DNA of 64,000 nucleotides, taken from Cryobacterium sp. Y57. Its GTDB lineage: Bacteria; Actinomycetota; Actinomycetes; Actinomycetales; Microbacteriaceae. Shown piece by piece: positions 1-64,000 of the stretch. The stretch is from NCBI RefSeq assembly GCF_002929505.1, contig NZ_PJJL01000064.1:1918-65917 (forward strand). Reading direction: 5' to 3'. The position numbers and the translations under genes were made by a program. Below the pieces are notes generated by a model that saw only the letters and a program-made list of their open reading frames with translations, searched no databases and had not been told where the DNA came from. Within the stretch, counting starts at the first letter, position 1. Each line of letters begins with the position of its first letter.

Positions 1-2
1 AA

Positions 3-161
3 GGCACCGACTTATCCGTCCATTCGCCCGAGCGGCTACTCGAAGTCGCTACCGAACTCAACAATCGACCCCGCAAAACGCTCGGCGGCAGCACACCCGC
101 TCAAGCCATGCAACGACTATTATCAGAGCCAGAAAAGCCCATCGTTGCGACGACCGGTTGA
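3..161 (+). CDS. IS30-family transposase, C-terminal end (cut by window edge)
   Basis: The reading frame open from base 3 encodes about 52 residues ending in a TGA at 159-161. It contains ELNNRPRKTLGGSTPAQAM, the typical C-terminal block of IS30-family DDE transposases (usually LNxRPRKxLGxxTPAE). The catalytic core lies upstream of the window. The stretch around 143-167 (GTTGCGACGACCGGTTGAAT) resembles, as a reverse complement, the IS30-like left end seen near 17750, so it is probably the right terminal repeat of the element. Whether the element is intact cannot be judged from this window. Confidence 0.8.
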   Translation, partial: GTDLSVHSPERLLEVATELNNRPRKTLGGSTPAQAMQRLLSEPEKPIVATTG

Positions 162-304
162 ATCCGCCGTTCCCCTTGCGGACTGCCCTCCAGGACCATT
201 GGGTGACGGCGCTCACCGGCCGTGAACCGGACTAGGCCCCCTGAATCTGCGACCGCACGAAAGCCCATCCATCCCGGCCGAGCCCTTGAATCTGACGCGA
301 GCAT

Positions 305-721
305 TCAAAGAGCGGCGTGCTGCGTCCGTTCGAGTTCAGACGGGGAGTCATGGATCGCCTGAGGCTTGACTGTGGCTGCTCGCCGCCTGCTTGCTCGAAA
401 AGCGACGAGACACAGCAGCGCTGCGCCGTGGGCCGTGGGCCCCCACCAATAGATGTTCATGACGAATCCGGACCCGAACTGCATTCCGATGCCGACAATG
501 CCCAGCGTTGCGGCCAGGGCCGCGCTGACGCTCACTAATATTGCCCATGCGGTCCGACTGCCGCGCCACACGCCGAACAAGATCACTGCATGGGGGATCA
601 GCCAGAGGAGAGACCATAGGGCGTCCTCGTCGCCAAAGTATCCAACGACTGTCAGCAGAACCGCAATCGCAAACCATGTTGTTGCGCCTACGCGCGTGAT
701 GCTTTCCCACAGGCCCACCAT
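305..721 (-). CDS. small integral membrane protein, unknown function
   Basis: This 138-residue protein has four hydrophobic stretches (about residues 13-30, 36-52, 58-80 and 85-107) and a basic, hydrophilic C-terminal tail of about 30 residues. The spacing suggests a four-helix inner-membrane protein. No catalytic motif was recognised. It sits between an IS30 end and a PadR operon that runs in the opposite direction, and a short palindromic repeat lies just upstream of its start. The reading frame is preferred over the overlapping plus-strand frames because hydrophobic residues are regularly clustered and the start ATG is clean. Function unknown. Confidence 0.65.
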   Translation of the reverse strand: MVGLWESITRVGATTWFAIAVLLTVVGYFGDEDALWSLLWLIPHAVILFGVWRGSRTAWAILVSVSAALAATLGIVGIGMQFGSGFVMNIYWWGPTAHGAALLCLVAFRASRRRAATVKPQAIHDSPSELERTQHAAL

Positions 722-744
722 GCACCCACCCTATCGCCGGACGT

Positions 745-766
745 CCGTAGAGGGTTCCCCCTACGG
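745..766. repeat. short palindromic repeat, copy 1
   Basis: CCGTAGAGGG-TT-CCCCCTACGG forms a ten-base-pair stem with one mismatch and a two-base turn. Near-identical hairpins occur at 4365-4386 and 8421-8443, always between genes. It may be a small dispersed repeat or a bidirectional terminator without a T tract. Confidence 0.6.
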
Positions 767-853
767 AACCATTAGGAGGCCGCGGTCTTCGCCCGACCGC
801 TCCGCCGTCCGCGGCCTAACCAAACCTAATAAGTAGTTGTCAGCAAGATGGCT

Positions 854-888
854 AACCGCCACTATTCACTGTGTGTATAGTGGCGGTT
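854..888. promoter_or_regulatory. probable PadR operator over a leaderless promoter
   Basis: AACCGCCACTAT (854-865) and ATAGTGGCGGTT (877-888) are a perfect 12-bp inverted repeat with an 11-bp spacer. A TATAGT hexamer (876-881) lies in the right arm, seven bases before an in-frame GTG at 889. This spacing fits a -10 box of a leaderless mRNA. A regulator bound here would block polymerase, which suggests autorepression by the adjacent PadR protein. The binding itself is inference. Confidence 0.7.
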
Positions 889-1416
889 GTGGACAACTCT
901 CTCACCCTGCTCGGGCTGCTCAGTGTCGAGCCCAGCTATGGTTACGATCTCAAGCACACCTACGATCGTTTCTTTGGAGTGCGGAAACCCCTCGCGTTCG
1001 GTCAGGTCTATGCGAGCCTGGCACGCATGACCCGTGACGGGCAGATTCTTTCGCTAGCTGACGAGGCTGGTGGGGGCCCTGATCGTAAGAAGTACGAGGT
1101 CACCGAAGTCGGCCGAACCCGCGTCTCGCAGTGGATGTTCACGCCCGATATTCCCTCGGAAACTTTGCAGAGCAACCTTTTCGCCAAGACCATTATTGCC
1201 CTACTCGTCGACGACAACGCAGACCGGCTGCTCGACGTGCAACGCACGGAGCATCTCGCCCGTATGCGGGAACTCACCCGTGAAAAGCAGGGAGCAGACC
1301 TGATGCGCGTGCTGCTGTGTGACCACGCGCTCTTCCATATCGAGGCCGACCTGCGCTGGATCGACCTGACCGGCGCCCGACTGACCCAACTGCGAAACGA
1401 GATCAAACTGCCATGA
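889..1416 (+). CDS. PadR-family transcriptional regulator
   Basis: The 175-residue protein opens with MDNSLTLLGLLSVEPSYGYD, the winged-helix N-terminus typical of PadR regulators. It continues through the YASLARMTRDGQ recognition region and a wing (GPDRKKYEVTEVGRTRV), and ends in a helical dimerisation domain of the PadR C-terminal type. An earlier in-frame GTG at 871 exists, but it lies inside the inverted repeat, so GTG 889 is preferred. The gene overlaps the following ABC ATPase by ATGA, so the three genes 889-4312 form one translationally coupled operon. PadR proteins commonly sense small toxic compounds and repress their own efflux genes. The ligand here is unknown. Confidence 0.85.
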   Translation: MDNSLTLLGLLSVEPSYGYDLKHTYDRFFGVRKPLAFGQVYASLARMTRDGQILSLADEAGGGPDRKKYEVTEVGRTRVSQWMFTPDIPSETLQSNLFAKTIIALLVDDNADRLLDVQRTEHLARMRELTREKQGADLMRVLLCDHALFHIEADLRWIDLTGARLTQLRNEIKLP

Positions 1417-2096
1417 CCGCCCTCATCCAGGCTCGTGGCCTGCGCAAGTCTTTCGGTACAACGGATGCCCTCCGCGGCATTGACCTAGACATCCAGCGCG
1501 GCGAGGTCGTCGCGGTGATGGGGCCTTCGGGCTCCGGCAAGTCGAGCCTGCTGCACTGCCTGGCCGGTGTGCTACTGCCCGACAGCGGCACGGTATCCGT
1601 TGGTGGCACCGTCATCACTGCCCTGAGCGAAGCACGCCGATCGGCCCTGCGCCTGAAGGAGTTCGGCTTCGTTTTTCAATTCGGTCAGCTGCTGCCCGAC
1701 CTGACAGCAATCGACAACGTCACCATTCCGCTGTTACTCGGAGGCATGAAACGCAGGCAGGCGTTGACGGCCGCGCGTGGATGGCTCGACCGCCTCGGCC
1801 TTGAGGTCGCCGCCGATCAGTTGCCCGGCGAACTCTCCGGCGGCGAAGCCCAGCGCGTCGCTATCGCCCGCGCTCTGGTCACGCAACCGTCGGTGCTCTT
1901 TGCGGATGAGCCCACCGGGTCCTTGGATTCCCTCGCTGCCGAGAACGTGTTGACAGCGATGCTCGAGCTTGTCCGCAAGGCGGGAACCACGCTCGTGATG
2001 ATCACCCACGACCCGCGCACGGCAGCCTACGCCGACCGCGAGATCATCGTGCGGGATGGTCAGCTGGCGGCAACTGACCGGGTCGGCATCAAATGA
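1413..2096 (+). CDS. ABC transporter ATP-binding protein (MacB/LolD type)
   Basis: This 227-residue nucleotide-binding subunit has Walker A GPSGSGKS (residues 37-44), a Q-loop glutamine (about 89), the signature LSGGE (141-145), Walker B VLFADE (161-166) and an H-loop ITHD. The combination with FADEPTGSLD is characteristic of the MacB/LolD/FtsE-like branch that pairs with FtsX-type permeases. It overlaps PadR upstream and the permease downstream, each by four bases. It should dimerise at the cytoplasmic face of the membrane and drive the permease encoded next. The substrate cannot be read from sequence. Export of an antimicrobial or lipid-like compound is usual for this branch. Confidence 0.9.
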   Translation: MTALIQARGLRKSFGTTDALRGIDLDIQRGEVVAVMGPSGSGKSSLLHCLAGVLLPDSGTVSVGGTVITALSEARRSALRLKEFGFVFQFGQLLPDLTAIDNVTIPLLLGGMKRRQALTAARGWLDRLGLEVAADQLPGELSGGEAQRVAIARALVTQPSVLFADEPTGSLDSLAAENVLTAMLELVRKAGTTLVMITHDPRTAAYADREIIVRDGQLAATDRVGIK

Positions 2097-4312
2097 ATCC
2101 GAGTGTGGTGCGTCTGGCTGTGATCGGCAGCCGTGCATCCTGGGGGCGGCTGCTGGGTATCACCGCCGGAGTCGCCGTGGGAGTGACTCTGGCGCTCCTA
2201 CTTGGGGGCGCATATCAGGGCTTGGGTGCCCGGGACGAGCGGTCCAGTTGGATGTATGCCTCCGGGGAGTACGTGGTCGGCGCCGACACAGGCCCGGGCA
2301 CGGTGACCACTGATATGGCGTCGCTGGGCGACGACCGAGTGGCGCTGGCCCACACGACCGACCGGCACCAGGGGGATCGGATCGTGCGTCTGGATCTCGC
2401 CGCCCCGACAACGTCGAGCGTCACGATTCCGGGCATCACCGACCTGCCGCAGCCAGGTGAGTACTACGCGTCGCCCGCGCTCATCGACCGCATTGCGCAG
2501 GTTCCGCCCGACGAGCTCGGCGACCGCTTCGGCACACTCACTGGAACCATTTCCGACTCTGCCCTCGCGAGTCCTGATTCGCTCGTTGTCGTTGTCGGCG
2601 CCAGGACGAGCGCCCTAATCGAGCGCCCGGCAGCGCAGATCGTGACCAGTTTCACAGACGTGCCACACCGTGCGGGCACGAACTACCAGACCGTGGCGAT
2701 CGTGGGTGCCATCGCAGTGCTGTTCCCGGTGCTGTTGCTCGTGAGCATCGTGACCGGGCTCGGCGCCGTAGCTCGGCGGGAGCGTTTCGCCACACTACGT
2801 CTGATCGGCGCCACCCCGCGCACCGTTGCCGCCATCGCCGCGGTTGAAACAGCGGCCACAAGTCTCATCGGGGCACTGATCGGCGTACTGCTTGCCGCGC
2901 TGCTCGGCCCGGTCGCCGCGCTCGTCTCCGTCGACGACGGAGCGTTCTTCCCTTCAGACCTCGCCGTGACGCCGCTTACCACGGCCACGATAGTGGCGGT
3001 CGCCGTCGCGGCATCCGCAATTACGGCAGGCGGACGCATCCGTCGCGCGGGCATCGGACCGCTTGGACAAACGAAACAGCAGGCAGAAAAGACCCCCTCG
3101 CTGCTTCGCTTAGTGCCGCTTGCAGGCGGGCTGGGAATACTCATCGCCACGACCGTGGCGGTGCTCGCCGGACTGCCCGTTCCGCGCGTCGGAACGCTGG
3201 TTGTCATCGGCTTCACCATCACCACCGTCGGTCTGCTCGTGGCAGGCCCCTACCTCACCCTGCTCGCGGGCGGCATCATGGCTCGGCGCAGCAAGACAGC
3301 GGCTGGAGTCATCGCGGGCAACCGCATCCGTCGCACGCCCGTGGACACCTTTCGCTCCGTTAGTGGCCTCGTCGTTGCCGTGTTCATGGTCAGCGTCTTC
3401 GCGGGTGCCGCGACAACCGCCAACCAGAGCGTAGCCCCCGACGATGGGCCGGGACTGCTTCCGGTCAGTACCCTCATTCAGCATCTGGATTCAACGCCCG
3501 CCGCGACCGATCCCGCTCGCACCGAAGCGGCTCGCGCGCGCATTGCCGCGATCTCGGGAGTCACCCAAGTGACCACAATTTTCACGATTGATTCCGGTGA
3601 GGGACCCGACGCCAACCGGCTCCTGATTTCGGCGGATGCCGCGAACGACCTCAGTCTCGGGATTGTTCCTTCCGCTCCTGTCGTCTCCATCAACAGCGAC
3701 GCCCTGAGAGGAACTCCCGCCGTCTTCACTCCCGCGGAAGCGACCGACGTGGCCGAGCTGACTCCGCGCATCCTGCTCATCGGCACCAATGGATCACCGG
3801 CCGCGATCGAACGCGCGAGAACCGCGCTGCAGGCGGGCACGATCGCCGGTACCGGCTGGATGCCCGCAGGCACCCGAACGGATCTCGCCGACGATCGGTT
3901 GCAATCCATGGCCGCGAGTTTCGCGAACCTCGCCTACTTGGGTATCGGCGTTGCCACGCTCATCGCAGGACTCTCACTCGCCATCGCCACCATATCGGCC
4001 ATGATCGACCGTCGCCGAATGCTCGCCCTGCTGCGGCTGCTCGGGATGAACCTCGCCGGTCTCCGCCGCATCATCACACTCGAAGCGGCAGCCCCGCTCC
4101 TGTCCGTGATGGCAATATCGATCGGACTCGGCTTTCTGGTGGCCGACCTCATACTCGTGGGGCTCACCAACGGTGGCCGATCGGTCGGCTGGCCCGATGC
4201 CCGCTACATCGGAGCGCTACTTGCCAGCGCATTGCTTGCCCTCGCCGCGGTCGCTGTTGCCGTCAGCCGATTGGGGAAGAACACCGACTTGGCCGCGATC
4301 CGCTACGAATAG
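2093..4312 (+). CDS. FtsX-like ABC transporter permease
   Basis: This 739-residue permease has an N-terminal membrane helix (about 15-35) followed by a roughly 180-residue extracellular domain. A first FtsX-type core follows (three helices between about 200 and 310, with RRERFATLRLIGATPRTV as the cytoplasmic linker). Next comes a middle bundle (about 340-450), a second extracellular domain, and a C-terminal FtsX core (about 610-735, with RRMLALLRLLGMNLAGLRR). The duplicated FtsX cores in one chain match the Actinobacteria long permease type, so one chain probably replaces two. It is translationally coupled to the ATPase and presumably controlled by the PadR protein of the same operon. Confidence 0.87.
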   Translation: MNPSVVRLAVIGSRASWGRLLGITAGVAVGVTLALLLGGAYQGLGARDERSSWMYASGEYVVGADTGPGTVTTDMASLGDDRVALAHTTDRHQGDRIVRLDLAAPTTSSVTIPGITDLPQPGEYYASPALIDRIAQVPPDELGDRFGTLTGTISDSALASPDSLVVVVGARTSALIERPAAQIVTSFTDVPHRAGTNYQTVAIVGAIAVLFPVLLLVSIVTGLGAVARRERFATLRLIGATPRTVAAIAAVETAATSLIGALIGVLLAALLGPVAALVSVDDGAFFPSDLAVTPLTTATIVAVAVAASAITAGGRIRRAGIGPLGQTKQQAEKTPSLLRLVPLAGGLGILIATTVAVLAGLPVPRVGTLVVIGFTITTVGLLVAGPYLTLLAGGIMARRSKTAAGVIAGNRIRRTPVDTFRSVSGLVVAVFMVSVFAGAATTANQSVAPDDGPGLLPVSTLIQHLDSTPAATDPARTEAARARIAAISGVTQVTTIFTIDSGEGPDANRLLISADAANDLSLGIVPSAPVVSINSDALRGTPAVFTPAEATDVAELTPRILLIGTNGSPAAIERARTALQAGTIAGTGWMPAGTRTDLADDRLQSMAASFANLAYLGIGVATLIAGLSLAIATISAMIDRRRMLALLRLLGMNLAGLRRIITLEAAAPLLSVMAISIGLGFLVADLILVGLTNGGRSVGWPDARYIGALLASALLALAAVAVAVSRLGKNTDLAAIRYE

Positions 4313-4364
4313 GCGACTCGCAACGGCATCACGAAAGAGGATTTCGCCGCAACACAACGTCGTC

Positions 4365-4386
4365 CCGTAGAGGGTTCCGCTTACGG
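4365..4386. repeat. short palindromic repeat, copy 2
   Basis: CCGTAGAGGG-TT-CCGCTTACGG, nearly identical to the copy at 745-766. It lies between the convergent permease and nitroreductase genes and includes the nitroreductase stop codon (TTA on this strand), so it may act as a shared bidirectional terminator. Confidence 0.6.
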
Positions 4387-4905
4387 GCGGTGGAGGGAAA
4401 GTAATTCTGCGGCGGGTAGACGTCCAGAAGCGATCGCGCGCACTCCCGCCATTGGAGTTCCCGGATAACCGATCGAAATGGCGTGGTGCGGTAGCCATCC
4501 AGTTTCTACCTGAAGCAAGTGAGCTGCCTGCTCCACGTTGTCCGCCGGATAAATTGTCGATAAGCAACTTCCGAGCCCCAAGGCAGTCGCGGCCAGAATG
4601 ACCGTCTGGCTGACCTTTCCGAGATCGAATTGGGTGTCCTGGAAGCCGTTGTCGGCGGAGAGAAGGACGAGGGCGCACGGCGCGGACGCGATGTGTTGCG
4701 CGTAGGCCCCGAGTGCACTGAGCCTTTCAAGGTGTGCTTTGTCACGCACTGCGATGAAACGCCACGGCTGCCGGTTGCGAGCCGAACCAGTCCACCGCGC
4801 AGTGTCAACAATCTGCTCCAGCATCTCGGTGGACACCGCGCGATCGGTAAACGACCGAACGGCCGGGCGTGCGGTGAGGGTTCGAATCAATTCCAGTGCT
4901 TCCAT
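4381..4905 (-). CDS. nitroreductase-family flavoprotein
   Basis: This 174-residue protein starts MEALELIRTLTARPAVRSFT and continues with TARWTGSARNRQPWRFIAV, the FMN-contacting R-S-x(n)-N-x-Q-P-W block of nitroreductases. The later stretch QTVILAATALGLGSCL matches the second conserved region that packs on the flavin. It is a short, single-domain member. Such enzymes reduce nitro groups, quinones or flavins with NAD(P)H in the cytoplasm. The substrate is not predictable. It is convergent with the PadR operon and stands alone. Confidence 0.85.
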   Translation of the reverse strand: MEALELIRTLTARPAVRSFTDRAVSTEMLEQIVDTARWTGSARNRQPWRFIAVRDKAHLERLSALGAYAQHIASAPCALVLLSADNGFQDTQFDLGKVSQTVILAATALGLGSCLSTIYPADNVEQAAHLLQVETGWLPHHAISIGYPGTPMAGVRAIASGRLPAAELLSLHRP

Positions 4906-5281
4906 CTACTCAGCTTCCCATTCCGGCAGGATGAACGCTGCGCACCACTAGGCGATGGTAATCGTCAATAAGTCCTGCGCTCAGCGGGCCCGCTCAGGGT
5001 TCCCCAAGCGAGTCTGCCGGGGTGTCTAGAGCGTCCGCGTTCGTGTCGCGGGAATCTGCTCCTGTTGACGCCGCGAAGTGCGGGCAAAATCTTGTGCCAC
5101 TCGGGCCGGATTTAGCTGGACAGCCCATTGCGCTCCGCAGATCGGCAGATAGTGCAGGACGACGACGCGAACAACCCGGGTTTCGTCGTGCGCGGAATCT
5201 TGGTCGTACTACAGGACCTGCATAGTGGGGTCCCAGGCGTGCGGTGTTCATCCTGCAATGTAGAGGGGCGATACGCTCAAC
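4906..5281. other. intergenic stretch, no gene recognised
   Basis: About 375 bases between the nitroreductase start and a lipoprotein gene. The overlapping open frames here have no recognisable composition or motif and are treated as chance. Promoters of the two divergent flanking genes should lie here, but no clear -35/-10 pair was picked out. Confidence 0.5.
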
Positions 5282-5743
5282 ATGATGAGATCGCCAGCCC
5301 AGACTTATGCCGCCGCTGTCCTTGTCATGATTCTGGGCACAGGTCTCTCCGGATGCGTGACTCCATCTCAACCCGAGACGAGCACAGAAACCCCATTGGC
5401 AAGCTGCGACGAAATCATGCCGGGACGGGTGCTTCAGGATATTGTTGGGAGTTCCGCGGCCGAGGTTGTGCAACTTCACGAAAGTGAGGCTGATGCTGTC
5501 GACCCTCTGGTCGACAGCATGGTCAACGATGGCATAGCCTGTGGCGGCATTATTGACGATGTCGCGTTCCTCGATGGATCCGTGCTCATTGGCCAGCTTG
5601 CCATGGATGAAGATCAATGGACGGTGACTCAGTCTGAGTTCGCTGCCAACGGTCACGAGGTGGTCGATGAAATCGTAGAAGGCTGGGTGTTCGTGTCTAA
5701 GCCCGGTGGTGATCCGACAATTGGCAGTGGTTTTGTTTGGTGA
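5282..5743 (+). CDS. putative lipoprotein, unknown function
   Basis: The 153-residue product has a short basic start, a hydrophobic core (residues 9-21) and a lipobox LSGC with the lipidated cysteine at about residue 25. A Thr/Ser/Glu-rich spacer and an acidic, soluble domain follow, with Cys41 and Cys79 as a possible disulfide. It should be anchored on the outer face of the membrane. The start is either the ATG at 5282 or the adjacent one at 5285. No domain family was recognised. It belongs to a run of three unrelated lipoproteins between 5.2 and 7.9 kb. Confidence 0.7.
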   Translation: MMRSPAQTYAAAVLVMILGTGLSGCVTPSQPETSTETPLASCDEIMPGRVLQDIVGSSAAEVVQLHESEADAVDPLVDSMVNDGIACGGIIDDVAFLDGSVLIGQLAMDEDQWTVTQSEFAANGHEVVDEIVEGWVFVSKPGGDPTIGSGFVW

Positions 5744-6011
5744 GTCGGGGTGCTCTACTACGTGCTGAATCCTTTTGTGCTCGGGCTGCTGCCACCCTTC
5801 GCTTCGGAATTCAACGAGGGTGCGCCACTGGCATGAACTCCTGAGCGAGGACGGACAGCGGTCCCTGCGAAAGCCAAGGTTCAACGCAAGACACGGCAGT
5901 GGCACAGCGCAAGGTTCGCGGGCAGGAGCTGAAGGCCCGCTGTTCTTCAGCTCTCGCGCCTTTTGGGTCCGCACCACTTGCTGTGCGTTCGTCCAAGAGG
6001 TCGTCGAAGTA

Positions 6012-6707
6012 CTACGACTGAGAGAAAAGGTACGCGGGTGCGATGATATGGGTGACGGTGCTGGAATCGGACACAGCGTTGGCAATGGCACCATAGACCA
6101 TTTCTATCCCGGCATCGTCAATGATCCCTGGGAACGATGTGGGGAGGTCTACCGCAACGGAGCGTGTTCCGAAAGCGTCATCGGTATGGACGAGGTTCGT
6201 GGGCTCATTTTTAGCGGCGACGTCAAAGTCATCCCCGACGCGAGTCAGGTCGACCGCCGTGATGGCCACATCGGAGTCTGTGCTCGCTGAGGTCGCCTGC
6301 ACGCTGAATGCGGGCTGATACAAGCGCGGTTCGCCGGTGAGCAACACCTCGTCGCGGTACCGATTGACGACGATGTCGAACCCACCCCAAGAAGTTCCGT
6401 CCACTTCTGGGTTGTGGTTAGTGCTGTCCTGATGGCGCACCTCGGTCGGTTCCCCAAGGATTTCGACAGCGGCAGCAACCGCGTCGTCGCCGTCTTCGGA
6501 ATACTTCAGCGAGACGAGTACATCTCCACCCGCATCGACAATGTCCGTGCTCTCAGCACCAATGATGATGTCCGCGGGTGCGGAAGCCGATGACGATTCA
6601 GAGGGTACTGGCTCAGTAGGGTCGAGTTCCGCGGGCGATACGGTCGTACAAGCTGAGAGCATCAAGCCCAAGACGACCGTGGAAATTAATCCGAATGTCT
6701 TACGAAT
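6012..6707 (-). CDS. putative lipoprotein with a probable ATT start
   Basis: The frame gives an ideal lipoprotein signal, RKTFGLISTVVLGLMLSAC, with the lipobox cysteine at residue 20 if translation begins at an ATT codon (6707 on the complement). A GGGGG Shine-Dalgarno-like run lies five bases upstream of that ATT. No ATG, GTG or TTG occurs in frame close to the signal. The nearest ATG, at 6920, would add about 70 residues of arginine- and cysteine-containing sequence that would bury the signal peptide. The mature part (about 211 residues) is acidic with a Ser/Pro/Glu linker after the cysteine. Function unknown. Confidence 0.65.
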   Translation of the reverse strand: MRKTFGLISTVVLGLMLSACTTVSPAELDPTEPVPSESSSASAPADIIIGAESTDIVDAGGDVLVSLKYSEDGDDAVAAAVEILGEPTEVRHQDSTNHNPEVDGTSWGGFDIVVNRYRDEVLLTGEPRLYQPAFSVQATSASTDSDVAITAVDLTRVGDDFDVAAKNEPTNLVHTDDAFGTRSVAVDLPTSFPGIIDDAGIEMVYGAIANAVSDSSTVTHIIAPAYLFSQS

Positions 6708-7276
6708 GTGAGCCCCCAGAGAAGAATGCTGACATGAACGAACCGTCCACCCAGAAGTCAACGGTATCGCTCCGAGCAACCGAACGCAGAAACAGCTCCC
6801 GGGGTGGGCGCGTGAGGTCGTCGCTGATAAGCAAGTTCCCTCAGGAACGCTGGTGCAGCGTGCAATGATCAGCCGTCCGCCCGGAGGCCCAGCAGAATCT
6901 GCGCGTTCCGCACCGAGCAACGTCCTCCTCGTCCGCGGCGACCTCGGCCGGCGTTAGCAATCGGTCCGTTCGCAGAACGACGATTGCTATGAATAGCGAC
7001 ACGGCGACGCGCTATTTCGCGGATTCGTCGCGAGACCAATCTTTCTGCAGATGACGAGCGCGCCGACGCACTCCATCGAGGTCTAAAAGATCGAGCGTCC
7101 CGTAAGACGTTCGTGATGGGGCGTGCAGACTCCCCGTATCCCCCCTGTGCGCGCTCTTCTGTTGTTCGTCGTCGGCGCATGCCCCGGCCGGGTAGGCCGG
7201 ACCGTAGACTCACACTGTACGAGCTGGCGATTGGCAGAGTGGCCAAGCACAGCCGTGACCGAAGGAGGGGGTGCTC
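6708..7276. other. intergenic stretch between divergent lipoprotein genes
   Basis: About 570 bases upstream of two divergent lipoprotein genes. Open frames in it are arginine/serine-rich shadows. The segment near 7231-7246 (GGCAGAGTGGCCAAG) looks like part of a serine tRNA D-arm, but no matching acceptor, anticodon or T-arm follows. Confidence 0.5.
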
Positions 7277-7915
7277 TTGCGTCGATCTGGTCGCTTTCCT
7301 AGGGCGTGGACATTAGCCGTGGCTGCATCTATGGCGTCCGTCTGCGTATCTCTCACTGGATGCGCATCGACGACGGGCGCGGATGCGGCGAGCCTGGATT
7401 CGATCGCCGAGCTCGCGAGAGCTGTTGGTATCGCTCCTGAACTCGTGTACACGACTGAGGTGGACGGCTACGATCTCGCACCGCAGTCGGTCGGGCCGGG
7501 TGCTGCAGACGGGATGTCGGCTACCTGGTTCAACAGCAGCACGGGTGCGATGCTGACCATCCGTAGCGATTCCGGGAAACTTACGGAAGCGTCGTGTGCT
7601 GCGACACCCCTTTGGGATGCGCCCGGCGGAGCGGTGACGTGTGCCAATGAGGATGGCGTCTGGCATCGGTCGGCTGGAGGCATCCGCGAGTACGTCGCGG
7701 TGCGAGACGGTGCGCTGATCTGGGTATCCGGAATGAACGACGCGTCGCCAGCGGATCTTCTGACAGCCGCGAAGAAGGTGCACGTGCCATCGGATGCGGA
7801 ACTCGAACTGCTCTTCTCCGACGTTCCCAAGGCTCCGGGCGAACCGGTGGAGCGCGGAGACCTACCTGAGGGTGGCGACGGTGCGCCGATCGATCCGACC
7901 GGGCCGGGTGGTTAG
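7277..7915 (+). CDS. putative lipoprotein, unknown function
   Basis: TTG at 7277 is chosen as start because the strong Shine-Dalgarno AAGGAGG (7262-7268) is eight bases away from it and only two from the in-frame GTG at 7271. The 212-residue product has an arginine-rich N-region, a hydrophobic core and the lipobox LTGC (cysteine about residue 29). The mature domain holds a cysteine pair (SCAATPLWDAPGGAVTC) that could form a disulfide. The C-terminus is rich in Gly, Pro and acidic residues. It is likely exposed at the cell surface. No family was recognised. Confidence 0.75.
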   Translation: MRRSGRFPRAWTLAVAASMASVCVSLTGCASTTGADAASLDSIAELARAVGIAPELVYTTEVDGYDLAPQSVGPGAADGMSATWFNSSTGAMLTIRSDSGKLTEASCAATPLWDAPGGAVTCANEDGVWHRSAGGIREYVAVRDGALIWVSGMNDASPADLLTAAKKVHVPSDAELELLFSDVPKAPGEPVERGDLPEGGDGAPIDPTGPGG

Positions 7916-7968
7916 TTCCACTCCGCCGAATGCGGCCGCTTGCCGGGTCGCTCCTCATATCTCTAGCC

Positions 7969-8236
7969 CTAATCCTCGTGGCCGGCGAGGCGCCGTCTGA
8001 GCTCTAAGTTCTCACCCTGCGCCTTGGCCAGCGCGAGTTGGAGCTGGCTCAGTTCCCTCAGGTAGGCCTCGCGTTCGGATTTCAGCCGGGCCGAAAGACC
8101 GCACGGCAGCGGACGTGCTGGGGCGCTCGTCCGCTCCCGGCTCGGTTACGCGGAGGAGGTGTCTGCTTCGAAGCTGTTCGATACCGGCGTCACCCCTGAT
8201 GACACCCGACCAAACCAGCGCCGCCCTCGGCATCAA
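7969..8236 (-). pseudogene. broken DUF6262-type (TnpC-like) transposon protein
   Basis: On the minus strand one frame reads GIEQLRSRHLLRVTEP and, after a frame change near 8115-8130, a second frame reads LKSEREAYLRELSQLQLALA followed by KAQGENLELRRRL to a TAG at 7969. Together they resemble the C-terminal half of DUF6262 proteins, the small coiled-coil partners of tyrosine recombinases in Tn554-like elements. Family resemblance is judged from memory of the consensus. No accompanying TnpA/TnpB recombinase is present, so this is a decayed remnant and an early sign of the accessory island. Confidence 0.5.
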
Positions 8237-8420
8237 GCGGGACGTTCACCGTACAGTGAACCGCGACAGTCGGCATCGCTTGTCGACGCTCTTCGAAAAG
8301 TACACCGCGGGCGTTATTGTCCTGCTTCTCGAATACTAAGTGACCACATGGGCGCGGAGTGTCAGATGGGAACGGCTTTGGGCCGAGGTGACGTTCGCGT
8401 TCGGTTTCACGTCAGATCGT

Positions 8421-8443
8421 CCGGGTGGGGGTTCCCCCTGCGG
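8421..8443. repeat. short palindromic repeat, copy 3 (diverged)
   Basis: CCGGGTGGGGG-TT-CCCCCTGCGG is a G/C-rich hairpin with the same GGG-TT-CCC core as the copies at 745 and 4365. It lies in non-coding DNA upstream of the lanthipeptide operon. Confidence 0.45.
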
Positions 8444-9091
8444 AACGGAGCAAGAGTCGTGTATAGCCTGTTCATGATTCCTGGTCACCGTCCGGCCTAT
8501 GGGATGCCCGCTACTGGGCCCACGGGTGGGCGGTGGGCGGGGGTGGCGCTTCGGATGGCGGGCACTGCCTCGGGTCAACTCTTTGGGTTGAAGTTTTAAC
8601 TTTGGGCGAGCCTCCCGCAGCGGTGACGCGTGGGTGGACCAACCATCTGATACGGCATGATGAGGCCATGCCGTTGTACCCACACCTTGCAAACCGATTT
8701 GCAAATGCCCTTCCTGGCCTGTGTCTCGCTGTGTTCGCCGTATCGCAGCTTCCGGAGCGTCGACATTGCTCGGGCGGTGGAACAGCGAAATCTCCGACGT
8801 AAGGGAGCGGCTCGGCTTCTTCATCGATGCGCAGCCGAACTCCCTGAGGTCAACATCGCTGTATTCGCAACTGGCTCGATCTCGATCATCTATCGAGAAA
8901 GCGAAGTTCCTAAGAACGCGCCATTGAACAATCGAGTCCTTAGCGGACGTTTTGGCTCTATTACTACTTAGACCCTTAATATTCGAAGCAGGGCGGTGAC
9001 GCTACGCGCGGGTACTGACATCGATACCGACGGAACGGTACGGGCGGCTCGCGGGGCCCTTAGTAAAAGTCTGACGGAATGGTTATCAAAC
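8444..9091. other. non-coding stretch upstream of the lanthipeptide operon
   Basis: About 650 bases with only short, mutually overlapping open frames of no recognisable family. The base composition drifts toward A/T near 8960-9090, approaching the lanA promoter. I see no regulator gene (no LanR/LanK) here. Confidence 0.5.
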
Positions 9092-9121
9092 TTGACGTGA
9101 GACATTCAACTTCAGTACAGT
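9092..9121 (+). promoter_or_regulatory. probable promoter of the lanthipeptide operon
   Basis: TTGACG (9092-9097) and TACAGT (9116-9121) form a sigma-70-like pair with an 18-base spacer. It lies 44 bases before the first precursor ATG and just upstream of a strong G-rich ribosome binding site (GGGGGGGG, 9155-9162). Surrounding DNA is A/T-rich for this genome. Confidence 0.6.
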
Positions 9122-9165
9122 TTTACCCATTGGACTTGATAAAAACAAAACATTGGGGGGGGATT

Positions 9166-9384
9166 ATGAATACCGTAATCGAATGGAAGAATCTCGAACG
9201 ATCAGGGAGAAATCATCCAGCAGGGCTCGTGGAGCTCGACGACGTGGAGATGCGGGAGGTCAACGGCGGCACCACGCCTTGGTGCGCCACGGCAACAATC
9301 ATAATCGCAACAATTTCTGCCTGTTTTGGTAATACCGCGATATGGGGCTCATGTGAACTCGGCACTCGTGGCTGCTGCCGATAG
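9166..9384 (+). CDS. lanA1: class II lanthipeptide precursor 1 (beta-like core)
   Basis: This 72-residue precursor has a leader of 35 residues ending ELDDVEMREVNGG, a typical double-glycine site for C39 peptidases. The predicted 37-residue core starts TTPWCATATIIIATISAC and holds five cysteines (core positions 5, 18, 28, 35, 36), seven threonines and two serines, enough for up to five thioether rings. The N-terminal TTPWCAT with a hydrophobic run recalls the beta peptides of two-component lantibiotics (haloduracin beta starts TTWPCATV). The usual CPTTKC tail is absent and the C-terminus is instead RGCCR. The leader shares MNTxxxWKN and HPAG with the next precursor. Confidence 0.92.
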   Translation: MNTVIEWKNLERSGRNHPAGLVELDDVEMREVNGGTTPWCATATIIIATISACFGNTAIWGSCELGTRGCCR

Positions 9385-9402
9385 CGGATTGGGTATTGCG
9401 AA

Positions 9403-9633
9403 ATGAACACAATAACTCAATGGAAGAATACGTCTCTATTCGACGTCGATGAGTCAACACATCCTGCCGGTCGAGTCGATCTCACCGAGCTCAGTGATTT
9501 CGAACTCGATGGAATTAACGGCGCCGCGGGGACGGCCTTGGGTGGAACGTGGGGCTGCTGCTGGTGCGTGCCGTGGTATTCCAGCTGGACGCAGTGCGGC
9601 GTGATCTGCAGTCATCCCGGCTGCTCCTACTGA
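9403..9633 (+). CDS. lanA2: class II lanthipeptide precursor 2 (Cys/Trp-rich core)
   Basis: This 76-residue precursor has a leader closely matching precursor 1 (MNTITQWKN, HPAG, ELSDFELDGINGA). Alignment puts the C39 cleavage after Gly-Ala at residue 41, giving a 35-residue core. A second double glycine at residues 47-48 could yield a 28-residue core after trimming. The core contains six cysteines (52, 53, 55, 65, 69, 74), a CCWC cluster, four tryptophans and seven Ser/Thr. The spacing TQCGVIC loosely echoes the TxEC-x3-C ring motif of alpha peptides, but the glutamate is missing. It lies 18 bases after precursor 1 and is almost certainly cotranscribed with it. Confidence 0.92.
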   Translation: MNTITQWKNTSLFDVDESTHPAGRVDLTELSDFELDGINGAAGTALGGTWGCCWCVPWYSSWTQCGVICSHPGCSY

Positions 9634-9653
9634 GAACAAAGAGAAGCTCGGAC

Positions 9654-9682
9654 GCAGGACAGCCCGTAAAGGGCTGTCCTGC
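9654..9682 (+). terminator. attenuator hairpin between precursors and lanM
   Basis: GCAGGACAGCCC (9654-9665) pairs perfectly with GGGCTGTCCTGC (9671-9682) around a GTAAA loop, followed by CCCATTTTAA. A partial terminator here would leave precursor mRNA in excess over the modification and export genes, as is usual in lantibiotic operons. Confidence 0.8.
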
Positions 9683-9702
9683 CCCATTTTAAGGACATCA
9701 AT

Positions 9703-12700
9703 ATGGCTGCGGTCGTTCAGAATGCAAGTCCGACCTGGTGGAGGGCGATGAACCTCGATGAACGTCGTGACAACGGTAGGGCAAGCCGATACGACCAACC
9801 ATCTGGGGTTTTGCGCGCGTCGCGCTGGTTGACGCTGCCAGCACTCAAGGCGAAAACTTTATCGCGCGTTCAGGCTCTTTCACCTTTCGGCCTGTCTTGG
9901 GATGATCTCGAACACGCACTGGGTGAAACCGAGGAATCGCTGGCGAATCGGTGGCTCACTCAGCCAAAGTGGATGGAGGATCACTCTTCTTGGCTCGGAG
10001 ACGCAGAGGGGGATGCTCCAGAGATGGGCATGCTCAACGTTGTGCGCCCGCTTATCAGCGGTGCGAGGCGCGAGCTCAGGCAGAGACTTGGGTCAGTAAT
10101 TGATCTTGAACAGCCGTGGGGAGAATCGTTTGCCGTCGCGCTGTGCAACAAAGTCCCTCTGCAGGAGTTAAGTCAAGTCGTCGGCCTCACCATGGTGTTG
10201 GAATTGAACGTTTATCGGGAACTTGGCAAGCTGGTGGGGGGAACACCGGAGGAACGCTTTCGGTATTTCACTTCACTCTGTACCGAACCCGAACTGCAAT
10301 CTGCAATTCGCGAGGAGTACCCAGTACTCGTCCGCCAGGTTGCCGAACGATTGCGCTTCTGGATCGAACGCCGACTGGACCTTGCCCAAAGTTTTACAGA
10401 TGATGCTGAAGATATATCCGTGTCATTCTGGGCAGGGATGACGCCAACGACTGTCGACATAGATTTCGGTGCCGGTGATACGCATCGCGAAGGTCGGAGC
10501 GTGGCGATTTTTACTACCGACGTCGGAAAGGTCGTCTACAAGCCCAGACGTCCGAACATGGAAAGAGCTTTCGCGGGAACAATCGACTGGTTCAATGCGA
10601 GTGGCCCGCCGTACAAGCTCCGGGTACCGGAAATGGTCGATCGAGGAGAGTATGCGTGGTTTGAGTTCATCAAATCAGAACAGATTCCATTAGGAGGAGC
10701 CGACCAGTGCAGCTGGCGCTTAGGCGCCTTGAACGCGGTGCTGTTTGCACTTCAGTCCACAGATTTCCACCACGAGAACATCGTCTACGCCGGCGTGATG
10801 CCCGTTCCTGTCGACCTCGAGTCTTTGCTCCACACGGAACGAAGGTACGCCAACGAGGACCGTTCCGACTTGGTCAACGTAGCGAGCGATGCGCTCGCGG
10901 AGTCCTGCGTTGGTGTTGGTATTCTGCCAAGTCCCATAGTCACGAGCCGAGAGGGGCGTGTGTACTCCTCGGACATTTCTGCGGTGGGCTATCGTTCGGG
11001 GCAATCTGCCACAATTGCCATGCCGCGGTTCTTGAACGAGTCATCAGATGAAATGCATGTTGTGAACGGCCCGGCACCTCTCACCAGCGCCGACGACGCG
11101 TCTATGGATCGGGAAGTCTTGTGGGGCCGCCGCGAAGAGTTCCGCGCCGGATTTGCATGGGCGTACCGAGCCATCATCAGCGATCGTTCTGCATGGGTCG
11201 ACGCGGGCGGTCTCATTGATGGTTATGCAAACGCTCGTTCACGGTACATCCCCCGACCGACCATGGTCTACGGGAAACTACTCAGCGAGTCTTACCATCC
11301 AGACTTTATGCGCGACGGAGTTGATCGCGATTTATGCCTCGGGAAACTCTTGGCTGGCTACGCGAATCGACCCGAGCGAGAGGCTCTCATCCGCGCTGAG
11401 ATAGCAGATCTGCGCCAGGGCGACATACCATTCTTCGAAGTTGACGCCTTGACTGGAGAGTTCATTGCGGCCATGGACACAATTCGAGTCTTGGGGGGTA
11501 CCGAACCTCCGATTGAGCGCATCCGTTCTCGCATACGTGAGGGTATGGGCGCACAGGACCTCAAACTTCAGCTGCAATTGATCGACTACTCATACGCAAC
11601 CCTTCCTCACTCAGAGGCTCCACTCCGAGTGCCACTGCCAGCGTTGACCGACCCGATTGGAGACTCTCGCGACCAAAGGCTGACCACGTCGCTCGACCTC
11701 ATCCGGGAGCTGCGGGAAAACATGGTGATTAGGCCCAATGGTGTGGGATGGATGTCCATGGCAGCAATCGGCGAAACCGTCTGGGTCACAAAACCTACGA
11801 CAATGGACGTGTACGGCGGGCTGAGTGGAATAGCCCTAGCCCTCGAGGGAGTCGCGATTGCGACCGAAGAGGAGTGGGTCGAGACGCTACGGCTTGAGGT
11901 TTTGGACCAGATCAAGGCGTACGGTCCCTTGATCGACACTGATGCCGAGTCAATCGAGAAGATTCGCCAGTCGCAGAATTCGGGCGCATTCGGGCACATC
12001 GGCGGATTCGCTTTGACCATGGGCCGGGAATGGATCCGCAATGGCGACGAAGGCGCCCGCCAAGCCAGCGCACGTGCCCTCGATGTACTACGTGCCTTGG
12101 CACCTTCGGACGGCCATCACGACTTCGTTACTGGGAATGCCGGGGTGCTTTCCCTCATCGATGCCTTGGCCGGCGTTCTCGATAGGCCGGCGCACCTGAC
12201 CGCCCTCGCGGACATTTCGCGTGCGCTCGAGTCGGCGGCAATTCGCGACACGAGGGGCGCACGCTGGCAAGGGGAGGGCAACGACCGTCCGCTAATCGGA
12301 TTTTCTCATGGGACTACGGGTATCGCTTGGTCCCTTGTTCGAGCTGCCGAGGCACTTGAGCGACCAGAGCTTGCCGAACTTGCAGGCGATGCCCTCCGTT
12401 TTGAACGGGTGAATTCCGAACTGGCTGCTGGGGATTGGCCCGACCTGCGGTCGCTACCAATTGGGACCGACCATATGCGTGCGTGGTGCCACGGCAGTCC
12501 CGGTGCAGGATTCGGTCGAGCACTCATTCAAAAGCGCGGAATTCAGCTGGACCCCGTTGTTCACCAAGAGCGAAAGCGGGCTATCGCCACGACAGCTCTG
12601 ACGCTTAGCGTTGAGAACGGCCGAGGCGCGGGCAATAATTCTCTGTGCCACGGAAACGTGGGGAACCTGATCTGCCTTGAAACGATGTTGGGCGTGGATT

Positions 12701-12906
12701 TGGGTCGCACGGAGGTTACCAACCGGACCGATAAGGCCTGGGAACGCATCATTGGTTCAATTCGGTCCACGGGCGGCCTCTCCGGCGCGGCAACCGGCGT
12801 CGTGATCCCCGATCTCATGATGGGTTACGCGGGCATCGCATGGGGCCTGGCATATTCTACTCGGCAAGCCCCTTCGTTCAACATCCTCGCGCTGGATACG
12901 GAGTAA
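9703..12906 (+). CDS. lanM: type 2 lanthipeptide synthetase LanM
   Basis: The 1067-residue bifunctional enzyme carries an N-terminal kinase-like dehydratase domain. It has VVYKPRRPN (Lys280), TDFHHENI (Asp354, His356) and PVDLESLL (Asp371, Glu373), the residues used to phosphorylate and eliminate Ser/Thr. The C-terminal LanC-like cyclase (from about residue 700) has GFSHGTTGI (866-874) and the zinc ligands Cys929 (AWCHG), Cys982 and His983 (LCHGN). Length and order match the LanM family. It is the only synthetase in the operon, so it probably modifies both precursors, whereas most two-component systems have two LanM enzymes. A ribosome binding site (AAGGA) follows the attenuator. Confidence 0.95.
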   Translation: MAAVVQNASPTWWRAMNLDERRDNGRASRYDQPSGVLRASRWLTLPALKAKTLSRVQALSPFGLSWDDLEHALGETEESLANRWLTQPKWMEDHSSWLGDAEGDAPEMGMLNVVRPLISGARRELRQRLGSVIDLEQPWGESFAVALCNKVPLQELSQVVGLTMVLELNVYRELGKLVGGTPEERFRYFTSLCTEPELQSAIREEYPVLVRQVAERLRFWIERRLDLAQSFTDDAEDISVSFWAGMTPTTVDIDFGAGDTHREGRSVAIFTTDVGKVVYKPRRPNMERAFAGTIDWFNASGPPYKLRVPEMVDRGEYAWFEFIKSEQIPLGGADQCSWRLGALNAVLFALQSTDFHHENIVYAGVMPVPVDLESLLHTERRYANEDRSDLVNVASDALAESCVGVGILPSPIVTSREGRVYSSDISAVGYRSGQSATIAMPRFLNESSDEMHVVNGPAPLTSADDASMDREVLWGRREEFRAGFAWAYRAIISDRSAWVDAGGLIDGYANARSRYIPRPTMVYGKLLSESYHPDFMRDGVDRDLCLGKLLAGYANRPEREALIRAEIADLRQGDIPFFEVDALTGEFIAAMDTIRVLGGTEPPIERIRSRIREGMGAQDLKLQLQLIDYSYATLPHSEAPLRVPLPALTDPIGDSRDQRLTTSLDLIRELRENMVIRPNGVGWMSMAAIGETVWVTKPTTMDVYGGLSGIALALEGVAIATEEEWVETLRLEVLDQIKAYGPLIDTDAESIEKIRQSQNSGAFGHIGGFALTMGREWIRNGDEGARQASARALDVLRALAPSDGHHDFVTGNAGVLSLIDALAGVLDRPAHLTALADISRALESAAIRDTRGARWQGEGNDRPLIGFSHGTTGIAWSLVRAAEALERPELAELAGDALRFERVNSELAAGDWPDLRSLPIGTDHMRAWCHGSPGAGFGRALIQKRGIQLDPVVHQERKRAIATTALTLSVENGRGAGNNSLCHGNVGNLICLETMLGVDLGRTEVTNRTDKAWERIIGSIRSTGGLSGAATGVVIPDLMMGYAGIAWGLAYSTRQAPSFNILALDTE

Positions 12907-12912
12907 CTCCTC

Positions 12913-13353
12913 GTGGATATCGTGAAGGCCACAAAAGCACCCGGAAGCGATTGGTTGCGAACAGGAGGTGTACCGGAATTTGTCCCGAGCAAAGCGACAT
13001 CCGTTATAGCGATCGCGTTATTTGGAGTCACCCTGTCTATGGGCTTTTTGATTCACGTACCCTACAAGGTGGAGGTAACGGTGGTCGCCACGGCGCCGGA
13101 TTCATTGCGTCTAGCCGGCCTCAATATTCCGTCAGATTTCAGCAGTATTCCCGAACTTCAGATCGAGTGGGCCACCGGAAGCGTCACCGGAAAACCGGGG
13201 GTGCTTGAGGCAATTCCCGACTCAGGTGCGAAGGCTGCAATTGTTGCGATTGGTCCTGTGGAGGGACAGCCACCAGAGAGCTACGACCCGGCTGTGTTAG
13301 ATCTTGGCTCCAAGCCAATCCTGGTCGTACTCTGGGACGGATTGACATCGTGA
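12913..13353 (+). CDS. membrane-anchored accessory protein of the lanthipeptide operon
   Basis: This 146-residue protein (GTG start) has a cytoplasmic N-terminus of about 33 residues, one membrane helix (about 36-55, SVIAIALFGVTLSMGFLI) and a roughly 90-residue outer domain rich in beta-like alternation. The layout recalls the first strand and membrane anchor of HlyD-type adaptor proteins without the coiled coil, but no family was firmly recognised. It starts six bases after lanM and overlaps lanT by GTGA, so its synthesis is coupled to the exporter. A role as an exporter partner or in immunity is inference. Confidence 0.75.
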   Translation: MDIVKATKAPGSDWLRTGGVPEFVPSKATSVIAIALFGVTLSMGFLIHVPYKVEVTVVATAPDSLRLAGLNIPSDFSSIPELQIEWATGSVTGKPGVLEAIPDSGAKAAIVAIGPVEGQPPESYDPAVLDLGSKPILVVLWDGLTS

Positions 13354-15485
13354 GTAAACGAGTACCTGTTATGTTGCAGGCGGTCCAAACCGAATGTGGA
13401 TTGGCGTCACTAGCGATGGTGGCCTCTACACTTGGCCGTTTCACGTCTGTGCGCGAGCTGCGGGGAGTTATCGTCACCGGCAGGGACGGTACGTCCCTAC
13501 TTCAGCTCAAACGTGCCGCTCTCGAAATTGGCTTCGACGCGAGAGCCTACCGTCCCGATCCGGCCCAGCTTGCGGAACTGGCATTGCCGGTTCTTGCGGC
13601 ATGGGACGATGCACATTTTGTGGTGATTGAACGCCTCTCACGCGGAGAAGCCGCCATCGTGGATCCTGCCGGCGGTCGATCGGTCCTCTCTGCGGAAGAT
13701 TTCTTTGAACACTTCGCAGGCACTGTTCTTACGCTGAAACCGACACCAAGGACAGTTAAGATTCGTCGGCCGCGGCTTGGCTTGGTTTCGTTCTTGGTTC
13801 CGCACCTACCCCGAGCTGCGAGTTCACTTCTGCTCTTAGTCTCCGCGGCTCTGCTACTCACGGCAGTAGCGGTGATTCCGGCTCTTCTGCTTGGCTTCGT
13901 GGTCGATAACGTTATTCCGTTCCGCGATGAAGGCTCTCTGTGGCTATTGGGAGCATTCGCTCTCGTGATGGTCGCCTCGTATTACGCTGTCTCGTACCTT
14001 CGTTCGGATTTGATCCTGTGGGTGGAGAAACGCTTGGATGCGTCGCTGCTCAGCACAGTTCTTGCCAAACTGTTTACCCTTCCCTACTCGTTCTTCCAGG
14101 GCCGTCCTGCGGGAGACTTGCTCGTGCGATTCTCAAGCACTGCCTATGTTCGCGATGTCTTGAGCGGCCGGTTGTTTCCAATCCTTATTGACCTGGTCTT
14201 CTTAGTCGTATACCTGGCCATAGTCGGGTCGCACTCGATCGTCTACCTCGGCTTGCTGATTGCTTTCGGACTGCTGCAGATTGGCTTGATCGCCGGGTTT
14301 TCTCCACGAGCCAGAAGGCTCGCGGATCACGAAGTTAGTGAGATGTCCAAGACGCAAAGCGTGATGCTTGATACATTGCGTGGAGTCGAATCCATGAAGG
14401 CGCTCGGTACGGAGGAAGAGTCATTCTTTCGATGGAAGACCGCCTTTCAGCGGCAGCTGGAAGTGAGCGTCGAACGAACGCGCGTTGACAACCGTTTGTC
14501 GGCGATCTTGGAATCCCTCGGATTCATCACGCCGGTACTGGTTTTGCTGCTGGGTGTGACCTACGTCATCAGCGGCGACCTATCTCTGGGCGCGATGCTC
14601 ACGGTCAACGCCCTCGCGGCTTCTGCGCTCGTTCCTATTCGCTCAATAGGTATGAACCTTCAGGTCCTCCAGACCGTACGCGTGCACTTGGATCGATTGC
14701 GCGACATTACAGACGAAGCCGCAGAGGTGGTGAACGAGCAGCTGCCTCACCACGTCTTCCAGGGCAAGGTAGAACTGGAATCGGTGGACTTTCGGTATGG
14801 TTCCGAGGGCGAGCCCGCGCTTACCGGCATCACTCTCGTCATCGAGCCAGGTCAAGTTGTGGCAATCATCGGGCCCTCAGGCTCCGGGAAAAGTACGCTC
14901 GCCAGGCTTGTGCTCGGGTTGCACCGTCCGACGGCAGGGCGCATTCTCTTCGACGACATCTCAATGACGAACATCAATTTGCGGAGTATCCGCACGTCTT
15001 CTGGGATGGTCACGCAAGGGAACGAGGCCTTCAGCGGCTCGATCGAAAGCAATATACGAGTAGGGAGGAGCGGCGTCACCGCATCTGATGTGCGGAATGC
15101 GGCACGAGTTGCTGCATTTGACGGCGACATCGCCGCCATGCCGCTCGGTTATGACACTCCGCTTGGCGAATCGGGACTTGGCTTGTCGGGCGGTCAGCTG
15201 CAGCGCCTTGCGATTGCTCGCGCCGTGGCGGCTAGTCCGCGGCTACTCGTTCTTGATGAGGCCACGAGCCACCTCGATGGCCCGACAGAGAAAATTGTCG
15301 CGCGGAACCTATCGGAGGTGAGCGCGACCCGAATTGTTATTGCCCATCGACTTAGCACTGTTCTCGACGCCGACAAGATCGTGCTCATTCTAAATGGTCG
15401 AATCGCTTGCTCCGGAACGCATGACGAGCTGCTGGCGAACAGAGACTACTCTTCGTTTATAGACAGCCAACTCATCCAACCTTGA
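13350..15485 (+). CDS. lanT: peptidase-containing lanthipeptide ABC exporter LanT
   Basis: The 711-residue protein begins with a C39 cysteine-peptidase domain: Gln10, catalytic Cys16 (QTECGLASL), His89 (DDAHFVVI) and Asp105 (IVDPAGG). Six membrane helices follow (about 150-430) and then an ABC domain with Walker A GPSGSGKST (508-516), signature LSGGQ (612-616) and Walker B LLVLDEATS. All catalytic residues are present, so it should cleave the leader after the double-glycine-type sites (VNGG, INGA) and export the mature peptide. The start GTG overlaps the upstream gene. Confidence 0.95.
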   Translation: MSKRVPVMLQAVQTECGLASLAMVASTLGRFTSVRELRGVIVTGRDGTSLLQLKRAALEIGFDARAYRPDPAQLAELALPVLAAWDDAHFVVIERLSRGEAAIVDPAGGRSVLSAEDFFEHFAGTVLTLKPTPRTVKIRRPRLGLVSFLVPHLPRAASSLLLLVSAALLLTAVAVIPALLLGFVVDNVIPFRDEGSLWLLGAFALVMVASYYAVSYLRSDLILWVEKRLDASLLSTVLAKLFTLPYSFFQGRPAGDLLVRFSSTAYVRDVLSGRLFPILIDLVFLVVYLAIVGSHSIVYLGLLIAFGLLQIGLIAGFSPRARRLADHEVSEMSKTQSVMLDTLRGVESMKALGTEEESFFRWKTAFQRQLEVSVERTRVDNRLSAILESLGFITPVLVLLLGVTYVISGDLSLGAMLTVNALAASALVPIRSIGMNLQVLQTVRVHLDRLRDITDEAAEVVNEQLPHHVFQGKVELESVDFRYGSEGEPALTGITLVIEPGQVVAIIGPSGSGKSTLARLVLGLHRPTAGRILFDDISMTNINLRSIRTSSGMVTQGNEAFSGSIESNIRVGRSGVTASDVRNAARVAAFDGDIAAMPLGYDTPLGESGLGLSGGQLQRLAIARAVAASPRLLVLDEATSHLDGPTEKIVARNLSEVSATRIVIAHRLSTVLDADKIVLILNGRIACSGTHDELLANRDYSSFIDSQLIQP

Positions 15486-15520
15486 ATCTATCCAGTCGCG
15501 TCACCAATGAAGGGAACACC

Positions 15521-15691
15521 ATGAAGAAAACGTACTTAATTCTGGTCGCGTCGGGCGGCATCCTGCTGATCGTGAACAATATTTTCGCCGGACTAATGCT
15601 TATCAATGTAGCTGCCGTACTACTAATCCTGGTCCCCCCGCTGACATATCTGATCAATCATTTTTTCCGCAAGGCGAACGGATCCGTGTGA
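15521..15691 (+). CDS. 56-residue two-helix membrane protein, possible immunity peptide
   Basis: The product starts MKKTYLILVASGGILLIVN and is almost wholly hydrophobic, with two helices (about 4-20 and 24-44) and a basic end (FFRKANGSV). A Shine-Dalgarno-like AAGGGAA stands upstream of ATG 15521. Small hydrophobic proteins at this place in lantibiotic operons are often immunity factors (LanI/LanH type), but there is no sequence family to confirm it. It lies between lanT and the immunity-type ABC exporter on the same strand. Confidence 0.75.
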   Translation: MKKTYLILVASGGILLIVNNIFAGLMLINVAAVLLILVPPLTYLINHFFRKANGSV

Positions 15692-15727
15692 ACGTGCGCC
15701 ACAGAGTGTCCTTACTGTGGAGGACTT

Positions 15728-16657
15728 ATGCGCGTCACGTTTGAAGGCATCACCAAGTCTTACAAGAACCCTGTATTACACGGATTGACCTTCGAAGTGC
15801 GACCCGGCCGGGTTACTGGGTTCCTCGGTCCGAATGGTGCAGGGAAGAGTACGACCTTGTCTCTCATGGTCGGCCTCGTAGCGGCCGACGGCGGTCAGGT
15901 TCTTTTTGATGGATTGTCCTATGAGAGCCTCGGCCCTCGGCGTCGGTTAGTAAGCGTCGCCCTGGATTCCTTTGGGTTCAACCCATTTGTCACAGGCCGG
16001 AGGCATCTTCAATACGTCGCGGCGGCCTATTCACTTCCGCGCGAACGGGTTGAACAATCATTGACCCTTGCGGGTCTCGAGAACGCCGCCGACCGGCAAG
16101 TACGCGGGTACTCTCTCGGGATGAGACAACGACTCTTGATAGCGGAGGCGCTCATTAGCGACCCGGCCGTCATAGTTCTTGACGAACCCGCAAATGGCCT
16201 CGATCCCGAAGGTATCCTTTGGCTGCGTCGAACTCTGCGTCAGTTGGCTGACTCAGGTAAAACCGTGCTGGTCTCGTCGCATGTCCTTTCCGAGGTTGAA
16301 CAGATTATTGATGACGTCGTAATGATCGCCGATGGACGTTTACTGTATGCGGGGTCCCTAGTGGAACTTGCCCTTGCCGGTTCTTCCAAGGTCAAACTCC
16401 ACACACTTGACGTGACCTCTCTCGTCGGTGTTTGCGCGCTACACGGTGTAATTCCTACATCCATCGATGCGTTAGGGGTAACGATGTCGTCTCGTGATGC
16501 AGAACGGATAGCTGCGGCGCTGCAGCAGAATGCTGATTTCGTTGTAAGTGCGCGCGAGCTCATTGGTGAAAGCCTAGAATCGTTGTATTTCGATCTCCTC
16601 GCTTCGAGAAACACCAGCCGTGTTGACGCACTATCTGGCGATCAAGGATGGGATTGA
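15728..16657 (+). CDS. ABC transporter ATP-binding protein, LanF-type self-protection
   Basis: This 309-residue subunit has Walker A GPNGAGKST (34-42), signature YSLGMRQRL (about 128-136), Walker B VIVLDEPANGLDPEG and an H-loop SSHVLSE. The wording GMRQRL and GLDPEG is that of the BcrA/LanF/Nod branch of drug and lantibiotic self-immunity ATPases. A C-terminal extension of about 90 residues follows the ATPase core. It starts 36 bases after the two-helix protein and ends three bases before the permease gene, so the two form one transporter that probably expels the mature peptide from the producer membrane. Confidence 0.9.
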   Translation: MRVTFEGITKSYKNPVLHGLTFEVRPGRVTGFLGPNGAGKSTTLSLMVGLVAADGGQVLFDGLSYESLGPRRRLVSVALDSFGFNPFVTGRRHLQYVAAAYSLPRERVEQSLTLAGLENAADRQVRGYSLGMRQRLLIAEALISDPAVIVLDEPANGLDPEGILWLRRTLRQLADSGKTVLVSSHVLSEVEQIIDDVVMIADGRLLYAGSLVELALAGSSKVKLHTLDVTSLVGVCALHGVIPTSIDALGVTMSSRDAERIAAALQQNADFVVSARELIGESLESLYFDLLASRNTSRVDALSGDQGWD

Positions 16658-16660
16658 CCA

Positions 16661-17458
16661 ATGCACGATATTTGGTTGGAACTTCGGCGAGTTTTCTCGA
16701 CCCGAGGATGGCTCTACCAGTTGCTGGCCCTACTAGCCTTCGTAGCTATATTCCCTGCGGTAATCGCAGTCACGATCACATCGTCTTTTCCGGCGGACGA
16801 AATCTTGCCACAAACAATCCTCAGCTACCTGTACAGTTTTGTCGGCCGTGCGGCGTACTTCGCACCATTTCTCTTCGGTGTTCTTCTCGTTACTAGTGAA
16901 TTTCACAACAACACGATCGCACGATCGATTTTTTTCTCGAGGTCGCGAGCATCGCTTTATATGTCCAAAATCGTTGCTGTTTTTGCCATCTCGATTCTGT
17001 ATGCGGTTCTGTCAACCGCCGTCAGCGCTACGACAGTAAGTAGCGCGCTCGCACTGCAGGGCTTCGACTCGCAAGTGTTCGAGTGGGCCAACGTTTCGAT
17101 CGGCGTGCGCACCGTATTTGCCTTTGCGATCTGGGGAGTACTGGGCGTTGGTCTCGGTGCCCTTCTCCGCAGTCAGATCGTAAGTATTGTCACGGTTTTC
17201 ATGTTTACGCTTTTCATCGAGCCGATGTTGACTTCATTGAGCAACGAGAACGAAGTGCTGAGATCGGTAGGCAGATATCTTCCCGGCGCAGCCAACTGGT
17301 CTGCCGTGTGGCCCCCGGAAGATGCTGGTGTGAATCCGTTTGAGTCAGCAGCGTCATCTCTGGGCTGGGAAACAGGATTGTTGATTTTGCTGGCATATTC
17401 GCTTGTGTTCGCCGTGATCGGTTACCTTATCGGGCTTCGTCGGCGCGACCTAGCCTGA
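16661..17458 (+). CDS. ABC-2 type permease, LanE/LanG-type self-protection
   Basis: This 265-residue protein has about six membrane helices in the ABC-2 pattern. The stretch FGVLLVTSEFHNNTIARSIF is the conserved post-helix-2 motif (TSEFxxxTIARSI) of BcrB/LanE-type permeases. It is the last gene of the lanthipeptide operon. Only one permease is encoded, so it likely acts as a homodimer with the preceding ATPase. The combination is an export-based immunity system against the producer's own lanthipeptides, inferred from family and position. Confidence 0.88.
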   Translation: MHDIWLELRRVFSTRGWLYQLLALLAFVAIFPAVIAVTITSSFPADEILPQTILSYLYSFVGRAAYFAPFLFGVLLVTSEFHNNTIARSIFFSRSRASLYMSKIVAVFAISILYAVLSTAVSATTVSSALALQGFDSQVFEWANVSIGVRTVFAFAIWGVLGVGLGALLRSQIVSIVTVFMFTLFIEPMLTSLSNENEVLRSVGRYLPGAANWSAVWPPEDAGVNPFESAASSLGWETGLLILLAYSLVFAVIGYLIGLRRRDLA

Positions 17459-17571
17459 CCGACTACGGGGCATCCTCACCCGCGACGGCCGATCGGTGGC
17501 TGCCGTACCGGCCCAAAGCTTGTTATTAAACACACGGCTTTTCTTTTCCTACGGGGGAGACGATGACTTTA

Positions 17572-17740
17572 GGGGCTCTTCGCAATTGAAGGTGTAGTTG
17601 GGGTGCGCGGATCGGGCGCGTCGTTGGGCTAAAAGAGGTCGAGGCCTTCCCATGATGGAAGTTCCAACACTGCCCATCAGGAAGACCTCGACATGTCCCA
17701 GACTACTTTTGTTAACGCCGACCCAAAACAGGGCCAATAG
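17572..17740 (+). pseudogene. ISL3-family left end with truncated transposase start
   Basis: GGGGCTCTTCGCAATTGAAG (17572-17591) resembles ISL3-family terminal repeats. An ATG at 17693 opens MSQTTFVNADP, which matches the N-terminus of ISL3 transposases (usually followed by TTFCRLD), but the frame diverges after DP and stops. A near-perfect inverted repeat (17638-17650 and 17680-17692) lies directly before the ATG and could be an operator or mRNA hairpin. The family call is from remembered consensus. Confidence 0.5.
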
Positions 17741-17747
17741 TGCCTTG

Positions 17748-18051
17748 GGTTCTACTGGTCGTTGCAACACCCAGACTCTTGGGAGTTTGCATGACCACGA
17801 TAAAGCCGGCCGATGAGCCCTCGACCGACGAACAGAATCCGCGCGCGGACAAGGCGTCTTTTCTGATCTTGCTGGAGCGTCTTGGGGACGCGACTGCTAC
17901 CTCGGCTGAGCTTGGCATCAACCGGGGCGCTGGCTACCGTTGGGCGCGCAGCGACGTTGATTCCGCCGCGTCACGTGTGCGGGGAGCGAGGTCCGAGAGC
18001 ATGAGCCAATTATCCGCCCTCGGACGGCTGTCAGGAGGAGAGAACCTGTGA
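17748..18051 (+). pseudogene. IS30-family left end with truncated transposase
   Basis: GGTTCTACTGGTCGTTGCAA (from 17749) looks like an IS30-type left repeat. It resembles the reverse complement of the right end near 143-167. ATG 17791 opens an 86-residue frame with FLILLERLGDATATSAELGI followed by NRGAGYRWARS, the helix-turn-helix at the start of IS30 transposases. The catalytic part is missing, so the element is truncated. It sits directly behind the ISL3 remnant and 150 bases before the Tn402-like transposon. Confidence 0.55.
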
Positions 18052-18197
18052 CCGAGAACTGCCTGTACAGACTACGGAATCTTGTGAAATCAACGTGCTG
18101 CAGGTGTCTCACACCGTTGATTTGTTTCGAAAACGTAGCCTCTGGTTTCGATACATAGTTGTGAGACTCCCCAGCCCTATGAATCCATCTCTCTCCG

Positions 18198-18243
18198 TGT
18201 CATTTTCCACACTCGTCTGCACGGATGTCAGTACTCGTCTGCA
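18198..18243. repeat. left transposon end: terminal repeat plus inner TniA site
   Basis: The terminal repeat 18198-18222 ends CACTCGTCTGCAC. A second copy of the motif, CAGTACTCGTCTGCA, follows at 18229-18243. Repeated CGTCTGCAC-type motifs at each end are the expected TniA (TnsB-like) binding sites. Confidence 0.8.
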
Positions 18244-18522
18244 AACTTGGGTCTGGCCGTGACTAAGGCGGTATGGTTCCAATTGAATCCTTGCGGCGCG
18301 ACATTTTGCGCGAAGTTAGAGAGCGAGAATTTGAGAGCGTTTGAAGCTTCGACCCTGAACGAGGATCCCTGGAGGTCACGGCTTATCGTGCACGCAAGGC
18401 GGTCTGCTGGTGTGACGACCTGAGACTCTGGCATCGTCCGGGAGCGCAGTAGGTGAGCGCGTGGGTGGTCACAGATTGGCAACGAGCCGTGCCGCGCAAT
18501 CTCGGCTGGGTTATTGTCAAGT
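18223..18522. other. left part of the transposon before the cargo genes
   Basis: About 280 bases after the left-end sites. One open frame on the minus strand (18228-18575) has no recognisable family and overlaps the cargo lipoprotein start, so it is not called. It may hold the cargo promoter, but no clear hexamers were found. Confidence 0.4.
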
Positions 18523-18969
18523 GTGCGGAAACTTTGGGTGGGTACGTTTCTCGTGCTGTCGAGCCTGGGTCTCACGGCGTGCGTGCCGCCCGGGTTTGCA
18601 TGTTCGGCCGTTGGTTACCCAAGCGTGGCCAAGATCGCCTTGGCCGAGCCGACGGCGGGCGTCGAGCTTGAGCTGTGTGATGGTGCGGGTTGCGTGCCGG
18701 GACCACCGATGGCGCCCGTCGAGATGCAGCCAGCGCGCACAACGGCGGAGCCGATTATTGAAGATACGGGTGTGTTCACTCTCGTCGGAGACGGTGTTTC
18801 AGGTTGGAGCGCGGACTTTGTCGGCGGCCAATCGGTGGTGGGATATCGATTGACTAACACGGCACGTGGAGTGGTTGTCGAAGGCACCATTGACGTCGAC
18901 TGGGTTCGTGTCGGCGGAACTGAGCGCTGTGGTGGGCCCAGGGAAGCGGACATCGAACTGCCCTCCTGA
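18523..18969 (+). CDS. transposon cargo: putative lipoprotein
   Basis: From GTG 18523 the 148-residue product begins MRKLWVGTFLVLSSLGLTAC, a clear lipoprotein signal with the lipobox cysteine at residue 20. An in-frame TTG nine bases earlier is an alternative start. The mature part has four more cysteines, a Pro-rich stretch (PGPPMAPVEM) and a predicted beta-rich end. It should be tethered on the outside of the membrane. No family was recognised. It and the following SdpI-like gene are the only cargo of the transposon and lie on the strand opposite to the tni genes. Confidence 0.7.
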   Translation: MRKLWVGTFLVLSSLGLTACVPPGFACSAVGYPSVAKIALAEPTAGVELELCDGAGCVPGPPMAPVEMQPARTTAEPIIEDTGVFTLVGDGVSGWSADFVGGQSVVGYRLTNTARGVVVEGTIDVDWVRVGGTERCGGPREADIELPS

Positions 18970-19127
18970 GGAGCTACGCCGATCATCCGAGTGAATTATC
19001 GGGTCGCTCGAACCTCCGCATGCACTGCGTCTCGCGGGGATACTGCCCAATCTGGTTCGCACATACGAGGTGATCCGATTTTCCATGGCTCAATCGGACA
19101 CCAATCAAGATTGGCGTGAAATAGAAG

Positions 19128-19442
19128 ATGCTCCTGAGTCTCGTCGCTGTATTTGCTTCGCTTTTCTCGTTACTTGTCGTAGCGCTCGGCGCGTTCGGAG
19201 TGATTCCACCGAACCGAGTCATTGGACTGCGCACGAATACAACCCTGCGGTCCAAGCCAACGTGGCGCACGGTACACCGGCGGGCACTTATCCCGATGTC
19301 GGTCACGACTTTGGCAGCTGCTGGTTGCTGGCTTCTCTATCCAGCGGGGATTGTCGAGAGTAGCGCAGCCGTCGCATTCGGCTTCATTGTCCTCGTGGCT
19401 GGATTGTTATGGGCGTGGGCGTATGGCGTCCGAGGCGTTTGA
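19128..19442 (+). CDS. transposon cargo: SdpI-family membrane protein
   Basis: This 104-residue protein has three membrane helices (about 2-25, 52-72, 78-100) and the loop VIPPNRVIGLRTNTTLRSKP followed by TWRTVHRRA. That loop matches the SdpI/YhfL family signature (N-x-x-x-G-x-R-x-x-x-T-L-x-x-x-x-x-W-x-x-x-H). In Bacillus subtilis SdpI protects against the SdpC toxin, but many family members have no known role. As cargo on a transposon and close to a lanthipeptide locus, an immunity function is plausible but unproven. Confidence 0.75.
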   Translation: MLLSLVAVFASLFSLLVVALGAFGVIPPNRVIGLRTNTTLRSKPTWRTVHRRALIPMSVTTLAAAGCWLLYPAGIVESSAAVAFGFIVLVAGLLWAWAYGVRGV

Positions 19443-19499
19443 ACGCTCCGCGAACGATGCCGCAAAAGATAAATGATGTGTGATGCGTGATGCGCACAG

Positions 19500-20135
19500 T
19501 CAGCGCGCGGCCAGTTGAGGTTTACCCTTTCCGATCAGCTTCGCCCCGTCGGGACGCAGTTCTCCGAATGGGGAGACATGGCGATACAGGGTCTGCCGGC
19601 TGATGCCGAGTTCTCTACAGAGCTCGCCAACCTTGGTTTCCTTCTGCCCCATAGCGGCCATGGCTGTGCGCACTTTGGCTGCGGTCATTTTGTATGGGCG
19701 GCCGCCTTTGCGTCCGCGGGCGCGCGCCGCGGTAAGTCCCGCGATGGTGCGCTCTGAGATCAGCGCTCTTTCGAACTCGGCCAGCGCAGCGAAGATTCCA
19801 AAGACCAACTTGCCGGACGCGGTCGTAGTGTCGATCGCGGCGCCCTCCCCGGTGAGAACTTTCAGGCCAACGCCTCGGTCGGTGAGGTCGTGCACGGTGT
19901 TGACCAAGTGGCGCAGGTCACGTCCGAGGCGATCAAGTTTCCAGACCAGAAGAGTGTCACCATCTCGAAGCGCTTTCAGGCACGCCGCCAACTGCGGGCG
20001 GTCGTCCTTCTTCCCCGAAGCATGGTCCTCATAGAGATGCTCTGCGTCGACGCCGGCCAGCAGCAACGCATCGCGCTGCAAGTCGGTGCTTTGCGATCCG
20101 TCAGCTTTGGACACGCGCATATAACCCACGAGCAT
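19500..20135 (-). CDS. tniR: serine resolvase/invertase of the transposon
   Basis: The 211-residue protein begins MLVGYMRVSKADGSQ with the catalytic serine at residue 9. It continues through VWKLDRLGRDLRHLV and the E-helix AALAEFERALISERT, all standard for the small serine recombinases. A C-terminal helix-turn-helix (ELCRELGISRQTLYRHVSP) binds DNA. Its gene lies next to tniQ with a res-like dyad in between. In the Tn402/Tn5053 group TniR resolves cointegrates formed by TniABQ. The C-terminus (to LAAR) extends somewhat beyond the usual length. Confidence 0.93.
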   Translation of the reverse strand: MLVGYMRVSKADGSQSTDLQRDALLLAGVDAEHLYEDHASGKKDDRPQLAACLKALRDGDTLLVWKLDRLGRDLRHLVNTVHDLTDRGVGLKVLTGEGAAIDTTTASGKLVFGIFAALAEFERALISERTIAGLTAARARGRKGGRPYKMTAAKVRTAMAAMGQKETKVGELCRELGISRQTLYRHVSPFGELRPDGAKLIGKGKPQLAAR

Positions 20136-20146
20136 GATGAAACCCC

Positions 20147-20174
20147 TGTCACTTATACGGTCGAATACGTGACA
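20147..20174. promoter_or_regulatory. resolvase res site, probable crossover subsite
   Basis: TGTCAC (20147-20152) and GTGACA (20169-20174) bound a 28-bp dyad, the length of a resolvase crossover subsite. Another TGTCAC half-site at 20206-20211 suggests accessory subsites in the rest of the 88-bp gap between tniR and tniQ. Confidence 0.75.
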
Positions 20175-20223
20175 ACGTGCAGTCGTCTTCGTCGGCGTCG
20201 AAAATTGTCACTTGACCCGTCAT

Positions 20224-21423
20224 TTAGTCTAAGTCCTGTAAACCCACCTTGGTTTGTCTTGTGTGATGGAAATCGAGGGGGATGCCCAGTTCGAGGAACA
20301 GGCTCACCGCGTAGTGGATCTGTTCGGCGTCGTCTTGCTTGTAGGTTGCCAGGTTGAAGAGGGTGCGTGCATCGGCGGGATTGATGCGTGCTGCGTCGAC
20401 GGCCTCCTGGAAGGCATCCATCAGAGTTGGTAGGGCGCCGTTTGGGGTGGATGGTGGATGCGGCAGCGTGCCGTCGCTGAGAGTGATTTCGTGCATCGGA
20501 TGAAAGAGGGCTGCGTCAGTGCCCGAGCCGGCGATGGCATCAGATTCCAGAAGTAGGACGGCGGTCGCAGCGGCCTCCATGGTGTGCTGCTGCACCGATT
20601 CGGCTTGCTGTTCGTAGGGGTGCCAAGATGATTGCCCGTCACGGACGCGATATCCGGTCTGTGTCCAGATCTGCCGGATGATCTTGGCGTCGGCGGGGTG
20701 GTTCTCCGACAGGGGGCAGCTGAGCTCGTCGATGATGGTGCGGAGCAGCCGGAACCAGATCCCGGCGTGCACACTGCGCCGTGGCAGTTCGACCTGGCCA
20801 ATGGTGAAGGCGTCCTGCGTGCGTTGGTCCATCTTCAGGAGGTGTTCCGGAGCAGCTCGTAGCACCGGCGGATCGAAATCCCAGAGACGAAAGTAGCCAC
20901 GGGGCGCGAGGGTCGCCTCAAGCCAGCAGCCGTGAATGGGGCAGGTGGAGATGAGAGGGACTGCCCACAGCAGCAGATATGGTTTCGGCGAGTCACTGGC
21001 AGCGACGCATTTTGGGCACGCTCGAGAGTGAAGATGCGAGGATAACCACGGCCGCCAGCTGGGGACTAAGCGTGACTTGAATCTGCCAGCGGGTCGCAGC
21101 ACCGACAGCTGCCGGGTATAGGTGGCGAAACTCTCGGGGCTGCGCTGCATGTCGTCCAGCAGCCAGGGAACCCAGCCGGCCACACTCATCTGCCGCAACC
21201 GGTCCGGGTCGACGCCGGTGCGAATGGTGAGAACGTCGATCATGCCCGGCGGCGGTGCCAGGTCGATGTCCTCATGACTGCCCGGTCCGAGGGTGAAGCC
21301 GAGGTCATCACCAAGCACCTCAAGTTCTGCGCTGTAGCACGCCGCAATACGCCGAAGCCAAGAGGAAAGCGCCTCACCAGGAAGAGGCACGGGATGGAGC
21401 GGCCATCGGCGGACTTCGGTCAC
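20224..21423 (-). CDS. tniQ: TniQ transposition protein
   Basis: The 399-residue protein starts with the TniQ motif WPLHPVPLPGEALSSWLRRI. It has a zinc-binding block with Cys136, Cys139, Cys161 and His164 (ACPKC followed by TCPIHGCWL), as in the TniQ/TnsD family. TniQ is needed for target-site choice and transposition in Tn402/Tn5053 elements. The start overlaps the tniB stop by four bases, showing a tniA-tniB-tniQ operon on the minus strand. The length is in the normal range, so it appears complete. Confidence 0.93.
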   Translation of the reverse strand: MTEVRRWPLHPVPLPGEALSSWLRRIAACYSAELEVLGDDLGFTLGPGSHEDIDLAPPPGMIDVLTIRTGVDPDRLRQMSVAGWVPWLLDDMQRSPESFATYTRQLSVLRPAGRFKSRLVPSWRPWLSSHLHSRACPKCVAASDSPKPYLLLWAVPLISTCPIHGCWLEATLAPRGYFRLWDFDPPVLRAAPEHLLKMDQRTQDAFTIGQVELPRRSVHAGIWFRLLRTIIDELSCPLSENHPADAKIIRQIWTQTGYRVRDGQSSWHPYEQQAESVQQHTMEAAATAVLLLESDAIAGSGTDAALFHPMHEITLSDGTLPHPPSTPNGALPTLMDAFQEAVDAARINPADARTLFNLATYKQDDAEQIHYAVSLFLELGIPLDFHHTRQTKVGLQDLD

Positions 21424-22337
21424 AATAGTTCCCGTTCAAATAACCGGCGCCGTTCCGTGGGACCGACGTAGTCAGCCAGGAGCAGGGCGCGCCTGTTGAT
21501 GCTTTCCTCACCGCTATCGACCGCTGCGATCGCCGCAGCGGTCAGCAGTCGAGTGAGTTCCCCGATGGTGCCCTCGCATCGAGTGAGCAGATACTGGGCC
21601 ATGTCGTCGGTGGCGATGACGGACGGGCGGTGCAGCGGGAGAGCCGCGGCGAAGCTGGCCAGCAACGACAGCGTGTCGGCGTCGGCGTGCCACAGGGGAA
21701 GAACGACCGGTTCGAATCGGTTCTCGAGCTGGTCGTCGGAGCGGATCGCCAGATAGGCTTCCCGCGTTCCAACGCCCACGATCGGGATGCGCAGCTCGTT
21801 GCCCAGGAACCGCAGCAGGTTCAGGAATTCTCGGCGGCTGTTGCTCTGTCCGGCGAGAACGTTGTGCAACTCGTCAATGACGAGCATGCGCACCCCCGTC
21901 GAGCGCAGCAAACCTAGCGACAACTGTTCCACCTCGGCCACGCGTCGCCGCGGCTGGAGGGGCGCGCCGAGCGCGGCGAGGAGCGCGATGTAAAACCGCA
22001 CGACCGACGGGTCCGAGGGCATTTGCACGCACAGGACGGGGATATGTTCCCGCTCCACCTCAGTCATAGGGCGGTGACCGCGGCGAAACTTTTCCACGAT
22101 CATCGACTTCCCGTTGTTCGTCGGTCCCACGATCAGCAGATTCGGCATCCGCTGCTTATCGGGCCACGCCAGCAGGGCTTCCAACCTGGCAACGGTCGCG
22201 ACCGCTCGCGGGTAGCCGATCCAGCGGTCCGCGCGGATATGCTCGATCCGCTCTCCCGCCGGCAGCCGGGCAACCTGGCGCATCGCTGGATGCAGGTGGG
22301 ACAGGTCAGGGGCCGAGTCGTCGGTCATCGTCACCAC
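21420..22337 (-). CDS. tniB: TniB transposition ATPase
   Basis: This 305-residue AAA+ ATPase has Walker A GPTNNGKS (residues 71-78) and Walker B MLVIDE (151-156, followed by LHNVL), both hallmark sequences of TniB/TnsC-type regulators. The protein couples target recognition by TniQ to the TniA transposase. It overlaps tniA by seven bases and tniQ by four. The N-terminus (DLSHLHPAMRQVARLPAGER) is typical of TniB, which supports the chosen start. Confidence 0.95.
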   Translation of the reverse strand: MVTMTDDSAPDLSHLHPAMRQVARLPAGERIEHIRADRWIGYPRAVATVARLEALLAWPDKQRMPNLLIVGPTNNGKSMIVEKFRRGHRPMTEVEREHIPVLCVQMPSDPSVVRFYIALLAALGAPLQPRRRVAEVEQLSLGLLRSTGVRMLVIDELHNVLAGQSNSRREFLNLLRFLGNELRIPIVGVGTREAYLAIRSDDQLENRFEPVVLPLWHADADTLSLLASFAAALPLHRPSVIATDDMAQYLLTRCEGTIGELTRLLTAAAIAAVDSGEESINRRALLLADYVGPTERRRLFERELL

Positions 22338-24004
22338 TGTTCAATCTGATCGAATCGAACCGGCGTCGGTTCCGACAACTCCTCGCCAGACGCTGGCGGC
22401 TCAGCACCCAGCTGCCGAGTAGGCCGCATAGGTTGGGGAGCCAACGCGCGCCGCTCCGCATCGCGGCGCATCCGTTTCGTGGTCTTCGAGGCCGTGGTGG
22501 CGATCTGTCTCATCTGTTCGATCATCCGAAACAAGGCGGCCTCATCTACTTGCGTGACACCGCGTTCGTGCAGCCGTGCAACGGCGCGCTTGTGCTCCCA
22601 GAGACTCACAGCGGGGTTGGCCATCGTTCGATACGGCACCTCTATATAGGCGTGTCCTTCTGGTTCCAACACCCAGATCCGGCTGATGTCTCTGGGGTCG
22701 CGTCGGATGAGGAACGGCTCGAGCGTGCTGCGCCGGCTGATCCACGGTTTCAGCGAGTTGGAAAAATAGTGGACGTGGTCGATCACGAATCCCGTTCGAG
22801 TCAATGTCCGCCGAATGACGGGGAGGAAATCGACAAGGAACGCCCTCGCGTTCGACACCACCGCCGGTTTTCCCGTATTCTCCACGCCCTCAGCCCACCG
22901 GCCTGCCGGTGTCTGGCCCAGCGTGCTGTGAATGCTGCCGTGATAGGTCGCTACGGCAAGGGTCAACCATTTCTCCAACTCGTGCAGCGTCAACATCGCC
23001 ATCCGGTCTGAGTCGTACCGGCCACGTTCGGCAGGGTTGGAGAACGTGGTGCCAGGAAGCTCATGAACCTGCTGCATCGCCGTGCCAATCACCCGCTCTA
23101 CGATCCCGCCGTAATGCGACCGGCCCGGCGGGCGGTAAGCCAACTCAATCCCATGCTGCTCACACCCGCGGCGTAGCGCTTCGCTCTTGAACTCGCTGGC
23201 GTTGTCCAGATACAACTGCCGTGGCTTCCCACTCATCGGCCACTGCACGTCAACTCCCAAGCTCTCCAGCCCAGGCCGCTTATCGGTGGCCGCATGAACG
23301 AGGCACAGACCCACCGACACTGCCGACGGAGCCTCTAAAGTGACGACCATACCGACCAACGATCGACTGAAAACGTCGATCGCCGCGGTCAAGTAGGGCC
23401 GCCCGATCGGGCGTCGTTCCCGCTCGTCGACGACGATGACATCAACAACGGTGTGATCGATCTGCACCTGCTCCAAAACACTGCCGATCACCGGGACATC
23501 GCCGCCCGCAGACTGCAGGGACCGGACCGCTTCAGGGCCACCGCGGCGCCGGCCCACCTCCACCGGACTCAACGCCCGGATCCGCTGCTCGACCGTATTC
23601 CGGGCCGGGACAGGAAGCTGACGCAGCCGGCACGCGCCGACGACATCGCGGTACACCGCCGCCAAGCTTCGCTTCTGCCGAGTCAAGAACTGCTTCCGCA
23701 CCATCTCGCGGACGAGGTCTTCCACCTCGCTGGACAAGCGCGCGGTTCCTTTCCCGCCCGACGAGCGCCCCGGAACCAGATCCGTCAGCAACCCCGTCCC
23801 GTCCCGATGGCGCCTGATCAGCACGTACACCTGGCGTCGCGAAATCCCCAGCGACAGCGCAGCCGCGTCGACCGCGACCCTGCCAACAGTGGTCTGTGCC
23901 GCCAACGGCGCGATCACCGCAGAAATCTTCTTCGTGCGATCCCACAGCGCATCCGGCATCGTCACCGTGCCGAACGCTTCAATACGGCCAGGTCTCGCGT
24001 CCAC
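22331..24004 (-). CDS. tniA: TniA DDE transposase
   Basis: This 557-residue Mu/TnsB-like transposase has N-terminal DNA-binding helices (LSLGISRRQVYVLIRRHRDG). Its integrase core shows the catalytic triad Asp183 (QIDHT), Asp267 (YLDNASEF) and Glu303 (GGIVERVIG). A beta-barrel/C-terminal domain follows (HVHYFSNSLKPWISRR). All three acidic residues are present and the frame is uninterrupted, so the enzyme is probably active. It reads away from the right transposon end, where several TniA binding motifs lie just upstream of its start. Confidence 0.95.
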   Translation of the reverse strand: MDARPGRIEAFGTVTMPDALWDRTKKISAVIAPLAAQTTVGRVAVDAAALSLGISRRQVYVLIRRHRDGTGLLTDLVPGRSSGGKGTARLSSEVEDLVREMVRKQFLTRQKRSLAAVYRDVVGACRLRQLPVPARNTVEQRIRALSPVEVGRRRGGPEAVRSLQSAGGDVPVIGSVLEQVQIDHTVVDVIVVDERERRPIGRPYLTAAIDVFSRSLVGMVVTLEAPSAVSVGLCLVHAATDKRPGLESLGVDVQWPMSGKPRQLYLDNASEFKSEALRRGCEQHGIELAYRPPGRSHYGGIVERVIGTAMQQVHELPGTTFSNPAERGRYDSDRMAMLTLHELEKWLTLAVATYHGSIHSTLGQTPAGRWAEGVENTGKPAVVSNARAFLVDFLPVIRRTLTRTGFVIDHVHYFSNSLKPWISRRSTLEPFLIRRDPRDISRIWVLEPEGHAYIEVPYRTMANPAVSLWEHKRAVARLHERGVTQVDEAALFRMIEQMRQIATTASKTTKRMRRDAERRALAPQPMRPTRQLGAEPPASGEELSEPTPVRFDQIEQW

Positions 24005-24021
24005 TCCGCTACCTCCCTGTC

Positions 24022-24147
24022 GTGCAGAGGAGTACTAAGCAGAAACGACTTTAGTGCAGAGGAGTACTGAAATACCAGTGCTCAACACTCGTCTGCACAA
24101 CCCCGGAAACATGCGGCATCTCGTGCAGACGTGAACGGAAAACGACA
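24022..24147. repeat. right transposon end: TniA-binding repeats and terminal repeat
   Basis: Direct repeats GTGCAGAGGAGTACT at 24022-24036 and 24054-24068, an inverted copy ending CTCGTCTGCAC at 24081-24098, and the terminal repeat 24123-24147 (GTGCAGACGTGAACGG onward) form the array expected for TniA. Their position before tniA could also allow autoregulation. Confidence 0.8.
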
Positions 24148-24829
24148 CTCCGGCAAGCTCGGCAATAGCTGGTGACACGCCTCATAACCATAGGGATCCG
24201 ACACATCGCAGAGCGCTTGCTAGCACAAGCATGGCCTCTGTCATCATTGCGGGATGATTAGCAAGGACTCACAGCCCGACGATGGCAGCAACGATCGCCG
24301 TGATGATGCAGGTGCAGATTCGCCCGAATTCCCGCAACTTCCTATGCCGGGAATCGTCGGGCAGGCCAAGTCGAACCGTGCGAGTTGTGGCGGACTCGAT
24401 GGCCAGGATTGACCTCTCGACGCTCTTCACGTCGGCGGGGCTGGCGGCGGCGATGGCGGACGAAAAAGTGCCCGGTTACTCACGCTGGACCGGATTTATG
24501 AAGGGATTCCGGCACCGCTGCGCCACGTAGCGATCACGGAACGCCGCTAAGGAGCGCCAAGAGTCACAGGAATGTGCTCAAACCTTAATGCCGGATCAAC
24601 CGTGGTCTTGACGTCTCCGCCCAGATCCAGCACGCGAACGCCGGCGCCGCTGCAAATGTGCGGTACCCCCACTTTGGCCGGAGCGCTGCTATCCGAATGG
24701 GGCCCCCTTCTGCGTTGATACGATCAATCAGGATCGCTGCTCCAGACGAAGCAGCGAATTGCCTGATTTTGACTATCGAGGGGGCGCGCCGGAGTGTCCG
24801 AGCGCGAGCACAACATGGGGATTACAAAT
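24148..24829. other. region right of the transposon, no firm gene
   Basis: Begins with the CTCCG target duplicate. A 52-residue frame (24254-24412, MISKDSQPDDGSNDRRD...) is followed in another frame by LSTLFTSAGLAAAMADEKVP at 24414-24530, which might be one gene broken by a frameshift. No family was recognised, so no gene is called. Confidence 0.35.
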
Positions 24830-25597
24830 ATGACAGTGAAATTCGCCGTGACGGCATTGGCCGCAGCCACAGTTCTTCTGCTTTCGAGCTGCTCCGCCGA
24901 GACGGGCAGCAACGGCGGCTCCGATGGCGAGCCACAGCGCGGCGTGTTTGAGTTTCAAGCGAACGTCTACGGCTCTGACGGGGAATTGACCGTCCGTATT
25001 CCTGCGGCCTTGGTCAAGGCTGCAGGAAACGATGCAGAGGGGCTGCTCGTCGGCCAGATCACTGCGCAGGCCCGTGAACTGGATTCGTCGAAGTACTGCG
25101 CCGTTGACCTCGCGATCGACTACCGCGGTGACGGCCTGGATGAGCTCGCCAAGCCTTCGATGTCGCAGAAGGAGTATGACGAAAGTCACGAATCTGCGTT
25201 GAAGGGTGTCCTAAATTACAATTTCGGCGTCAGCACCATGGAGGAAGCCAAAGCGCAGAACCCACCTGAGCAAGTTGACGAGATCGTGGACAACTACTTT
25301 TACGGGAGCTCTTACAAGGCCACCCCCGCATGGGGGCAACTCAATGTCGCTCCCGAGGCCGATCTCGACGTGTCAGACCCGCAGCCCGGTGAGTACATCT
25401 CGGACGATTCCAAGGTCCTGACTTTCGTGCAGCAGTGCGCCACCTCGCCAAACGACGACGAGACAGCGGACGCGTTCAGTTTCCCCGTCCAGACCGACGG
25501 CGAGATCAACGTCATGAAGAACGGGACCCTGGGCATCACCGAAGCTGTAGTCTCTGACTATCAGCGCGACTCGAACGGTGACTGGATCGGCGGCTAA
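24830..25597 (+). CDS. putative lipoprotein, unknown function
   Basis: Starting at ATG 24830 the 255-residue protein has the signal MTVKFAVTALAAATVLLLSSC with the lipobox cysteine at residue 21 and a Gly/Ser/Asp linker after it. Upstream in-frame starts (GTG 24794, ATG 24815) would only lengthen the N-region. The mature domain is strongly acidic, ends QRDSNGDWIGG, and contains cysteines that may pair. No known domain was identified. It stands alone between the transposon and IS debris. Confidence 0.75.
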   Translation: MTVKFAVTALAAATVLLLSSCSAETGSNGGSDGEPQRGVFEFQANVYGSDGELTVRIPAALVKAAGNDAEGLLVGQITAQARELDSSKYCAVDLAIDYRGDGLDELAKPSMSQKEYDESHESALKGVLNYNFGVSTMEEAKAQNPPEQVDEIVDNYFYGSSYKATPAWGQLNVAPEADLDVSDPQPGEYISDDSKVLTFVQQCATSPNDDETADAFSFPVQTDGEINVMKNGTLGITEAVVSDYQRDSNGDWIGG

Positions 25598-25787
25598 GGC
25601 TGCTCATCTGACGCCGCGCTTCACGTCGCAACAAGTTCCGCCTTCCCCGGTGCCCACCGACGCAGTTCTGAGTTCACATACTTTTGGGCTTGGTACCCAA
25701 CATGGGAACGTGAGCCTCGCCCGCTGAAAGCCAACACATCGCCACACCAGCCTCTCGGAACGAACGGACACCCGAGGAGAATGAGGA

Positions 25788-26030
25788 ATCAAGACGCCGC
25801 GATCCCGCAAGAATCGCAAGCCCGGCATCATTGTTGAGCACGGCGAAGTCGTCGAGGCGTACCACTTCGACGCGTCCACAATGCAGGAAGTCCTATCCCC
25901 GTTCGACAACGTCGAGGTGATCTCCCCGACCGAGCTGACGCTCGACAGCACCGCATCCTGGGGCCCTTTGAGCGACTACGCGGATTCGTTCACCTGCGAG
26001 AAGGATTGGGGCAGACTGACAAATGCTTGG
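25788..26030 (+). pseudogene. truncated open frame of unknown family
   Basis: A frame with protein-like composition reads KTPRSRKNRKPGIIVEHGEV and continues VEAYHFDASTMQ through SPTELTLDSTASWGPL to about CEKDW. An in-frame TGA closes it upstream without a standard start codon, and downstream it runs into IS5-type sequence on the opposite strand. It is best seen as a gene fragment truncated at both ends. The family is unknown. Confidence 0.35.
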
Positions 26031-26036
26031 CCAGGC

Positions 26037-26108
26037 GATAACGGCGGTGCGGTAGGTGATGGCGAGCTTCCCGTAGCGGGTGGCGACATTGCTGCTCCCC
26101 GCGACATG
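26037..26108 (-). pseudogene. IS5-family transposase C-terminal remnant
   Basis: The minus strand encodes NVATRYGKLAITYRTAVI, closely resembling the conserved C-terminal block of IS5-type transposases (typically F-x-x-LATRYxKxAxxYxxxxxxA). Only about 25 residues remain and no start or DDE core is present, so it is a small insertion-sequence scar. Confidence 0.5.
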
Positions 26109-26278
26109 ACGGCTCAACCAGAGTGTCTCGTAGCCTGATTGTCTCGAAACCTATGGGTTGCGAGATGCCGAGGAGTGGCCAGTCGAACCAGACGGAGATT
26201 CTCGATGACCGTCAAGAGTGCCACGAGGTCCGAGATGTGGATGCCTGAGGTCAAGCTGAAGGCACAGTGCTGTCTCGC

Positions 26279-27172
26279 TTAGAAAGTCAAGATTTCCATG
26301 AAAGTTTGCTCCGTGACTATCTCGATCGGTTGGCCTCCAGCGGCAAGTTCTTGCGCCCGCTGAATCTTTGAACTCAGCGTCGCACCGGGGCGGAGCGTGG
26401 CTGGGTCAAAGCCTCCCATAACAACAAGGGATGTTTTCTTTGTGACGTTTCCGGAGACAGCGGCTCCGAATGAGGCAACTATTGTCTGCGCTTCTGAGCG
26501 AGTGAAGCTATCCAGATCGCCGGAAAAGCAGACAACCTCGCCGAAGAGAGGATGCTCAGGATCCGCCACGGAGCTCGGCTGTGGAAGGTCGGCCTTCTTT
26601 TGGTAGGTGCGAGTGCGAGGTCTGTTGTTCCGCTTACGGGCCGGAACTGAGGCCCACAACTCTTCGATCGTTTCCACAGCCAGCTGCTGGGCTAGACGCA
26701 GCGTGATTTGGGCGCACGCGAGTGAATCAGCGCCCGCCTCATGATGGTCAAAGACCGGTAGCCCAAAGTGTTGGATGACGAGGAGTAGCTTGTTACTGGG
26801 AAGCTGGCAGTGATGCCGAACGAGGGCCAATGCATCGAGGAAATCGAAATTCGAAGGCGGTGTACCGGTGAGGCTATTGGCCGCGTTGTAGACGCCCTTA
26901 TCGAACGGGCTGTAAGCAATGAGCGGATTGCCCTTAGTGACCTGGCTAATGCGCTGCACCGTTTCCTGCCAAGACGGAGCCCCCACGACCTGATCTGGGC
27001 CGATGCCATGCAAATAAGTGTTCGTAAAGTTTGGACCCGTGGGTGGATTCACAAACCATGACTCGGTCCGAGTGATCCGACCGTCAACGACTTGCGTAAG
27101 CCCCACCGCACACACAGATGCCCGATCGAAGTTTGCGGTTTCAAAGTCGATGGCGACAAAGTTCAAAGGCAT
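26279..27172 (-). CDS. 3'-5' exonuclease (DnaQ-like) with C-terminal BRCT domain
   Basis: The 297-residue protein begins MPLNFVAIDFETANFDRASV, exonuclease motif I with Asp9 and Glu11. Motif II follows near NPLIAYSPFDKGVYN and motif III near HHEAGADSLACAQI (H-x-A-x4-D type). Residues about 210-297 (LFGEVVCFSGDLDSFTRSEA, then GAAVSGNVTKKTSLVV) form a BRCT domain of the NAD-ligase/DnaQ-fusion type. Such exonuclease-BRCT proteins probably act in DNA repair or proofreading outside the main replicase. The gene is alone on the minus strand at the edge of the island. Confidence 0.9.
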   Translation of the reverse strand: MPLNFVAIDFETANFDRASVCAVGLTQVVDGRITRTESWFVNPPTGPNFTNTYLHGIGPDQVVGAPSWQETVQRISQVTKGNPLIAYSPFDKGVYNAANSLTGTPPSNFDFLDALALVRHHCQLPSNKLLLVIQHFGLPVFDHHEAGADSLACAQITLRLAQQLAVETIEELWASVPARKRNNRPRTRTYQKKADLPQPSSVADPEHPLFGEVVCFSGDLDSFTRSEAQTIVASFGAAVSGNVTKKTSLVVMGGFDPATLRPGATLSSKIQRAQELAAGGQPIEIVTEQTFMEILTF

Positions 27173-27796
27173 AGCCGCAGTCTAGGGTTCCCGGCCAGTC
27201 ATGGTTTTTGAGATCAATAGGTCAGGGACGGCCAGGACAAACTCGGCGCGGCCCGATCCCGAGGCATAGAGCGGTTGGCGGCGTTCTTAGCCCTAGTCCG
27301 CCCCTAGTGGCCCTTTGGACCCCCCCCCAAGGTGTTCGACGATCAATTCCTAATTGACATCACCATCATTATCGGGTCGTCTATTCACCTTCGCGGCTAT
27401 TGGGCGAGCTATCCAAAGTTTAGATATAGGCTTTTTTGCTAGTGCCGTGGATGCCATCGCGCACGAATAACTGGTAACCCTGAATTGTCCCACGGTGCGT
27501 GGGACAGCGCTTCAGTTGGCCTATGGGTGTGAGCCTTGTGGCTCATAACCATGTACCTCGCGATTGGTTTCGTTGCCGCGAATTTCACCACACTAGGGCG
27601 TCGATCAACCTTCGGCTGTTGGACATGAGCCGAGGCCGAAGTGACACTCAAAGTGTTCATTTCTGAAACCCCGCAGAAACCCCGCATTAACCCCGCAGAT
27701 TGAAATCCGCCGGGGCTTTAGAGTGTGATCACCGACCCAGTGTTTTACTGGGATCAGTGACTGTATGAGGCTTCCGTGACCCCGCTGAGGCTGGTT
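27173..27796. other. non-coding stretch before the tRNA-Met scar
   Basis: About 620 bases without a clear gene. It includes a run of nine C residues near 27320 and three close copies of ACCCCGC at 27668-27697. A plus-strand frame ending ISETPQKPRINPAD at 27703 could be the tail of a lost integrase, which would fit the adjacent tRNA fragment, but this is weak. Confidence 0.4.
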
Positions 27797-27842
27797 CACG
27801 ATAATCGTGGTGTCGCGGGTTCAATTCCCGGTCCCGCTACAC
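27797..27842 (+). other. 3' fragment of an elongator tRNA-Met, probable attachment-site scar
   Basis: The segment CACGATAATCGTGGTGTCGC, then GGGTTCAATTCCCGGTCCCG and CTACAC, matches the anticodon-stem, T-arm and acceptor 3' half of actinobacterial tRNA-Met(CAT) with a few changes. The 5' half is absent. Duplicated 3' tRNA halves are the usual scar of integrase-mediated insertion, so this probably marks one border of the accessory island. Confidence 0.6.
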
Positions 27843-27848
27843 ATAAAG

Positions 27849-27892
27849 GCCCTCTGACCTGGGAATCTAACGGTCAGAGGGTCTTTCTTTTT
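27849..27892 (+). terminator. rho-independent terminator
   Basis: GGCCCTCTGACC (27848-27859) pairs with GGTCAGAGGGTC (27872-27883) and is followed by TTTCTTTTT. It directly follows the tRNA-Met fragment and was probably carried along with it. Confidence 0.85.
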
Positions 27893-28274
27893 GCCCGAAT
27901 GGTGGCCGACTCCGCTCTAGGTTTGAGCGTCTGGTCACGACCGCGACTTTATCGGCCCTGCGTTATCCGTTCCTCAGGGGGTCCGCCCATAAAACGGTGG
28001 GCGGCGGTGGGGGCCGAAGTTTTCAACGTGAGTCGTCGCGACGCGCTGACCGCTGCGGGGTTCTTGGCTTTACGGGCCGGCGGCAAGTCGTGAGCAATGA
28101 TCATCACGGATTTCTTTCGCCCGCTCATCGTTCTGCTTGCGGGTATGTCGGAATGGGGCGATTGGCGTCAGATTGCCGCGGTCCTCATCCTCAGGGGAAA
28201 CGAATCGTGCCGAATTGTGGATGCAGCATGCAGGGTGTGAAAGGTCCGCGGTTCGCCTCCGGCCCGACCGTTCG
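27893..28274. other. intergenic stretch, no gene recognised
   Basis: About 380 bases between the terminator and the end of the minus-strand regulator gene. Short overlapping frames on both strands show no recognisable family. Confidence 0.45.
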
Positions 28275-29162
28275 CTAGATCCGTGACGGAACGTGTCGCG
28301 CAACAGGGATCTCGTTTGCAGCCGATAAGAGTTCCAGCGCTGCGGCATCGGTTGAGCCGGGTTCGGCAGCGTGCGTCATCATTCGGTGTCCTCTGGTGCC
28401 GGGGAGGTGGAGGACCTCGAAACTGAGGTCGAAGTCCCCAACCTCCGGGTGGTGGAAACGCTTGACACCGCTCACGCACTGTTGCACCGGGTGCCTTGTC
28501 CACATCGCAGCGAAGTCGGGGCTCTTGAGCGTGAGTTCGCCGATGAGCTGGGTCAGTTCGGCGTCGTCCTGGTAATGTGCCGCGATGAACCGCAAGGATG
28601 CCACGGCGAGGAAAGCCTCGTCACGCCAGTTGCGATAGAGGTCTTTGGTGTGGGGGTCGAGGAAGAGCATTCGGGTGAGGTTGGGTCGATCACATGGCCG
28701 GCTGGGCGCGTCAAAGTCGGTGTGCCCGGCGACGAGCAGATGCCCGAGCGGGTTCCAGGCCAGAACTTCGTTCCTTCGGCCCATGATCACGGTCGGCACA
28801 TTGGCCATGGCGTTCAGCAGACGTATCGTGCCAGGAGTTGCGTGGTCGGGTTTTCCCGGCGTGCGGCGCTTGGCTTTGGCGGGTCGCGCCAAGTCGTGCA
28901 GGTGCACTTTCTCATCGTCATTCAGGTTCAATGCCCGCCCGATCGAGTCGATGACGGATTCGGATGCGTTCGTCGATTGGCCCTGCTCCAACCGTGTGTA
29001 GTAGGTGGCCGACACGCCGGCGAGTTGAGCGAGTTCCTCGCGCCTGAGGCCGGGCACCCGACGTGCACCGTAGGAGGTGATCCCGGCCTCCTCGGGGGTG
29101 AGTTGTGCGCGTCGAGCTCGAAGGAACTCGCCGAGTTCTTCTATGTGGTTCATGCCAGCCAT
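28275..29162 (-). CDS. helix-turn-helix regulator with MmyB-like ligand-binding domain
   Basis: The 295-residue protein has an N-terminal XRE-type helix-turn-helix (RVPGLRREELAQLAGVSATY, then YTRLEQGQ; about residues 35-65). From about residue 110 it has a MmyB-type PAS-like domain with NVPTVIMGRRNEVLAWNPLG and a C-terminal FEVLHLPGTRGHRMMTHAAE. This architecture is common in Actinobacteria and often controls a divergent oxidoreductase or transporter gene. Here the divergent neighbour is a DHA2-type efflux pump 168 bases away, the likely target. The ligand, possibly a fatty acid or drug, is not known. Confidence 0.9.
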   Translation of the reverse strand: MAGMNHIEELGEFLRARRAQLTPEEAGITSYGARRVPGLRREELAQLAGVSATYYTRLEQGQSTNASESVIDSIGRALNLNDDEKVHLHDLARPAKAKRRTPGKPDHATPGTIRLLNAMANVPTVIMGRRNEVLAWNPLGHLLVAGHTDFDAPSRPCDRPNLTRMLFLDPHTKDLYRNWRDEAFLAVASLRFIAAHYQDDAELTQLIGELTLKSPDFAAMWTRHPVQQCVSGVKRFHHPEVGDFDLSFEVLHLPGTRGHRMMTHAAEPGSTDAAALELLSAANEIPVARHVPSRI

Positions 29163-29329
29163 GGTTACATTCTCGACTGTCTGAGCCCATCAAGCCTGTC
29201 CCTGACAGTGCTAGGCACCGTGGGGGTCGGATGACGCGGGTCTGGTTGATGCGCGCACGGTGGCCCACTGTGACATTGTGCCGGTTTTGCCGGCGCCCAC
29301 GAATTGTTCCCTCTACCGAAAGGACGGGC

Positions 29330-30793
29330 ATGTCCAGCACCGTTCAATCCGCCGACCACGCCGTCAACCGTGCGGGCCCCGCCGGGGATGCCACGAGCTT
29401 GACGGGGCGGCAACGCCTAGCCCTGTTCGTCTTGCTCACGGCCAGTTTCACCCTTGCCGTGGATTTCTCGATCCTGAACGTGGCGTTGCCGACCATCGGC
29501 GCCGACATTGGACTCAGCCTCGATCATTCGCAGTGGATCGCGACCTCGTTTGCCCTGTGCGCGGCAGGGTTCACCCTGTTCTTCGGGCGGATCGCTGATC
29601 TGTTCGGTCGTCGTCGCCTCTTCCTGATCGGCATGGCCCTGCTGGGCGTTTCCTCTCTTGTCGGCGGTTTTGCACAGGAACCGGTGGTGATGATCGTCGC
29701 CCGGGTGGCCCAGGGGCTCGCGACGGCGATAGTTGTACCAGCGGCACTATCCCTTTTGACGACTTTGTTTTCCGAGGGACCGCAGCGAAACACGGCACTC
29801 GGCCTTAATGGCGCTTTGATGGCGGCAGGGTTCACGACCGGAGCTATTCTCGGCGGTGTCCTCACCGACCTGCTCAGCTGGCGGTGGGCATTCTTCATCA
29901 ACGTTGTTGTCGCGGTTATGGTCCTCGTGATCGCGCCCGTCGTCCTGAAGGAAAGCCGCCCCATCGAACGGCCTAAGCTTGACTTCGCCGGCGCTGCCAC
30001 CGTGACTCTCGGGCTTCTCGCTCTGGTCTACGGGCTGACCACGGCGGGCGAAACTTCATGGGGAAACCCATTGGCCTGGGGGGCGATCCTGGCGGGCTTT
30101 GTGTTTCTCATTGCCTTCTGGCAGATCGAGAAGTGGGTGGCGCATCCGTTGGTACCGGTCGCTATTCTCAAACGAAAAACTGTCGGGTGGGGCAACATCG
30201 CCGGGCTCCTGGCCTTCGCTACCGAAACCTCCCTGGTGTTCCTACTGACCGTGTATTTGCAGGAAGTACTCGGCTACTCGCCTCTTGCCGCTGGACTCTC
30301 CTTCGCCGTGCTCGGAGCGGGAACCGTATTTGGCGGACTCATCGGCCCGAAAGTCATTGGCACACTCGGATCACACCGTGCAATCGTCGCCGGGTTCCTG
30401 CTCCAGGCAGCTGCCACGATTCCGCTCATGTTCCTCGGCCCCGACTCCATCTGGCTTCTTCTCCTACTCGTCGCCACCTTCATCGGGGGTGTCGCCAACC
30501 TGGTCGCGATCGTCGGATACGTGGTCACCTCCACCTCCGGCCTGCCCGATACGGAACAGGGCCTGGCGACCGGCCTGGTCACGATGAGTCAGCAGATCGG
30601 AATCACGATGGGAATCCCAGTCATGTCCGCCATCGTGACCGCACGGATGAATGCTCTCGGCGACACCGGACCCGCCGGAGTCCTCGGCGGTGTCACAGCC
30701 GCCATCGGCGTGAACGCAGTGCTGTGCGTGCTGACCGCCGCAGCCATCGCGCTGTTTCTTCGCCTCACCAATTCAGACACGGTTAACGCATGA
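29330..30793 (+). CDS. DHA2-family MFS multidrug transporter
   Basis: The ATG at 29330 behind AAAGGACGG starts a 487-residue protein. A longer frame open from 29105 would add a non-hydrophobic prefix and is rejected. About 14 membrane helices are present. Motif C-like and loop 2-3 signatures are visible (FFGRIADLFGRRRLFLIG), as is the DHA2 start LDFSILNVALPTIG in the form VDFSILNVALPTIG. Members exchange protons for antiseptics, antibiotics or dyes. The gene is divergent from the MmyB-type regulator. Confidence 0.9.
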   Translation: MSSTVQSADHAVNRAGPAGDATSLTGRQRLALFVLLTASFTLAVDFSILNVALPTIGADIGLSLDHSQWIATSFALCAAGFTLFFGRIADLFGRRRLFLIGMALLGVSSLVGGFAQEPVVMIVARVAQGLATAIVVPAALSLLTTLFSEGPQRNTALGLNGALMAAGFTTGAILGGVLTDLLSWRWAFFINVVVAVMVLVIAPVVLKESRPIERPKLDFAGAATVTLGLLALVYGLTTAGETSWGNPLAWGAILAGFVFLIAFWQIEKWVAHPLVPVAILKRKTVGWGNIAGLLAFATETSLVFLLTVYLQEVLGYSPLAAGLSFAVLGAGTVFGGLIGPKVIGTLGSHRAIVAGFLLQAAATIPLMFLGPDSIWLLLLLVATFIGGVANLVAIVGYVVTSTSGLPDTEQGLATGLVTMSQQIGITMGIPVMSAIVTARMNALGDTGPAGVLGGVTAAIGVNAVLCVLTAAAIALFLRLTNSDTVNA

Positions 30794-30900
30794 ACAAGCC
30801 CACCGTCCTCGTCATCGGACCGCACGCAGACACGCTCAAGCAGCACGATGACGAGGTTGACCTCGACCTCTCACAACTTCGAACGGCTATCCCTCAATGA
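30790..30900 (+). pseudogene. short truncated frame behind the MFS gene
   Basis: ATG 30790 overlaps the MFS stop (ATGA) and encodes 36 residues starting MNKPTVLVIGPHADTLKQHD. The VLVIGP opening looks like the first strand of a Rossmann-type or NmrA-like protein, but the frame ends after about 36 codons. Coupling to the pump suggests that a second operon gene once existed and was truncated. Confidence 0.4.
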
Positions 30901-30930
30901 GACAAAACGTGCCTTCCCGTTTCGCTTTGA

Positions 30931-31887
30931 TCAGCCGGTTTGCGTGGGCAGAGGAGGTCGTCGGTGGCGGCGATATTCGGTGGGGCTTACGCCGTGGAGT
31001 CGTTTGAAAGCGGTGCTGAGGGCGAAGGGACTGCCGTAGCCCACTTGTTGGGCGATGTCTGCGGTTGTCAGACGATGGTCTGAAAGCAACTCGCCAGCCA
31101 GGAGCATCCGCCAGTTGGTGAGGTAGGTCATCGGAGGTTCGCCCACTGCCGCACGAAAACGGTGCGCGAGTGTTGCTCGCGAAACGGTTAGCTGTTGGGC
31201 GAGCGATTCGATGGTCCAGGACGCGCCGGGTGAATCGTGCAGGAGCTTCAGGGCATCGGTCACGAGACGGTCACGACCCGCTGCGAGCCACCCGGAGGCG
31301 GATTCAGGGTGTTCGCGCGCCCAGCCGCGCAGCGCGTGCACGAGCAGGACGTCGAGGAGCCGGTCGACTACGCCGCCCTGTCCGGGTGCGTCAACGGAGA
31401 TTTCGTCGCGGAGGAGGCGCACTAACGCCTCGTCGACGTGTCCCGCGGGGATAACCGCGACGACAGGCAGTGCCGCAGCTACTACCGAGCCGATCTGAGC
31501 GTCGGATTCATACGTACCGATCAGCATGGTCGTAGCCCCCGTGGGCGAGTTGCCCCAGGTGCGCACCCCTTGCGCCATGCTGATGCTGACGTGGTCGCCG
31601 CCCTGAGTCGTACAGACCTGTCCGGGGTGAATGACAACAAGCCCTTCGCGTTCGGGGTCGTCGGCAAGACGATACGGTTCCGGTCCGCGCACGATGCCGA
31701 TATCCTTAGGCTTCAGGCGAACCCGTACCCGCTCGGTGACCAGAGACGCTTCGCCGGACAGCATCGCTATAAGAGTTAGTGGGGCACGATCTTGAACATC
31801 GATCGACCACGGCGGATCCATCACAACGCGCAACGCAAACGCCCGCTGCGCGTGCGGGCCGCTGAGGAGATGAGTGAGTGCGTCCAC
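30931..31887 (-). CDS. AraC-family transcriptional regulator with cupin sensor
   Basis: GTG 31887 is preferred as start because GGGGG stands four bases upstream. The product, about 318 residues, begins MDALTHLLSGPHAQRAFALR, the N-terminus of the AraC cupin_6 group (sensor domain, about residues 1-170). Two C-terminal helix-turn-helix units follow (WTIESLAQQLTVSRATLAHR and TADIAQQVGYGSPFALSTAF, then the KRLHGVSPTEYRR signature). The gene is divergent from an NmrA-like fragment and a DUF1772 gene. This trio is a common arrangement for redox-stress-linked regulators of this group. Confidence 0.9.
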   Translation of the reverse strand: MDALTHLLSGPHAQRAFALRVVMDPPWSIDVQDRAPLTLIAMLSGEASLVTERVRVRLKPKDIGIVRGPEPYRLADDPEREGLVVIHPGQVCTTQGGDHVSISMAQGVRTWGNSPTGATTMLIGTYESDAQIGSVVAAALPVVAVIPAGHVDEALVRLLRDEISVDAPGQGGVVDRLLDVLLVHALRGWAREHPESASGWLAAGRDRLVTDALKLLHDSPGASWTIESLAQQLTVSRATLAHRFRAAVGEPPMTYLTNWRMLLAGELLSDHRLTTADIAQQVGYGSPFALSTAFKRLHGVSPTEYRRHRRPPLPTQTG

Positions 31888-31967
31888 ACCCCCACAGTAG
31901 ACGATCACGAATGTAATCAACTTATTCAGCTATTCAACATCTACTCACCAACGTGTTGGCTTTGGAT

Positions 31968-32126
31968 ATGACGAATTCACCAGTTCTTGTTCTCGGCGGT
32001 ACCGGCCGCGCCGGCTTGTCCTGCTGCCGGCCCGGTGCAACGAGGCCGCTTGGTGCTTTCAGCCGGAGACCGCGGCGCGTTACCGCAACGGGCCTGTGGG
32101 CCGAGGTATCAGCGGCTCACTCGTGA
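31968..32126 (+). pseudogene. NmrA-like NAD(P)-binding protein reduced by internal deletion
   Basis: The 52-codon frame starts MTNSPVLVLGGTGRAG, the glycine-rich nucleotide-binding start (GGTGxxG) of NmrA-like short-chain dehydrogenases. It then changes to an unrelated arginine-rich sequence and ends with TGA inside the next gene's GTGA start. About 230-280 residues of the normal protein are missing, so a large internal deletion is likely. The 4-bp coupling to the following gene has survived. Confidence 0.6.
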
Positions 32127-32611
32127 CGGAACTGTTCGGAACCGCCGTGACGGCGGCAGCGGCGGTTGGGGCCGGTATCACCGGAGGGGTCTACTTCACG
32201 TTCACCACAATCGTGTTTCCGGCCCTGCGACTGCGTTCGGCCCCTGAGGCTGTGGCCGTGATGCAACGGGTCAACGAAAAAGCCGTCCGTGCCCCCTTCA
32301 TGATCGTCTTCTTCGGGGGCGCCCTGGCCGCGTGCGCGGCAGCCGTCACCGCTCTGCTTCAGGACGCTGGCGCCGGAATGGTCCCCGTTCGCGTCATCGG
32401 CGCAGGCCTGACAGTGGCGTCCTTCATCACGACAATATTGTTCAACGTGCCGCGGAACAACGCGCTGGCCCGGATCAGGCCATCCAATGGGGACTCCGCT
32501 GACGCGTGGCGATCTTTCGACGCAGGTTGGAGTCGTGCGAACACGACTCGAGCCACGCTGGCGATCCTCGGTTCGGCGTTTCTCGCCTCGTCGCTGGTCT
32601 CACGCTTCTAG
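32123..32611 (+). CDS. DUF1772 (anthrone oxygenase-like) membrane protein
   Basis: GTG 32123 starts a 162-residue protein with four membrane helices and GAGITGGVYFTFTTIVFPAL near the N-terminus, the DUF1772 hallmark. Later it has FNVPRNNALAR (N-V-P-x-N-x-x-L) and SFDAGWSRANTTRATLAIL (W-x-x-x-N-x-x-R), both typical. DUF1772 includes fungal anthrone oxygenases, but bacterial members have no proven reaction. It is coupled to the deleted NmrA-like gene and lies divergent from the AraC regulator. Confidence 0.85.
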   Translation: MTELFGTAVTAAAAVGAGITGGVYFTFTTIVFPALRLRSAPEAVAVMQRVNEKAVRAPFMIVFFGGALAACAAAVTALLQDAGAGMVPVRVIGAGLTVASFITTILFNVPRNNALARIRPSNGDSADAWRSFDAGWSRANTTRATLAILGSAFLASSLVSRF

Positions 32612-32720
32612 CTCGAGCGCAAACCCTCATGACGGCAGCATTGGGCGGACGGTCACGATGGAAATTGCCGATCCGGTTGAGCAAATACGAACGATTGAGG
32701 CACGACGAGTGCCGGGGTCT

Positions 32721-34070
32721 TTATTCGGAGCTGAGAGTGCGCATGACGTCTTTTCTCAGACCGACAATGGTCGGACCCAGCGTGGCGAGCAGGATGAGCG
32801 CGCATCCGATGCCCGCGATGATGAGGCCGGGCATGGCGTCGATTGTGGTGGTGGTACCAGGAACGGCAGTGGACAGGCCCGCGGCGATGATGACGCCGCC
32901 AGCGACGATGATGACAAGGGCGAGAATCACGGCGGTAATGACGTAGATGACGGCTTCAAGCGCGGCCGTGAAGATAATCGTGCGGTGGGTGGCCCCGGAT
33001 GCTTGGAGGAGTGCAAGTTCTTGACCGCGCGTGCGACTACTCATGAAGACCACGATGGCTGCAGCAACCGCCGCGAGTAGGAGGGGACCACCGAGAAGGA
33101 GAGCAACCTCGTTAGCGTGCAAAGCCGCGCTTCCTCCGGTTCCTTGAATTCGAAACGCGTCGTTAAGTGTGGCGGCCGCGGTGTAGAGACCAGCCGAGAG
33201 GCTGATGCCTGCCAACAGTGGCGTGATAGCCGCCGTGCTGTACGCGAGACGGTAGCGAGCCTGATGTCGCGCGAGGAACCATGCCGACGAGACCCGGGCC
33301 GGCAGCACCGCTGTCCACGCCATCAACACTGCGGGATACAGCAGCGGAGCGATCGCAACGATGAAAATGGTGAGCACCGGAGTGATCAGCGGAATTCGTG
33401 AGCCACTTTGATTGAGCGTCGCGCCGAAAAGGCTCGACGACAGTGCGTAGGCGGCGGTCGCAGCCGCGATGACGAAGATCCAGCGAAACCAACGCATGCG
33501 CCCACGCCGCGGCTCGGCGTCACGAAGAATTTCCAATGGTGGTGTGAACGCTGCTCGCCGAGCAGCCCGCCAACCGCCGAGAAGCGCGACCCCGCACACA
33601 CCGAGCACGCTGCTGAGAACGGTGACGCCCCCGAAGTGAACGTGCACACCCCCGAGACCGGGTACGGTGCCGAAACCGAGCGCGAAGAGCGGATCAGCTG
33701 CTGGCCTGGCCACAGCTACCCCGAGCGCGGCTCCGAGGAGGGACACGATCAGCAGCTGCAGTAGGACAATGATCCCAACGGTGCGGGGTCTTGCGCCGAT
33801 CAGCTGCCAGAGAGCGTAGGACCGTTGCTGCAGGGTCACCGTCAACGTGGCGACACTGCTGAGTACAGCAAGGGCACTGACTCCGCTGAACATCAGGATC
33901 GTCGCGGCGGCGCCGGAGAGGATGCCCTGAAATTTTCCGCCCAGTTCGGCACCGGTATCAACAATCGATGCTCCGATGGCGAGTACGAATCCGGCAGCGA
34001 CCGCCAGAATGAACACACCGACCCACGCCCGCCATTGCGAGCGCAGTTCGGAGAAGATGAGCAGCATCAT
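32721..34070 (-). CDS. FtsX-like ABC transporter permease
   Basis: This 449-residue permease has an N-terminal helix (about 12-32) and an FtsX core at about 55-140 with TLTVTLQQRSYALWQLIGAR as cytoplasmic linker. Central helices follow (about 165-290), then a second FtsX core at the C-terminus with SSRTRGQELALLQASGATHR. It is coupled (4-bp overlap) to the ATPase encoded upstream and belongs with the divergent histidine kinase/response regulator pair. Compared with the 739-residue permease at 2.1 kb it lacks the large extracellular domains. The substrate is unknown, and antimicrobial-peptide or drug export is the usual theme. Confidence 0.87.
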   Translation of the reverse strand: MMLLIFSELRSQWRAWVGVFILAVAAGFVLAIGASIVDTGAELGGKFQGILSGAAATILMFSGVSALAVLSSVATLTVTLQQRSYALWQLIGARPRTVGIIVLLQLLIVSLLGAALGVAVARPAADPLFALGFGTVPGLGGVHVHFGGVTVLSSVLGVCGVALLGGWRAARRAAFTPPLEILRDAEPRRGRMRWFRWIFVIAAATAAYALSSSLFGATLNQSGSRIPLITPVLTIFIVAIAPLLYPAVLMAWTAVLPARVSSAWFLARHQARYRLAYSTAAITPLLAGISLSAGLYTAAATLNDAFRIQGTGGSAALHANEVALLLGGPLLLAAVAAAIVVFMSSRTRGQELALLQASGATHRTIIFTAALEAVIYVITAVILALVIIVAGGVIIAAGLSTAVPGTTTTIDAMPGLIIAGIGCALILLATLGPTIVGLRKDVMRTLSSE

Positions 34071-34813
34071 CGTTCACCTACCGTTCGGGCGTTCCGCACT
34101 GCGTCGAGGACAGCGCCTGCTGTGGGCGAGACCAGTTCTCGATGGATGGTTCCGTCGCGCATCACCAGGACTCGATCGGCCAACGCTGCTGCCTCCAGAT
34201 CGTGCGTGACCATCACCAGCGCCGAGGTGGGGGTCGTGGTTTGTCGGAGCAAACGAAGCGCCTCGGCACCATTTGCGGTGTCGAGCGATCCGGTCGGTTC
34301 GTCGGCAAACACAATGTCTGGCTGCGATGCCAGAACGCGGGCGATCGCGATTCGTTGTTGCTGACCCCCGGAAAGTTCACCTGGCCGTTTTCGTGCGTGA
34401 GCGCTCATCCCGACATCGGACAAGGCCCGCTCGACGCCAAGATGATTGGGGCCGCGCTTGCCTAAACGCGCCGGCAGCGAGACGTTCTGCCTAGCAGAGA
34501 GAGACGGGATCAGATTGAATGATGGAAACACGAAGCCGATATGGTCGCGGCGGAGGGTCGCGACCTGAGAACGTGTCTGCTTCGAGAGATCATGACCCAT
34601 CACGGATAGGGCTCCCGATGTCGGGCTTTCCAGGCCCGATAAGCAGTAGAGAAGTGTGGATTTACCCGATCCACTCGGCCCCACGATGCTCACCATCTCG
34701 CCGGGCATCACGGCCATGGATATTCCTTGGAGAACCGGCGCCGGCTGATCGCTTCTCGTCAGTGGCGGAAACGTTTTGTAGAGGTTATGGGTTTCAAGCA
34801 GCGGTATAGGCAC
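34067..34813 (-). CDS. ABC transporter ATP-binding protein (MacB/LolD type)
   Basis: This 248-residue ATPase has Walker A GPSGSGKSTLL (about 41-51), a Q-loop region (HIGFVFPSFNLIPSLSA, with Pro-Ser in place of the usual Gln after the VF pair), signature LSGGQQQRIAIARVLA, Walker B DIVFADEPTGSLD and H-loop VTHD. The change at the Q-loop (FVFPSFN rather than FVFQxFN) is unusual for the family and may affect coupling. It overlaps the permease and is divergent from the two-component genes, with about 110 bases for shared promoters. Confidence 0.88.
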   Translation of the reverse strand: MPIPLLETHNLYKTFPPLTRSDQPAPVLQGISMAVMPGEMVSIVGPSGSGKSTLLYCLSGLESPTSGALSVMGHDLSKQTRSQVATLRRDHIGFVFPSFNLIPSLSARQNVSLPARLGKRGPNHLGVERALSDVGMSAHARKRPGELSGGQQQRIAIARVLASQPDIVFADEPTGSLDTANGAEALRLLRQTTTPTSALVMVTHDLEAAALADRVLVMRDGTIHRELVSPTAGAVLDAVRNARTVGER

Positions 34814-34925
34814 AAACCCATTCCATCGTGGGCACTCTTACGGCGCAGTCACGCAGGCACCCCGAATGACGGTAGTGCTGGCACTACTGAACATCGTTGT
34901 TGCACGGTGCCCCTAGCCTGAAACT

Positions 34926-36197
34926 ATGAACATAACGGTTTGGCGCGCGATCGGAGCCAAACCGTGGCGATTCGGGTTTTCCCGCTGGCCATGGCTCACC
35001 TTGTTCTACCTGTTCTCTAGCGCGATGCTCGGGCTGGTCTTGTTGCCGGTGATTACGATGACGTTCGTGTTCATCCCATTGTGGGGGCTGGCCGTGGGAG
35101 CGCTGGAACGGCGACGGGTGAAACTGCTGGGCTTCGCCCGAATTGAAAACGCCCATGTTCGGGTCGGCGCCGATGAGCGCCACAACTGGCTGAACATCCG
35201 GATGACCGAAGCTGCAACCTGGCGCGACGTCGGAGGCCTCTTCGCTACCCTCCTCATGGGGTGGCTCGGGCTGGCGCTACTCGTCGTCGAAGCGGTCGTC
35301 CTCGCCGCGATCGTCGCGATCGTCGCCTCCGCTACGCACGGCCCTTTTCGAATGAACCTCTCCGCAGACGTGAGCGTCGAGATGATGCCGTCAGACATTT
35401 GGAAGGCCTGCGCAGCAGGACTTATCGCGCTTGCCGTTGCCGCCTACGTCAATGCCATACTGGTGGCCGGCCAGGCATCGCTGAGCCGCTTCCTCCTCTC
35501 ACCCCGGCAAGCAGAACTTGAGCGTTACATCGAACGTCTCACCAGGTCCAGGGTTTCGTTAGTGGAAGCGTTCGAGCAGGAACGACGCAGGATCGAACGT
35601 GACCTGCACGACGGTGTTCAGCAGGAGCTCGTGGCCTTGTCGGTGCGGCTCGGGCTTGCCGAAATCGACCTCGAGCACGCCGCGCGATCTGGTGCGAACG
35701 TTCAAGAAGCCCGCCAAGCCGTTGCCGGAGCCCACGACCATACCGAACATGCTTTACGCAGTCTGCGGGCCACTGTGCGCGGCATTCACCCGGCGGTCCT
35801 CACCGACCACGGACTAGCCGCAGCACTCCAGGAACTCGCTGGCCGCGCCGGATTGCCAATTGAAATCGACGCCACGTTGGTTCAAAGAGCATCCGCCGCC
35901 TCAGAAGGATGTGCGTACTTCACGGTCAGCGAGGCGATCACGAATGCGGTCAAACACTCCTCCGCGACAGCAATTCACATAGCCGCGCAGACCACCGCCC
36001 AAGAACTCATCGTGACCGTGACCGACAATGGTCACGGTGGTGCTGACGAGACGCTGGGAACAGGTATCCGCGGGTTGAAAGAGCGCGCGGAAACGCTCGG
36101 CGGAGCACTAAACATTGACAGCCCTCCTGGCGGTCCGACGATGCTCCGACTGCGCCTGCCCGCGACTACCACCCTGACCGCGATCGCCGCGGGCTGA
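34926..36197 (+). CDS. sensor histidine kinase, NarL/DesK (HisKA_3) type
   Basis: This 423-residue kinase has four membrane helices (about 22-40 with 42-60, 105-135 and 163-182) and two short loops forming a membrane sensor. A coiled segment leads to the phosphoacceptor motif RRRIERDLHDGVQQELVAL with His228. The C-terminal HATPase domain shows the N box (SEAITNAVKHS) and G box (VTDNGHGGADETLGTGIRG). The small extracellular portion suggests sensing within the membrane, as in cell-envelope stress kinases. It is followed after 16 bases by its response regulator. Confidence 0.93.
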   Translation: MNITVWRAIGAKPWRFGFSRWPWLTLFYLFSSAMLGLVLLPVITMTFVFIPLWGLAVGALERRRVKLLGFARIENAHVRVGADERHNWLNIRMTEAATWRDVGGLFATLLMGWLGLALLVVEAVVLAAIVAIVASATHGPFRMNLSADVSVEMMPSDIWKACAAGLIALAVAAYVNAILVAGQASLSRFLLSPRQAELERYIERLTRSRVSLVEAFEQERRRIERDLHDGVQQELVALSVRLGLAEIDLEHAARSGANVQEARQAVAGAHDHTEHALRSLRATVRGIHPAVLTDHGLAAALQELAGRAGLPIEIDATLVQRASAASEGCAYFTVSEAITNAVKHSSATAIHIAAQTTAQELIVTVTDNGHGGADETLGTGIRGLKERAETLGGALNIDSPPGGPTMLRLRLPATTTLTAIAAG

Positions 36198-36213
36198 CGA
36201 GAACAAGGTCCCC

Positions 36214-36867
36214 ATGCGCATCATCCTGGCGGAAGACTCCACACTGCTACGAGAAAGCCTGACCAGTCTGCTCGAGAAACTGGGACACACCGTCATCGCT
36301 ACCGCAACCGATGCACCAGGACTTGTCGACGCCGTTGCACTCGCGGCGCACGAAAACCGCTTGCCCGACCTAGTGATCACCGATGTGCGGATGCCACCGA
36401 ACAACCAGGATGACGGCTTGCGTGCGGCTCTTCAGATCCGTCGATCACACGGAACGGTGCCGATCCTCGTTCTTTCGCAATACGTCGCCGATGCATATGC
36501 TGCTCAGCTTCTCTCTGAAAACGATGGGGCGGTCGGCTATCTTCTCAAAGACCGGATCGGCCGAATCTCCGATTTCTCCCGCGCCCTCGAAACGGTCGCG
36601 GCCGGCGGAACAATCATCGACCCGGAAATGGTGCGTCATCTCCTCGCCAGAAAGACCGGAAGTCCGATCGATTCCCTGACCCCACGTGAACGGGAAGTTC
36701 TTACCCTCATGGCAGAAGGATTAGCAAACCAAGCCATCGCCAGCCAACTCGTTGTCAGTGCAGCCGCCGTCGCTAAACACATCGGAAACATTTTCACGAA
36801 ACTCGATCTGACGCCCGACGAGGGCCACCGCCGCGTCAAAGCCGTGCTGCTCTATTTCAGTACCTGA
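36214..36867 (+). CDS. NarL/FixJ-family response regulator
   Basis: The 217-residue protein has a receiver domain with acidic pocket (AED, residues 6-8), phosphoacceptor Asp57 (LVITDVRMP) and a conserved Lys in the KDRIG loop. A LuxR-type helix-turn-helix follows (LTPREREVLTLMAEGLANQA, about 151-170, and VSAAAVAKHIGNIFTKLDL). It is in an operon with the histidine kinase. Its likely targets include the divergent ABC exporter genes at 32.7-34.8 kb. Confidence 0.94.
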   Translation: MRIILAEDSTLLRESLTSLLEKLGHTVIATATDAPGLVDAVALAAHENRLPDLVITDVRMPPNNQDDGLRAALQIRRSHGTVPILVLSQYVADAYAAQLLSENDGAVGYLLKDRIGRISDFSRALETVAAGGTIIDPEMVRHLLARKTGSPIDSLTPREREVLTLMAEGLANQAIASQLVVSAAAVAKHIGNIFTKLDLTPDEGHRRVKAVLLYFST

Positions 36868-37238
36868 TCAGGCAGTTCTGGTGCGCGCTCTCCCGTGTTT
36901 CACGGATCTCACGGATCTCACGGCTAATGCCCGAACGATCTAAGAGTGAGCGGCTGCCCTCGCACGGCTCGGGATCACAGCTGGCACCGCCTGCAGAGGA
37001 ACGGCGGTAATACTCGTCGGTGGGCGACGTTGTGTCAGTGGCGTCCCGCTTGACCTCTCGCAAAATTCAGCGAGCAGCGTTGTGCATTGGTGCAGATGGT
37101 CTCTGCATGAATCGACGTTGTGTGATGTCGACGGCACGGCAATACTTTCAATGGTTCATCGATGGTTTTGTCGTCGCATTTATAAAGTTGGATGCGCTAT
37201 TCCACGCAGTGTCAGAGTTGACACCGAAGGAGATTGAA
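36868..37238. other. intergenic stretch with a short tandem repeat
   Basis: CACGGATCT is repeated at 36901-36909 and 36910-36918, with a partial third copy. The rest precedes the MFS symporter gene. An open frame continuous with that gene from 37020 has no coding look and is regarded as upstream non-coding DNA. Confidence 0.5.
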
Positions 37239-38621
37239 TTGAGCACGCAAGTTCCCGCAAGCCAGAGTGGTACAGAGAAAAAACCGACAGGATTGAAGAA
37301 AGTGGTGGCGGCCTCAATGGCCGGCACCATCGTTGAATGGTATGAATTCTTTCTGTATGGCTCGCTGGCGACTTTGGTGTTTGGCCAAGTGTTCTTTCCC
37401 AATGCCGGCTCGCAACTTGACGGGATCCTCGCGGCCTTTCTGACCTACGCCGTCGGCTTTCTCGCGCGTCCAATCGGCGGAATCGTCTTTGGCCACTTTG
37501 GTGACAAGTTTGGGCGCAAGCGATTGCTCCAGGTTGCCATTGTTTTGGTCGGCGTATCCTCATTCTTAATGGGATGCTTGCCAACGTTTGATCAAGTTGG
37601 CTATTGGGCGCCGGCGCTTTTGGTGTTCTTGCGATTCGCTCAGGGCTTTGCGGTTGGCGGCGAATGGGGTGGCGCCGTATTGCTGGTAGCCGAGCACAGT
37701 CCCAACAAATCCCGTGGCTTCTGGGCCAGCTGGCCGCAGGCAGCCGTTCCGGGAGGAAACTTGCTGGCCACCGTTGTTCTCCTGGGGCTTTCTGCGACCC
37801 TGCCCGAGGAAGCATTCCTCAGTTGGGGCTGGCGGGTTGCATTTTGGCTCTCAGCGGTAATCGTCATTGTCGGGTACTACATTCGCACGAAGGTTCAGGA
37901 TGCCCCGATCTTCGAAGAATCACGTCTGAAGGCTGAAGCTGCACCCACGCCGGGCTACGGCGCCATTGAAGTATTTCGACGCTACCCGCGCGGTGTCTTC
38001 ACCGCCATGGGACTGCGATTTGCGGAAAACGTGCTGTATTACCTCGTTGTCACCTTCTCGATCACGTACCTGGTGGTGGTGGTGAAGATGGACACAGCCA
38101 AGATCTTGTTGCTGATGCTCATCGCGCATGCAATCGAGTTCTGTCTTATTCCGCTGGTCGGGAAACTCTCCGACGCGGTTGGCCGGAAACCCGTCTACTT
38201 GACGGGCGCGGTGTTGGGCTCGACTTGGGGATTCTTTGCCTTCCCCATGATGGAGACCGCGGATGAACTGATCATTATGATCGCCGTCACGATCGGCCTT
38301 GTGTTCCACGCACTGATGTATGCCGGGCAGCCCTCAATCATGTCGGAAATGTTTCCCACCCGGATGCGGTATTCCGGTGTTTCACTCGGGTACCAGGTCA
38401 CGTCGATCGTGGCTGGTTCGCTCGCCCCGATTATCGCCACCGCTTTGCTGCGGGGCACCGGGTCATCGGTGCCGATTGCCGTTTATCTGTTGGTTGCCTG
38501 TGCGGTGACGGTGGTCGCTGTGGTGTCCATGAAAGAAACGAAAGGGATCTCGCTTCACGATGTCGATGCAGCTGACCTAGAAAAAACGGCGGCCCTGCGC
38601 GAACGCACCGACGCACGGTAA
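37239..38621 (+). CDS. MHS-family MFS transporter (metabolite:proton symporter)
   Basis: TTG 37239 lies six bases behind AAGGAG and gives a 460-residue protein starting MSTQVPASQSG. Twelve helices are expected. GTIVEWYEFFLYGSLATLVF, FGHFGDKFGRKRLL and FAVGGEWGGAVLLVAEH are hallmark motifs of the metabolite:H+ symporter branch (ShiA, ProP, KgtP). The open frame extends to 37020, but that extension has no membrane or signal character. Position next to LysR-mmsBA suggests uptake of a branched-chain keto-acid-type or other organic acid, but the substrate is not shown by sequence. Confidence 0.9.
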   Translation: MSTQVPASQSGTEKKPTGLKKVVAASMAGTIVEWYEFFLYGSLATLVFGQVFFPNAGSQLDGILAAFLTYAVGFLARPIGGIVFGHFGDKFGRKRLLQVAIVLVGVSSFLMGCLPTFDQVGYWAPALLVFLRFAQGFAVGGEWGGAVLLVAEHSPNKSRGFWASWPQAAVPGGNLLATVVLLGLSATLPEEAFLSWGWRVAFWLSAVIVIVGYYIRTKVQDAPIFEESRLKAEAAPTPGYGAIEVFRRYPRGVFTAMGLRFAENVLYYLVVTFSITYLVVVVKMDTAKILLLMLIAHAIEFCLIPLVGKLSDAVGRKPVYLTGAVLGSTWGFFAFPMMETADELIIMIAVTIGLVFHALMYAGQPSIMSEMFPTRMRYSGVSLGYQVTSIVAGSLAPIIATALLRGTGSSVPIAVYLLVACAVTVVAVVSMKETKGISLHDVDAADLEKTAALRERTDAR

Positions 38622-38656
38622 AGCGTCAGATAGGCGAGCCCGGGGTTGCGGACAAA

Positions 38657-38679
38657 CTGATCTGCTGCAGGCAGATCAG
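38657..38679. terminator. hairpin between convergent MFS and LysR genes
   Basis: CTGATCTGC and GCAGATCAG form a perfect 9-bp stem with a TGCAG loop, followed by TAAAA on this strand. It may serve both converging transcripts. Confidence 0.65.
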
Positions 38680-38713
38680 TAAAACCACAGACCGGGTGGG
38701 GCCGCCGTACCAG

Positions 38714-39622
38714 TTAGGCCGCCAGTTCGTTCCGGCGTTCGGAGATCTCCTGCTGGATGGCCTCAATTGCTGCCTTTACGGCCATGGACCGAAGCGACTC
38801 GGCGCGAGCGGCAGCCCAAATTGGCAGCTCTCGGCGAAAAGAATCCGGTAACACGGGGACAAATTCCGGCCGCCCCCACACCATGAAAGACGGCAGTAAG
38901 CCGATGCCGCTGTGGCGTCGCACGGCTTCGACCTGGGCGAAGATACTGGTGGATTGAAAGCTCGCGGCTGGATTTGGTAACTGTGACGAGCGATGCCCCA
39001 GCTCGGCGACCTGGAGGGATGACTCGACATAGGACACAAAGTTGTGGTCTTTGATTTCATCAATAGTCTGTGGAGTTCCTTTCATGGCGAGGTATTCGGG
39101 GCTGGCATACAGTCGGATGAAATAGTTCGTCAAAAAGATCGTCTGTGCTCTACTCGCGTCGATTGGGCCGACCACGACTTCCAGGTCGACGCCGGAGCGG
39201 TTCTGGTTGATCTTTCTCGTCGCGCTGAGCATCTCTACATTCAGCTTGGGATGTTGCTGTTGAAGCTTGACCAAGGCGGGGGTGACAAAAGCTGCGCCGA
39301 AGCCGTCGGGCGTGCTGATGCGTACGAGTCCGAAAAGCGGATCCGCGTCATGCGCCAGTGTTGAAGTGAGAGCGCCCAGGCTGGTCTCGATAATCTCCGC
39401 TGCACGGACTGCCTGGTTTCCGAGCTCGGTGAGTTCCCATCCGTGCGGGCTTCGCTCGAGGGTACGCCCACCCAGCCGCTTGTCCAGCGCCAGAATCCGT
39501 CGGGAAATGGTGGTGTGGGTGGTTTCCAGCGCCTCGGCCACGGCGGTGAATCGCCCCAGGCGCGCCACGGTGAGCAAGATCAGCAGGTCATCCGGGCTCG
39601 GGAACCGCTTGAAATCAACCAT
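38714..39622 (-). CDS. LysR-family transcriptional regulator
   Basis: From ATG 39622 the 302-residue protein has a winged helix-turn-helix (DDLLILLTVARLGRFTAVAE, then ALETTHTTISRRILALDKRL, about residues 10-60) and a LysR substrate-binding domain. An upstream extension to 39787 is open but unlike LysR N-termini. It is divergent from mmsB-mmsA, and the intergenic region contains two dyads of LysR-box style, so it most likely regulates these catabolic genes. The inducer would be a valine-pathway intermediate by inference. Confidence 0.9.
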   Translation of the reverse strand: MVDFKRFPSPDDLLILLTVARLGRFTAVAEALETTHTTISRRILALDKRLGGRTLERSPHGWELTELGNQAVRAAEIIETSLGALTSTLAHDADPLFGLVRISTPDGFGAAFVTPALVKLQQQHPKLNVEMLSATRKINQNRSGVDLEVVVGPIDASRAQTIFLTNYFIRLYASPEYLAMKGTPQTIDEIKDHNFVSYVESSLQVAELGHRSSQLPNPAASFQSTSIFAQVEAVRRHSGIGLLPSFMVWGRPEFVPVLPDSFRRELPIWAAARAESLRSMAVKAAIEAIQQEISERRNELAA

Positions 39623-39661
39623 CACGCGCCGGCTTTCTGCCAATGGGCACATCGGCGTATT

Positions 39662-39720
39662 TGTGCATGAATGCACAGGGTGTCTGTATTTTTTTATCTT
39701 GATTGCACCGTAACACGGTG
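39662..39720. promoter_or_regulatory. two inverted repeats, probable LysR operator sites
   Basis: TGTGCAT-GA-ATGCACA (39662-39677) and CACCGT-AAC-ACGGTG (39706-39720) are perfect dyads in the divergent LysR/mmsB promoter region, separated by a T-rich stretch. They fit recognition and activation sites of a LysR protein. The assignment is inference. Confidence 0.6.
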
Positions 39721-39777
39721 TGAAGGTGATTATAAAGAACGTGTGTTCTCGCTGGAAAAGAGCAAAGGAGCTTGCGA

Positions 39778-40722
39778 ATGGCTGCAATTGGATGGATCGG
39801 TCTGGGCAATATGGGTGGCCCGATGACGGCGAACCTGGTGAAGGCCGGGCACGAAGTGCGCGGCTTCGACCTGAATCCGCAGGCGCTTGCGACCGCGGCG
39901 GCCAATGGCCTCACACCGGCAAGCAGCATCGCGGATGCTGTCTCTGGCGCCGAGGTCGTCTTCACCATGCTGCCCAAAGGTGAGCACGCCATTGCCGTGT
40001 ATCTGGGTGAAGGCGGCGTGCTGGCCTCGGTGAGTCCCGGCACCCTTCTTATCGATTCCTCCACCATTGACGTCGAATCCGCGCAGAGGCTTCACGATGC
40101 GGCAGCCGAGGCTGGATTGCGTTTTGTCGACGCTCCCGTTTCCGGCGGGATCAGCGGTGCTCAGGCTGGAACATTGACGTTCATGATTGGCGGGGAACCC
40201 GACGCCGTCTCTGCTGCCAGCACGTTCATCGAGCCGATGTCTGCCAACATCATTCCGACCGGCGGCGCTACCACAGGCCAGGCCGCGAAGATCTGCAACA
40301 ATCTCATGCTGTTCATCAATCTCGCGGGGGCCGCTGAAGGTGCCGTTCTGGCCGATCGTCTCGGTCTCGACAAGCAGGTGTTCTGGGATATTGCGTCGGT
40401 TTCTTCCGGTGACAGTTGGGCCCTGCGCACCTGGTATCCCATTGCCGGAGTCGTGGCATCCTCCGCCGCCAACACTGCTTTTGCACCGACGTTCACGACG
40501 GAGCTGGCCAATAAAGATATCGGGCTGGCTATCGCTGCCGCGCGGGCAACGAATACACCACTGGAGATTGGGGAGCACGTGCAGCAATTGTTCCAGCGCG
40601 TTCTCGATGCTGAACAGGGCCGTAAAGACTGTTCCATAATCGTCAAGCTCGTCGACGGAACCCTGGCGCCTGACTCGGAACCGGAACAGATTCCGGCGCT
40701 AGCCCAAGCGCAGGTCAGCTGA
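39778..40722 (+). CDS. mmsB: 3-hydroxyisobutyrate dehydrogenase
   Basis: The 314-residue protein (ATG 39778 behind AAAGGAG) starts MAAIGWIGLGNMGGPMTANL, the NAD-binding GxGxxG of the beta-hydroxyacid dehydrogenases. It has the substrate motif FVDAPVSGGISGAQAGTLTF and the catalytic-lysine region GQAAKICNNLMLFI (Lys about 166). It oxidises 3-hydroxyisobutyrate to methylmalonate semialdehyde in valine degradation. The stop codon overlaps the mmsA start (TGATG), so the two are an operon. Confidence 0.93.
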   Translation: MAAIGWIGLGNMGGPMTANLVKAGHEVRGFDLNPQALATAAANGLTPASSIADAVSGAEVVFTMLPKGEHAIAVYLGEGGVLASVSPGTLLIDSSTIDVESAQRLHDAAAEAGLRFVDAPVSGGISGAQAGTLTFMIGGEPDAVSAASTFIEPMSANIIPTGGATTGQAAKICNNLMLFINLAGAAEGAVLADRLGLDKQVFWDIASVSSGDSWALRTWYPIAGVVASSAANTAFAPTFTTELANKDIGLAIAAARATNTPLEIGEHVQQLFQRVLDAEQGRKDCSIIVKLVDGTLAPDSEPEQIPALAQAQVS

Positions 40723-42266
40723 TGACAACGGTCGTGACCTCAACCACTGACCCGCGTTCCGCAGGTACAGAGAGCACTCCCATGCAGCGAATTCCGCACT
40801 ACATCAATGGTCGAAAGATCACCGACGCCGAGCGTTTCGCCCCCGTCTACAATCCCGCCACCGGAGAGCAAAACAAAGAGGTCGCTTTGGCTTCAACATC
40901 CCGGGTCGAGGAAGCTATCGGGGCCGCCAGTGCGGCGCTGCCGGGGTGGCGGGCCACCAGCCTGGCCAAACGCACCAACATCTTTTTCAAGGTTCGCGAG
41001 CTCCTCAGCGAGCGCAAGTCGGAGCTGGCGACCATTCTCACCAGCGAACACGGCAAGGTGCTCTCTGATGCGGAGGGCGAGATTACCCGAGGCCTGGAGA
41101 ATATCGAGTTCGCCACCGGACTCTCCCACATGCTCAAGGGGGAGCACTCAGAGCAGGTGTCGACTGGCGTCGATGTTCACTCGGTGCGGCAGCCGGTTGG
41201 CGTCGTGGCCTGCGTTACTCCGTTTAATTTTCCAGCCATGGTGCCGCTTTGGATGATTGGCAGTGCGCTGGCCTGCGGCAATACCGTTCTGCTCAAGCCC
41301 AGCGAGAAAGACCCGTCTACGGCCATCTTCATTGCCGAGATTTTCTCCGAGGCCGGGCTCCCCGACGGCGTGCTGAACGTTGTCCAGGGCGACAAGGAAG
41401 CTGTGGATGCGCTGTTGGACCACCCGCAGGTGAAGGCCATCAGCTTCGTCGGATCCACGCCTGTTGCCAAGTCCATCTATAAGCGGGCCGCCGAAAACGG
41501 CAAGCGCGTGCAGGCGCTGGGCGGCGCGAAGAACCACATGGTGGTACTCCCGGATGCTGATCTGAATATGGCTGCAGATGCGGCCGTGTCGGCGGCGTAC
41601 GGCTCAGCGGGGGAGCGCTGCATGGCGGTCAGTGTGCTCGTGGCCGTTGGCGGTATTGCTGATGAACTCGTCGATGCCATCAAGCAGCGGATGGTCGGAC
41701 TGACGATCGGCGCTGGGACGGATGCTGCTTCAGAGATGGGCCCGCTGATCACCGCTGCGCACCGCGACAAGGTTGCCTCGTATGTTGCCGGAGCAGCGGA
41801 TGAAGGTGCCACCGTTGTTGTGGACGGTCGCCAGCAGCAGTTTGATTCAGATGGCTTCTTCATCGGCGTCAGCCTGATCGACCACGTGAAGCCAGGCATG
41901 AAGGTATACGACGACGAAATCTTCGGCCCCGTACTGTCAGTCGTCCGCGTCGACACCTTTGAAGAAGCCATTCAGCTGACCAACGAGAACGAGTTCGGCA
42001 ACGGGGCAGCCATCTTCACGCGCGACGGAGGCGCCGCGCGGCAATTCGAATTTGAGATTGAGGCGGGAATGGTCGGGGTCAACCTGCCCATACCGGTGCC
42101 GGTCGGGTCGTTCTCCTTCGGCGGCTGGAAGTCATCACTGTTCGGTGATACCCACATGTACGGACCGGACAGCATTCGTTTCTACACCCGTAACAAGGTG
42201 GTGACCACCCGTTGGCCCGACCCGTCGACGAGTGAGATCAACCTCGGGTTTCCGCAAGTCAGCTGA
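40722..42266 (+). CDS. mmsA: CoA-acylating methylmalonate-semialdehyde dehydrogenase
   Basis: This 514-residue aldehyde dehydrogenase has ACVTPFNFPAMVPLWMIGSA (cofactor/oxyanion region), SFVGSTPVAKSIYKRAAENG (NAD fold) and catalytic Cys300 in GSAGERCMA. The usual general-base glutamate is replaced in QALGGAKNHMVV, as is normal for CoA-dependent MMSDH. It converts methylmalonate semialdehyde to propionyl-CoA. The 5' extension before MQRIPHYINGRK may not be translated; ATG 40782 is an alternative start. It works with mmsB in valine catabolism. Confidence 0.94.
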   Translation: MTTVVTSTTDPRSAGTESTPMQRIPHYINGRKITDAERFAPVYNPATGEQNKEVALASTSRVEEAIGAASAALPGWRATSLAKRTNIFFKVRELLSERKSELATILTSEHGKVLSDAEGEITRGLENIEFATGLSHMLKGEHSEQVSTGVDVHSVRQPVGVVACVTPFNFPAMVPLWMIGSALACGNTVLLKPSEKDPSTAIFIAEIFSEAGLPDGVLNVVQGDKEAVDALLDHPQVKAISFVGSTPVAKSIYKRAAENGKRVQALGGAKNHMVVLPDADLNMAADAAVSAAYGSAGERCMAVSVLVAVGGIADELVDAIKQRMVGLTIGAGTDAASEMGPLITAAHRDKVASYVAGAADEGATVVVDGRQQQFDSDGFFIGVSLIDHVKPGMKVYDDEIFGPVLSVVRVDTFEEAIQLTNENEFGNGAAIFTRDGGAARQFEFEIEAGMVGVNLPIPVPVGSFSFGGWKSSLFGDTHMYGPDSIRFYTRNKVVTTRWPDPSTSEINLGFPQVS

Positions 42267-42296
42267 TCTCCAGTCTCAGCGGTAAACCATCAAATA

Positions 42297-42332
42297 CTCC
42301 GGGATCGCGGCATCCGTGCCGTGGTCCCGGAG
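42297..42332. terminator. long hairpin behind mmsA
   Basis: CTCCGGGA (42297-42304) and TCCCGGAG (42325-42332) pair perfectly, with further pairing inside (GCGGCA with TGCCG). It lies between convergent mmsA and the DUF429 gene and lacks a clear T tract. Confidence 0.6.
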
Positions 42333-42402
42333 CGAGCAGACCAGATTAGGAACCGTAAACGACGGCGCAGCAGAGTGGGGGAACGAAGAAACACTCTCAC
42401 GA

Positions 42403-43143
42403 CTACCGGAGTAGATCGGCCAGAGAGCCGGACGGGAGCAAGATCCAGCCTTCCCGCCGGGCGCGATCAAGCATGGATGGTTCAGGTGGCTCGTAGAATC
42501 CCAGGGCGGCGCTGCGGGCGGCGAGTGCGGCGATCACGGCGTCGAAGGCATCCGTTGAGGTGATCATCTGTGGCGCGAACGGGCCGAGATCGAGCCAGGG
42601 CGCGGCATCCTGAATGCGTTGGAGAAGCTGCTTTCGGATGGTGGGCTCCGTTCGGTACCCCGTTGTAGAGAAACCCCACAGTCGCAGCGATGCTCCCGGG
42701 TAGGTTTCTGCGACGACTCCGGAACCCGACCTGTCGACGATGATGCCGGTCTCGGAGATCCTGGCCAGCAGCCCGGCGCACCGCATGGCGGTGAGTCCGA
42801 GCCGGTCGGTGGACACGCTGAGCGGCCATCGTCCGGTTCTTTTTCGTACGTCACGATCGGTCTCGCGGTAGGCCAGAGTGCGGCGCCAGTCCATGCCGCC
42901 GTCGACTCCTGCCCGGCTTTGATCCCCGCTGGAGTGCGCGACCACAAAGTGCACGAACTCGTCCGGCCAACCGAACGCGCAGTCGATGCCGAGTTTCTCA
43001 ACGGTGCCCGCTGTGCGGGCGATGATGTTGTCAGCGACACCGAGCTGCAGCTCGCACAGTGATGCTCGGCCGTCGACCCAGTCGATGACGGCCAGGGCGG
43101 TGCCTTTGGGCTCGGCAGCGAGATCCACCCCGGCAGTGCGCAT
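42403..43143 (-). CDS. DUF429 (predicted RNase H-like) protein
   Basis: The 246-residue protein begins MRTAGVDLAAEPKGTALAVI, the DUF429 opening with an RNase H-like Asp. It contains DCAFGWPDEFVHFV (second acidic strand) and ETYPGASLRLWG, and ends with TDAFDAVIAALAAR, matching the family's DA-D-A-A motif. DUF429 is annotated as a predicted nuclease, but activity is unproven. It follows mftF on the same strand with about 95 bases between, so a link to the mycofactocin genes is possible but not needed. Confidence 0.85.
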   Translation of the reverse strand: MRTAGVDLAAEPKGTALAVIDWVDGRASLCELQLGVADNIIARTAGTVEKLGIDCAFGWPDEFVHFVVAHSSGDQSRAGVDGGMDWRRTLAYRETDRDVRKRTGRWPLSVSTDRLGLTAMRCAGLLARISETGIIVDRSGSGVVAETYPGASLRLWGFSTTGYRTEPTIRKQLLQRIQDAAPWLDLGPFAPQMITSTDAFDAVIAALAARSAALGFYEPPEPSMLDRARREGWILLPSGSLADLLR

Positions 43144-43238
43144 GCCTCAGTTTAGACGGGGTGGACGCCCGGGGGGATAGCGCCGCGCACGTGTCGGTGG
43201 CCCGTGCGGTGATACTGCTCCCATGCTGGATCGGATGA

Positions 43239-44648
43239 CTAGCGACGTCCGCGAATGTCGGGGCGAAGCGCCGCCGTTGAGCGCCCGCGAAGCGCGCCGA
43301 GCCAGAGGCCTGCCCCGTAGGCGAGGTCGTCGGCTCGGCGTGCGATCCCGAAGCGCACGACGTCGAGTTGCGGTTTCGTGCGTCGGTAGTCCAGGACGAC
43401 GTCGAGAATGGCGGCGGCGATCGTTGCCCGGCGTACCCGACGGGAGACGATGCTGCCGAGCACCGCGAGTGGCCACCAGTGCCGCGTGAGGAGGGCCATC
43501 GTCTGCGAAACCGATGCGGCAACGCCGGTGGCCGTCAGCTCGATACCGATACGCAGCGGATGCTCGTGACGGGATAGCTTGCGCGAGATGTGCACTGCGG
43601 CAACGGCTGAAATTCCGAGGGCGAGGGGCACCGACCAGGCCCGCTGGGCGAGCAACGCCACCATGACGCTGACGCTCCAGGGCGCGAGGATCGCGGGGGC
43701 GATGTTGCCGGGATGTCGGAGTGCCAATGCGTGGCCGCCCGTGCCGTAGAACGCTTTCCGTTTAGCCCAGTCAGACAACGTGACTCGGTGTTCGTGGGCG
43801 CCTGTCGCGGCCGGTTCGTAGCGCACCCTCCACCCCCGTTCGACGAGTGTCCACACGAGGTCGACGTCTTCGCCGACTCGCATACCGTCGGTGAACCCGG
43901 CGCCGAGGGCTTCGACCCGGGCCACGACGAAAGCCGTTGACACCCACGACACCCGCGCGCGCGGGCGCACCGTGGCGGGAGTCGGTCCGAGGTCGAGCGA
44001 TGACCGTGCGTCCTCGTAACGAGAGATCCAGTTGACTCGGGTCGACAACTGGAGTCCGATCACTCGCGGGGCGATGAGGGCAACCCTCGGATCACCGAAG
44101 TGTCGGAGCAATGTTGCCACAGCCCCGTCGGTGACGACCATGTCGTTGTCGACGAACACCACAAAGGTCGTGTGCACCAAGCGCAGTCCAGCATTGCGGG
44201 CCCCAGCCGGACCCAGATTCTCGGGCAGGGCGATGAAACGGGCTCCGGCGGCGGCGGCGATCCGTTTTGCCTCACTGGAATCGGGTGAAGCGTCATCGAC
44301 CACGATGACTGATTTATGTGGCCCGATACTCGTGAGAAGGCGATCAAGGGATTGCGGCCGGCCATAGGTTGGAATCACATACGTGACATCGCTCTCATCC
44401 GCTGCCGGAAGCGTGTCGAGTACCGGATCGGCCATTCCAATTTCGAGCAGCTTGTCCACGAGGGCGCCCGAGCCGGCACGGTCGACGGCCAAGCGGCGCC
44501 CGGCGAACATGCTGGCGGCGGCCCGGGAAAGATAGATTGCGCGGGTCGGGGAGCCTCCGACCAAGGATCGGCCGTGGTCCCGGACCGTGACCGTGCGATT
44601 GAGCTCGACCGTGAAACCGGGTGGGAGCACAGCAGCGGGCGGCTTCAT
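43239..44648 (-). CDS. mftF: mycofactocin glycosyltransferase MftF
   Basis: The ATG at 44648 overlaps the mftE stop (ATGA) and gives 469 residues. An N-terminal mft-type domain (LPPGFTVELNRTVTVRDHG) precedes a GT2 glycosyltransferase fold with VTYVIPTYGRPQSLDRLL, the nucleotide-sugar Asp pair VDDASPD, the DXD motif VDNDM and the acceptor motif GEDVDLVW. C-terminal membrane helices follow (about 300-400). MftF attaches beta-1,4-glucose units to premycofactocin. The position right after mftE matches the standard mft order. Confidence 0.93.
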   Translation of the reverse strand: MKPPAAVLPPGFTVELNRTVTVRDHGRSLVGGSPTRAIYLSRAAASMFAGRRLAVDRAGSGALVDKLLEIGMADPVLDTLPAADESDVTYVIPTYGRPQSLDRLLTSIGPHKSVIVVDDASPDSSEAKRIAAAAGARFIALPENLGPAGARNAGLRLVHTTFVVFVDNDMVVTDGAVATLLRHFGDPRVALIAPRVIGLQLSTRVNWISRYEDARSSLDLGPTPATVRPRARVSWVSTAFVVARVEALGAGFTDGMRVGEDVDLVWTLVERGWRVRYEPAATGAHEHRVTLSDWAKRKAFYGTGGHALALRHPGNIAPAILAPWSVSVMVALLAQRAWSVPLALGISAVAAVHISRKLSRHEHPLRIGIELTATGVAASVSQTMALLTRHWWPLAVLGSIVSRRVRRATIAAAILDVVLDYRRTKPQLDVVRFGIARRADDLAYGAGLWLGALRGRSTAALRPDIRGRR

Positions 44649-45403
44649 GTTGTATCTTCCGTGGCGGACGGTGCCGGTGCTGTGCTCCGAGCGAGGTCGC
44701 GGAGGCATCCGCGCGGGTCGATGGACTCGCCGAGGATCCGGCGCTGCACACCCTCGCACATCTCGGACATGAACGCAGCGCCGGTTGTGGCGGTGGCCCC
44801 GGTCGGGTCGCCCAGGATCCCGGTTGGCGATACCGCCCGCACGCCCTCTGCCTTGAGCCGGCCCAAAAGGGCAGGCATCGGCGTCGTTGCGCCAGGCACC
44901 ACCGATGCCAGGTCGACCAACTCGGCGTCGAGATGCAGCAGGATCGATGTCTCGGTGATTCCGGCATGGGCATCTCCCCGGGCAACCGTGCAGGGAGCCC
45001 AGGCGACAGCGTGACCCTCGTCCCGGAGCAGGGAAACGGATGCGGTGAGCGCAGCAAGGTTTCCGCCATGGCCGTTGACGAGCACAATGCGACCGGCCCA
45101 GGTCGACAGGGAGCGCACCAGCTCGATAATGACCATCGTGAGCGCTTCGGTGCCGATCGACATGGTTCCCGGAAATTCCTGGTGCTCACCGCTCGCCCCG
45201 TAGGGGAGGGCGGGGGCGACGACGACGCAATGCCCCCTGATCGTCAGATCAGTGGCGACGTGCTGCGCCACCGCCGAGGCGATTATGGTGTCAGTGGAGA
45301 ACGGCAGATGTGGTCCGTGCTGCTCCGTCGACCCGAGGGGCACGAGCACGACTGGGGTAGGCGACAGCGCTGGCCAGGTGCTGTAGGCCAATTCATCGTG
45401 CAT
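44645..45403 (-). CDS. mftE: mycofactocin peptidase MftE (creatininase family)
   Basis: This 252-residue protein, starting at ATG 45403 behind GAGGGGG, has LVPLGSTEQHGPHLPFSTDT with the metal ligands Glu, His and Asp. It also has NGHGGNLAAL and RGDAHAGITETSILLHL, all creatininase-family metal-site motifs. MftE releases the C-terminal Val-Tyr dipeptide (AHDP) from modified MftA. An in-frame ATG at 45442 is less well placed relative to a ribosome binding site. Confidence 0.93.
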   Translation of the reverse strand: MHDELAYSTWPALSPTPVVLVPLGSTEQHGPHLPFSTDTIIASAVAQHVATDLTIRGHCVVVAPALPYGASGEHQEFPGTMSIGTEALTMVIIELVRSLSTWAGRIVLVNGHGGNLAALTASVSLLRDEGHAVAWAPCTVARGDAHAGITETSILLHLDAELVDLASVVPGATTPMPALLGRLKAEGVRAVSPTGILGDPTGATATTGAAFMSEMCEGVQRRILGESIDPRGCLRDLARSTAPAPSATEDTT

Positions 45404-45477
45404 GGTTCCCCCTCGTTCGACTTTTAGTCTGGCCCCTAACAATATTGTGCGCCGTCGTTGAGCGACGCTGGGCGTGA

Positions 45478-46686
45478 TTAGCGCCGGGATGAAGCGTCGA
45501 CGTTGCTCAGTGTCGCGCCGAGGGTGCGCGAGAACGTCGGCGGGATGTAGAAGTCTGCGGGTGATAGCTCGTGGATTGAATTATGCCCGAGGCCGAGCAC
45601 CGCAGAGTCCAGTCCACCCCGTAGAATATTGAGTACGTTCTCGACTCCGGCCTGTCCGTTTGCAGCGAGGCCCCATAGGTAAGCGCGGCCGATCATGACC
45701 GCGCGTGCACCGAGTGCGAGGGCCTTGGCAACGTCGCTGCCTCGACGGATGCCGCCGTCGAGCACGATTTCCACATCGCCGTTCACCGCCTCGGCCACCG
45801 AGGCGAGCATGCGGATCGTTGCCGGTGTTCCGTCGAGGTTGTTGCCGCCGTGATTGGACACGGAGATGGCGCTCACGCCTGCATCGACGGCTCGGCGGGC
45901 ATCGTCGATGCGGGTGACGCCCTTGAGCATGAAGGGTCCTCCCCAGGTTTCGCGCATCCAGGCCACATCCTCCCAGGAGGGAGGCGGCGTCTGCATCCAC
46001 TCGTAGTAGGCGCCGAAGAAGGTCGGTGCAGTGCCGCCGGGGGGAGTGAGATTGGGGGCGGTGAGGTCGGGGATACGACCGGACTTCGCGAAACGCAGCA
46101 GCCATTGTGGGTGGGGGAGCACGTTGGGCGCGAAGTTGATCATTGTTTTCAGGCTCATCTTCTCCGGAATCTGCGGGCTGCCCCAGTCCCGGCCGTTGGA
46201 GAACGACCAATCGAGGGTGGCGATGAGTCCCTTGGCTCCGGCGGCCCGCGCCCGGTCCATCCGCTGCACCATCGATTCCCTTGAGCCAGACCAGTACATT
46301 TGGAAAAGCGTGTTCGGGTTGGCAGCAACTACGTCTTCAACAGGTTTGCTGGCGAACGAACTCAGGCCCATGATGGTGCCGCGATTAGCGGATGCCCGGG
46401 CAACAGCCACTTCACCGTCGGGGTGCACAGCCTGAACACCTGTGGGAGAGATGATGACCGGCAAAGAAATGGGTATGCCCATCACGGTTGTCGTGAGGTC
46501 GCGCACCGCCTGATGCCCGGCGACATGCGGTGAGAAGCCCAGTTCACCAAACGCTGCCATGTTGTCGTCGATGGTCAGCCCACGCTCGGAACCGGCAACG
46601 AGAGCCCCATACACGGACGAGGGAAGGGCTTTCTTGGCTCGTCGCTGTGCCTCGGCTACGGTTTCAAACCATGCATTTTTCGCCAT
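45478..46686 (-). CDS. mftD: mycofactocin FMN-dependent dehydrogenase MftD
   Basis: This 402-residue protein is of the lactate/glycolate oxidase fold: PVIISPTGVQAVHPDGEVAV (FMN phosphate side), FQMYWSGSRE, LKGVTRIDDARRAVDAGVSA, ISVSNHGGNNLDGTPA with the catalytic His, and LDGGIRRGSDVAKALALGAR. MftD oxidatively deaminates AHDP to the redox-active premycofactocin core. It is transcribed in the same direction as mftABC and mftEF, but 280 bases and a broken dehydrogenase gene separate it from mftC. Confidence 0.94.
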   Translation of the reverse strand: MAKNAWFETVAEAQRRAKKALPSSVYGALVAGSERGLTIDDNMAAFGELGFSPHVAGHQAVRDLTTTVMGIPISLPVIISPTGVQAVHPDGEVAVARASANRGTIMGLSSFASKPVEDVVAANPNTLFQMYWSGSRESMVQRMDRARAAGAKGLIATLDWSFSNGRDWGSPQIPEKMSLKTMINFAPNVLPHPQWLLRFAKSGRIPDLTAPNLTPPGGTAPTFFGAYYEWMQTPPPSWEDVAWMRETWGGPFMLKGVTRIDDARRAVDAGVSAISVSNHGGNNLDGTPATIRMLASVAEAVNGDVEIVLDGGIRRGSDVAKALALGARAVMIGRAYLWGLAANGQAGVENVLNILRGGLDSAVLGLGHNSIHELSPADFYIPPTFSRTLGATLSNVDASSRR

Positions 46687-46965
46687 GGCAATTCCTGCTT
46701 TCTTGTTGTCGTTCAGGTTCTACAAGGTGGCCGCGAACCCTACCAATGTCACGGTGGACATGCATGAGATGGGCGGTTCCGAGCCCGGTTGTCGCGAGCT
46801 GACGGACCGCTGATTTCACCTCTCCCCTTAGCGCATTTTCGTGAACAAATCGTGCTCAGGGGAGAAGCGGATGCCGTGCAGGGGGTGGCATCCGCTCCTC
46901 CTCACTATCTGTTCGAACTACTTGATGACGGCGCTGGCGCTGCGCTGGCCTGCGCTTCGGTGCGG

Positions 46966-48115
46966 CTAGACCCCGACGGTCACCGCTTCGTGCGCGACCG
47001 CGGGCGACTCCGCAGCAACCGGTGAGAGGAGGATGACGCCTCGAATGTTCTTCCCGTCCCGCATATCCTGGTACGCGTCATTGATCTGGTCGAGCGTGTA
47101 CCGGTTCGTGACGAGTTCGTCGAGCTTGAGCTTGCCCTGCTTATACAAGCCGAGCAGCGTCGGGATGGCGTAACGCGGAGACCAGGAGCCGTAGAGCGCA
47201 CCCTGGATGCGCTTCTGGTTCATGACCAGGCTGAACAGGTCCGTCGGGATGCCGACCTCGCCGAGTGGTGACATCGACGTGACGACGACGATTCCACCCT
47301 TTCGGATGGCATCCGTCGCCGTGCAGCACGCCCGGAGTGCAGATCGCGGCGTCTGCGCCCTGCCCGTTTGTGATGCTGCGCACAAAGTCGATAGCGGCCT
47401 GCGCCTCGGCGAAGACCTCCGTCGCTCCGAACTCGGGTGCTTTCTCCCGTTTGAACGGTGCCGGGTCGACCACGACGATGTGCGAAGCACCGGCTGCGGC
47501 CGCGCCCTGGACGGCGTTCATGCCGATGCCGCCCACACCGAAAATGATCACCACGTCACCGTTGTGAATGTCGGCCGAGTTCACGGCCGAGCCGTACCCG
47601 GTCGGCACACCGCAGGCGACCAGTGCGGCGACGTCCAGGGGGATGTCGGGATCGATCTTGACGATGGATGCCTCGTCGAAGACCTGCCACTCGGCGAACG
47701 TTCCCAATGCGGCCATCGTGGCGAGATCTTCACCGTTGGAGTGCATGCGGTAGCCGCCGGAGGGCTGGTTCCCGATCAGGGTATTCGCGCCGAAGTCGCA
47801 GAGGTTCTGCAGCCCCATCGCGCACCACCGGCACTTTCCGCAGGAGGGGATGAACGACGTGACGATGTGATCGCCCACCGCGTAGTCCGTGACCTGGCTG
47901 CCGATGGCGCGGATGATGCCAGCACCTTCGTGTCCGCCGACAATAGGAAGGTTGATCGGCATGTCTCCGCTCGCGGCATGGTCGTCGCTGTGGCACAACC
48001 CGGTGGCGACCAGTTGTACCAGCACTTCGGTGGGACCCGGATCATCCAGATCCACCTCTTCGATCTGCCACTGGCCTGGTTGTTCACGAAGTATGGCTGC
48101 ATGGGTTTTCATCAT
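46966..48115 (-). pseudogene. mycofactocin-linked NDMA-dependent alcohol dehydrogenase, frameshifted
   Basis: The first frame (from ATG 48115 behind AGGAG) encodes 267 good codons of a zinc alcohol dehydrogenase: MKTHAAILREQPGQWQIEEV, catalytic-zinc GLCHSDDHAASGD and GGHEGAG, structural-zinc CGKCRWCAMGLQNLC, and IIFGVGGIGMNAVQGA. At about 47314 the reading continues in another frame (DAIRKGGIVVVTSMSP through MRDGKNIRGVILL) to TAG 46966. One base is out of step, and probably a few residues are missing at the joint. These enzymes hold NAD tightly and use mycofactocin for recycling. A sequencing error remains an alternative explanation. Confidence 0.85.
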
Positions 48116-48163
48116 GTTCTCCTTTTTGTGATGCGTTCGATCCACGTCGTCGTGGACCGCGTT

Positions 48164-49558
48164 TCAACTGCAGCTGCACGCGCCTTTCCTGCCGCAACCG
48201 TAGCCGGATTTCGAACTCGCGAGCAGATTTATTCCGGCCCGGGGGCTCTCATTCAAGGCCCCTGCCGGTGGTTGTTCGGGCGTGAACCCGATGAGGGGGC
48301 CGACTTCGCAGTCGCTGGCGTTCACCGGAGCTATCCCGGCGCGACGGCTGAGCGTGAGCTGTATCGGTCCCGTTCCTTCGCGACCGGCTCGGGTAGTGCG
48401 GTGGGAGTGGTCGACGATTGATGATTTTGGAAGCTCCACCGCTGCGCCCGTGCGGTTCTTCAGCAGCTCTTCGCCGTAGCCCTGGACGCATTCCGGGTCT
48501 GGGCCGTCCAGCGGCAGCCCGGTGAAGAATTTGGCGGCCATGCAGCCGCCCTTGCAGGTGTCGAAGAACGTGCACGAGGTGCACGCTCCACCCGACTGTG
48601 GTTCGCGGAGTTTGAGAAAGAGTTCCGAGTGCTTCCAGACCTCTTGGAACCCGCCCTCTGAGCGCACATTGCCGGCAAGGAACTCTTCGTGGATGGCGAA
48701 GGGGCAGGCGTAGACGTCGCCGATGGGGTCGATGAGGCAGACGACACGGCCCGCGCCGCAGAGGTTGAGCCCGGGCAAGGCGTCACCAAAGGCGGAGAGG
48801 TGGAAGAACGAGTCGCCGGTGAGCACACCATCACCGTGCGCGACGAGCCAGTCGTAGAGTTCGCGCTGCTGCGCCTGGGTCGGGTGCAGTTCGTCCCAGA
48901 CGTCCGCTCCGCGACCGGAGGGGCGCAGGCGGGTAAGCCGCAATTGCGCGTCAAACGTGTCGGCGATGGCTTTGAAATCGTCGAGCTGGCTGATGTTCTG
49001 GCTCGTGCAGACGACCGAGATCTTGAATCCCTTGAAGCCGGCGTCATACATGTTCTGCATGGCTTTCATGGCCGTGGCGTAGGAGCCGGGGCCGCGCACA
49101 TGGTCGTTGACTTCGGCTGTGGCGCCGTCGAGCGAGATCTGCACGTCGACGTAGTCGCTTCTGACGAGGCGCTGGGCAATCTCCGGGGAGATTTTCACGC
49201 CGTTGGTGGAGAATTTGACTCCGACGTGGTGTGCGGAGGCGTAGTCGACGAGCTCCCAGAAATCGGAACGCACGGTCGGTTCGCCGCCGCCGATGTTGAC
49301 GTAGAAGACCTGCATCCGCTCGAACTCGTCGATGACGGCCTTCGCCTCTGCCGTCGTCAGCTCGCGAGGATCTCGGCGCCCGGAACTGGAGAGGCAGTGC
49401 ACGCAGGACAGATTGCAGGCATACGTGAGCTCCCAGGTCAGACAGATGGGGGCGTCGAGGCCGTATTCGAAGAGATCGACAAGACGCTCGGTTTTGCGGG
49501 GAGTGTCTTTCGGGGCGAGAACGAAGGGGGATGTGGGGGGTGCATCGAGAAGCGTCAT
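48164..49558 (-). CDS. mftC: mycofactocin radical SAM maturase MftC
   Basis: The 464-residue enzyme has the radical-SAM cluster motif CNLSCVHC (Cys48, Cys52, Cys55), the GGGEPT SAM-binding motif and a SPASM-type C-terminal domain with cysteines in NLCGAGRVVCLI, DVYACPF, SCTFFDTCKGGC and PECVQGYG. MftC decarboxylates and cross-links the C-terminal Val-Tyr of MftA. A C-terminal tail of about 70 residues after LLKNRTG ends GYGCGRKGACSCS, an unusual Cys-rich end. The start overlaps mftB by four bases. Confidence 0.94.
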   Translation of the reverse strand: MTLLDAPPTSPFVLAPKDTPRKTERLVDLFEYGLDAPICLTWELTYACNLSCVHCLSSSGRRDPRELTTAEAKAVIDEFERMQVFYVNIGGGEPTVRSDFWELVDYASAHHVGVKFSTNGVKISPEIAQRLVRSDYVDVQISLDGATAEVNDHVRGPGSYATAMKAMQNMYDAGFKGFKISVVCTSQNISQLDDFKAIADTFDAQLRLTRLRPSGRGADVWDELHPTQAQQRELYDWLVAHGDGVLTGDSFFHLSAFGDALPGLNLCGAGRVVCLIDPIGDVYACPFAIHEEFLAGNVRSEGGFQEVWKHSELFLKLREPQSGGACTSCTFFDTCKGGCMAAKFFTGLPLDGPDPECVQGYGEELLKNRTGAAVELPKSSIVDHSHRTTRAGREGTGPIQLTLSRRAGIAPVNASDCEVGPLIGFTPEQPPAGALNESPRAGINLLASSKSGYGCGRKGACSCS

Positions 49559-49830
49559 GAGGCCCTTTCGATGACCATGGAGGATTTCGCGAGTGTGCTG
49601 AGGGCGCGCTGGTAGCGGGGAAGATCGCTCTCAGCGATGCCAGCGGCTGTGCAGGCTGCACGAGCAGTCGGGGCGTCTGCGAGAGTTCTCACGACGGCGA
49701 GAAGCGTCGTGTCCTTCAGGAACGAGAGCTTGCGGGTGCCGAAATGGTAGAGCAACGCGCCGAACGGCTCCGGGCGAACGGACACCTGGGGATGAAGATC
49801 CCATCCCCGGTCAAGATTCAGATCGGGCAT
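49555..49830 (-). CDS. mftB: mycofactocin precursor chaperone MftB
   Basis: This 91-residue protein is of the RiPP recognition element type: SVRPEPFGALLYHFGTRKLS and FLKDTTLLAVVRTL match MftB. It binds the MftA leader and presents it to MftC. It lies nine bases after mftA and overlaps mftC, so the three are coupled in one operon. Confidence 0.94.
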   Translation of the reverse strand: MPDLNLDRGWDLHPQVSVRPEPFGALLYHFGTRKLSFLKDTTLLAVVRTLADAPTARAACTAAGIAESDLPRYQRALSTLAKSSMVIERAS

Positions 49831-49839
49831 GTCAGCGAT

Positions 49840-49971
49840 TTAGTAGACGCCGCACATGCCATCGATCGAGATCTCCTCGACCAGAGTGTCGGATTCGAGA
49901 TCGAACCCGACAGATTGTTCCGGGGCGGCGGGTGCAGACTCGGTGGGACTGGTCTTTTTTGCGGAAACCAT
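49840..49971 (-). CDS. mftA: mycofactocin precursor peptide MftA
   Basis: From ATG 49971, which follows AAGGAGAACC, the 43-residue peptide starts MVSAKKTSPTESAPAAPEQS and ends VEEISIDGMCGVY. The C-terminal IDGMCGVY is the invariant mycofactocin core, whose Val-Tyr is processed by MftC, MftE and MftD. The longer frame reaching 50022 has no ribosome binding site. Confidence 0.96.
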   Translation of the reverse strand: MVSAKKTSPTESAPAAPEQSVGFDLESDTLVEEISIDGMCGVY

Positions 49972-50035
49972 GTGGTTCTCCTTGCGATAGAAATCGACAT
50001 CAGTGGCGAAAGCTTGGTGCATGCATCAGACTAGT

Positions 50036-50048
50036 GGCACTCAGTGCC
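50036..50048. promoter_or_regulatory. palindrome in the mftA/mftR divergent promoter
   Basis: GGCACT-C-AGTGCC is a perfect 13-bp dyad midway between mftA and mftR start sites. It is a good candidate for the MftR operator controlling both directions. Binding is inferred. Confidence 0.55.
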
Positions 50049-50064
50049 GAAAAAGAAGGGGCAC

Positions 50065-50703
50065 ATGCAGATGAATGAGCGTTCTGTGGCACCGCGGATG
50101 GGCCGGCAGCCGCTGACGACCCGCGCCGCCCTGAGCCACGCCGCGCTTCAACTTTTTCTTGAGCGCGGTTTTGAACAAACGACCGTCGATGACATTGCCA
50201 GCGCCGCCGGAATTGGGCGTCGGACCCTGTTTCGATATTTTCCCTCCAAGAACGATCTGCCTTGGGGGGACTTCGAAGCTGAACTTGCACGTATGCGAGC
50301 GTTTCTGGCCGCTACCGACGCGACCATGTCCGTCGTCGATGCGCTCGCAGCGGCGGTCATCGAATTCAACCGATTCCCGCCCGAGGAAGTTCCCTATCAT
50401 CGCGAGCGGATGAACCTGCTGTTGAACGTTCCGGCGCTGGTGGCGCACTCCACCCTCCGCTACGCCGAGTGGCGGCGGGTCGTTTCTGACTTCGCGGCTG
50501 GTCGACTGGGAGTCGCTGTCGACGCGATCGAACCGACGGTGATCGGTTGGGTATTCCTCGGTGCATCGCTGGCGGCGTACGAGCAGTGGCTCAGAACTAA
50601 CGACTCAGACCTCATCGAGCTGCTGGAGTCGGCCCTTGTGCTACTTCGGGAGGGGTTTGCACCGGGTCGCTCACCAAGCGTTGAACCTGGCGGACGGACG
50701 TGA
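50065..50703 (+). CDS. mftR: TetR-family regulator MftR
   Basis: The start is ATG 50065 or 50071, both behind AAGGGG. GTG 50044 lies in the palindrome and is less likely. The product (about 212 residues) has the TetR helix-turn-helix HAALQLFLERGFEQTTVDDI, then ASAAGIGRRTLFRYFPSKND, and a C-terminal ligand domain with RTLFRYF-linked helices as in MftR. MftR represses mycofactocin genes and responds to acyl-CoA in mycobacteria. The gene is divergent from mftABC and overlaps mftG by GTGA. Confidence 0.92.
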   Translation: MQMNERSVAPRMGRQPLTTRAALSHAALQLFLERGFEQTTVDDIASAAGIGRRTLFRYFPSKNDLPWGDFEAELARMRAFLAATDATMSVVDALAAAVIEFNRFPPEEVPYHRERMNLLLNVPALVAHSTLRYAEWRRVVSDFAAGRLGVAVDAIEPTVIGWVFLGASLAAYEQWLRTNDSDLIELLESALVLLREGFAPGRSPSVEPGGRT

Positions 50704-52361
50704 ATTTCACGGAGCCAGCGTCGGACCTGAACTATGACGTGATCGTGGTCGGCGCCGGCGCGGCCGGAGCCCCGCTCGCCGCCCGACTGAGTGAAGATCC
50801 CAACAGGCGGGTTCTGCTCCTCGAGGCGGGACCGGTGCCGTCGTCTTCCGGCGGGTTCCCGCCCGAGTTGCTCGATGCTGGAACCGTGCAGGGAGCGATG
50901 CCGGGGCATCCGCAGAATTGGTCGTTCACCGGTCATCTCACCCCAAAACTTGCCTACTCGATCGCGCGCGGTCGGATCCTTGGCGGATCATCGACGATCA
51001 ACGGCTCATACTTCATTCGTGCCAGAACAGCCGACTTCGATTCTTGGTCGATCGGGTCACCCGAGTGGGCCTGGGAGAAGGTGTTGCCGTTCTATCGCCG
51101 GATCGAAACCGACCTGCAATATGGCGAAACTGCCGTTCACGGTGGCGCGGGGCCGATGGTCGTCGGTCGGCCCCCGCAGGGCCATCCGGTGACCGTCGCC
51201 TTTCGCGCGGCGGCCGCGGAGCTGGGCTTCGCCGAAGAACCCGACAAGAATGACCAGGCATTGCCTGGACACGGGCCGCTGCCGATGAACACCCGCGATG
51301 GAGTGCGTCAGAACACCGGGATCGCCTACCTGAATCCGGTGCGACAGCGCGCCAACCTCACTGTGTGGGGTGACAGCTATGTTCGCCGCGTGCTGTTCGC
51401 GGGAACGAGAGCTATCGGTGTCGAGGTCGCGCGCGGCGGCAGGATCGTTCAGTTACACGGCCGGGAGATTGTGCTCTCGGCGGGTGCGATCAAGTCACCT
51501 CACCTGCTCTTGGTTTCCGGGGTGGGCCCCCGGGAACAGCTGGAACGATTTGGCATTCCGGTCGTGCGCGACCTGCCCGGGGTCGGGGCAAATTTCAGCG
51601 ATCACCCGGATATTGCCGTGCTGTGGCAGCCGCGCCGACAGATCGTTGACTACCGCACGTCGCAGTCGATGGCGGCCTGCCTGAACTTCACGGCGACCGG
51701 TTCCACGGCGCCCGGGGATCTGGAGATTCTCCCGATGCTCAAACCCATGGGGTATCTGTTGACCGGCAGCGCGCGCGGTATCATGGTCGGGGTGCGGGCC
51801 GCAGCGCGGCATCCGCTTCGATCACTTCGGGCGATGCGCGGGGTATCGATGCGGCGCTTCGCGAAACAGATCGCCCACCGCGGGGACCTCGCGCTGCTTG
51901 TCGCCGTGCAGTCAGAGACCTCGCGCGGACGTATCAGCCTGGAGTCGGACGACCCCGCCGCGCAACCGCGCATCGACTACAACTACCTGTCGACCGAATG
52001 CGACCTCGAACGCATGCGCGAAGTTGTGCGGGTGGCGGTACGTTTGTTGCGAACGGATGCCTACAAACATCTGTTTAGGCGATTGACCGAACTGAGCGAC
52101 ATCGTGCTCGAGAGCGATGACCTGCTCGACGACTGGCTACGCTCCCACCTCGGCACCGCTATTCACCTGTGCGGCAGTGCACGGTTCGGGCCGGCAGATG
52201 ATCCGGGGGCCGTCGTCGATCAATATGGGCGCGTGCACGGTGTCGAGGGGCTGCGCGTCGCCGACACCTCGATTCTGCCGACTACGCCCGTGCGCGGACC
52301 GGCCGCGACCGCCGTTCTTGTTGGGGAGCGGGTGGCCGACTTTATTCGCCGCGGAATGTAG
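50700..52361 (+). CDS. mftG: mycofactocin-associated GMC oxidoreductase MftG
   Basis: This 553-residue GMC-family flavoprotein has the FAD-binding VVGAGAAGAPLAARL (about 17-30) and LLLEAGP, GMC signature 1 in GRILGGSSTINGSYFIRA, signature 2 in SAGAIKSPHLLLVSGVGP, and the active-site tail CGSARFGPADDPGAVVDQYG, then GLRVADTSILP. MftG links reduced mycofactocin to the respiratory chain in mycobacteria. It overlaps mftR by GTGA and ends the divergent arm of the locus. Confidence 0.93.
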   Translation: MNFTEPASDLNYDVIVVGAGAAGAPLAARLSEDPNRRVLLLEAGPVPSSSGGFPPELLDAGTVQGAMPGHPQNWSFTGHLTPKLAYSIARGRILGGSSTINGSYFIRARTADFDSWSIGSPEWAWEKVLPFYRRIETDLQYGETAVHGGAGPMVVGRPPQGHPVTVAFRAAAAELGFAEEPDKNDQALPGHGPLPMNTRDGVRQNTGIAYLNPVRQRANLTVWGDSYVRRVLFAGTRAIGVEVARGGRIVQLHGREIVLSAGAIKSPHLLLVSGVGPREQLERFGIPVVRDLPGVGANFSDHPDIAVLWQPRRQIVDYRTSQSMAACLNFTATGSTAPGDLEILPMLKPMGYLLTGSARGIMVGVRAAARHPLRSLRAMRGVSMRRFAKQIAHRGDLALLVAVQSETSRGRISLESDDPAAQPRIDYNYLSTECDLERMREVVRVAVRLLRTDAYKHLFRRLTELSDIVLESDDLLDDWLRSHLGTAIHLCGSARFGPADDPGAVVDQYGRVHGVEGLRVADTSILPTTPVRGPAATAVLVGERVADFIRRGM

Positions 52362-52564
52362 GCGTACCTGCTATTGCCTCTACCTTCATGACTGCCCGGG
52401 CCGCGGCTTCAGCGGAACCTTCCCGATGAGGGCTGGCCGGCCGAGATTTTCAACCCCGCCACGTGGGGCTTGAAGAAGAATCATGTCGCACAAAACCCAA
52501 CCCAAAAAACGTATGCTGAGCGGCATATCCGGAACTGTGATCAAAGCTCGCCAGGAAGCTCCCG

Positions 52565-53590
52565 CTAGGCGGCCGGGTCAGTGATGAAACCTTCGTCGAT
52601 CATCCAGGCGTAGGCCACATCGGCGGGTTCGGCACCGTCGACGTCGACTTGACGGTTCATGCCGCGCAGAACCTCGTCGGTGAGTTTGGGCGATATTTTG
52701 GCGAAGATCTTTTCCAGGCCGGGATGCGCCGTGAGCGTTTCGGTGTAAAAGATCGGTGCCACGTTGTATGCCGGAAAAAATGCGAGGTCATCGGTCAGGA
52801 CGGTGAGGTCGAGCGCGTCGAGGCGACCGTCGGTGGTAAAGACTTCACCGAAGTTGCAGGCGCCGTCGTTGGTCGCGCTGTAGATCGCACCGGTGTCGTA
52901 GACGCCGATGTTGCTGTCGGGCACGCCGTCGGAGGCGCCACGTTCCAATCCGTAGTGGGCGAGCATGGGGTTCATGCCGTCCGGCCTGGAGTTGAATTCG
53001 GCTTCAACGCAGAAGGTGCGGTCCTCGACGGGCAGTGCGGCAAGTTCGGACATGGCGGTGATGCCGCCGAGTTCGGCGACCGCCTCACTGCGTACGGCTA
53101 GGGCGTAGGTGTTGTTCATCGGTGCTGGTGCGCCCCAGGTGACACCGTTTTTGAGGTCGAGGTCGTGCACGGCTTGCCACATTTCGTCCTGGTCGGTGAT
53201 TGCCTCTGTCTGACCGAGGTAGGTCAGCCACGTGGTTCCGGTGTAATCCCAGAGCACGTCGGCCTGTCCCGAGAGAAGCAGATCGCGGGCCGGCTGGCTG
53301 CCGGGCACATTGCTGAGGTCCGTGACGTCGAATCCTGCGGCGGTCCCGGCGAGCACCGCGATCTTGCCGAGCAATAGCTGCTCAGTGAAGTTCTTGGATG
53401 TGACCGTGAGGTTGACGCCCTCGGCGCCGTCGAGCGGGGTGATCGACCCGGGTCCAACCGCGGGAACGTATGAGGTCGCCGGCTGCAGACCGCAGCCGGT
53501 CAGGGCGAGGGCCGTCACGGCGAGCACACTCACCGACAGGCCCCAGCGGCCGAGGTGTCTGCGACGGGTGTGAAAAGCGGGGCGGTGCAT
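52565..53590 (-). CDS. opuCC: OpuC-type substrate-binding lipoprotein
   Basis: This 341-residue precursor has an arginine-rich start and a lipobox LTGC (cysteine about residue 33). A periplasmic-binding domain of the glycine betaine/choline (OpuAC, ProX/OpuCC) type follows, with VTSKNFTEQLLLGKIAVLAG and DLLLSGQADVLWDYTGTTWL. It captures betaine, choline or a related osmolyte outside the membrane. It is the last gene of the four-gene opu operon and starts directly after the opuCD-like permease stop. Confidence 0.92.
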   Translation of the reverse strand: MHRPAFHTRRRHLGRWGLSVSVLAVTALALTGCGLQPATSYVPAVGPGSITPLDGAEGVNLTVTSKNFTEQLLLGKIAVLAGTAAGFDVTDLSNVPGSQPARDLLLSGQADVLWDYTGTTWLTYLGQTEAITDQDEMWQAVHDLDLKNGVTWGAPAPMNNTYALAVRSEAVAELGGITAMSELAALPVEDRTFCVEAEFNSRPDGMNPMLAHYGLERGASDGVPDSNIGVYDTGAIYSATNDGACNFGEVFTTDGRLDALDLTVLTDDLAFFPAYNVAPIFYTETLTAHPGLEKIFAKISPKLTDEVLRGMNRQVDVDGAEPADVAYAWMIDEGFITDPAA

Positions 53591-54427
53591 CTAGAGTCCC
53601 TTCGGGCGGGCGACGTGTTCTACCACGCGGCCGATCCAGTCGATGAGGAGGGCCAGTAGAGCCACGAGTAGGGCTCCGGTGACGAGCACGGGGGTGAGGC
53701 TGAGATTGACACCGGTGGTGATGAGAATGCCGAGTCCGCCGCCGTTGACGAACGTGGCGAGGGCTGCGGTGCCGACCAAAAGAACGAGGGCGGTACGCAC
53801 GCCCGACAGCATGACCGGCACGGCGAGAGGTAGTTCCACGCGAAAGAGCACGGCTGTGGAACTCATACCCATGCCGCGTCCGGCTTCGATGAGGCGAGCG
53901 TCGACCTGCTGCAGACCGACCATGGTGTTTCGCAGCACCGGGAGCACTGCGTAGAGCACAAGGCTCAACGTCGCCGCCCAAAAGCCGAAGCCGACCCAGA
54001 ATGCCAGGAGTACGACGACGCCGATCGCGGGGGCAGCCTGCCCGACGTTGGCGATCGCAAGCACCGGAGCGGTCAGAAACCGCAGGGGTCGTCGGGTCAG
54101 GGCGATTCCCAAAGGAATTGCGATGACCAGAACGATCGCCGCGGCGAGGAGAGTGAGTTGGATGTGCTCCACGGTGTAAACCCAGAGCGCGTCCGGGGCG
54201 AGGGTGGTGAGTTCGATCGCGGAGAGGTTGGCCGTCAGCAGCCAGATGACGAGCGCGGCGAACGCGAGCAGGATGCCGGCCAGCTGGTAGACCAGTCCCC
54301 GCCAGGATTGCCAGACCGCGCGAGTCTGACTGACCGGTACGGCCGGCGCGGCCGGGTCGCCGGGTGTTTCGACGGCGGAGTCGCCGCCGGCAATGCCGGC
54401 TTCTGCAGTCAGGGCGCGGGTGCTCAT
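53591..54427 (-). CDS. OpuC-type ABC permease
   Basis: This 278-residue permease has about six membrane helices and the ProW/OpuCD binding-protein-dependent motif ANVGQAAPAIGVVVLLAFW plus the EAA-loop QQVDARLIEAGRGMGMSSTA. It overlaps the upstream ATPase by four bases and abuts the binding protein. It forms the heterodimeric channel with the other permease at 55.7-56.4 kb. Confidence 0.9.
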   Translation of the reverse strand: MSTRALTAEAGIAGGDSAVETPGDPAAPAVPVSQTRAVWQSWRGLVYQLAGILLAFAALVIWLLTANLSAIELTTLAPDALWVYTVEHIQLTLLAAAIVLVIAIPLGIALTRRPLRFLTAPVLAIANVGQAAPAIGVVVLLAFWVGFGFWAATLSLVLYAVLPVLRNTMVGLQQVDARLIEAGRGMGMSSTAVLFRVELPLAVPVMLSGVRTALVLLVGTAALATFVNGGGLGILITTGVNLSLTPVLVTGALLVALLALLIDWIGRVVEHVARPKGL

Positions 54428-55734
54428 CGACTGGCCCGCGCGTCGGCGCCATCGCTATCGGTCTCATTCAGTTCGGTGGCAGGCGCCTGCGCTTGGAACA
54501 CGCCGGTGTTCAGTCCGACGGGCGCTTGGTCCGACTCGAGTACGGCAGCGGTCTGCGACCGGGTAATGGCGTCCATGACGGTCTGTACGTCGATGACGCC
54601 CTTGAACATGTCGCGGCGGCCCGTGACGAGCGCGGCCCCGGCGCTGGAGACGAGCATTATGTCGAGTGCGTCATTGAGCGTGGCACGGTAGCCGACGACC
54701 GGAAGTTTCGGGTCGGGAACGCTGCTGATGACCTCGAGGCGGCCGAGCTTGCGCCGGGAGAGCCACTGGATGGGACGGTGACGCTCATCGACGATGACCG
54801 CGTGACCGTGGCCGGCGGTGATGAGGCGGGCCAGGACATCCGCTGCCCGTTCGCCGGGGCTTCCCACGACGGCGTCACCGAACCCGACCTCTGCCACCCG
54901 GGTCAGGGTGAGCTGTTTGAGGCCGGCGCCGGACCCGATGAAGTTTTCGACGAACTCGTTGGCCGGGTCGCCGAGGATGCGTTCCGGGGTGTCGTACTGT
55001 TCGAGCTGGGCGCCCTCGTTGAAGATGGCGATCCAGTCGCCGAGCTTGACGGCTTCGTCGAAGTCGTGCGTGACGCAGACGATGGTCTTCTGTAGTTCTT
55101 CCTGAATGTTGAGCAGTTCGTCCTGCAAGCGTAGGCGGGTGATCGGGTCGACGGCGCCAAACGGCTCGTCCATGAGCAGCACGGGCGGGTCGGCCGCGAG
55201 GGCACGCGCCACTCCGACGCGTTGCTGCTGACCGCCGGAAAGTTCCTTGGGGTACCGATTTCGGTAGAGCGCCGGGTCGAGGGAGACGAGCTCGAGGAGT
55301 TCGTCGACGCGGGCCGTGATGCGGGCCTTGTCCCAGCCGAGCATTTTCGGCACAAGGCCGATGTTGGTGGCCACCGTCATGTGCGGGAAGAGTCCGCCGG
55401 CCTGAATGACATAGCCGATGCCGCGGCGCAGGGTATCGCCATTCATATTGGTGACATCGTCCCCGTCGACGACGATGCGGCCTTCGGAGGGTTCGATGAG
55501 CCGGTTGATCATCTTAAGGGTGGTGGTCTTGCCGCAGCCCGAGGGGCCGACGAGCATGACGATCTTGCCGGCCGGGATCTCCATGGTGAGACCGTCGACG
55601 GCGGGGCGCGCCTGGCCGGGGAAACGCTTGGTGACGTGGTCCAGCAGGATGTTCGCGCCGGTGATGCCGGTCGGGGTGGTGGAACCTTCGGGGCTCATGG
55701 ATTCAGCGCTGTTGGATGTAATGAGTTCAGACAC
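54424..55734 (-). CDS. opuCA: OpuC-type ATP-binding protein with CBS domains
   Basis: This 436-residue ATPase has Walker A VGPSGCGKTTTL, signature LSGGQQQRVGVARALA and Walker B VLLMDEPFGAVDP. From about residue 270 it has a tandem CBS module (VLARLITAGHGHAVIVDERH and LNDALDIMLVSSAGAALVTG), typical of OpuCA/OpuAA ionic-strength or nucleotide sensing. It overlaps the upstream permease by eight bases and the downstream one by four. The CBS pair suggests osmotic gating of betaine/choline uptake. Confidence 0.93.
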   Translation of the reverse strand: MSELITSNSAESMSPEGSTTPTGITGANILLDHVTKRFPGQARPAVDGLTMEIPAGKIVMLVGPSGCGKTTTLKMINRLIEPSEGRIVVDGDDVTNMNGDTLRRGIGYVIQAGGLFPHMTVATNIGLVPKMLGWDKARITARVDELLELVSLDPALYRNRYPKELSGGQQQRVGVARALAADPPVLLMDEPFGAVDPITRLRLQDELLNIQEELQKTIVCVTHDFDEAVKLGDWIAIFNEGAQLEQYDTPERILGDPANEFVENFIGSGAGLKQLTLTRVAEVGFGDAVVGSPGERAADVLARLITAGHGHAVIVDERHRPIQWLSRRKLGRLEVISSVPDPKLPVVGYRATLNDALDIMLVSSAGAALVTGRRDMFKGVIDVQTVMDAITRSQTAAVLESDQAPVGLNTGVFQAQAPATELNETDSDGADARASR

Positions 55735-56368
55735 GGATACCTCGGGGTGTGGTCAGGCGGCCCAGGCCGACGAGAAGAAGATCAAGAATAAGAGCGAGCA
55801 CGACAACGCCGATGACGCCCGTCAGTACCGACTCGAGGGAGTTGGCGCCGCCGAGGCGGGAGAGGCCGGAAAAGATGAATCCGCCCAGGCCCGGGCCGAG
55901 GGAATACGCGGCGATCGCGGCGATTCCCATGACCATTTGAGCGGATACCCGAATACCGGTGAGGATGATTGGCCACGCCATTGGCAGTTCCACCTGCAGG
56001 AGCGTGCGGAACCGGCTCATGCCGATGCCGCGCGCGGATTCCACGATCGACGGTGCTATACCCGCCAATCCCACGACCGCGTTGCGCAGAATGGGCAGAG
56101 TGGCGAAGAACGCCACGACAATGACGGCCGGAACCACGCCGAAGCCAAGCGGCGCGATGAGCAGCCCGATGAACGCAAACGACGGGATAGTCAATCCAAT
56201 GGCCGACACCGAGTTGGCGATCCCGGTGAGCGCGGAACTACGGTAGACCACCGCGGCCAGCACGACAGCGAGGACAGTTGCCAGGATCAGGCACTGCACG
56301 ACGAGACTAAAGTGTTGCCAGCTGCTGAACAGGATCTGCTCATACTGAGCTCCTAAAAAATCCCACAC
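55727..56368 (-). CDS. OpuC-type ABC permease
   Basis: This 213-residue permease has about five membrane helices and SALTGIANSVSAIGLTIPSF, a ProW/OpuCB-like stretch, plus the EAA loop VESARGIGMSRFRTLLQVEL. It is the first gene of the opu operon and overlaps the ATPase gene by eight bases. It is shorter than its partner permease, as is typical of OpuCB. Confidence 0.9.
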   Translation of the reverse strand: MWDFLGAQYEQILFSSWQHFSLVVQCLILATVLAVVLAAVVYRSSALTGIANSVSAIGLTIPSFAFIGLLIAPLGFGVVPAVIVVAFFATLPILRNAVVGLAGIAPSIVESARGIGMSRFRTLLQVELPMAWPIILTGIRVSAQMVMGIAAIAAYSLGPGLGGFIFSGLSRLGGANSLESVLTGVIGVVVLALILDLLLVGLGRLTTPRGIRV

Positions 56369-56885
56369 ATCAAAACCCCTTTGCTTCGATCACACACTGA
56401 TTTCCCGCCACCGGCACGGGCACAACTGGAGGCGCCGATGCGGAGCTGGAGGGGACGCGGGCTGAGAGCCATAGGCGAAGATGCATCCTAGTCTCGCACG
56501 GCCATCCCCCGATGGGCGCAGCAAGACGTTACGGTTCGATCACGTGCGCCGACTCTCCCGCGGGGAAACCTTCACGCGCAGAGCGGATTTAACCAGGCAG
56601 TGGTTTCGACACGATCCGGCGTGCACACCGACCCGGCGGTTATTGACGCTGTATATTTTCTGGCCTTTTTTGGAAGTCTCAGTCCTGTTACATTCCTAGA
56701 GTAAATCTGGACAGCAAGTAGTTCAACCGTTGTTTGTATGGAATACGCAGAATCACCGGCAACGATGCCAAGGAGCACAGCGTCAGGGACTCAGGCAACT
56801 CATGAAAGAGTCGCGTGTTCTCGCCGGATCCTCGGCCATGGCCAATGCCGTCACGCTCTGACCCTTCCAGCGCAAGGAGCACCAA
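56369..56885. other. divergent promoter region of opu and GH38 genes
   Basis: About 515 bases without a recognised gene. It should carry promoters for the opu operon (leftward) and the mannosidase (rightward). An A/T-rich patch near 56640-56700 includes TTGACG at 56644, but a convincing -10 partner was not found. Confidence 0.5.
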
Positions 56886-59800
56886 GTGCACGACAATTCC
56901 GCCCTCATTCGAGCCCGCATCCGTCGTTTCGTCAGCGAGCGGGTCGCCCCGGCGCTGTACCGGGTTTCGTCACCGCTGACCATTAGCGCGTGGGAAGTTC
57001 CCGACGAGCCCGTGCCGTTTTCTGAGGCGCAAGGTCAGGATTTCATTCCGTTCAGCATCGGCCAACATTGGGGCAAGCCCTGGGGCACGACGTGGTTCCA
57101 CATCACCGGCCTGGTTCCCGCCGACTGGTCTCGGTTTCACGACCTCCACACGCGCACGGAAGTCATCGTGGACCTCGGTTTTCTGTCGCGTCAGGCCGGG
57201 TTCCAGGCGGAAGGTCTGGTCTTCACCCCGCAGGGGCACATCGTGAAAGCTGTGGAGCCGTTCAATAACTATGTGCCGCTGATCGCCCAGCCGGGAGAGC
57301 AGGTCGATATCTACATTGAAGCTGCGTCCAACCCCGACGTGGGACGTGACTGGGGCTTTCAGCCGACACCCGTGGGCGACAAGGCTACGGCGGGCATCGA
57401 ACCGATCTACCGCCTGCGCCGCATGGACATTGCCTTGCTCGACACCCAAGTGTGGAAACTAGACCGGGACGTGTGGACATTGTTCGGCCTGATGGAACAG
57501 CTGAGCCCTGACCTACCGCGTACCGCTGAGATTCTTCGGGCGCTGGAAAAAATGACCGACCAAATGGACCCCGAGGATGTGAGCGGCACGGCATCCCGTG
57601 GTCGCGCTTTGCTGGCGCCCCTTCTGGCGCAGCCCGCCTACGCCAGCGCTCACCGAGTCATCGCTGTCGGGCATGCCCACCTCGACTCGGCCTGGCTCTG
57701 GCCGGTGCGTGAAACCATTCGCAAGTGTGCGCGCACGTTTTCAAACGTGTTACACCTGATGGATGAAGACCCCGACTTCATCTTCGCCTGTTCGTCGGCG
57801 CAACAGTATTCATGGATGAAGCAGCACTATCCGGAGCTGTTTGAACGAATCCGTACGCGCGTACTCGAGGGCCGTTTCGTTCCGGTGGGCGGCATGTGGG
57901 TCGAATCCGATACCAACATGCCCAGCGGGGAGTCGCTGGCTCGGCAGCTGCTCGTGGGCAAGGCTTTCTTCATGCAGGAGTTCGGCATCGAACCCCTCGA
58001 AATCTGGCTGCCAGACTCGTTTGGATACACGGCGGCATTCCCGCAAATCGTGACCGCGGCCGGATCGAAGTACTTCCTCACCCAAAAAATCAGTTGGAAC
58101 GAAACCAACACCATGCCTCACCATACCTTTGCGTGGGAGGGAATTGACGGCACTCAGGTTTTCACCCACTTTCCGCCGGTCGATACCTATAACTCCCTGC
58201 TATCTGGGGAAGAATTGGCCCGGGCTCAACGCCAATATTCCGAGAAGGGTGCGTCAAACGTGTCGCTGGTGCCGTTCGGTTATGGAGACGGTGGCGGTGG
58301 GCCCAATCGGGAGATGCTCGCAGCGGCGGAACGCACGCGTTCTCTCGAGGGCTCACCGACCGTGCGTATGGCCAGCCCGCGGGCGTTCTTCGAGGAGGCG
58401 GAGGCGACGTATGCCAATCCGCCCGTGTGGTCGGGGGAGCTCTACCTGGAATTTCACCGGGGCACCTACACGTCGCAGTCCAGGACCAAATCCGGAAACC
58501 GTCGCAGCGAGCATCTGCTTCGAGAGGCCGAGCTCTGGGCATCAACGGCGTACTTTTATGCCGGCGCTGACTACCCCTACGAACGACTGGCTACCGCTTG
58601 GCAGACCGTGTTGCTCAATCAATTTCACGACATTCTGCCCGGAAGCTCTATCGCGTGGGTGCATCAGGTTGCTGAAGCGGCCTACGAGACCGTGCGAATC
58701 GATCTCGAAGACCTGATCGCGACATCCGTGGCGGCGCTCGCCTCCTCGGCGCAAACGGATGCAACGCCGGTGAGCTTCAATGCGTCACCATTCCCAGTAG
58801 CGGGAGTGCCTGCCCTGTCTGCTGCGCCGCGGATACCAACCGGAGCCGTGCGCCTACATCAGGCCGATGGGGGGTTCGTGCTCGAGAACGACGTCGTGCG
58901 GGCATCCATCGATGCACGCGGGCTCCTCATTTCCTTGGTAGATCGCGTGAGCGGAAGAGAAGCCGTGCCCGCGGGGCAAGCGGGCAATGTGCTCCAACTT
59001 TTTCGGGATACCCCGACGCAGTGGGACGCGTGGGACATCGACGAGCACTACGACCGAAACGGCGTGGAACTTCTAGAAGCAGAAGAAGTCACGGTGCTCG
59101 TGCAGAGTTCAGGACTGGTCACGGTGCGCGTGACGCGCCGCTTCGGGGGGTCATCCGTTCAGCAGGACCTGACCGTACTCAGTGACCAGCCGAGCCTGGA
59201 CATCGTGACGACGGTTGACTGGCATGAGCGTCACAAATTGTTGAAGTTGGCTTTTCCGCTCGACGTGCACGCTGACCGCGCTGCGTCAGAAATACAGTTT
59301 GGCCACATTTATCGGCCGACCCACGTCAACACGTCCTGGGATGCTGCCCGTTTCGAGACCTGCGCACACCGGTGGGTTTTCGTCGGGGAGCCGGGCTTCG
59401 GGATTGCGATTGCCAACAACTCAACCTACGGGCATGACATCAGCCGCACTACACGAGTCGGGGGAGGAACGACCACGACTGTGCGGGAGTCACTGCTGCG
59501 TGCGCCGACGTTCCCTGACCCAACTGCGGATCAAGGAGTGCACACGCTTCGCACTTCGATCAGCCTGACGCCAGACGTACTCGGAGCGGCGGCGCAGGGC
59601 TACCGGATCAACCTGCCGCTGCGCGACGTGGGCGGCGCAGCGGTGAAACCCGTAGTCGTGAGCGAGTGCCCATCGATCGTGGTCGAAGCTGTAAAACTGG
59701 CTGAAGACCGTTCCGGTAACCTTATCGTGCGACTGTCCGAGGCGAGCGGTTCGCGCTCCACTGGCACTGTCAGCTTCGGCTTCACTGTCTCAGAAATCGT

Positions 59801-59957
59801 CGAGACTGATCTGCTCGAACGAACTGTCGCCCCGGTAGCTGTGCAGTCGACAAGCGATGCTGGTGGTCGACTGGTGCTGCGTGCCTTCCAGATCATCACC
59901 CTGCGAGTTGCCCGTTCTGCCCAAGAAGGCGAGGGGAGCCTGCGCCACCATTCGTAG
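56886..59957 (+). CDS. GH38 family alpha-mannosidase
   Basis: GTG 56886 behind AAGGAG starts a 1023-residue enzyme. After an N-terminal beta domain comes the GH38 core with the zinc motif GHAHLDSAWLW (His263, His265, Asp267). The catalytic nucleophile Asp377 lies in WLPDSFGYTAAFPQ. HTFAWEGIDGTQVFTHFPPV, VPFGYGDGGGG and WELYLEFHRGTYT-like LYLEFHRGTYTSQS follow, then long C-terminal beta domains. No signal peptide is visible, so it is cytoplasmic and probably trims alpha-mannosides taken up by the cell. It stands alone, without neighbouring sugar transporters. Confidence 0.94.
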   Translation: MHDNSALIRARIRRFVSERVAPALYRVSSPLTISAWEVPDEPVPFSEAQGQDFIPFSIGQHWGKPWGTTWFHITGLVPADWSRFHDLHTRTEVIVDLGFLSRQAGFQAEGLVFTPQGHIVKAVEPFNNYVPLIAQPGEQVDIYIEAASNPDVGRDWGFQPTPVGDKATAGIEPIYRLRRMDIALLDTQVWKLDRDVWTLFGLMEQLSPDLPRTAEILRALEKMTDQMDPEDVSGTASRGRALLAPLLAQPAYASAHRVIAVGHAHLDSAWLWPVRETIRKCARTFSNVLHLMDEDPDFIFACSSAQQYSWMKQHYPELFERIRTRVLEGRFVPVGGMWVESDTNMPSGESLARQLLVGKAFFMQEFGIEPLEIWLPDSFGYTAAFPQIVTAAGSKYFLTQKISWNETNTMPHHTFAWEGIDGTQVFTHFPPVDTYNSLLSGEELARAQRQYSEKGASNVSLVPFGYGDGGGGPNREMLAAAERTRSLEGSPTVRMASPRAFFEEAEATYANPPVWSGELYLEFHRGTYTSQSRTKSGNRRSEHLLREAELWASTAYFYAGADYPYERLATAWQTVLLNQFHDILPGSSIAWVHQVAEAAYETVRIDLEDLIATSVAALASSAQTDATPVSFNASPFPVAGVPALSAAPRIPTGAVRLHQADGGFVLENDVVRASIDARGLLISLVDRVSGREAVPAGQAGNVLQLFRDTPTQWDAWDIDEHYDRNGVELLEAEEVTVLVQSSGLVTVRVTRRFGGSSVQQDLTVLSDQPSLDIVTTVDWHERHKLLKLAFPLDVHADRAASEIQFGHIYRPTHVNTSWDAARFETCAHRWVFVGEPGFGIAIANNSTYGHDISRTTRVGGGTTTTVRESLLRAPTFPDPTADQGVHTLRTSISLTPDVLGAAAQGYRINLPLRDVGGAAVKPVVVSECPSIVVEAVKLAEDRSGNLIVRLSEASGSRSTGTVSFGFTVSEIVETDLLERTVAPVAVQSTSDAGGRLVLRAFQIITLRVARSAQEGEGSLRHHS

Positions 59958-59980
59958 GCAGGCTCCCGTCGTTGGCGTGA

Positions 59981-61144
59981 CTATCTGCGGAACACTTTGT
60001 GCAGCCAGTCGTTGAGCGGTCGCAGAGCCGAAGGTGCATAGACGTGCTCGAGGGTGACCGCATGCGCGACGGTGGGCAACGTAACCTGGTCAACGCTTGC
60101 GGCGCCGGTGAAGAGAGACGCTTGATCCGGGCCGGCCGGAACAGGGAATAAAGCGTCGCTTCCTCCGGCGATAATCAGGACTGGAACCTTGATCGATGGA
60201 ACATTCACCAAGTTGACGGCCACAGCCGGAGCGAACGATGCTGTATCACCGCACGGATCAATAGTCAGCAACTGCAATGCCGCACTCTGCACGGCTGGTT
60301 CAGTGCTATTGAATAAGGCGGCCGCAGCTCCGCTTGGTGGTCCGAAGGGAGCGTAACCCGCTGGTCCGACGGCGCCGACGCGCAGGCCCCCGCTTGCGCA
60401 TACATTTGCGGCAAAGGCGGAATTGTCTCGCAGAAGCTGGGATTGCACGCGATCGGCATAGCCGATGACAATCAATCCGTCGATGTCGCCGAACGAGTAC
60501 GCCGCGACCTGGGCGATCTGGCCACCGTAGGAGTGACCGGCGAGGACGACTCGTGAAAACTCCGGAGCCTGCCCCGAGGGGTTCACCTGGTAGGAGCCCG
60601 CGCGCAGTGCGAGCACGATCTGGTGGGCAATATCAGCCTGGGAGCCAACGCAGATGCTGTTTCCCTCGGCTTTGTCGCTGCTGCCGTATCCGAGGCGGTC
60701 GATGACAACCGACACCTGACCGGCCTTCGCCTGATTGGCGGCGAAGTCGTAATTTTGCGCTTGGGCGAAGTTCCAGAAGAACTCCCCGAAACTCAGACCG
60801 TGCAAGTACAGAGTCGCGCCGGTGGCCTTTTCTCGCTCGAGAACCTGGGTGGGGCCGACGATGTGACCGCGGACGGTATAGGTTTTGCCGTCACTGGCGC
60901 AGGCCACTTTTGAACGATTGACATTCTGAACCTCGAAGGAAACCGGCAGGCTGGTGACCGCATCAGCCTTGATTCTGGAGACATCTTGGTCTGCAGCTGC
61001 AGCAGACGTCGGTGGCATCGCCGCGTTGAGCACGCTGGTCGTACCCAGAAACAACGCCACCACGGCAACAACTGCCAGCGCCGATCTGCTGGGACGAAGA
61101 CGTTTCTTAACAGATGAATTAGAACGGGACACGGTGTTCTCCAA
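59981..61144 (-). CDS. secreted alpha/beta hydrolase
   Basis: This 387-residue protein has a basic N-region (KKRLRPSRS) and a hydrophobic segment (ALAVVAVVALFLGTTSVL), a signal peptide or anchor ending before AAAADQ. The hydrolase fold shows the nucleophile elbow GHSYGG (Ser205), an acid candidate in AGGSDALFPVP, and a late His in VAHAVTLEHV. Cysteines in VCASGG and DPCGDT may pair outside the cell. Substrate unknown; esterase- or lipase-like activity is likely. It is convergent with the mannosidase gene. Confidence 0.85.
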   Translation of the reverse strand: MENTVSRSNSSVKKRLRPSRSALAVVAVVALFLGTTSVLNAAMPPTSAAAADQDVSRIKADAVTSLPVSFEVQNVNRSKVACASDGKTYTVRGHIVGPTQVLEREKATGATLYLHGLSFGEFFWNFAQAQNYDFAANQAKAGQVSVVIDRLGYGSSDKAEGNSICVGSQADIAHQIVLALRAGSYQVNPSGQAPEFSRVVLAGHSYGGQIAQVAAYSFGDIDGLIVIGYADRVQSQLLRDNSAFAANVCASGGLRVGAVGPAGYAPFGPPSGAAAALFNSTEPAVQSAALQLLTIDPCGDTASFAPAVAVNLVNVPSIKVPVLIIAGGSDALFPVPAGPDQASLFTGAASVDQVTLPTVAHAVTLEHVYAPSALRPLNDWLHKVFRR

Positions 61145-61489
61145 ACGAAAGTGACAGGGCCCCAGTCAGCACCGCGGAGCGCGTGGGGTGGGGCCGTCTT
61201 GCAAAAGGACACGCCTCGACATCGAGATCATGTGCGGGCGCGGGGCCGGTACTGGGGTAAGCCGGCGAACGGGTAAGGCACTTTTCGTCAGCGTAACCCG
61301 AACGGGGGGTGCCGACAAGAGGCGCCAGAGGAATCACCGATGCGGCATGACCGACAACGGGGACATCGCGGCGGGATTAATGTTCTGGCGGTGCCACTGC
61401 TCTGAAACCTCCGCCCGGTGCCCGGCAATTCCCAAGAAGAGGGACTGATCAGATGTGAGAGTCTGTATTGTTCTAGTAGTGTTGCAAAC
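61145..61489. other. intergenic region, no gene recognised
   Basis: About 345 bases between the divergent hydrolase and GntR genes. Overlapping frames have no recognisable family. It should contain both promoters. Confidence 0.5.
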
Positions 61490-61846
61490 ATGTTGTTCGT
61501 AGTGGATGCAGCTCTGACAGTGTCGCTGGCGGAGCAGATCGCGGTACAGGTGCGTGCGGGGGTCGTGAATGGTGAGCTCCAGCCTGGCGATCGGCTGCCT
61601 CCGGCTCGTGACCTGGCAAAGTCTCTGCGCGTGAATATGCACACGGTATTGCGTGCCTACGCGGAGCTGCGGGACGACGAGGTCATTGAAATGCGTCAGG
61701 GGCGCGGGGCGTTCGTGCGTCAAGACGCTGGCGCCGGACTTATCCGAGTGACCGAACTGGCCGCCCAATTGAAGTACGAGGCGCGCAAGCTTGGGCTGAC
61801 GCAGCCAGAAATTTTGCGATTGATGCAGAGGGGTGGGACTACGTGA
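61490..61846 (+). CDS. GntR-family regulator, YtrA type
   Basis: From ATG 61490 the 118-residue protein has the GntR winged helix (SLAEQIAVQVRAGVVNGELQ, PGDRLPPARDLAKSLRVNMH, TVLRAYAELRDDEVIEMRQG). A short helical tail follows, without a sensor domain, as in YtrA-type regulators. The open frame extends upstream to 61418 without coding character. It overlaps the next membrane-protein gene by GTGA, a common regulator/transporter pairing, so it likely controls this operon. Confidence 0.92.
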   Translation: MLFVVDAALTVSLAEQIAVQVRAGVVNGELQPGDRLPPARDLAKSLRVNMHTVLRAYAELRDDEVIEMRQGRGAFVRQDAGAGLIRVTELAAQLKYEARKLGLTQPEILRLMQRGGTT

Positions 61847-62847
61847 GTGGTAAAAGTGGGAATTCGGAGAGAGCTCGGAGGGCCCTGGCCGGGGCCTCGT
61901 TGTGCGTGCCGGTGTTGGTGGTGATCATCTCGTGGTGGACCTGGCGCGATCATCTTCCGGCCGAACTCGCGTCGCATTGGTCGAGTTTGGGGCCAGCGGA
62001 TGACGCGATGGCTGCGGGCGCGCTGCTCGCCCTGAATCTCGTTCTGACGGGTGTGCCGGCCGTTGCCGGCGTCGCGATCGGTTTGTGGCCCGGAATCAGC
62101 GCGCGGGCCAGGCGAGGTGTTTTTTTCTTTCTGGGTGTGTTCGGCGGGATGGGCGCTACCACTTGGTTGCTCTCCGTTGGTCTGACGATCCAGATGGGCG
62201 ACCCGTATGAGGTTGTACTCGGGCCTTGGGTCATAGTGTCTTTTGTCGCGGCCGGATACGGGTTCATTCCATTCGCTATCTCACCCAAGCCCCGTCTCGA
62301 GGCGACGGATGTCGAGAGGCGATTCAAGTTCGCGCCCAGTGAGAGTGGAGCATGGTCCCAAACAATCACGGGAACTCTGTTTGCCTGGGCAACGATTGGA
62401 TTGATCATTTTAGGCGCTGTGCTCTACGGACCCGCGATCATCGACGGGCGCATCATCGGCGGACTCCTTGGGATGATCACGATAGCTGTAGCGATTCTCG
62501 TGGTGGCACTGTTCATCCGTCTGCGCGTGACTGCGGATTGGCGCGGCCTGCGGGTGGTCTCGGCAATATTTCGGATTCCGCTGAAACGCATCCGTCTCGA
62601 CGCGATCGACGTGATCGAGGCGGCGGAACTACGACCCACCGAGTGGGGCGGGTGGGGCTATCGCATCATGCCCGGACGATCAGCAGTCATCCTCCGAAAG
62701 GGACCCGGGCTGATTGTGACGACAACGAACGAGAAGCAGTTCGCGATCAGTCTCGACGATCCCGAAACGCCGGCAGCGCTGCTGGCCACTCTCCGAGACA
62801 ACAACAACGCAGCACTGCGTGCGGCGGCAAAAGACGTCAAGTCATGA
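61843..62847 (+). CDS. DUF1648-type membrane protein
   Basis: This 334-residue protein has an N-terminal stretch LPAELASHWSSLGPADDAMA that matches the DUF1648 motif (LPxxVPxHW-type). Membrane helices lie at about 16-34, 57-77, 87-108, 118-138, 188-208 and 213-233. A C-terminal soluble domain follows with PLKRIRLDAIDVIEAAELRP and KGPGLIVTTTNEKQFAISLD, resembling a PH-like fold. It is coupled to the YtrA-type regulator. In Firmicutes such pairs act in cell-envelope stress. The role here is unknown. Confidence 0.8.
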   Translation: MSGKSGNSERARRALAGASLCVPVLVVIISWWTWRDHLPAELASHWSSLGPADDAMAAGALLALNLVLTGVPAVAGVAIGLWPGISARARRGVFFFLGVFGGMGATTWLLSVGLTIQMGDPYEVVLGPWVIVSFVAAGYGFIPFAISPKPRLEATDVERRFKFAPSESGAWSQTITGTLFAWATIGLIILGAVLYGPAIIDGRIIGGLLGMITIAVAILVVALFIRLRVTADWRGLRVVSAIFRIPLKRIRLDAIDVIEAAELRPTEWGGWGYRIMPGRSAVILRKGPGLIVTTTNEKQFAISLDDPETPAALLATLRDNNNAALRAAAKDVKS

Positions 62848-63206
62848 CGCCGATGACCAGCAGAACAGGCTGAAGCCCGACTGGTTTCAGCAGGCGCATG
62901 CTGCTTGGCTCTCACTGCCGTCGGTTGAGCCACGCTTTGATGAAGCAATTCATGCTCCAACCAGTCTAAGGGTCTGCGCGCCGCACGACAAGCGTCGCCC
63001 TCGCCCTGCGTGGTCGGGCGGCAATCGACGGCCACCTGGCCGCGCTGCGTGCACTAGCGGGGTAAAGCCGCCGGGACCGTGCACGCGGATTGCTCGACCG
63101 ATGGCTGCGCAGGCGCTCTACCAGCGTGCGTCAGTGTAGGAGAGCCACTATGTAGCAATAGCGGCGGTTGTGCGCTGAATGCGCGCGCATATAGGGTGAA
63201 TGTTGA
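62848..63206. other. intergenic region before the riboswitch
   Basis: About 360 bases with no convincing gene. GTAGGAGAGCCACTATG near 63137 looks like a ribosome binding site and start but gives only one codon before a stop. The thiD promoter should lie at its right end; CATATAGGG around 63188-63196 could be its -10 region. Confidence 0.5.
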
Positions 63207-63281
63207 CACGGGGTGCCGCACATAGTGTGCGTGCTGAGATCAATACCCGTCGAACCTGTCTAGTTAGTACTAGCGAAGGAA
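63207..63281 (+). promoter_or_regulatory. TPP riboswitch (THI element) upstream of thiD
   Basis: The conserved parts are present in order: CACGGGGTGC, GCTGAGAT, ATACCCGTCGAACCTG, TCTAGTTAGTACTAGCG and AAGGAA. This matches the THI-box consensus (GGGGTGC, CTGAGA, ACCCGTxGAACCTG, AxxTAxCxxxGCGxAGGGA). The variable P3 arm is CGCACATAGTGTGCG. The GAAGGA at the 3' edge is also the thiD ribosome binding site, so TPP probably represses by blocking translation initiation. Confidence 0.93.
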
Positions 63282-63289
63282 TGTCACGG

Positions 63290-64000
63290 ATGACTGATCG
63301 AACCTCCCAGCTCGCGTTGCGGCAAACGCCACGAATTTTGAGTATCGCCGGAACCGATCCGACCGGCGGCGCCGGGATTCAGGCCGACCTGAAGAGCATT
63401 GCGGCCAACGGCGGCTACGGTATGGCGGTGATCAGTGCTCTGGTCGCGCAGAATACGCGCGGGGTGCGCTCGGTGCACACCCCGCCTGTGGATTTTCTGC
63501 GCGCACAGTTGAACGCCGTGAGCGACGATGTGACCATTGACGCCGTCAAGATCGGCATGCTCGCTCAACTCGACGTCATTACCGAGGTGCGCTCCTGGCT
63601 CGGGGAGTGTCGACCGCCCCTGGTGGTGCTCGACCCGGTGATGGTAGCAACGAGTGGTGACCGGCTGCTTGACCGCTCAGCCGAGCAGGCGCTGCGCGAC
63701 CTGATCCCTCAGGTCGATCTCGTCACGCCCAACGTTCCCGAGCTGGCTGTTCTGCTCGACGAGCACCCGGCGGCCACCTGGGCGGAGGCCCTGGAGCAGG
63801 GCGGAAGGTTGTCTGCTCGCACCGGTGTCACCGTGCTGGTCAAGGGCGGCCATCTCAACGAAACCAGCTGCCCGGATGCCCTGGTCAACACCCAGGGGCT
63901 GCTGTCGCACAGCGTGGTCGAGGTTGCGTTGCCACGTATCCGCACCAGGAACACGCACGGCACCGGATGCTCGCTCTCCTCAGCCATGGCCACGGTGCAG
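63290..64000 (+). CDS. thiD: hydroxymethylpyrimidine (phosphate) kinase ThiD, cut by window end
   Basis: The 237 residues visible begin MTDRTSQLALRQTPRILSIA and contain AGTDPTGGAGIQADLKSIAA (substrate site), VISALVAQNTRGV, KIGMLAQLDV, LDPVMVATSGDRLL, TPNVPELAVLL, VLVKGGH, and the anion hole/catalytic NTHGTGCSLSSAMAT. ThiD phosphorylates HMP and HMP-P in thiamine synthesis. ATG 63290 is nine bases behind GAAGGA, and an in-frame ATG at 63281 is too close to it. The gene continues past the window and may be a fusion with TenA or ThiE as in some Actinobacteria. Confidence 0.94.
   Translation, partial: MTDRTSQLALRQTPRILSIAGTDPTGGAGIQADLKSIAANGGYGMAVISALVAQNTRGVRSVHTPPVDFLRAQLNAVSDDVTIDAVKIGMLAQLDVITEVRSWLGECRPPLVVLDPVMVATSGDRLLDRSAEQALRDLIPQVDLVTPNVPELAVLLDEHPAATWAEALEQGGRLSARTGVTVLVKGGHLNETSCPDALVNTQGLLSHSVVEVALPRIRTRNTHGTGCSLSSAMATVQ

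What the first reader, a model, noticed from the sequence alone, without database searches (positions are those of the whole stretch)
9092..17458. Apparently new class II lanthipeptide operon with two unlike precursors and one LanM
Seen directly: two adjacent precursors with related leaders but very different cores, one intact LanM, a C39-peptidase LanT and an ABC self-protection system in one operon of about 8.3 kb. Two-component lantibiotics normally have two LanM enzymes, so a single synthetase handling a beta-like and a Cys/Trp-rich peptide is notable. Neither core matches a named lantibiotic I can recall.
Basis: partly seen in the sequence, partly recalled or inferred. Interest (0 to 1): 0.85.

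Follow-up and report, generated by a model that had tools for sequence, protein, structure and literature searches.

The report
Roseocin-type two-peptide lantibiotic gene cluster
This is a real and complete-looking gene cluster for a pair of ring-bearing, probably antibacterial peptides, but it belongs to the already described roseocin family, in which one enzyme modifies both peptides; it is a divergent member rather than a new kind.

Summary
Window 9166-17458 encodes two adjacent lanthipeptide precursors, one intact CHG-type LanM (the only LANC_like match found in the genome), a C39-peptidase LanT and a probable ABC protection pair. Peptide 1 ends in GSCELGTRGCC and peptide 2's core begins TALGGTWGCC; in these places they fit the published roseocin beta (GS/TxxxxS/TxGCC) and alpha (S/TxxxxTxGCC) motifs. 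Roseocin is a two-peptide lantibiotic made by one LanM (PMC10027976). The window is distant from them: LanM at most 38%, precursors 30-54% identical. At the positions of roseocin L8, S12 and V22 its alpha core has W, W and Q, which the authors tested one at a time. Its beta core has 5 Cys where the Streptomyces beta has 6, so one ring is probably missing. A hairpin lies between lanA2 and lanM in 8 of 8 clusters. Verdict: new member of a known kind. Modification, synergy and activity are inferred from roseocin, not shown here.

The parts
9166..9384 (+). lanA1, beta-type precursor (72 aa); leader 9166-9270, core 9271-9381; 5 Cys and 9 Ser/Thr in the core; C-terminal motif GSCELGTRGCC
9403..9633 (+). 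lanA2, alpha-type precursor (76 aa); leader 9403-9525 (NGA site, inferred), core 9526-9630; 6 Cys and 7 Ser/Thr in the core; motif TALGGTWGCC at the start of the core
9654..9682 (+). hairpin between lanA2 and lanM, perfect 12-bp stem with 5-nt loop; probable partial terminator or mRNA stabiliser
   Evidence: z -5.18; a hairpin in the same gap in 8 of 8 clusters
9703..12906 (+). lanM, class II lanthipeptide synthetase, CHG type, 1067 aa; the only LANC_like match in the genome
12913..13353 (+). small protein (146 aa), modelled as one N-terminal membrane helix then a beta-strand domain; a frame of like size in the same place in the seven relatives; function not known
   Evidence: of the seven relatives tblastn hits only L023 (27%, E 0.004), so likeness rests mainly on place; no Pfam, NCBIfam or PHROG match of the window protein; Foldseek without a match at E <= 0.001
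13350..15485 (+). lanT, C39 peptidase-ABC exporter (711 aa), expected to remove the leaders at GG/GA and export the peptides
   Evidence: 41-46% identical to LanT of the seven relatives
15521..15691 (+). ORF for a 56-aa hydrophobic peptide between lanT and lanF; possible small immunity protein (guess)
   Evidence: not found in the seven relatives by tblastn at E <= 0.01
15728..16657 (+). lanF, ABC transporter ATPase, probable self-protection
   Evidence: TIGR03740 163.6 bits, below its cut-off of 309.75; 47-51% to the counterpart behind lanT in six of seven relatives, not in L028
16661..17458 (+). lanG, ABC-2-type permease, probable partner of lanF
   Evidence: ABC2_membrane_4, 22.8 bits against cut-off 27; tblastn match in five of seven relatives: 45% in L038, 37% in L104, 28% in the three Streptomyces

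Best explanation
The cluster is a divergent member of the roseocin family, of the type with two precursors and one LanM. Shown by sequence: the parts, their order, the motifs, the intact LanM and LanT and the shared ancestry of LanM. Inferred from roseocin: the single LanM dehydrates Ser/Thr and closes thioether rings in both precursors; LanT cuts after NGG (beta) and NGA (alpha) and exports them; the alpha core keeps four thioether rings and one disulfide (Cys55-Cys74 of the precursor, equivalent to roseocin Cys13-Cys33); the beta core has at most five rings instead of six; the two act together on the membrane of Gram-positive competitors; LanFG protects the producer. The hairpin after lanA2 most likely lets more transcript of the precursors than of the enzyme accumulate, as proposed for cytolysin.
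For: [quoted passage not shown] the window cores have them in those places. Reference: the alpha core of Streptomyces globisporus 1912-4Crt (L025; contig of the same length as that of G722) agrees with every roseocin alpha stretch and position printed in the section read: 2-SGVLGTLGCC-11, 18-SGWTVCGLAC-27, L8, S12, C13, V22, C33. Against that cluster the window shows A1 45%, A2 43%, M 33%, T 45%, F 49%, G 28%, in the same order. Tree: 8 of 8 type 2 LanM rows, the window among them, form one side of a branch, SH-aLRT 99, 0 of 500 label shuffles as low (37 of the 90 rows collected). One LANC_like in a genome of 100% stated completeness. Hairpin in 8 of 8; a stem-loop between the structural genes and cylM is described for cytolysin (PMC3709268, passages seen).
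Against: No mass, expression or activity data. The two published patterns overlap: as bare patterns each fits both window peptides, and only the place in the core tells alpha from beta. LanM identity is low (38% at best); the nearest relatives, L038 and L104, are uncharacterised, and L038 sits on a very long branch, so its place is unsure. The tree has SH-aLRT support only, no bootstrap. Window leaders score far lower on TIGR03898 than those of L025 (24.6 and 27.1 bits against 63.9 and 57.6); L104 falls below the cut-off or has no match and L038 has none. The NHLP leader signature that the paper names for the family was not found in the window leaders. The hairpin is weak evidence in two near-identical Streptomyces (L025 z -2.52, 3 of 200 shuffles as good; L024 z -1.99, 8 of 200), and no long T run follows it in the window. 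L028 has a third precursor-like frame without the motif (6901-7110); its lanF is not behind lanT, and lanG had no match in L028 or L030.
Confidence: 0.92

Rival explanations
1. The two peptides share one LanM but are two separate single lantibiotics without joint action.
For: No activity data exist. The cores are very unlike each other (8 identities in 51 columns).
Against: Each precursor aligns with its roseocin-like counterpart, roseocin is reported as synergistic (abstract), and the beta-alpha pair stays together and in the same order in the 7 relatives.
Confidence: 0.12
2. A lacticin 3147/haloduracin-type two-peptide system that lost its second LanM.
For: Peptide 1 resembles beta peptides of that group at its start (recalled) and weakly matches LchA2/BrtA2 (NF038161, E 7e-4, 19.9 bits, below its cut-off of 26).
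Against: The alpha core lacks the CTxTxD/EC lipid II motif named (tested). The seven relatives show one LanM each in the stretches held. The LanM groups with theirs. No second LANC_like in the genome.
Confidence: 0.03
3. A decaying, silent cluster: recently acquired, with lower G+C, shortened leaders and a ring-poor beta peptide.
For: G+C of the seven genes measured 0.53-0.58 against 0.64-0.66 for three of the four upstream genes compared, the fourth being 0.60. LanM in 1 of 57 genomes of the genus. In L038 the beta core keeps little but the last motif.
Against: The main reading frames are open and LanM and LanT motifs are intact. L104 has the same 5-Cys beta type, which speaks for a stable form and not for decay.
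Confidence: 0.1

Closest known systems
Roseocin (Streptomyces roseosporus), type 2 roseocin-family cluster; compared here through the S. globisporus, S. rubiginosohelvolus and S. spinoverrucosus clusters
   Same: Two precursors with the family motifs in the right places, one CHG-type LanM, a small frame and C39 LanT after it, ABC protection genes; Cys positions of the alpha core conserved
   Different: LanM 33-35%, precursors 41-45% identical to the three Streptomyces clusters; alpha has W, W and Q at positions L8, S12 and V22; beta has 5 Cys instead of 6; shorter leaders; other host group
   Same: Closest LanM found (38%); same gene order; 5-Cys beta with NDTALWGSC..GTRGCC; Trp at the S12 position
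   Different: F and K at the L8 and V22 positions; leaders look shorter still (start codons chosen by eye); not characterised
Paeniglutamicibacter terrestris ANT13_2 cluster (L038)
   Same: Alpha core CCWCLPWYSSWTKCG very close to the window's CCWCVPWYSSWTQCG; LanG 45%
   Different: Beta core reduced to little more than GSCQLGTRGCC; LanM 29% identical and on a long branch
Cytolysin (Enterococcus faecalis)
   Same: One LanM for two unlike peptides; stem-loop between structural genes and lanM (PMC3709268, passages seen)
   Different: Other peptide sequences (recalled, not compared here); extra protease CylA and regulators CylR1/R2 (passages)
Lacticin 3147 / haloduracin type
   Same: Two-peptide class II lantibiotics (recalled: also C39 LanT)
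   Different: Two dedicated LanMs and, in most alpha peptides, CTxTxD/EC; both absent here

Membership tests
Roseocin family, type 2 | Alpha core with S/TxxxxTxGCC at its N-terminal end | tested here: met
   TALGGTWGCC from the third residue of the inferred core; motif from PMC10027976 section 16
Roseocin family, type 2 | Beta core with GS/TxxxxS/TxGCC at its C-terminal end | tested here: met
   GSCELGTRGCC followed by one Arg
Roseocin family, type 2 | One CHG-type LanM for two precursors | tested here: met
   (1 match in the genome); C982-H983-G984 of LanM
Roseocin family, type 2 | LanM groups with RosM-like LanMs | tested here: met
   SH-aLRT 99, no bootstrap; RosM itself was not in the tree, S. 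globisporus LanM stood in for it
Roseocin family, type 2 | Shared gene order beta-alpha-LanM-small frame-LanT with ABC protection genes | tested here: met
   ABC ATPase not behind lanT in L028, which also has a third precursor-like frame
Roseocin family, type 2 | NHLP leader signature | tested here: inconclusive
   No NHLP match in the window leaders at E <= 1; of 8 precursors of relatives only the L025 beta matches TIGR03793, at 17.9 bits against a cut-off of 50.9
Roseocin family, type 2 | Four thioether rings plus a disulfide in alpha; six rings in beta (roseocin itself) | not testable with these tools
   The six alpha Cys align with those of L007; beta has five Cys, so six rings are not possible
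Roseocin family, type 2 | Synergistic antibacterial action | not testable with these tools
   Needs purified peptides
Lacticin 3147-type two-peptide lantibiotics | Two dedicated LanMs | tested here: not met
Lacticin 3147-type two-peptide lantibiotics | CTxTxD/EC lipid II motif in alpha | tested here: not met
   Absent from both window precursors; motif

The most novel reading that the evidence does not exclude
The window, L104 and L038 form a branch of the roseocin family, in the window's order, in which the leaders have shortened, the beta peptide has lost one ring (most of the core in L038), and the alpha peptide has Trp at S12 and Q or K at V22. If so, the alpha peptide in this branch may rely less on a full beta partner. 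The W/W/Q alpha of the window would then be a natural test of the authors' remark that V22Q, harmful alone, may need other changes beside it. The one-helix protein between lanM and lanT would be an undescribed accessory of export or protection.
Probability: 0.3. Interest if true: 0.42.

Novelty: new member of a known kind. Interest (0 to 1): 0.24.

Why it matters
It adds a distant member (LanM at most 38% identical to any found in the searches made) to a small family of one-enzyme two-peptide lantibiotics, and comparison of the eight clusters shows what is kept: the GCC motifs, the alpha Cys pattern and a hairpin after the precursors. Its alpha core combines, in a natural setting, three substitutions that were tested singly in roseocin (L8W: MIC halved against M. 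luteus; S12W: no gain, and worse against S. aureus; V22Q: loss against both), so it can be used to ask whether their effects depend on each other. It would not overturn anything.

Tried and rejected
BGC as cargo of the neighbouring transposon: considered because a Tn402/Tn5053-like set of genes lies at 19500-24004 with its cargo side towards the BGC (layout recalled). Rejected: the two 26-bp ends are at 18198 and 24147 with a perfect 5-bp duplication CTCCG on the outside, so the element begins 0.74 kb beyond lanG.

Empty site in sister genomes: not resolved. The lipoprotein gene at 7271-7915 is 96-98% identical in 7 of the 57 genomes of the genus besides the window's own, but in the two regions fetched only 0.9-1.3 kb around it matches, plus, in one of them, a piece of the transposon's right end. 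The right-hand flank gene was sought too and is at best 62% identical, in 5 of 57 genomes with the own one counted.

Protein between lanM and lanT as a shortened membrane-fusion (HlyD-like) protein: suggested by eye. Families gave nothing consistent. The model (mean pLDDT 78.8, pTM 0.59) matched mostly F1-ATPase chains, none at E <= 0.001. Left open.

Close relatives by pattern scan with the LanM alone: genome contigs and viral contigs gave none. Plasmid records gave 183 with a match, the 20 listed at 30% identity or less; the two I opened show no precursor pair with the motifs. The alpha alignment found only the window's own genome among 386 of the phylum.

Is the sequence in print? Three short core strings found no paper; figures and supplements are not covered by that search. 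The supplementary alignments of PMC10027976 could not be read, and the sections that I read do not name its natural V22Q and L8W homologues, so this very peptide may be one of its 13 type 2 members. Names tried in its main text (Microbacteri-, Leucobacter, Paeniglutamicibacter, Glycomyces) do not occur. Searches for literature on the hairpin gave one useful paper.

Dropped before counts: one search kept only motif frames with set limits on position and Cys number; one search kept only plus-strand LanM rows over 800 aa (L104 turned round first), and one search used 37 of those 90 rows, chosen by me.
Full report
What is there. The region 9166-17458 holds, on one strand and closely packed, lanA1 (9166-9384), lanA2 (9403-9633), lanM (9703-12906), a 146-aa gene (12913-13353), lanT (13350-15485), a 56-aa ORF (15521-15691), and an ABC ATPase (15728-16657) and permease (16661-17458). 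Both precursors reach the cut-off of TIGR03898, narrowly, and LanM is far above that of TIGR03897. LanM residues D259, H261, K280, D354, H356, N359, D371, E373, R514 and T520 and, in the cyclase, H869, C929, H930, C982 and H983 are present and invariant in an alignment of seven LanMs; their catalytic roles are recalled, not tested. LanM matches LicM2 and CylM among solved structures. The genome, stated as 100% complete, holds one LANC_like match, this one.

What it is. The roseocin paper (PMC10027976; abstract, introduction, results sections 15, 16, 19 and 20 and the first part of the discussion read) gives S/TxxxxTxGCC at the N-terminal end of the alpha and GS/TxxxxS/TxGCC at the C-terminal end of the beta peptides. 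The window's second precursor has TALGGTWGCC at the start of its core, its first has GSCELGTRGCC at its end. As bare patterns each fits both peptides, so the place matters; no other stop-to-stop frame of the window has either. The S. roseosporus cluster with two precursors and one LanM is described in PMC3951391 of 2014 (abstract and section on actinobacteria read); PMC7268733 (passages seen) puts roseocin alpha and beta in precursor families II29 and II2. A LanM search of 394 genomes of the class found the window's own genome and 10 others at E <= 1e-60. The best of these, G722, lies on a contig of the same length (42,896) as Streptomyces globisporus 1912-4Crt contig_23 (L025), and its alpha core agrees with all roseocin alpha stretches and positions in the section read. 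I take it as roseocin in all but strain; RosM itself was not fetched.

Relatives. I scanned 98 loci for the two motifs, with limits on position in the frame and Cys number; 21 gave a hit, some being the same contig fetched more than once. Clusters with an adjacent beta-alpha pair followed by one LanM, counted here as type 2, are L023, L024, L025 (Streptomyces), L028, L030 (Glycomyces), L038 (Paeniglutamicibacter terrestris) and, from a search of 396 genomes of the order (3 with a match, own included), L104. tblastn of the window's genes shows the order A1-A2-M-T in these seven, with a frame of 128-199 codons between lanM and lanT; that frame is alike mainly in place and size, since tblastn of the window's 146-aa protein hits only L023. 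L028 has a third precursor-like frame in front, without the motif. In the LanM tree (37 of 90 rows collected) the eight type 2 rows stand on one side of a branch with SH-aLRT 99; the window is with L104 (88) and L038 (100). L038 has a long end branch and its place is unsure.

How it differs. At the positions of roseocin L8, S12 and V22 the window alpha has W, W and Q. The paper made L8W, S12W and V22Q one at a time because they occur in homologues: L8W halved the MIC against M. luteus, S12W gave no improvement and was worse against S. aureus, V22Q lost potency against both, and the authors remark that V22Q may depend on other residues. Among the 8 type 2 alpha cores here only the window has all three; five of the eight have W at S12 (window, L028, L030, L038, L104). 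The window beta has 5 Cys against 6 in the S. globisporus beta; the Cys before GSC is replaced (..NTAIWGSC.. against ..GTLCGSC..), and L104 shows the same loss. By the paper's own argument from missing partners (section 20) this suggests that one ring is missing. Leaders are shorter than in Streptomyces and score lower on TIGR03898.

Hairpin. Between lanA2 and lanM lies a perfect 12-bp stem, 9654-9682 (z -5.18). A long hairpin lies in the same gap in 8 of 8 clusters although most of the sequences differ; z-scores run from -1.99 to -5.18, the weakest being the near-identical L024 and L025. In cytolysin a stem-loop in front of cylM is thought to be a conditional terminator (PMC3709268, passages seen). 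I infer the same role here. Rfam has no match at gathering scores in 8000-18500.

Distribution. LanM was found in 1 of 57 genomes of the genus (E <= 1e-20), 3 of 398 of the family (E <= 1e-40, own included; the other two at 28% identity and without the motifs in the loci held), and 3 of 396 of the order (E <= 1e-60). G+C of the genes is 0.53-0.58 against 0.60-0.66 for four upstream genes. This fits horizontal gain, but no empty site was shown.

Verdict. One LanM for two peptides is known from roseocin, cytolysin, carnolysin and bicereucin. New member of a known kind; interest is low to moderate.

Noticed in passing
window 18198-24147: Tn402/Tn5053-like element (type name recalled): resolvase, TniQ and two further genes taken as tniB and tniA on the minus strand (19500-24004), 26-bp inverted ends starting TGTCRTTTTC, perfect 5-bp duplication CTCCG. 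78.7% DNA identity over about 4.5 kb to two Cryobacterium plasmids.
   Followed up: yes
window 12913-13353: Protein modelled with one membrane helix and a beta-strand domain between lanM and lanT; a frame of like size in the same place in the seven relatives, without a family match. A hypothetical protein is named in the figure legends of the roseocin paper; whether it is this gene I could not see.
   Followed up: partly
window 7106-8373: A 0.9-1.3 kb piece carrying a lipoprotein gene is about 97% identical in two other genomes of the genus but without the surrounding DNA, as if it were a small mobile or swapped cassette.
   Followed up: partly
L038 7364-7579: Paeniglutamicibacter terrestris beta precursor has lost nearly all of the core except GSCQLGTRGCC, while its alpha core is well kept and its LanM is on a very long branch.
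   Followed up: no
L028 6901-7110: Glycomyces salinus: a third precursor-like frame (69 codons, leader like the beta leader, Ser/Thr/Cys-rich core without the GCC motif) in front of the beta gene.
   Followed up: no
window 17740-18051: Short frame just right of the BGC that reads like a piece of a transposase or DNA-binding protein; judged by eye only.
   Followed up: no
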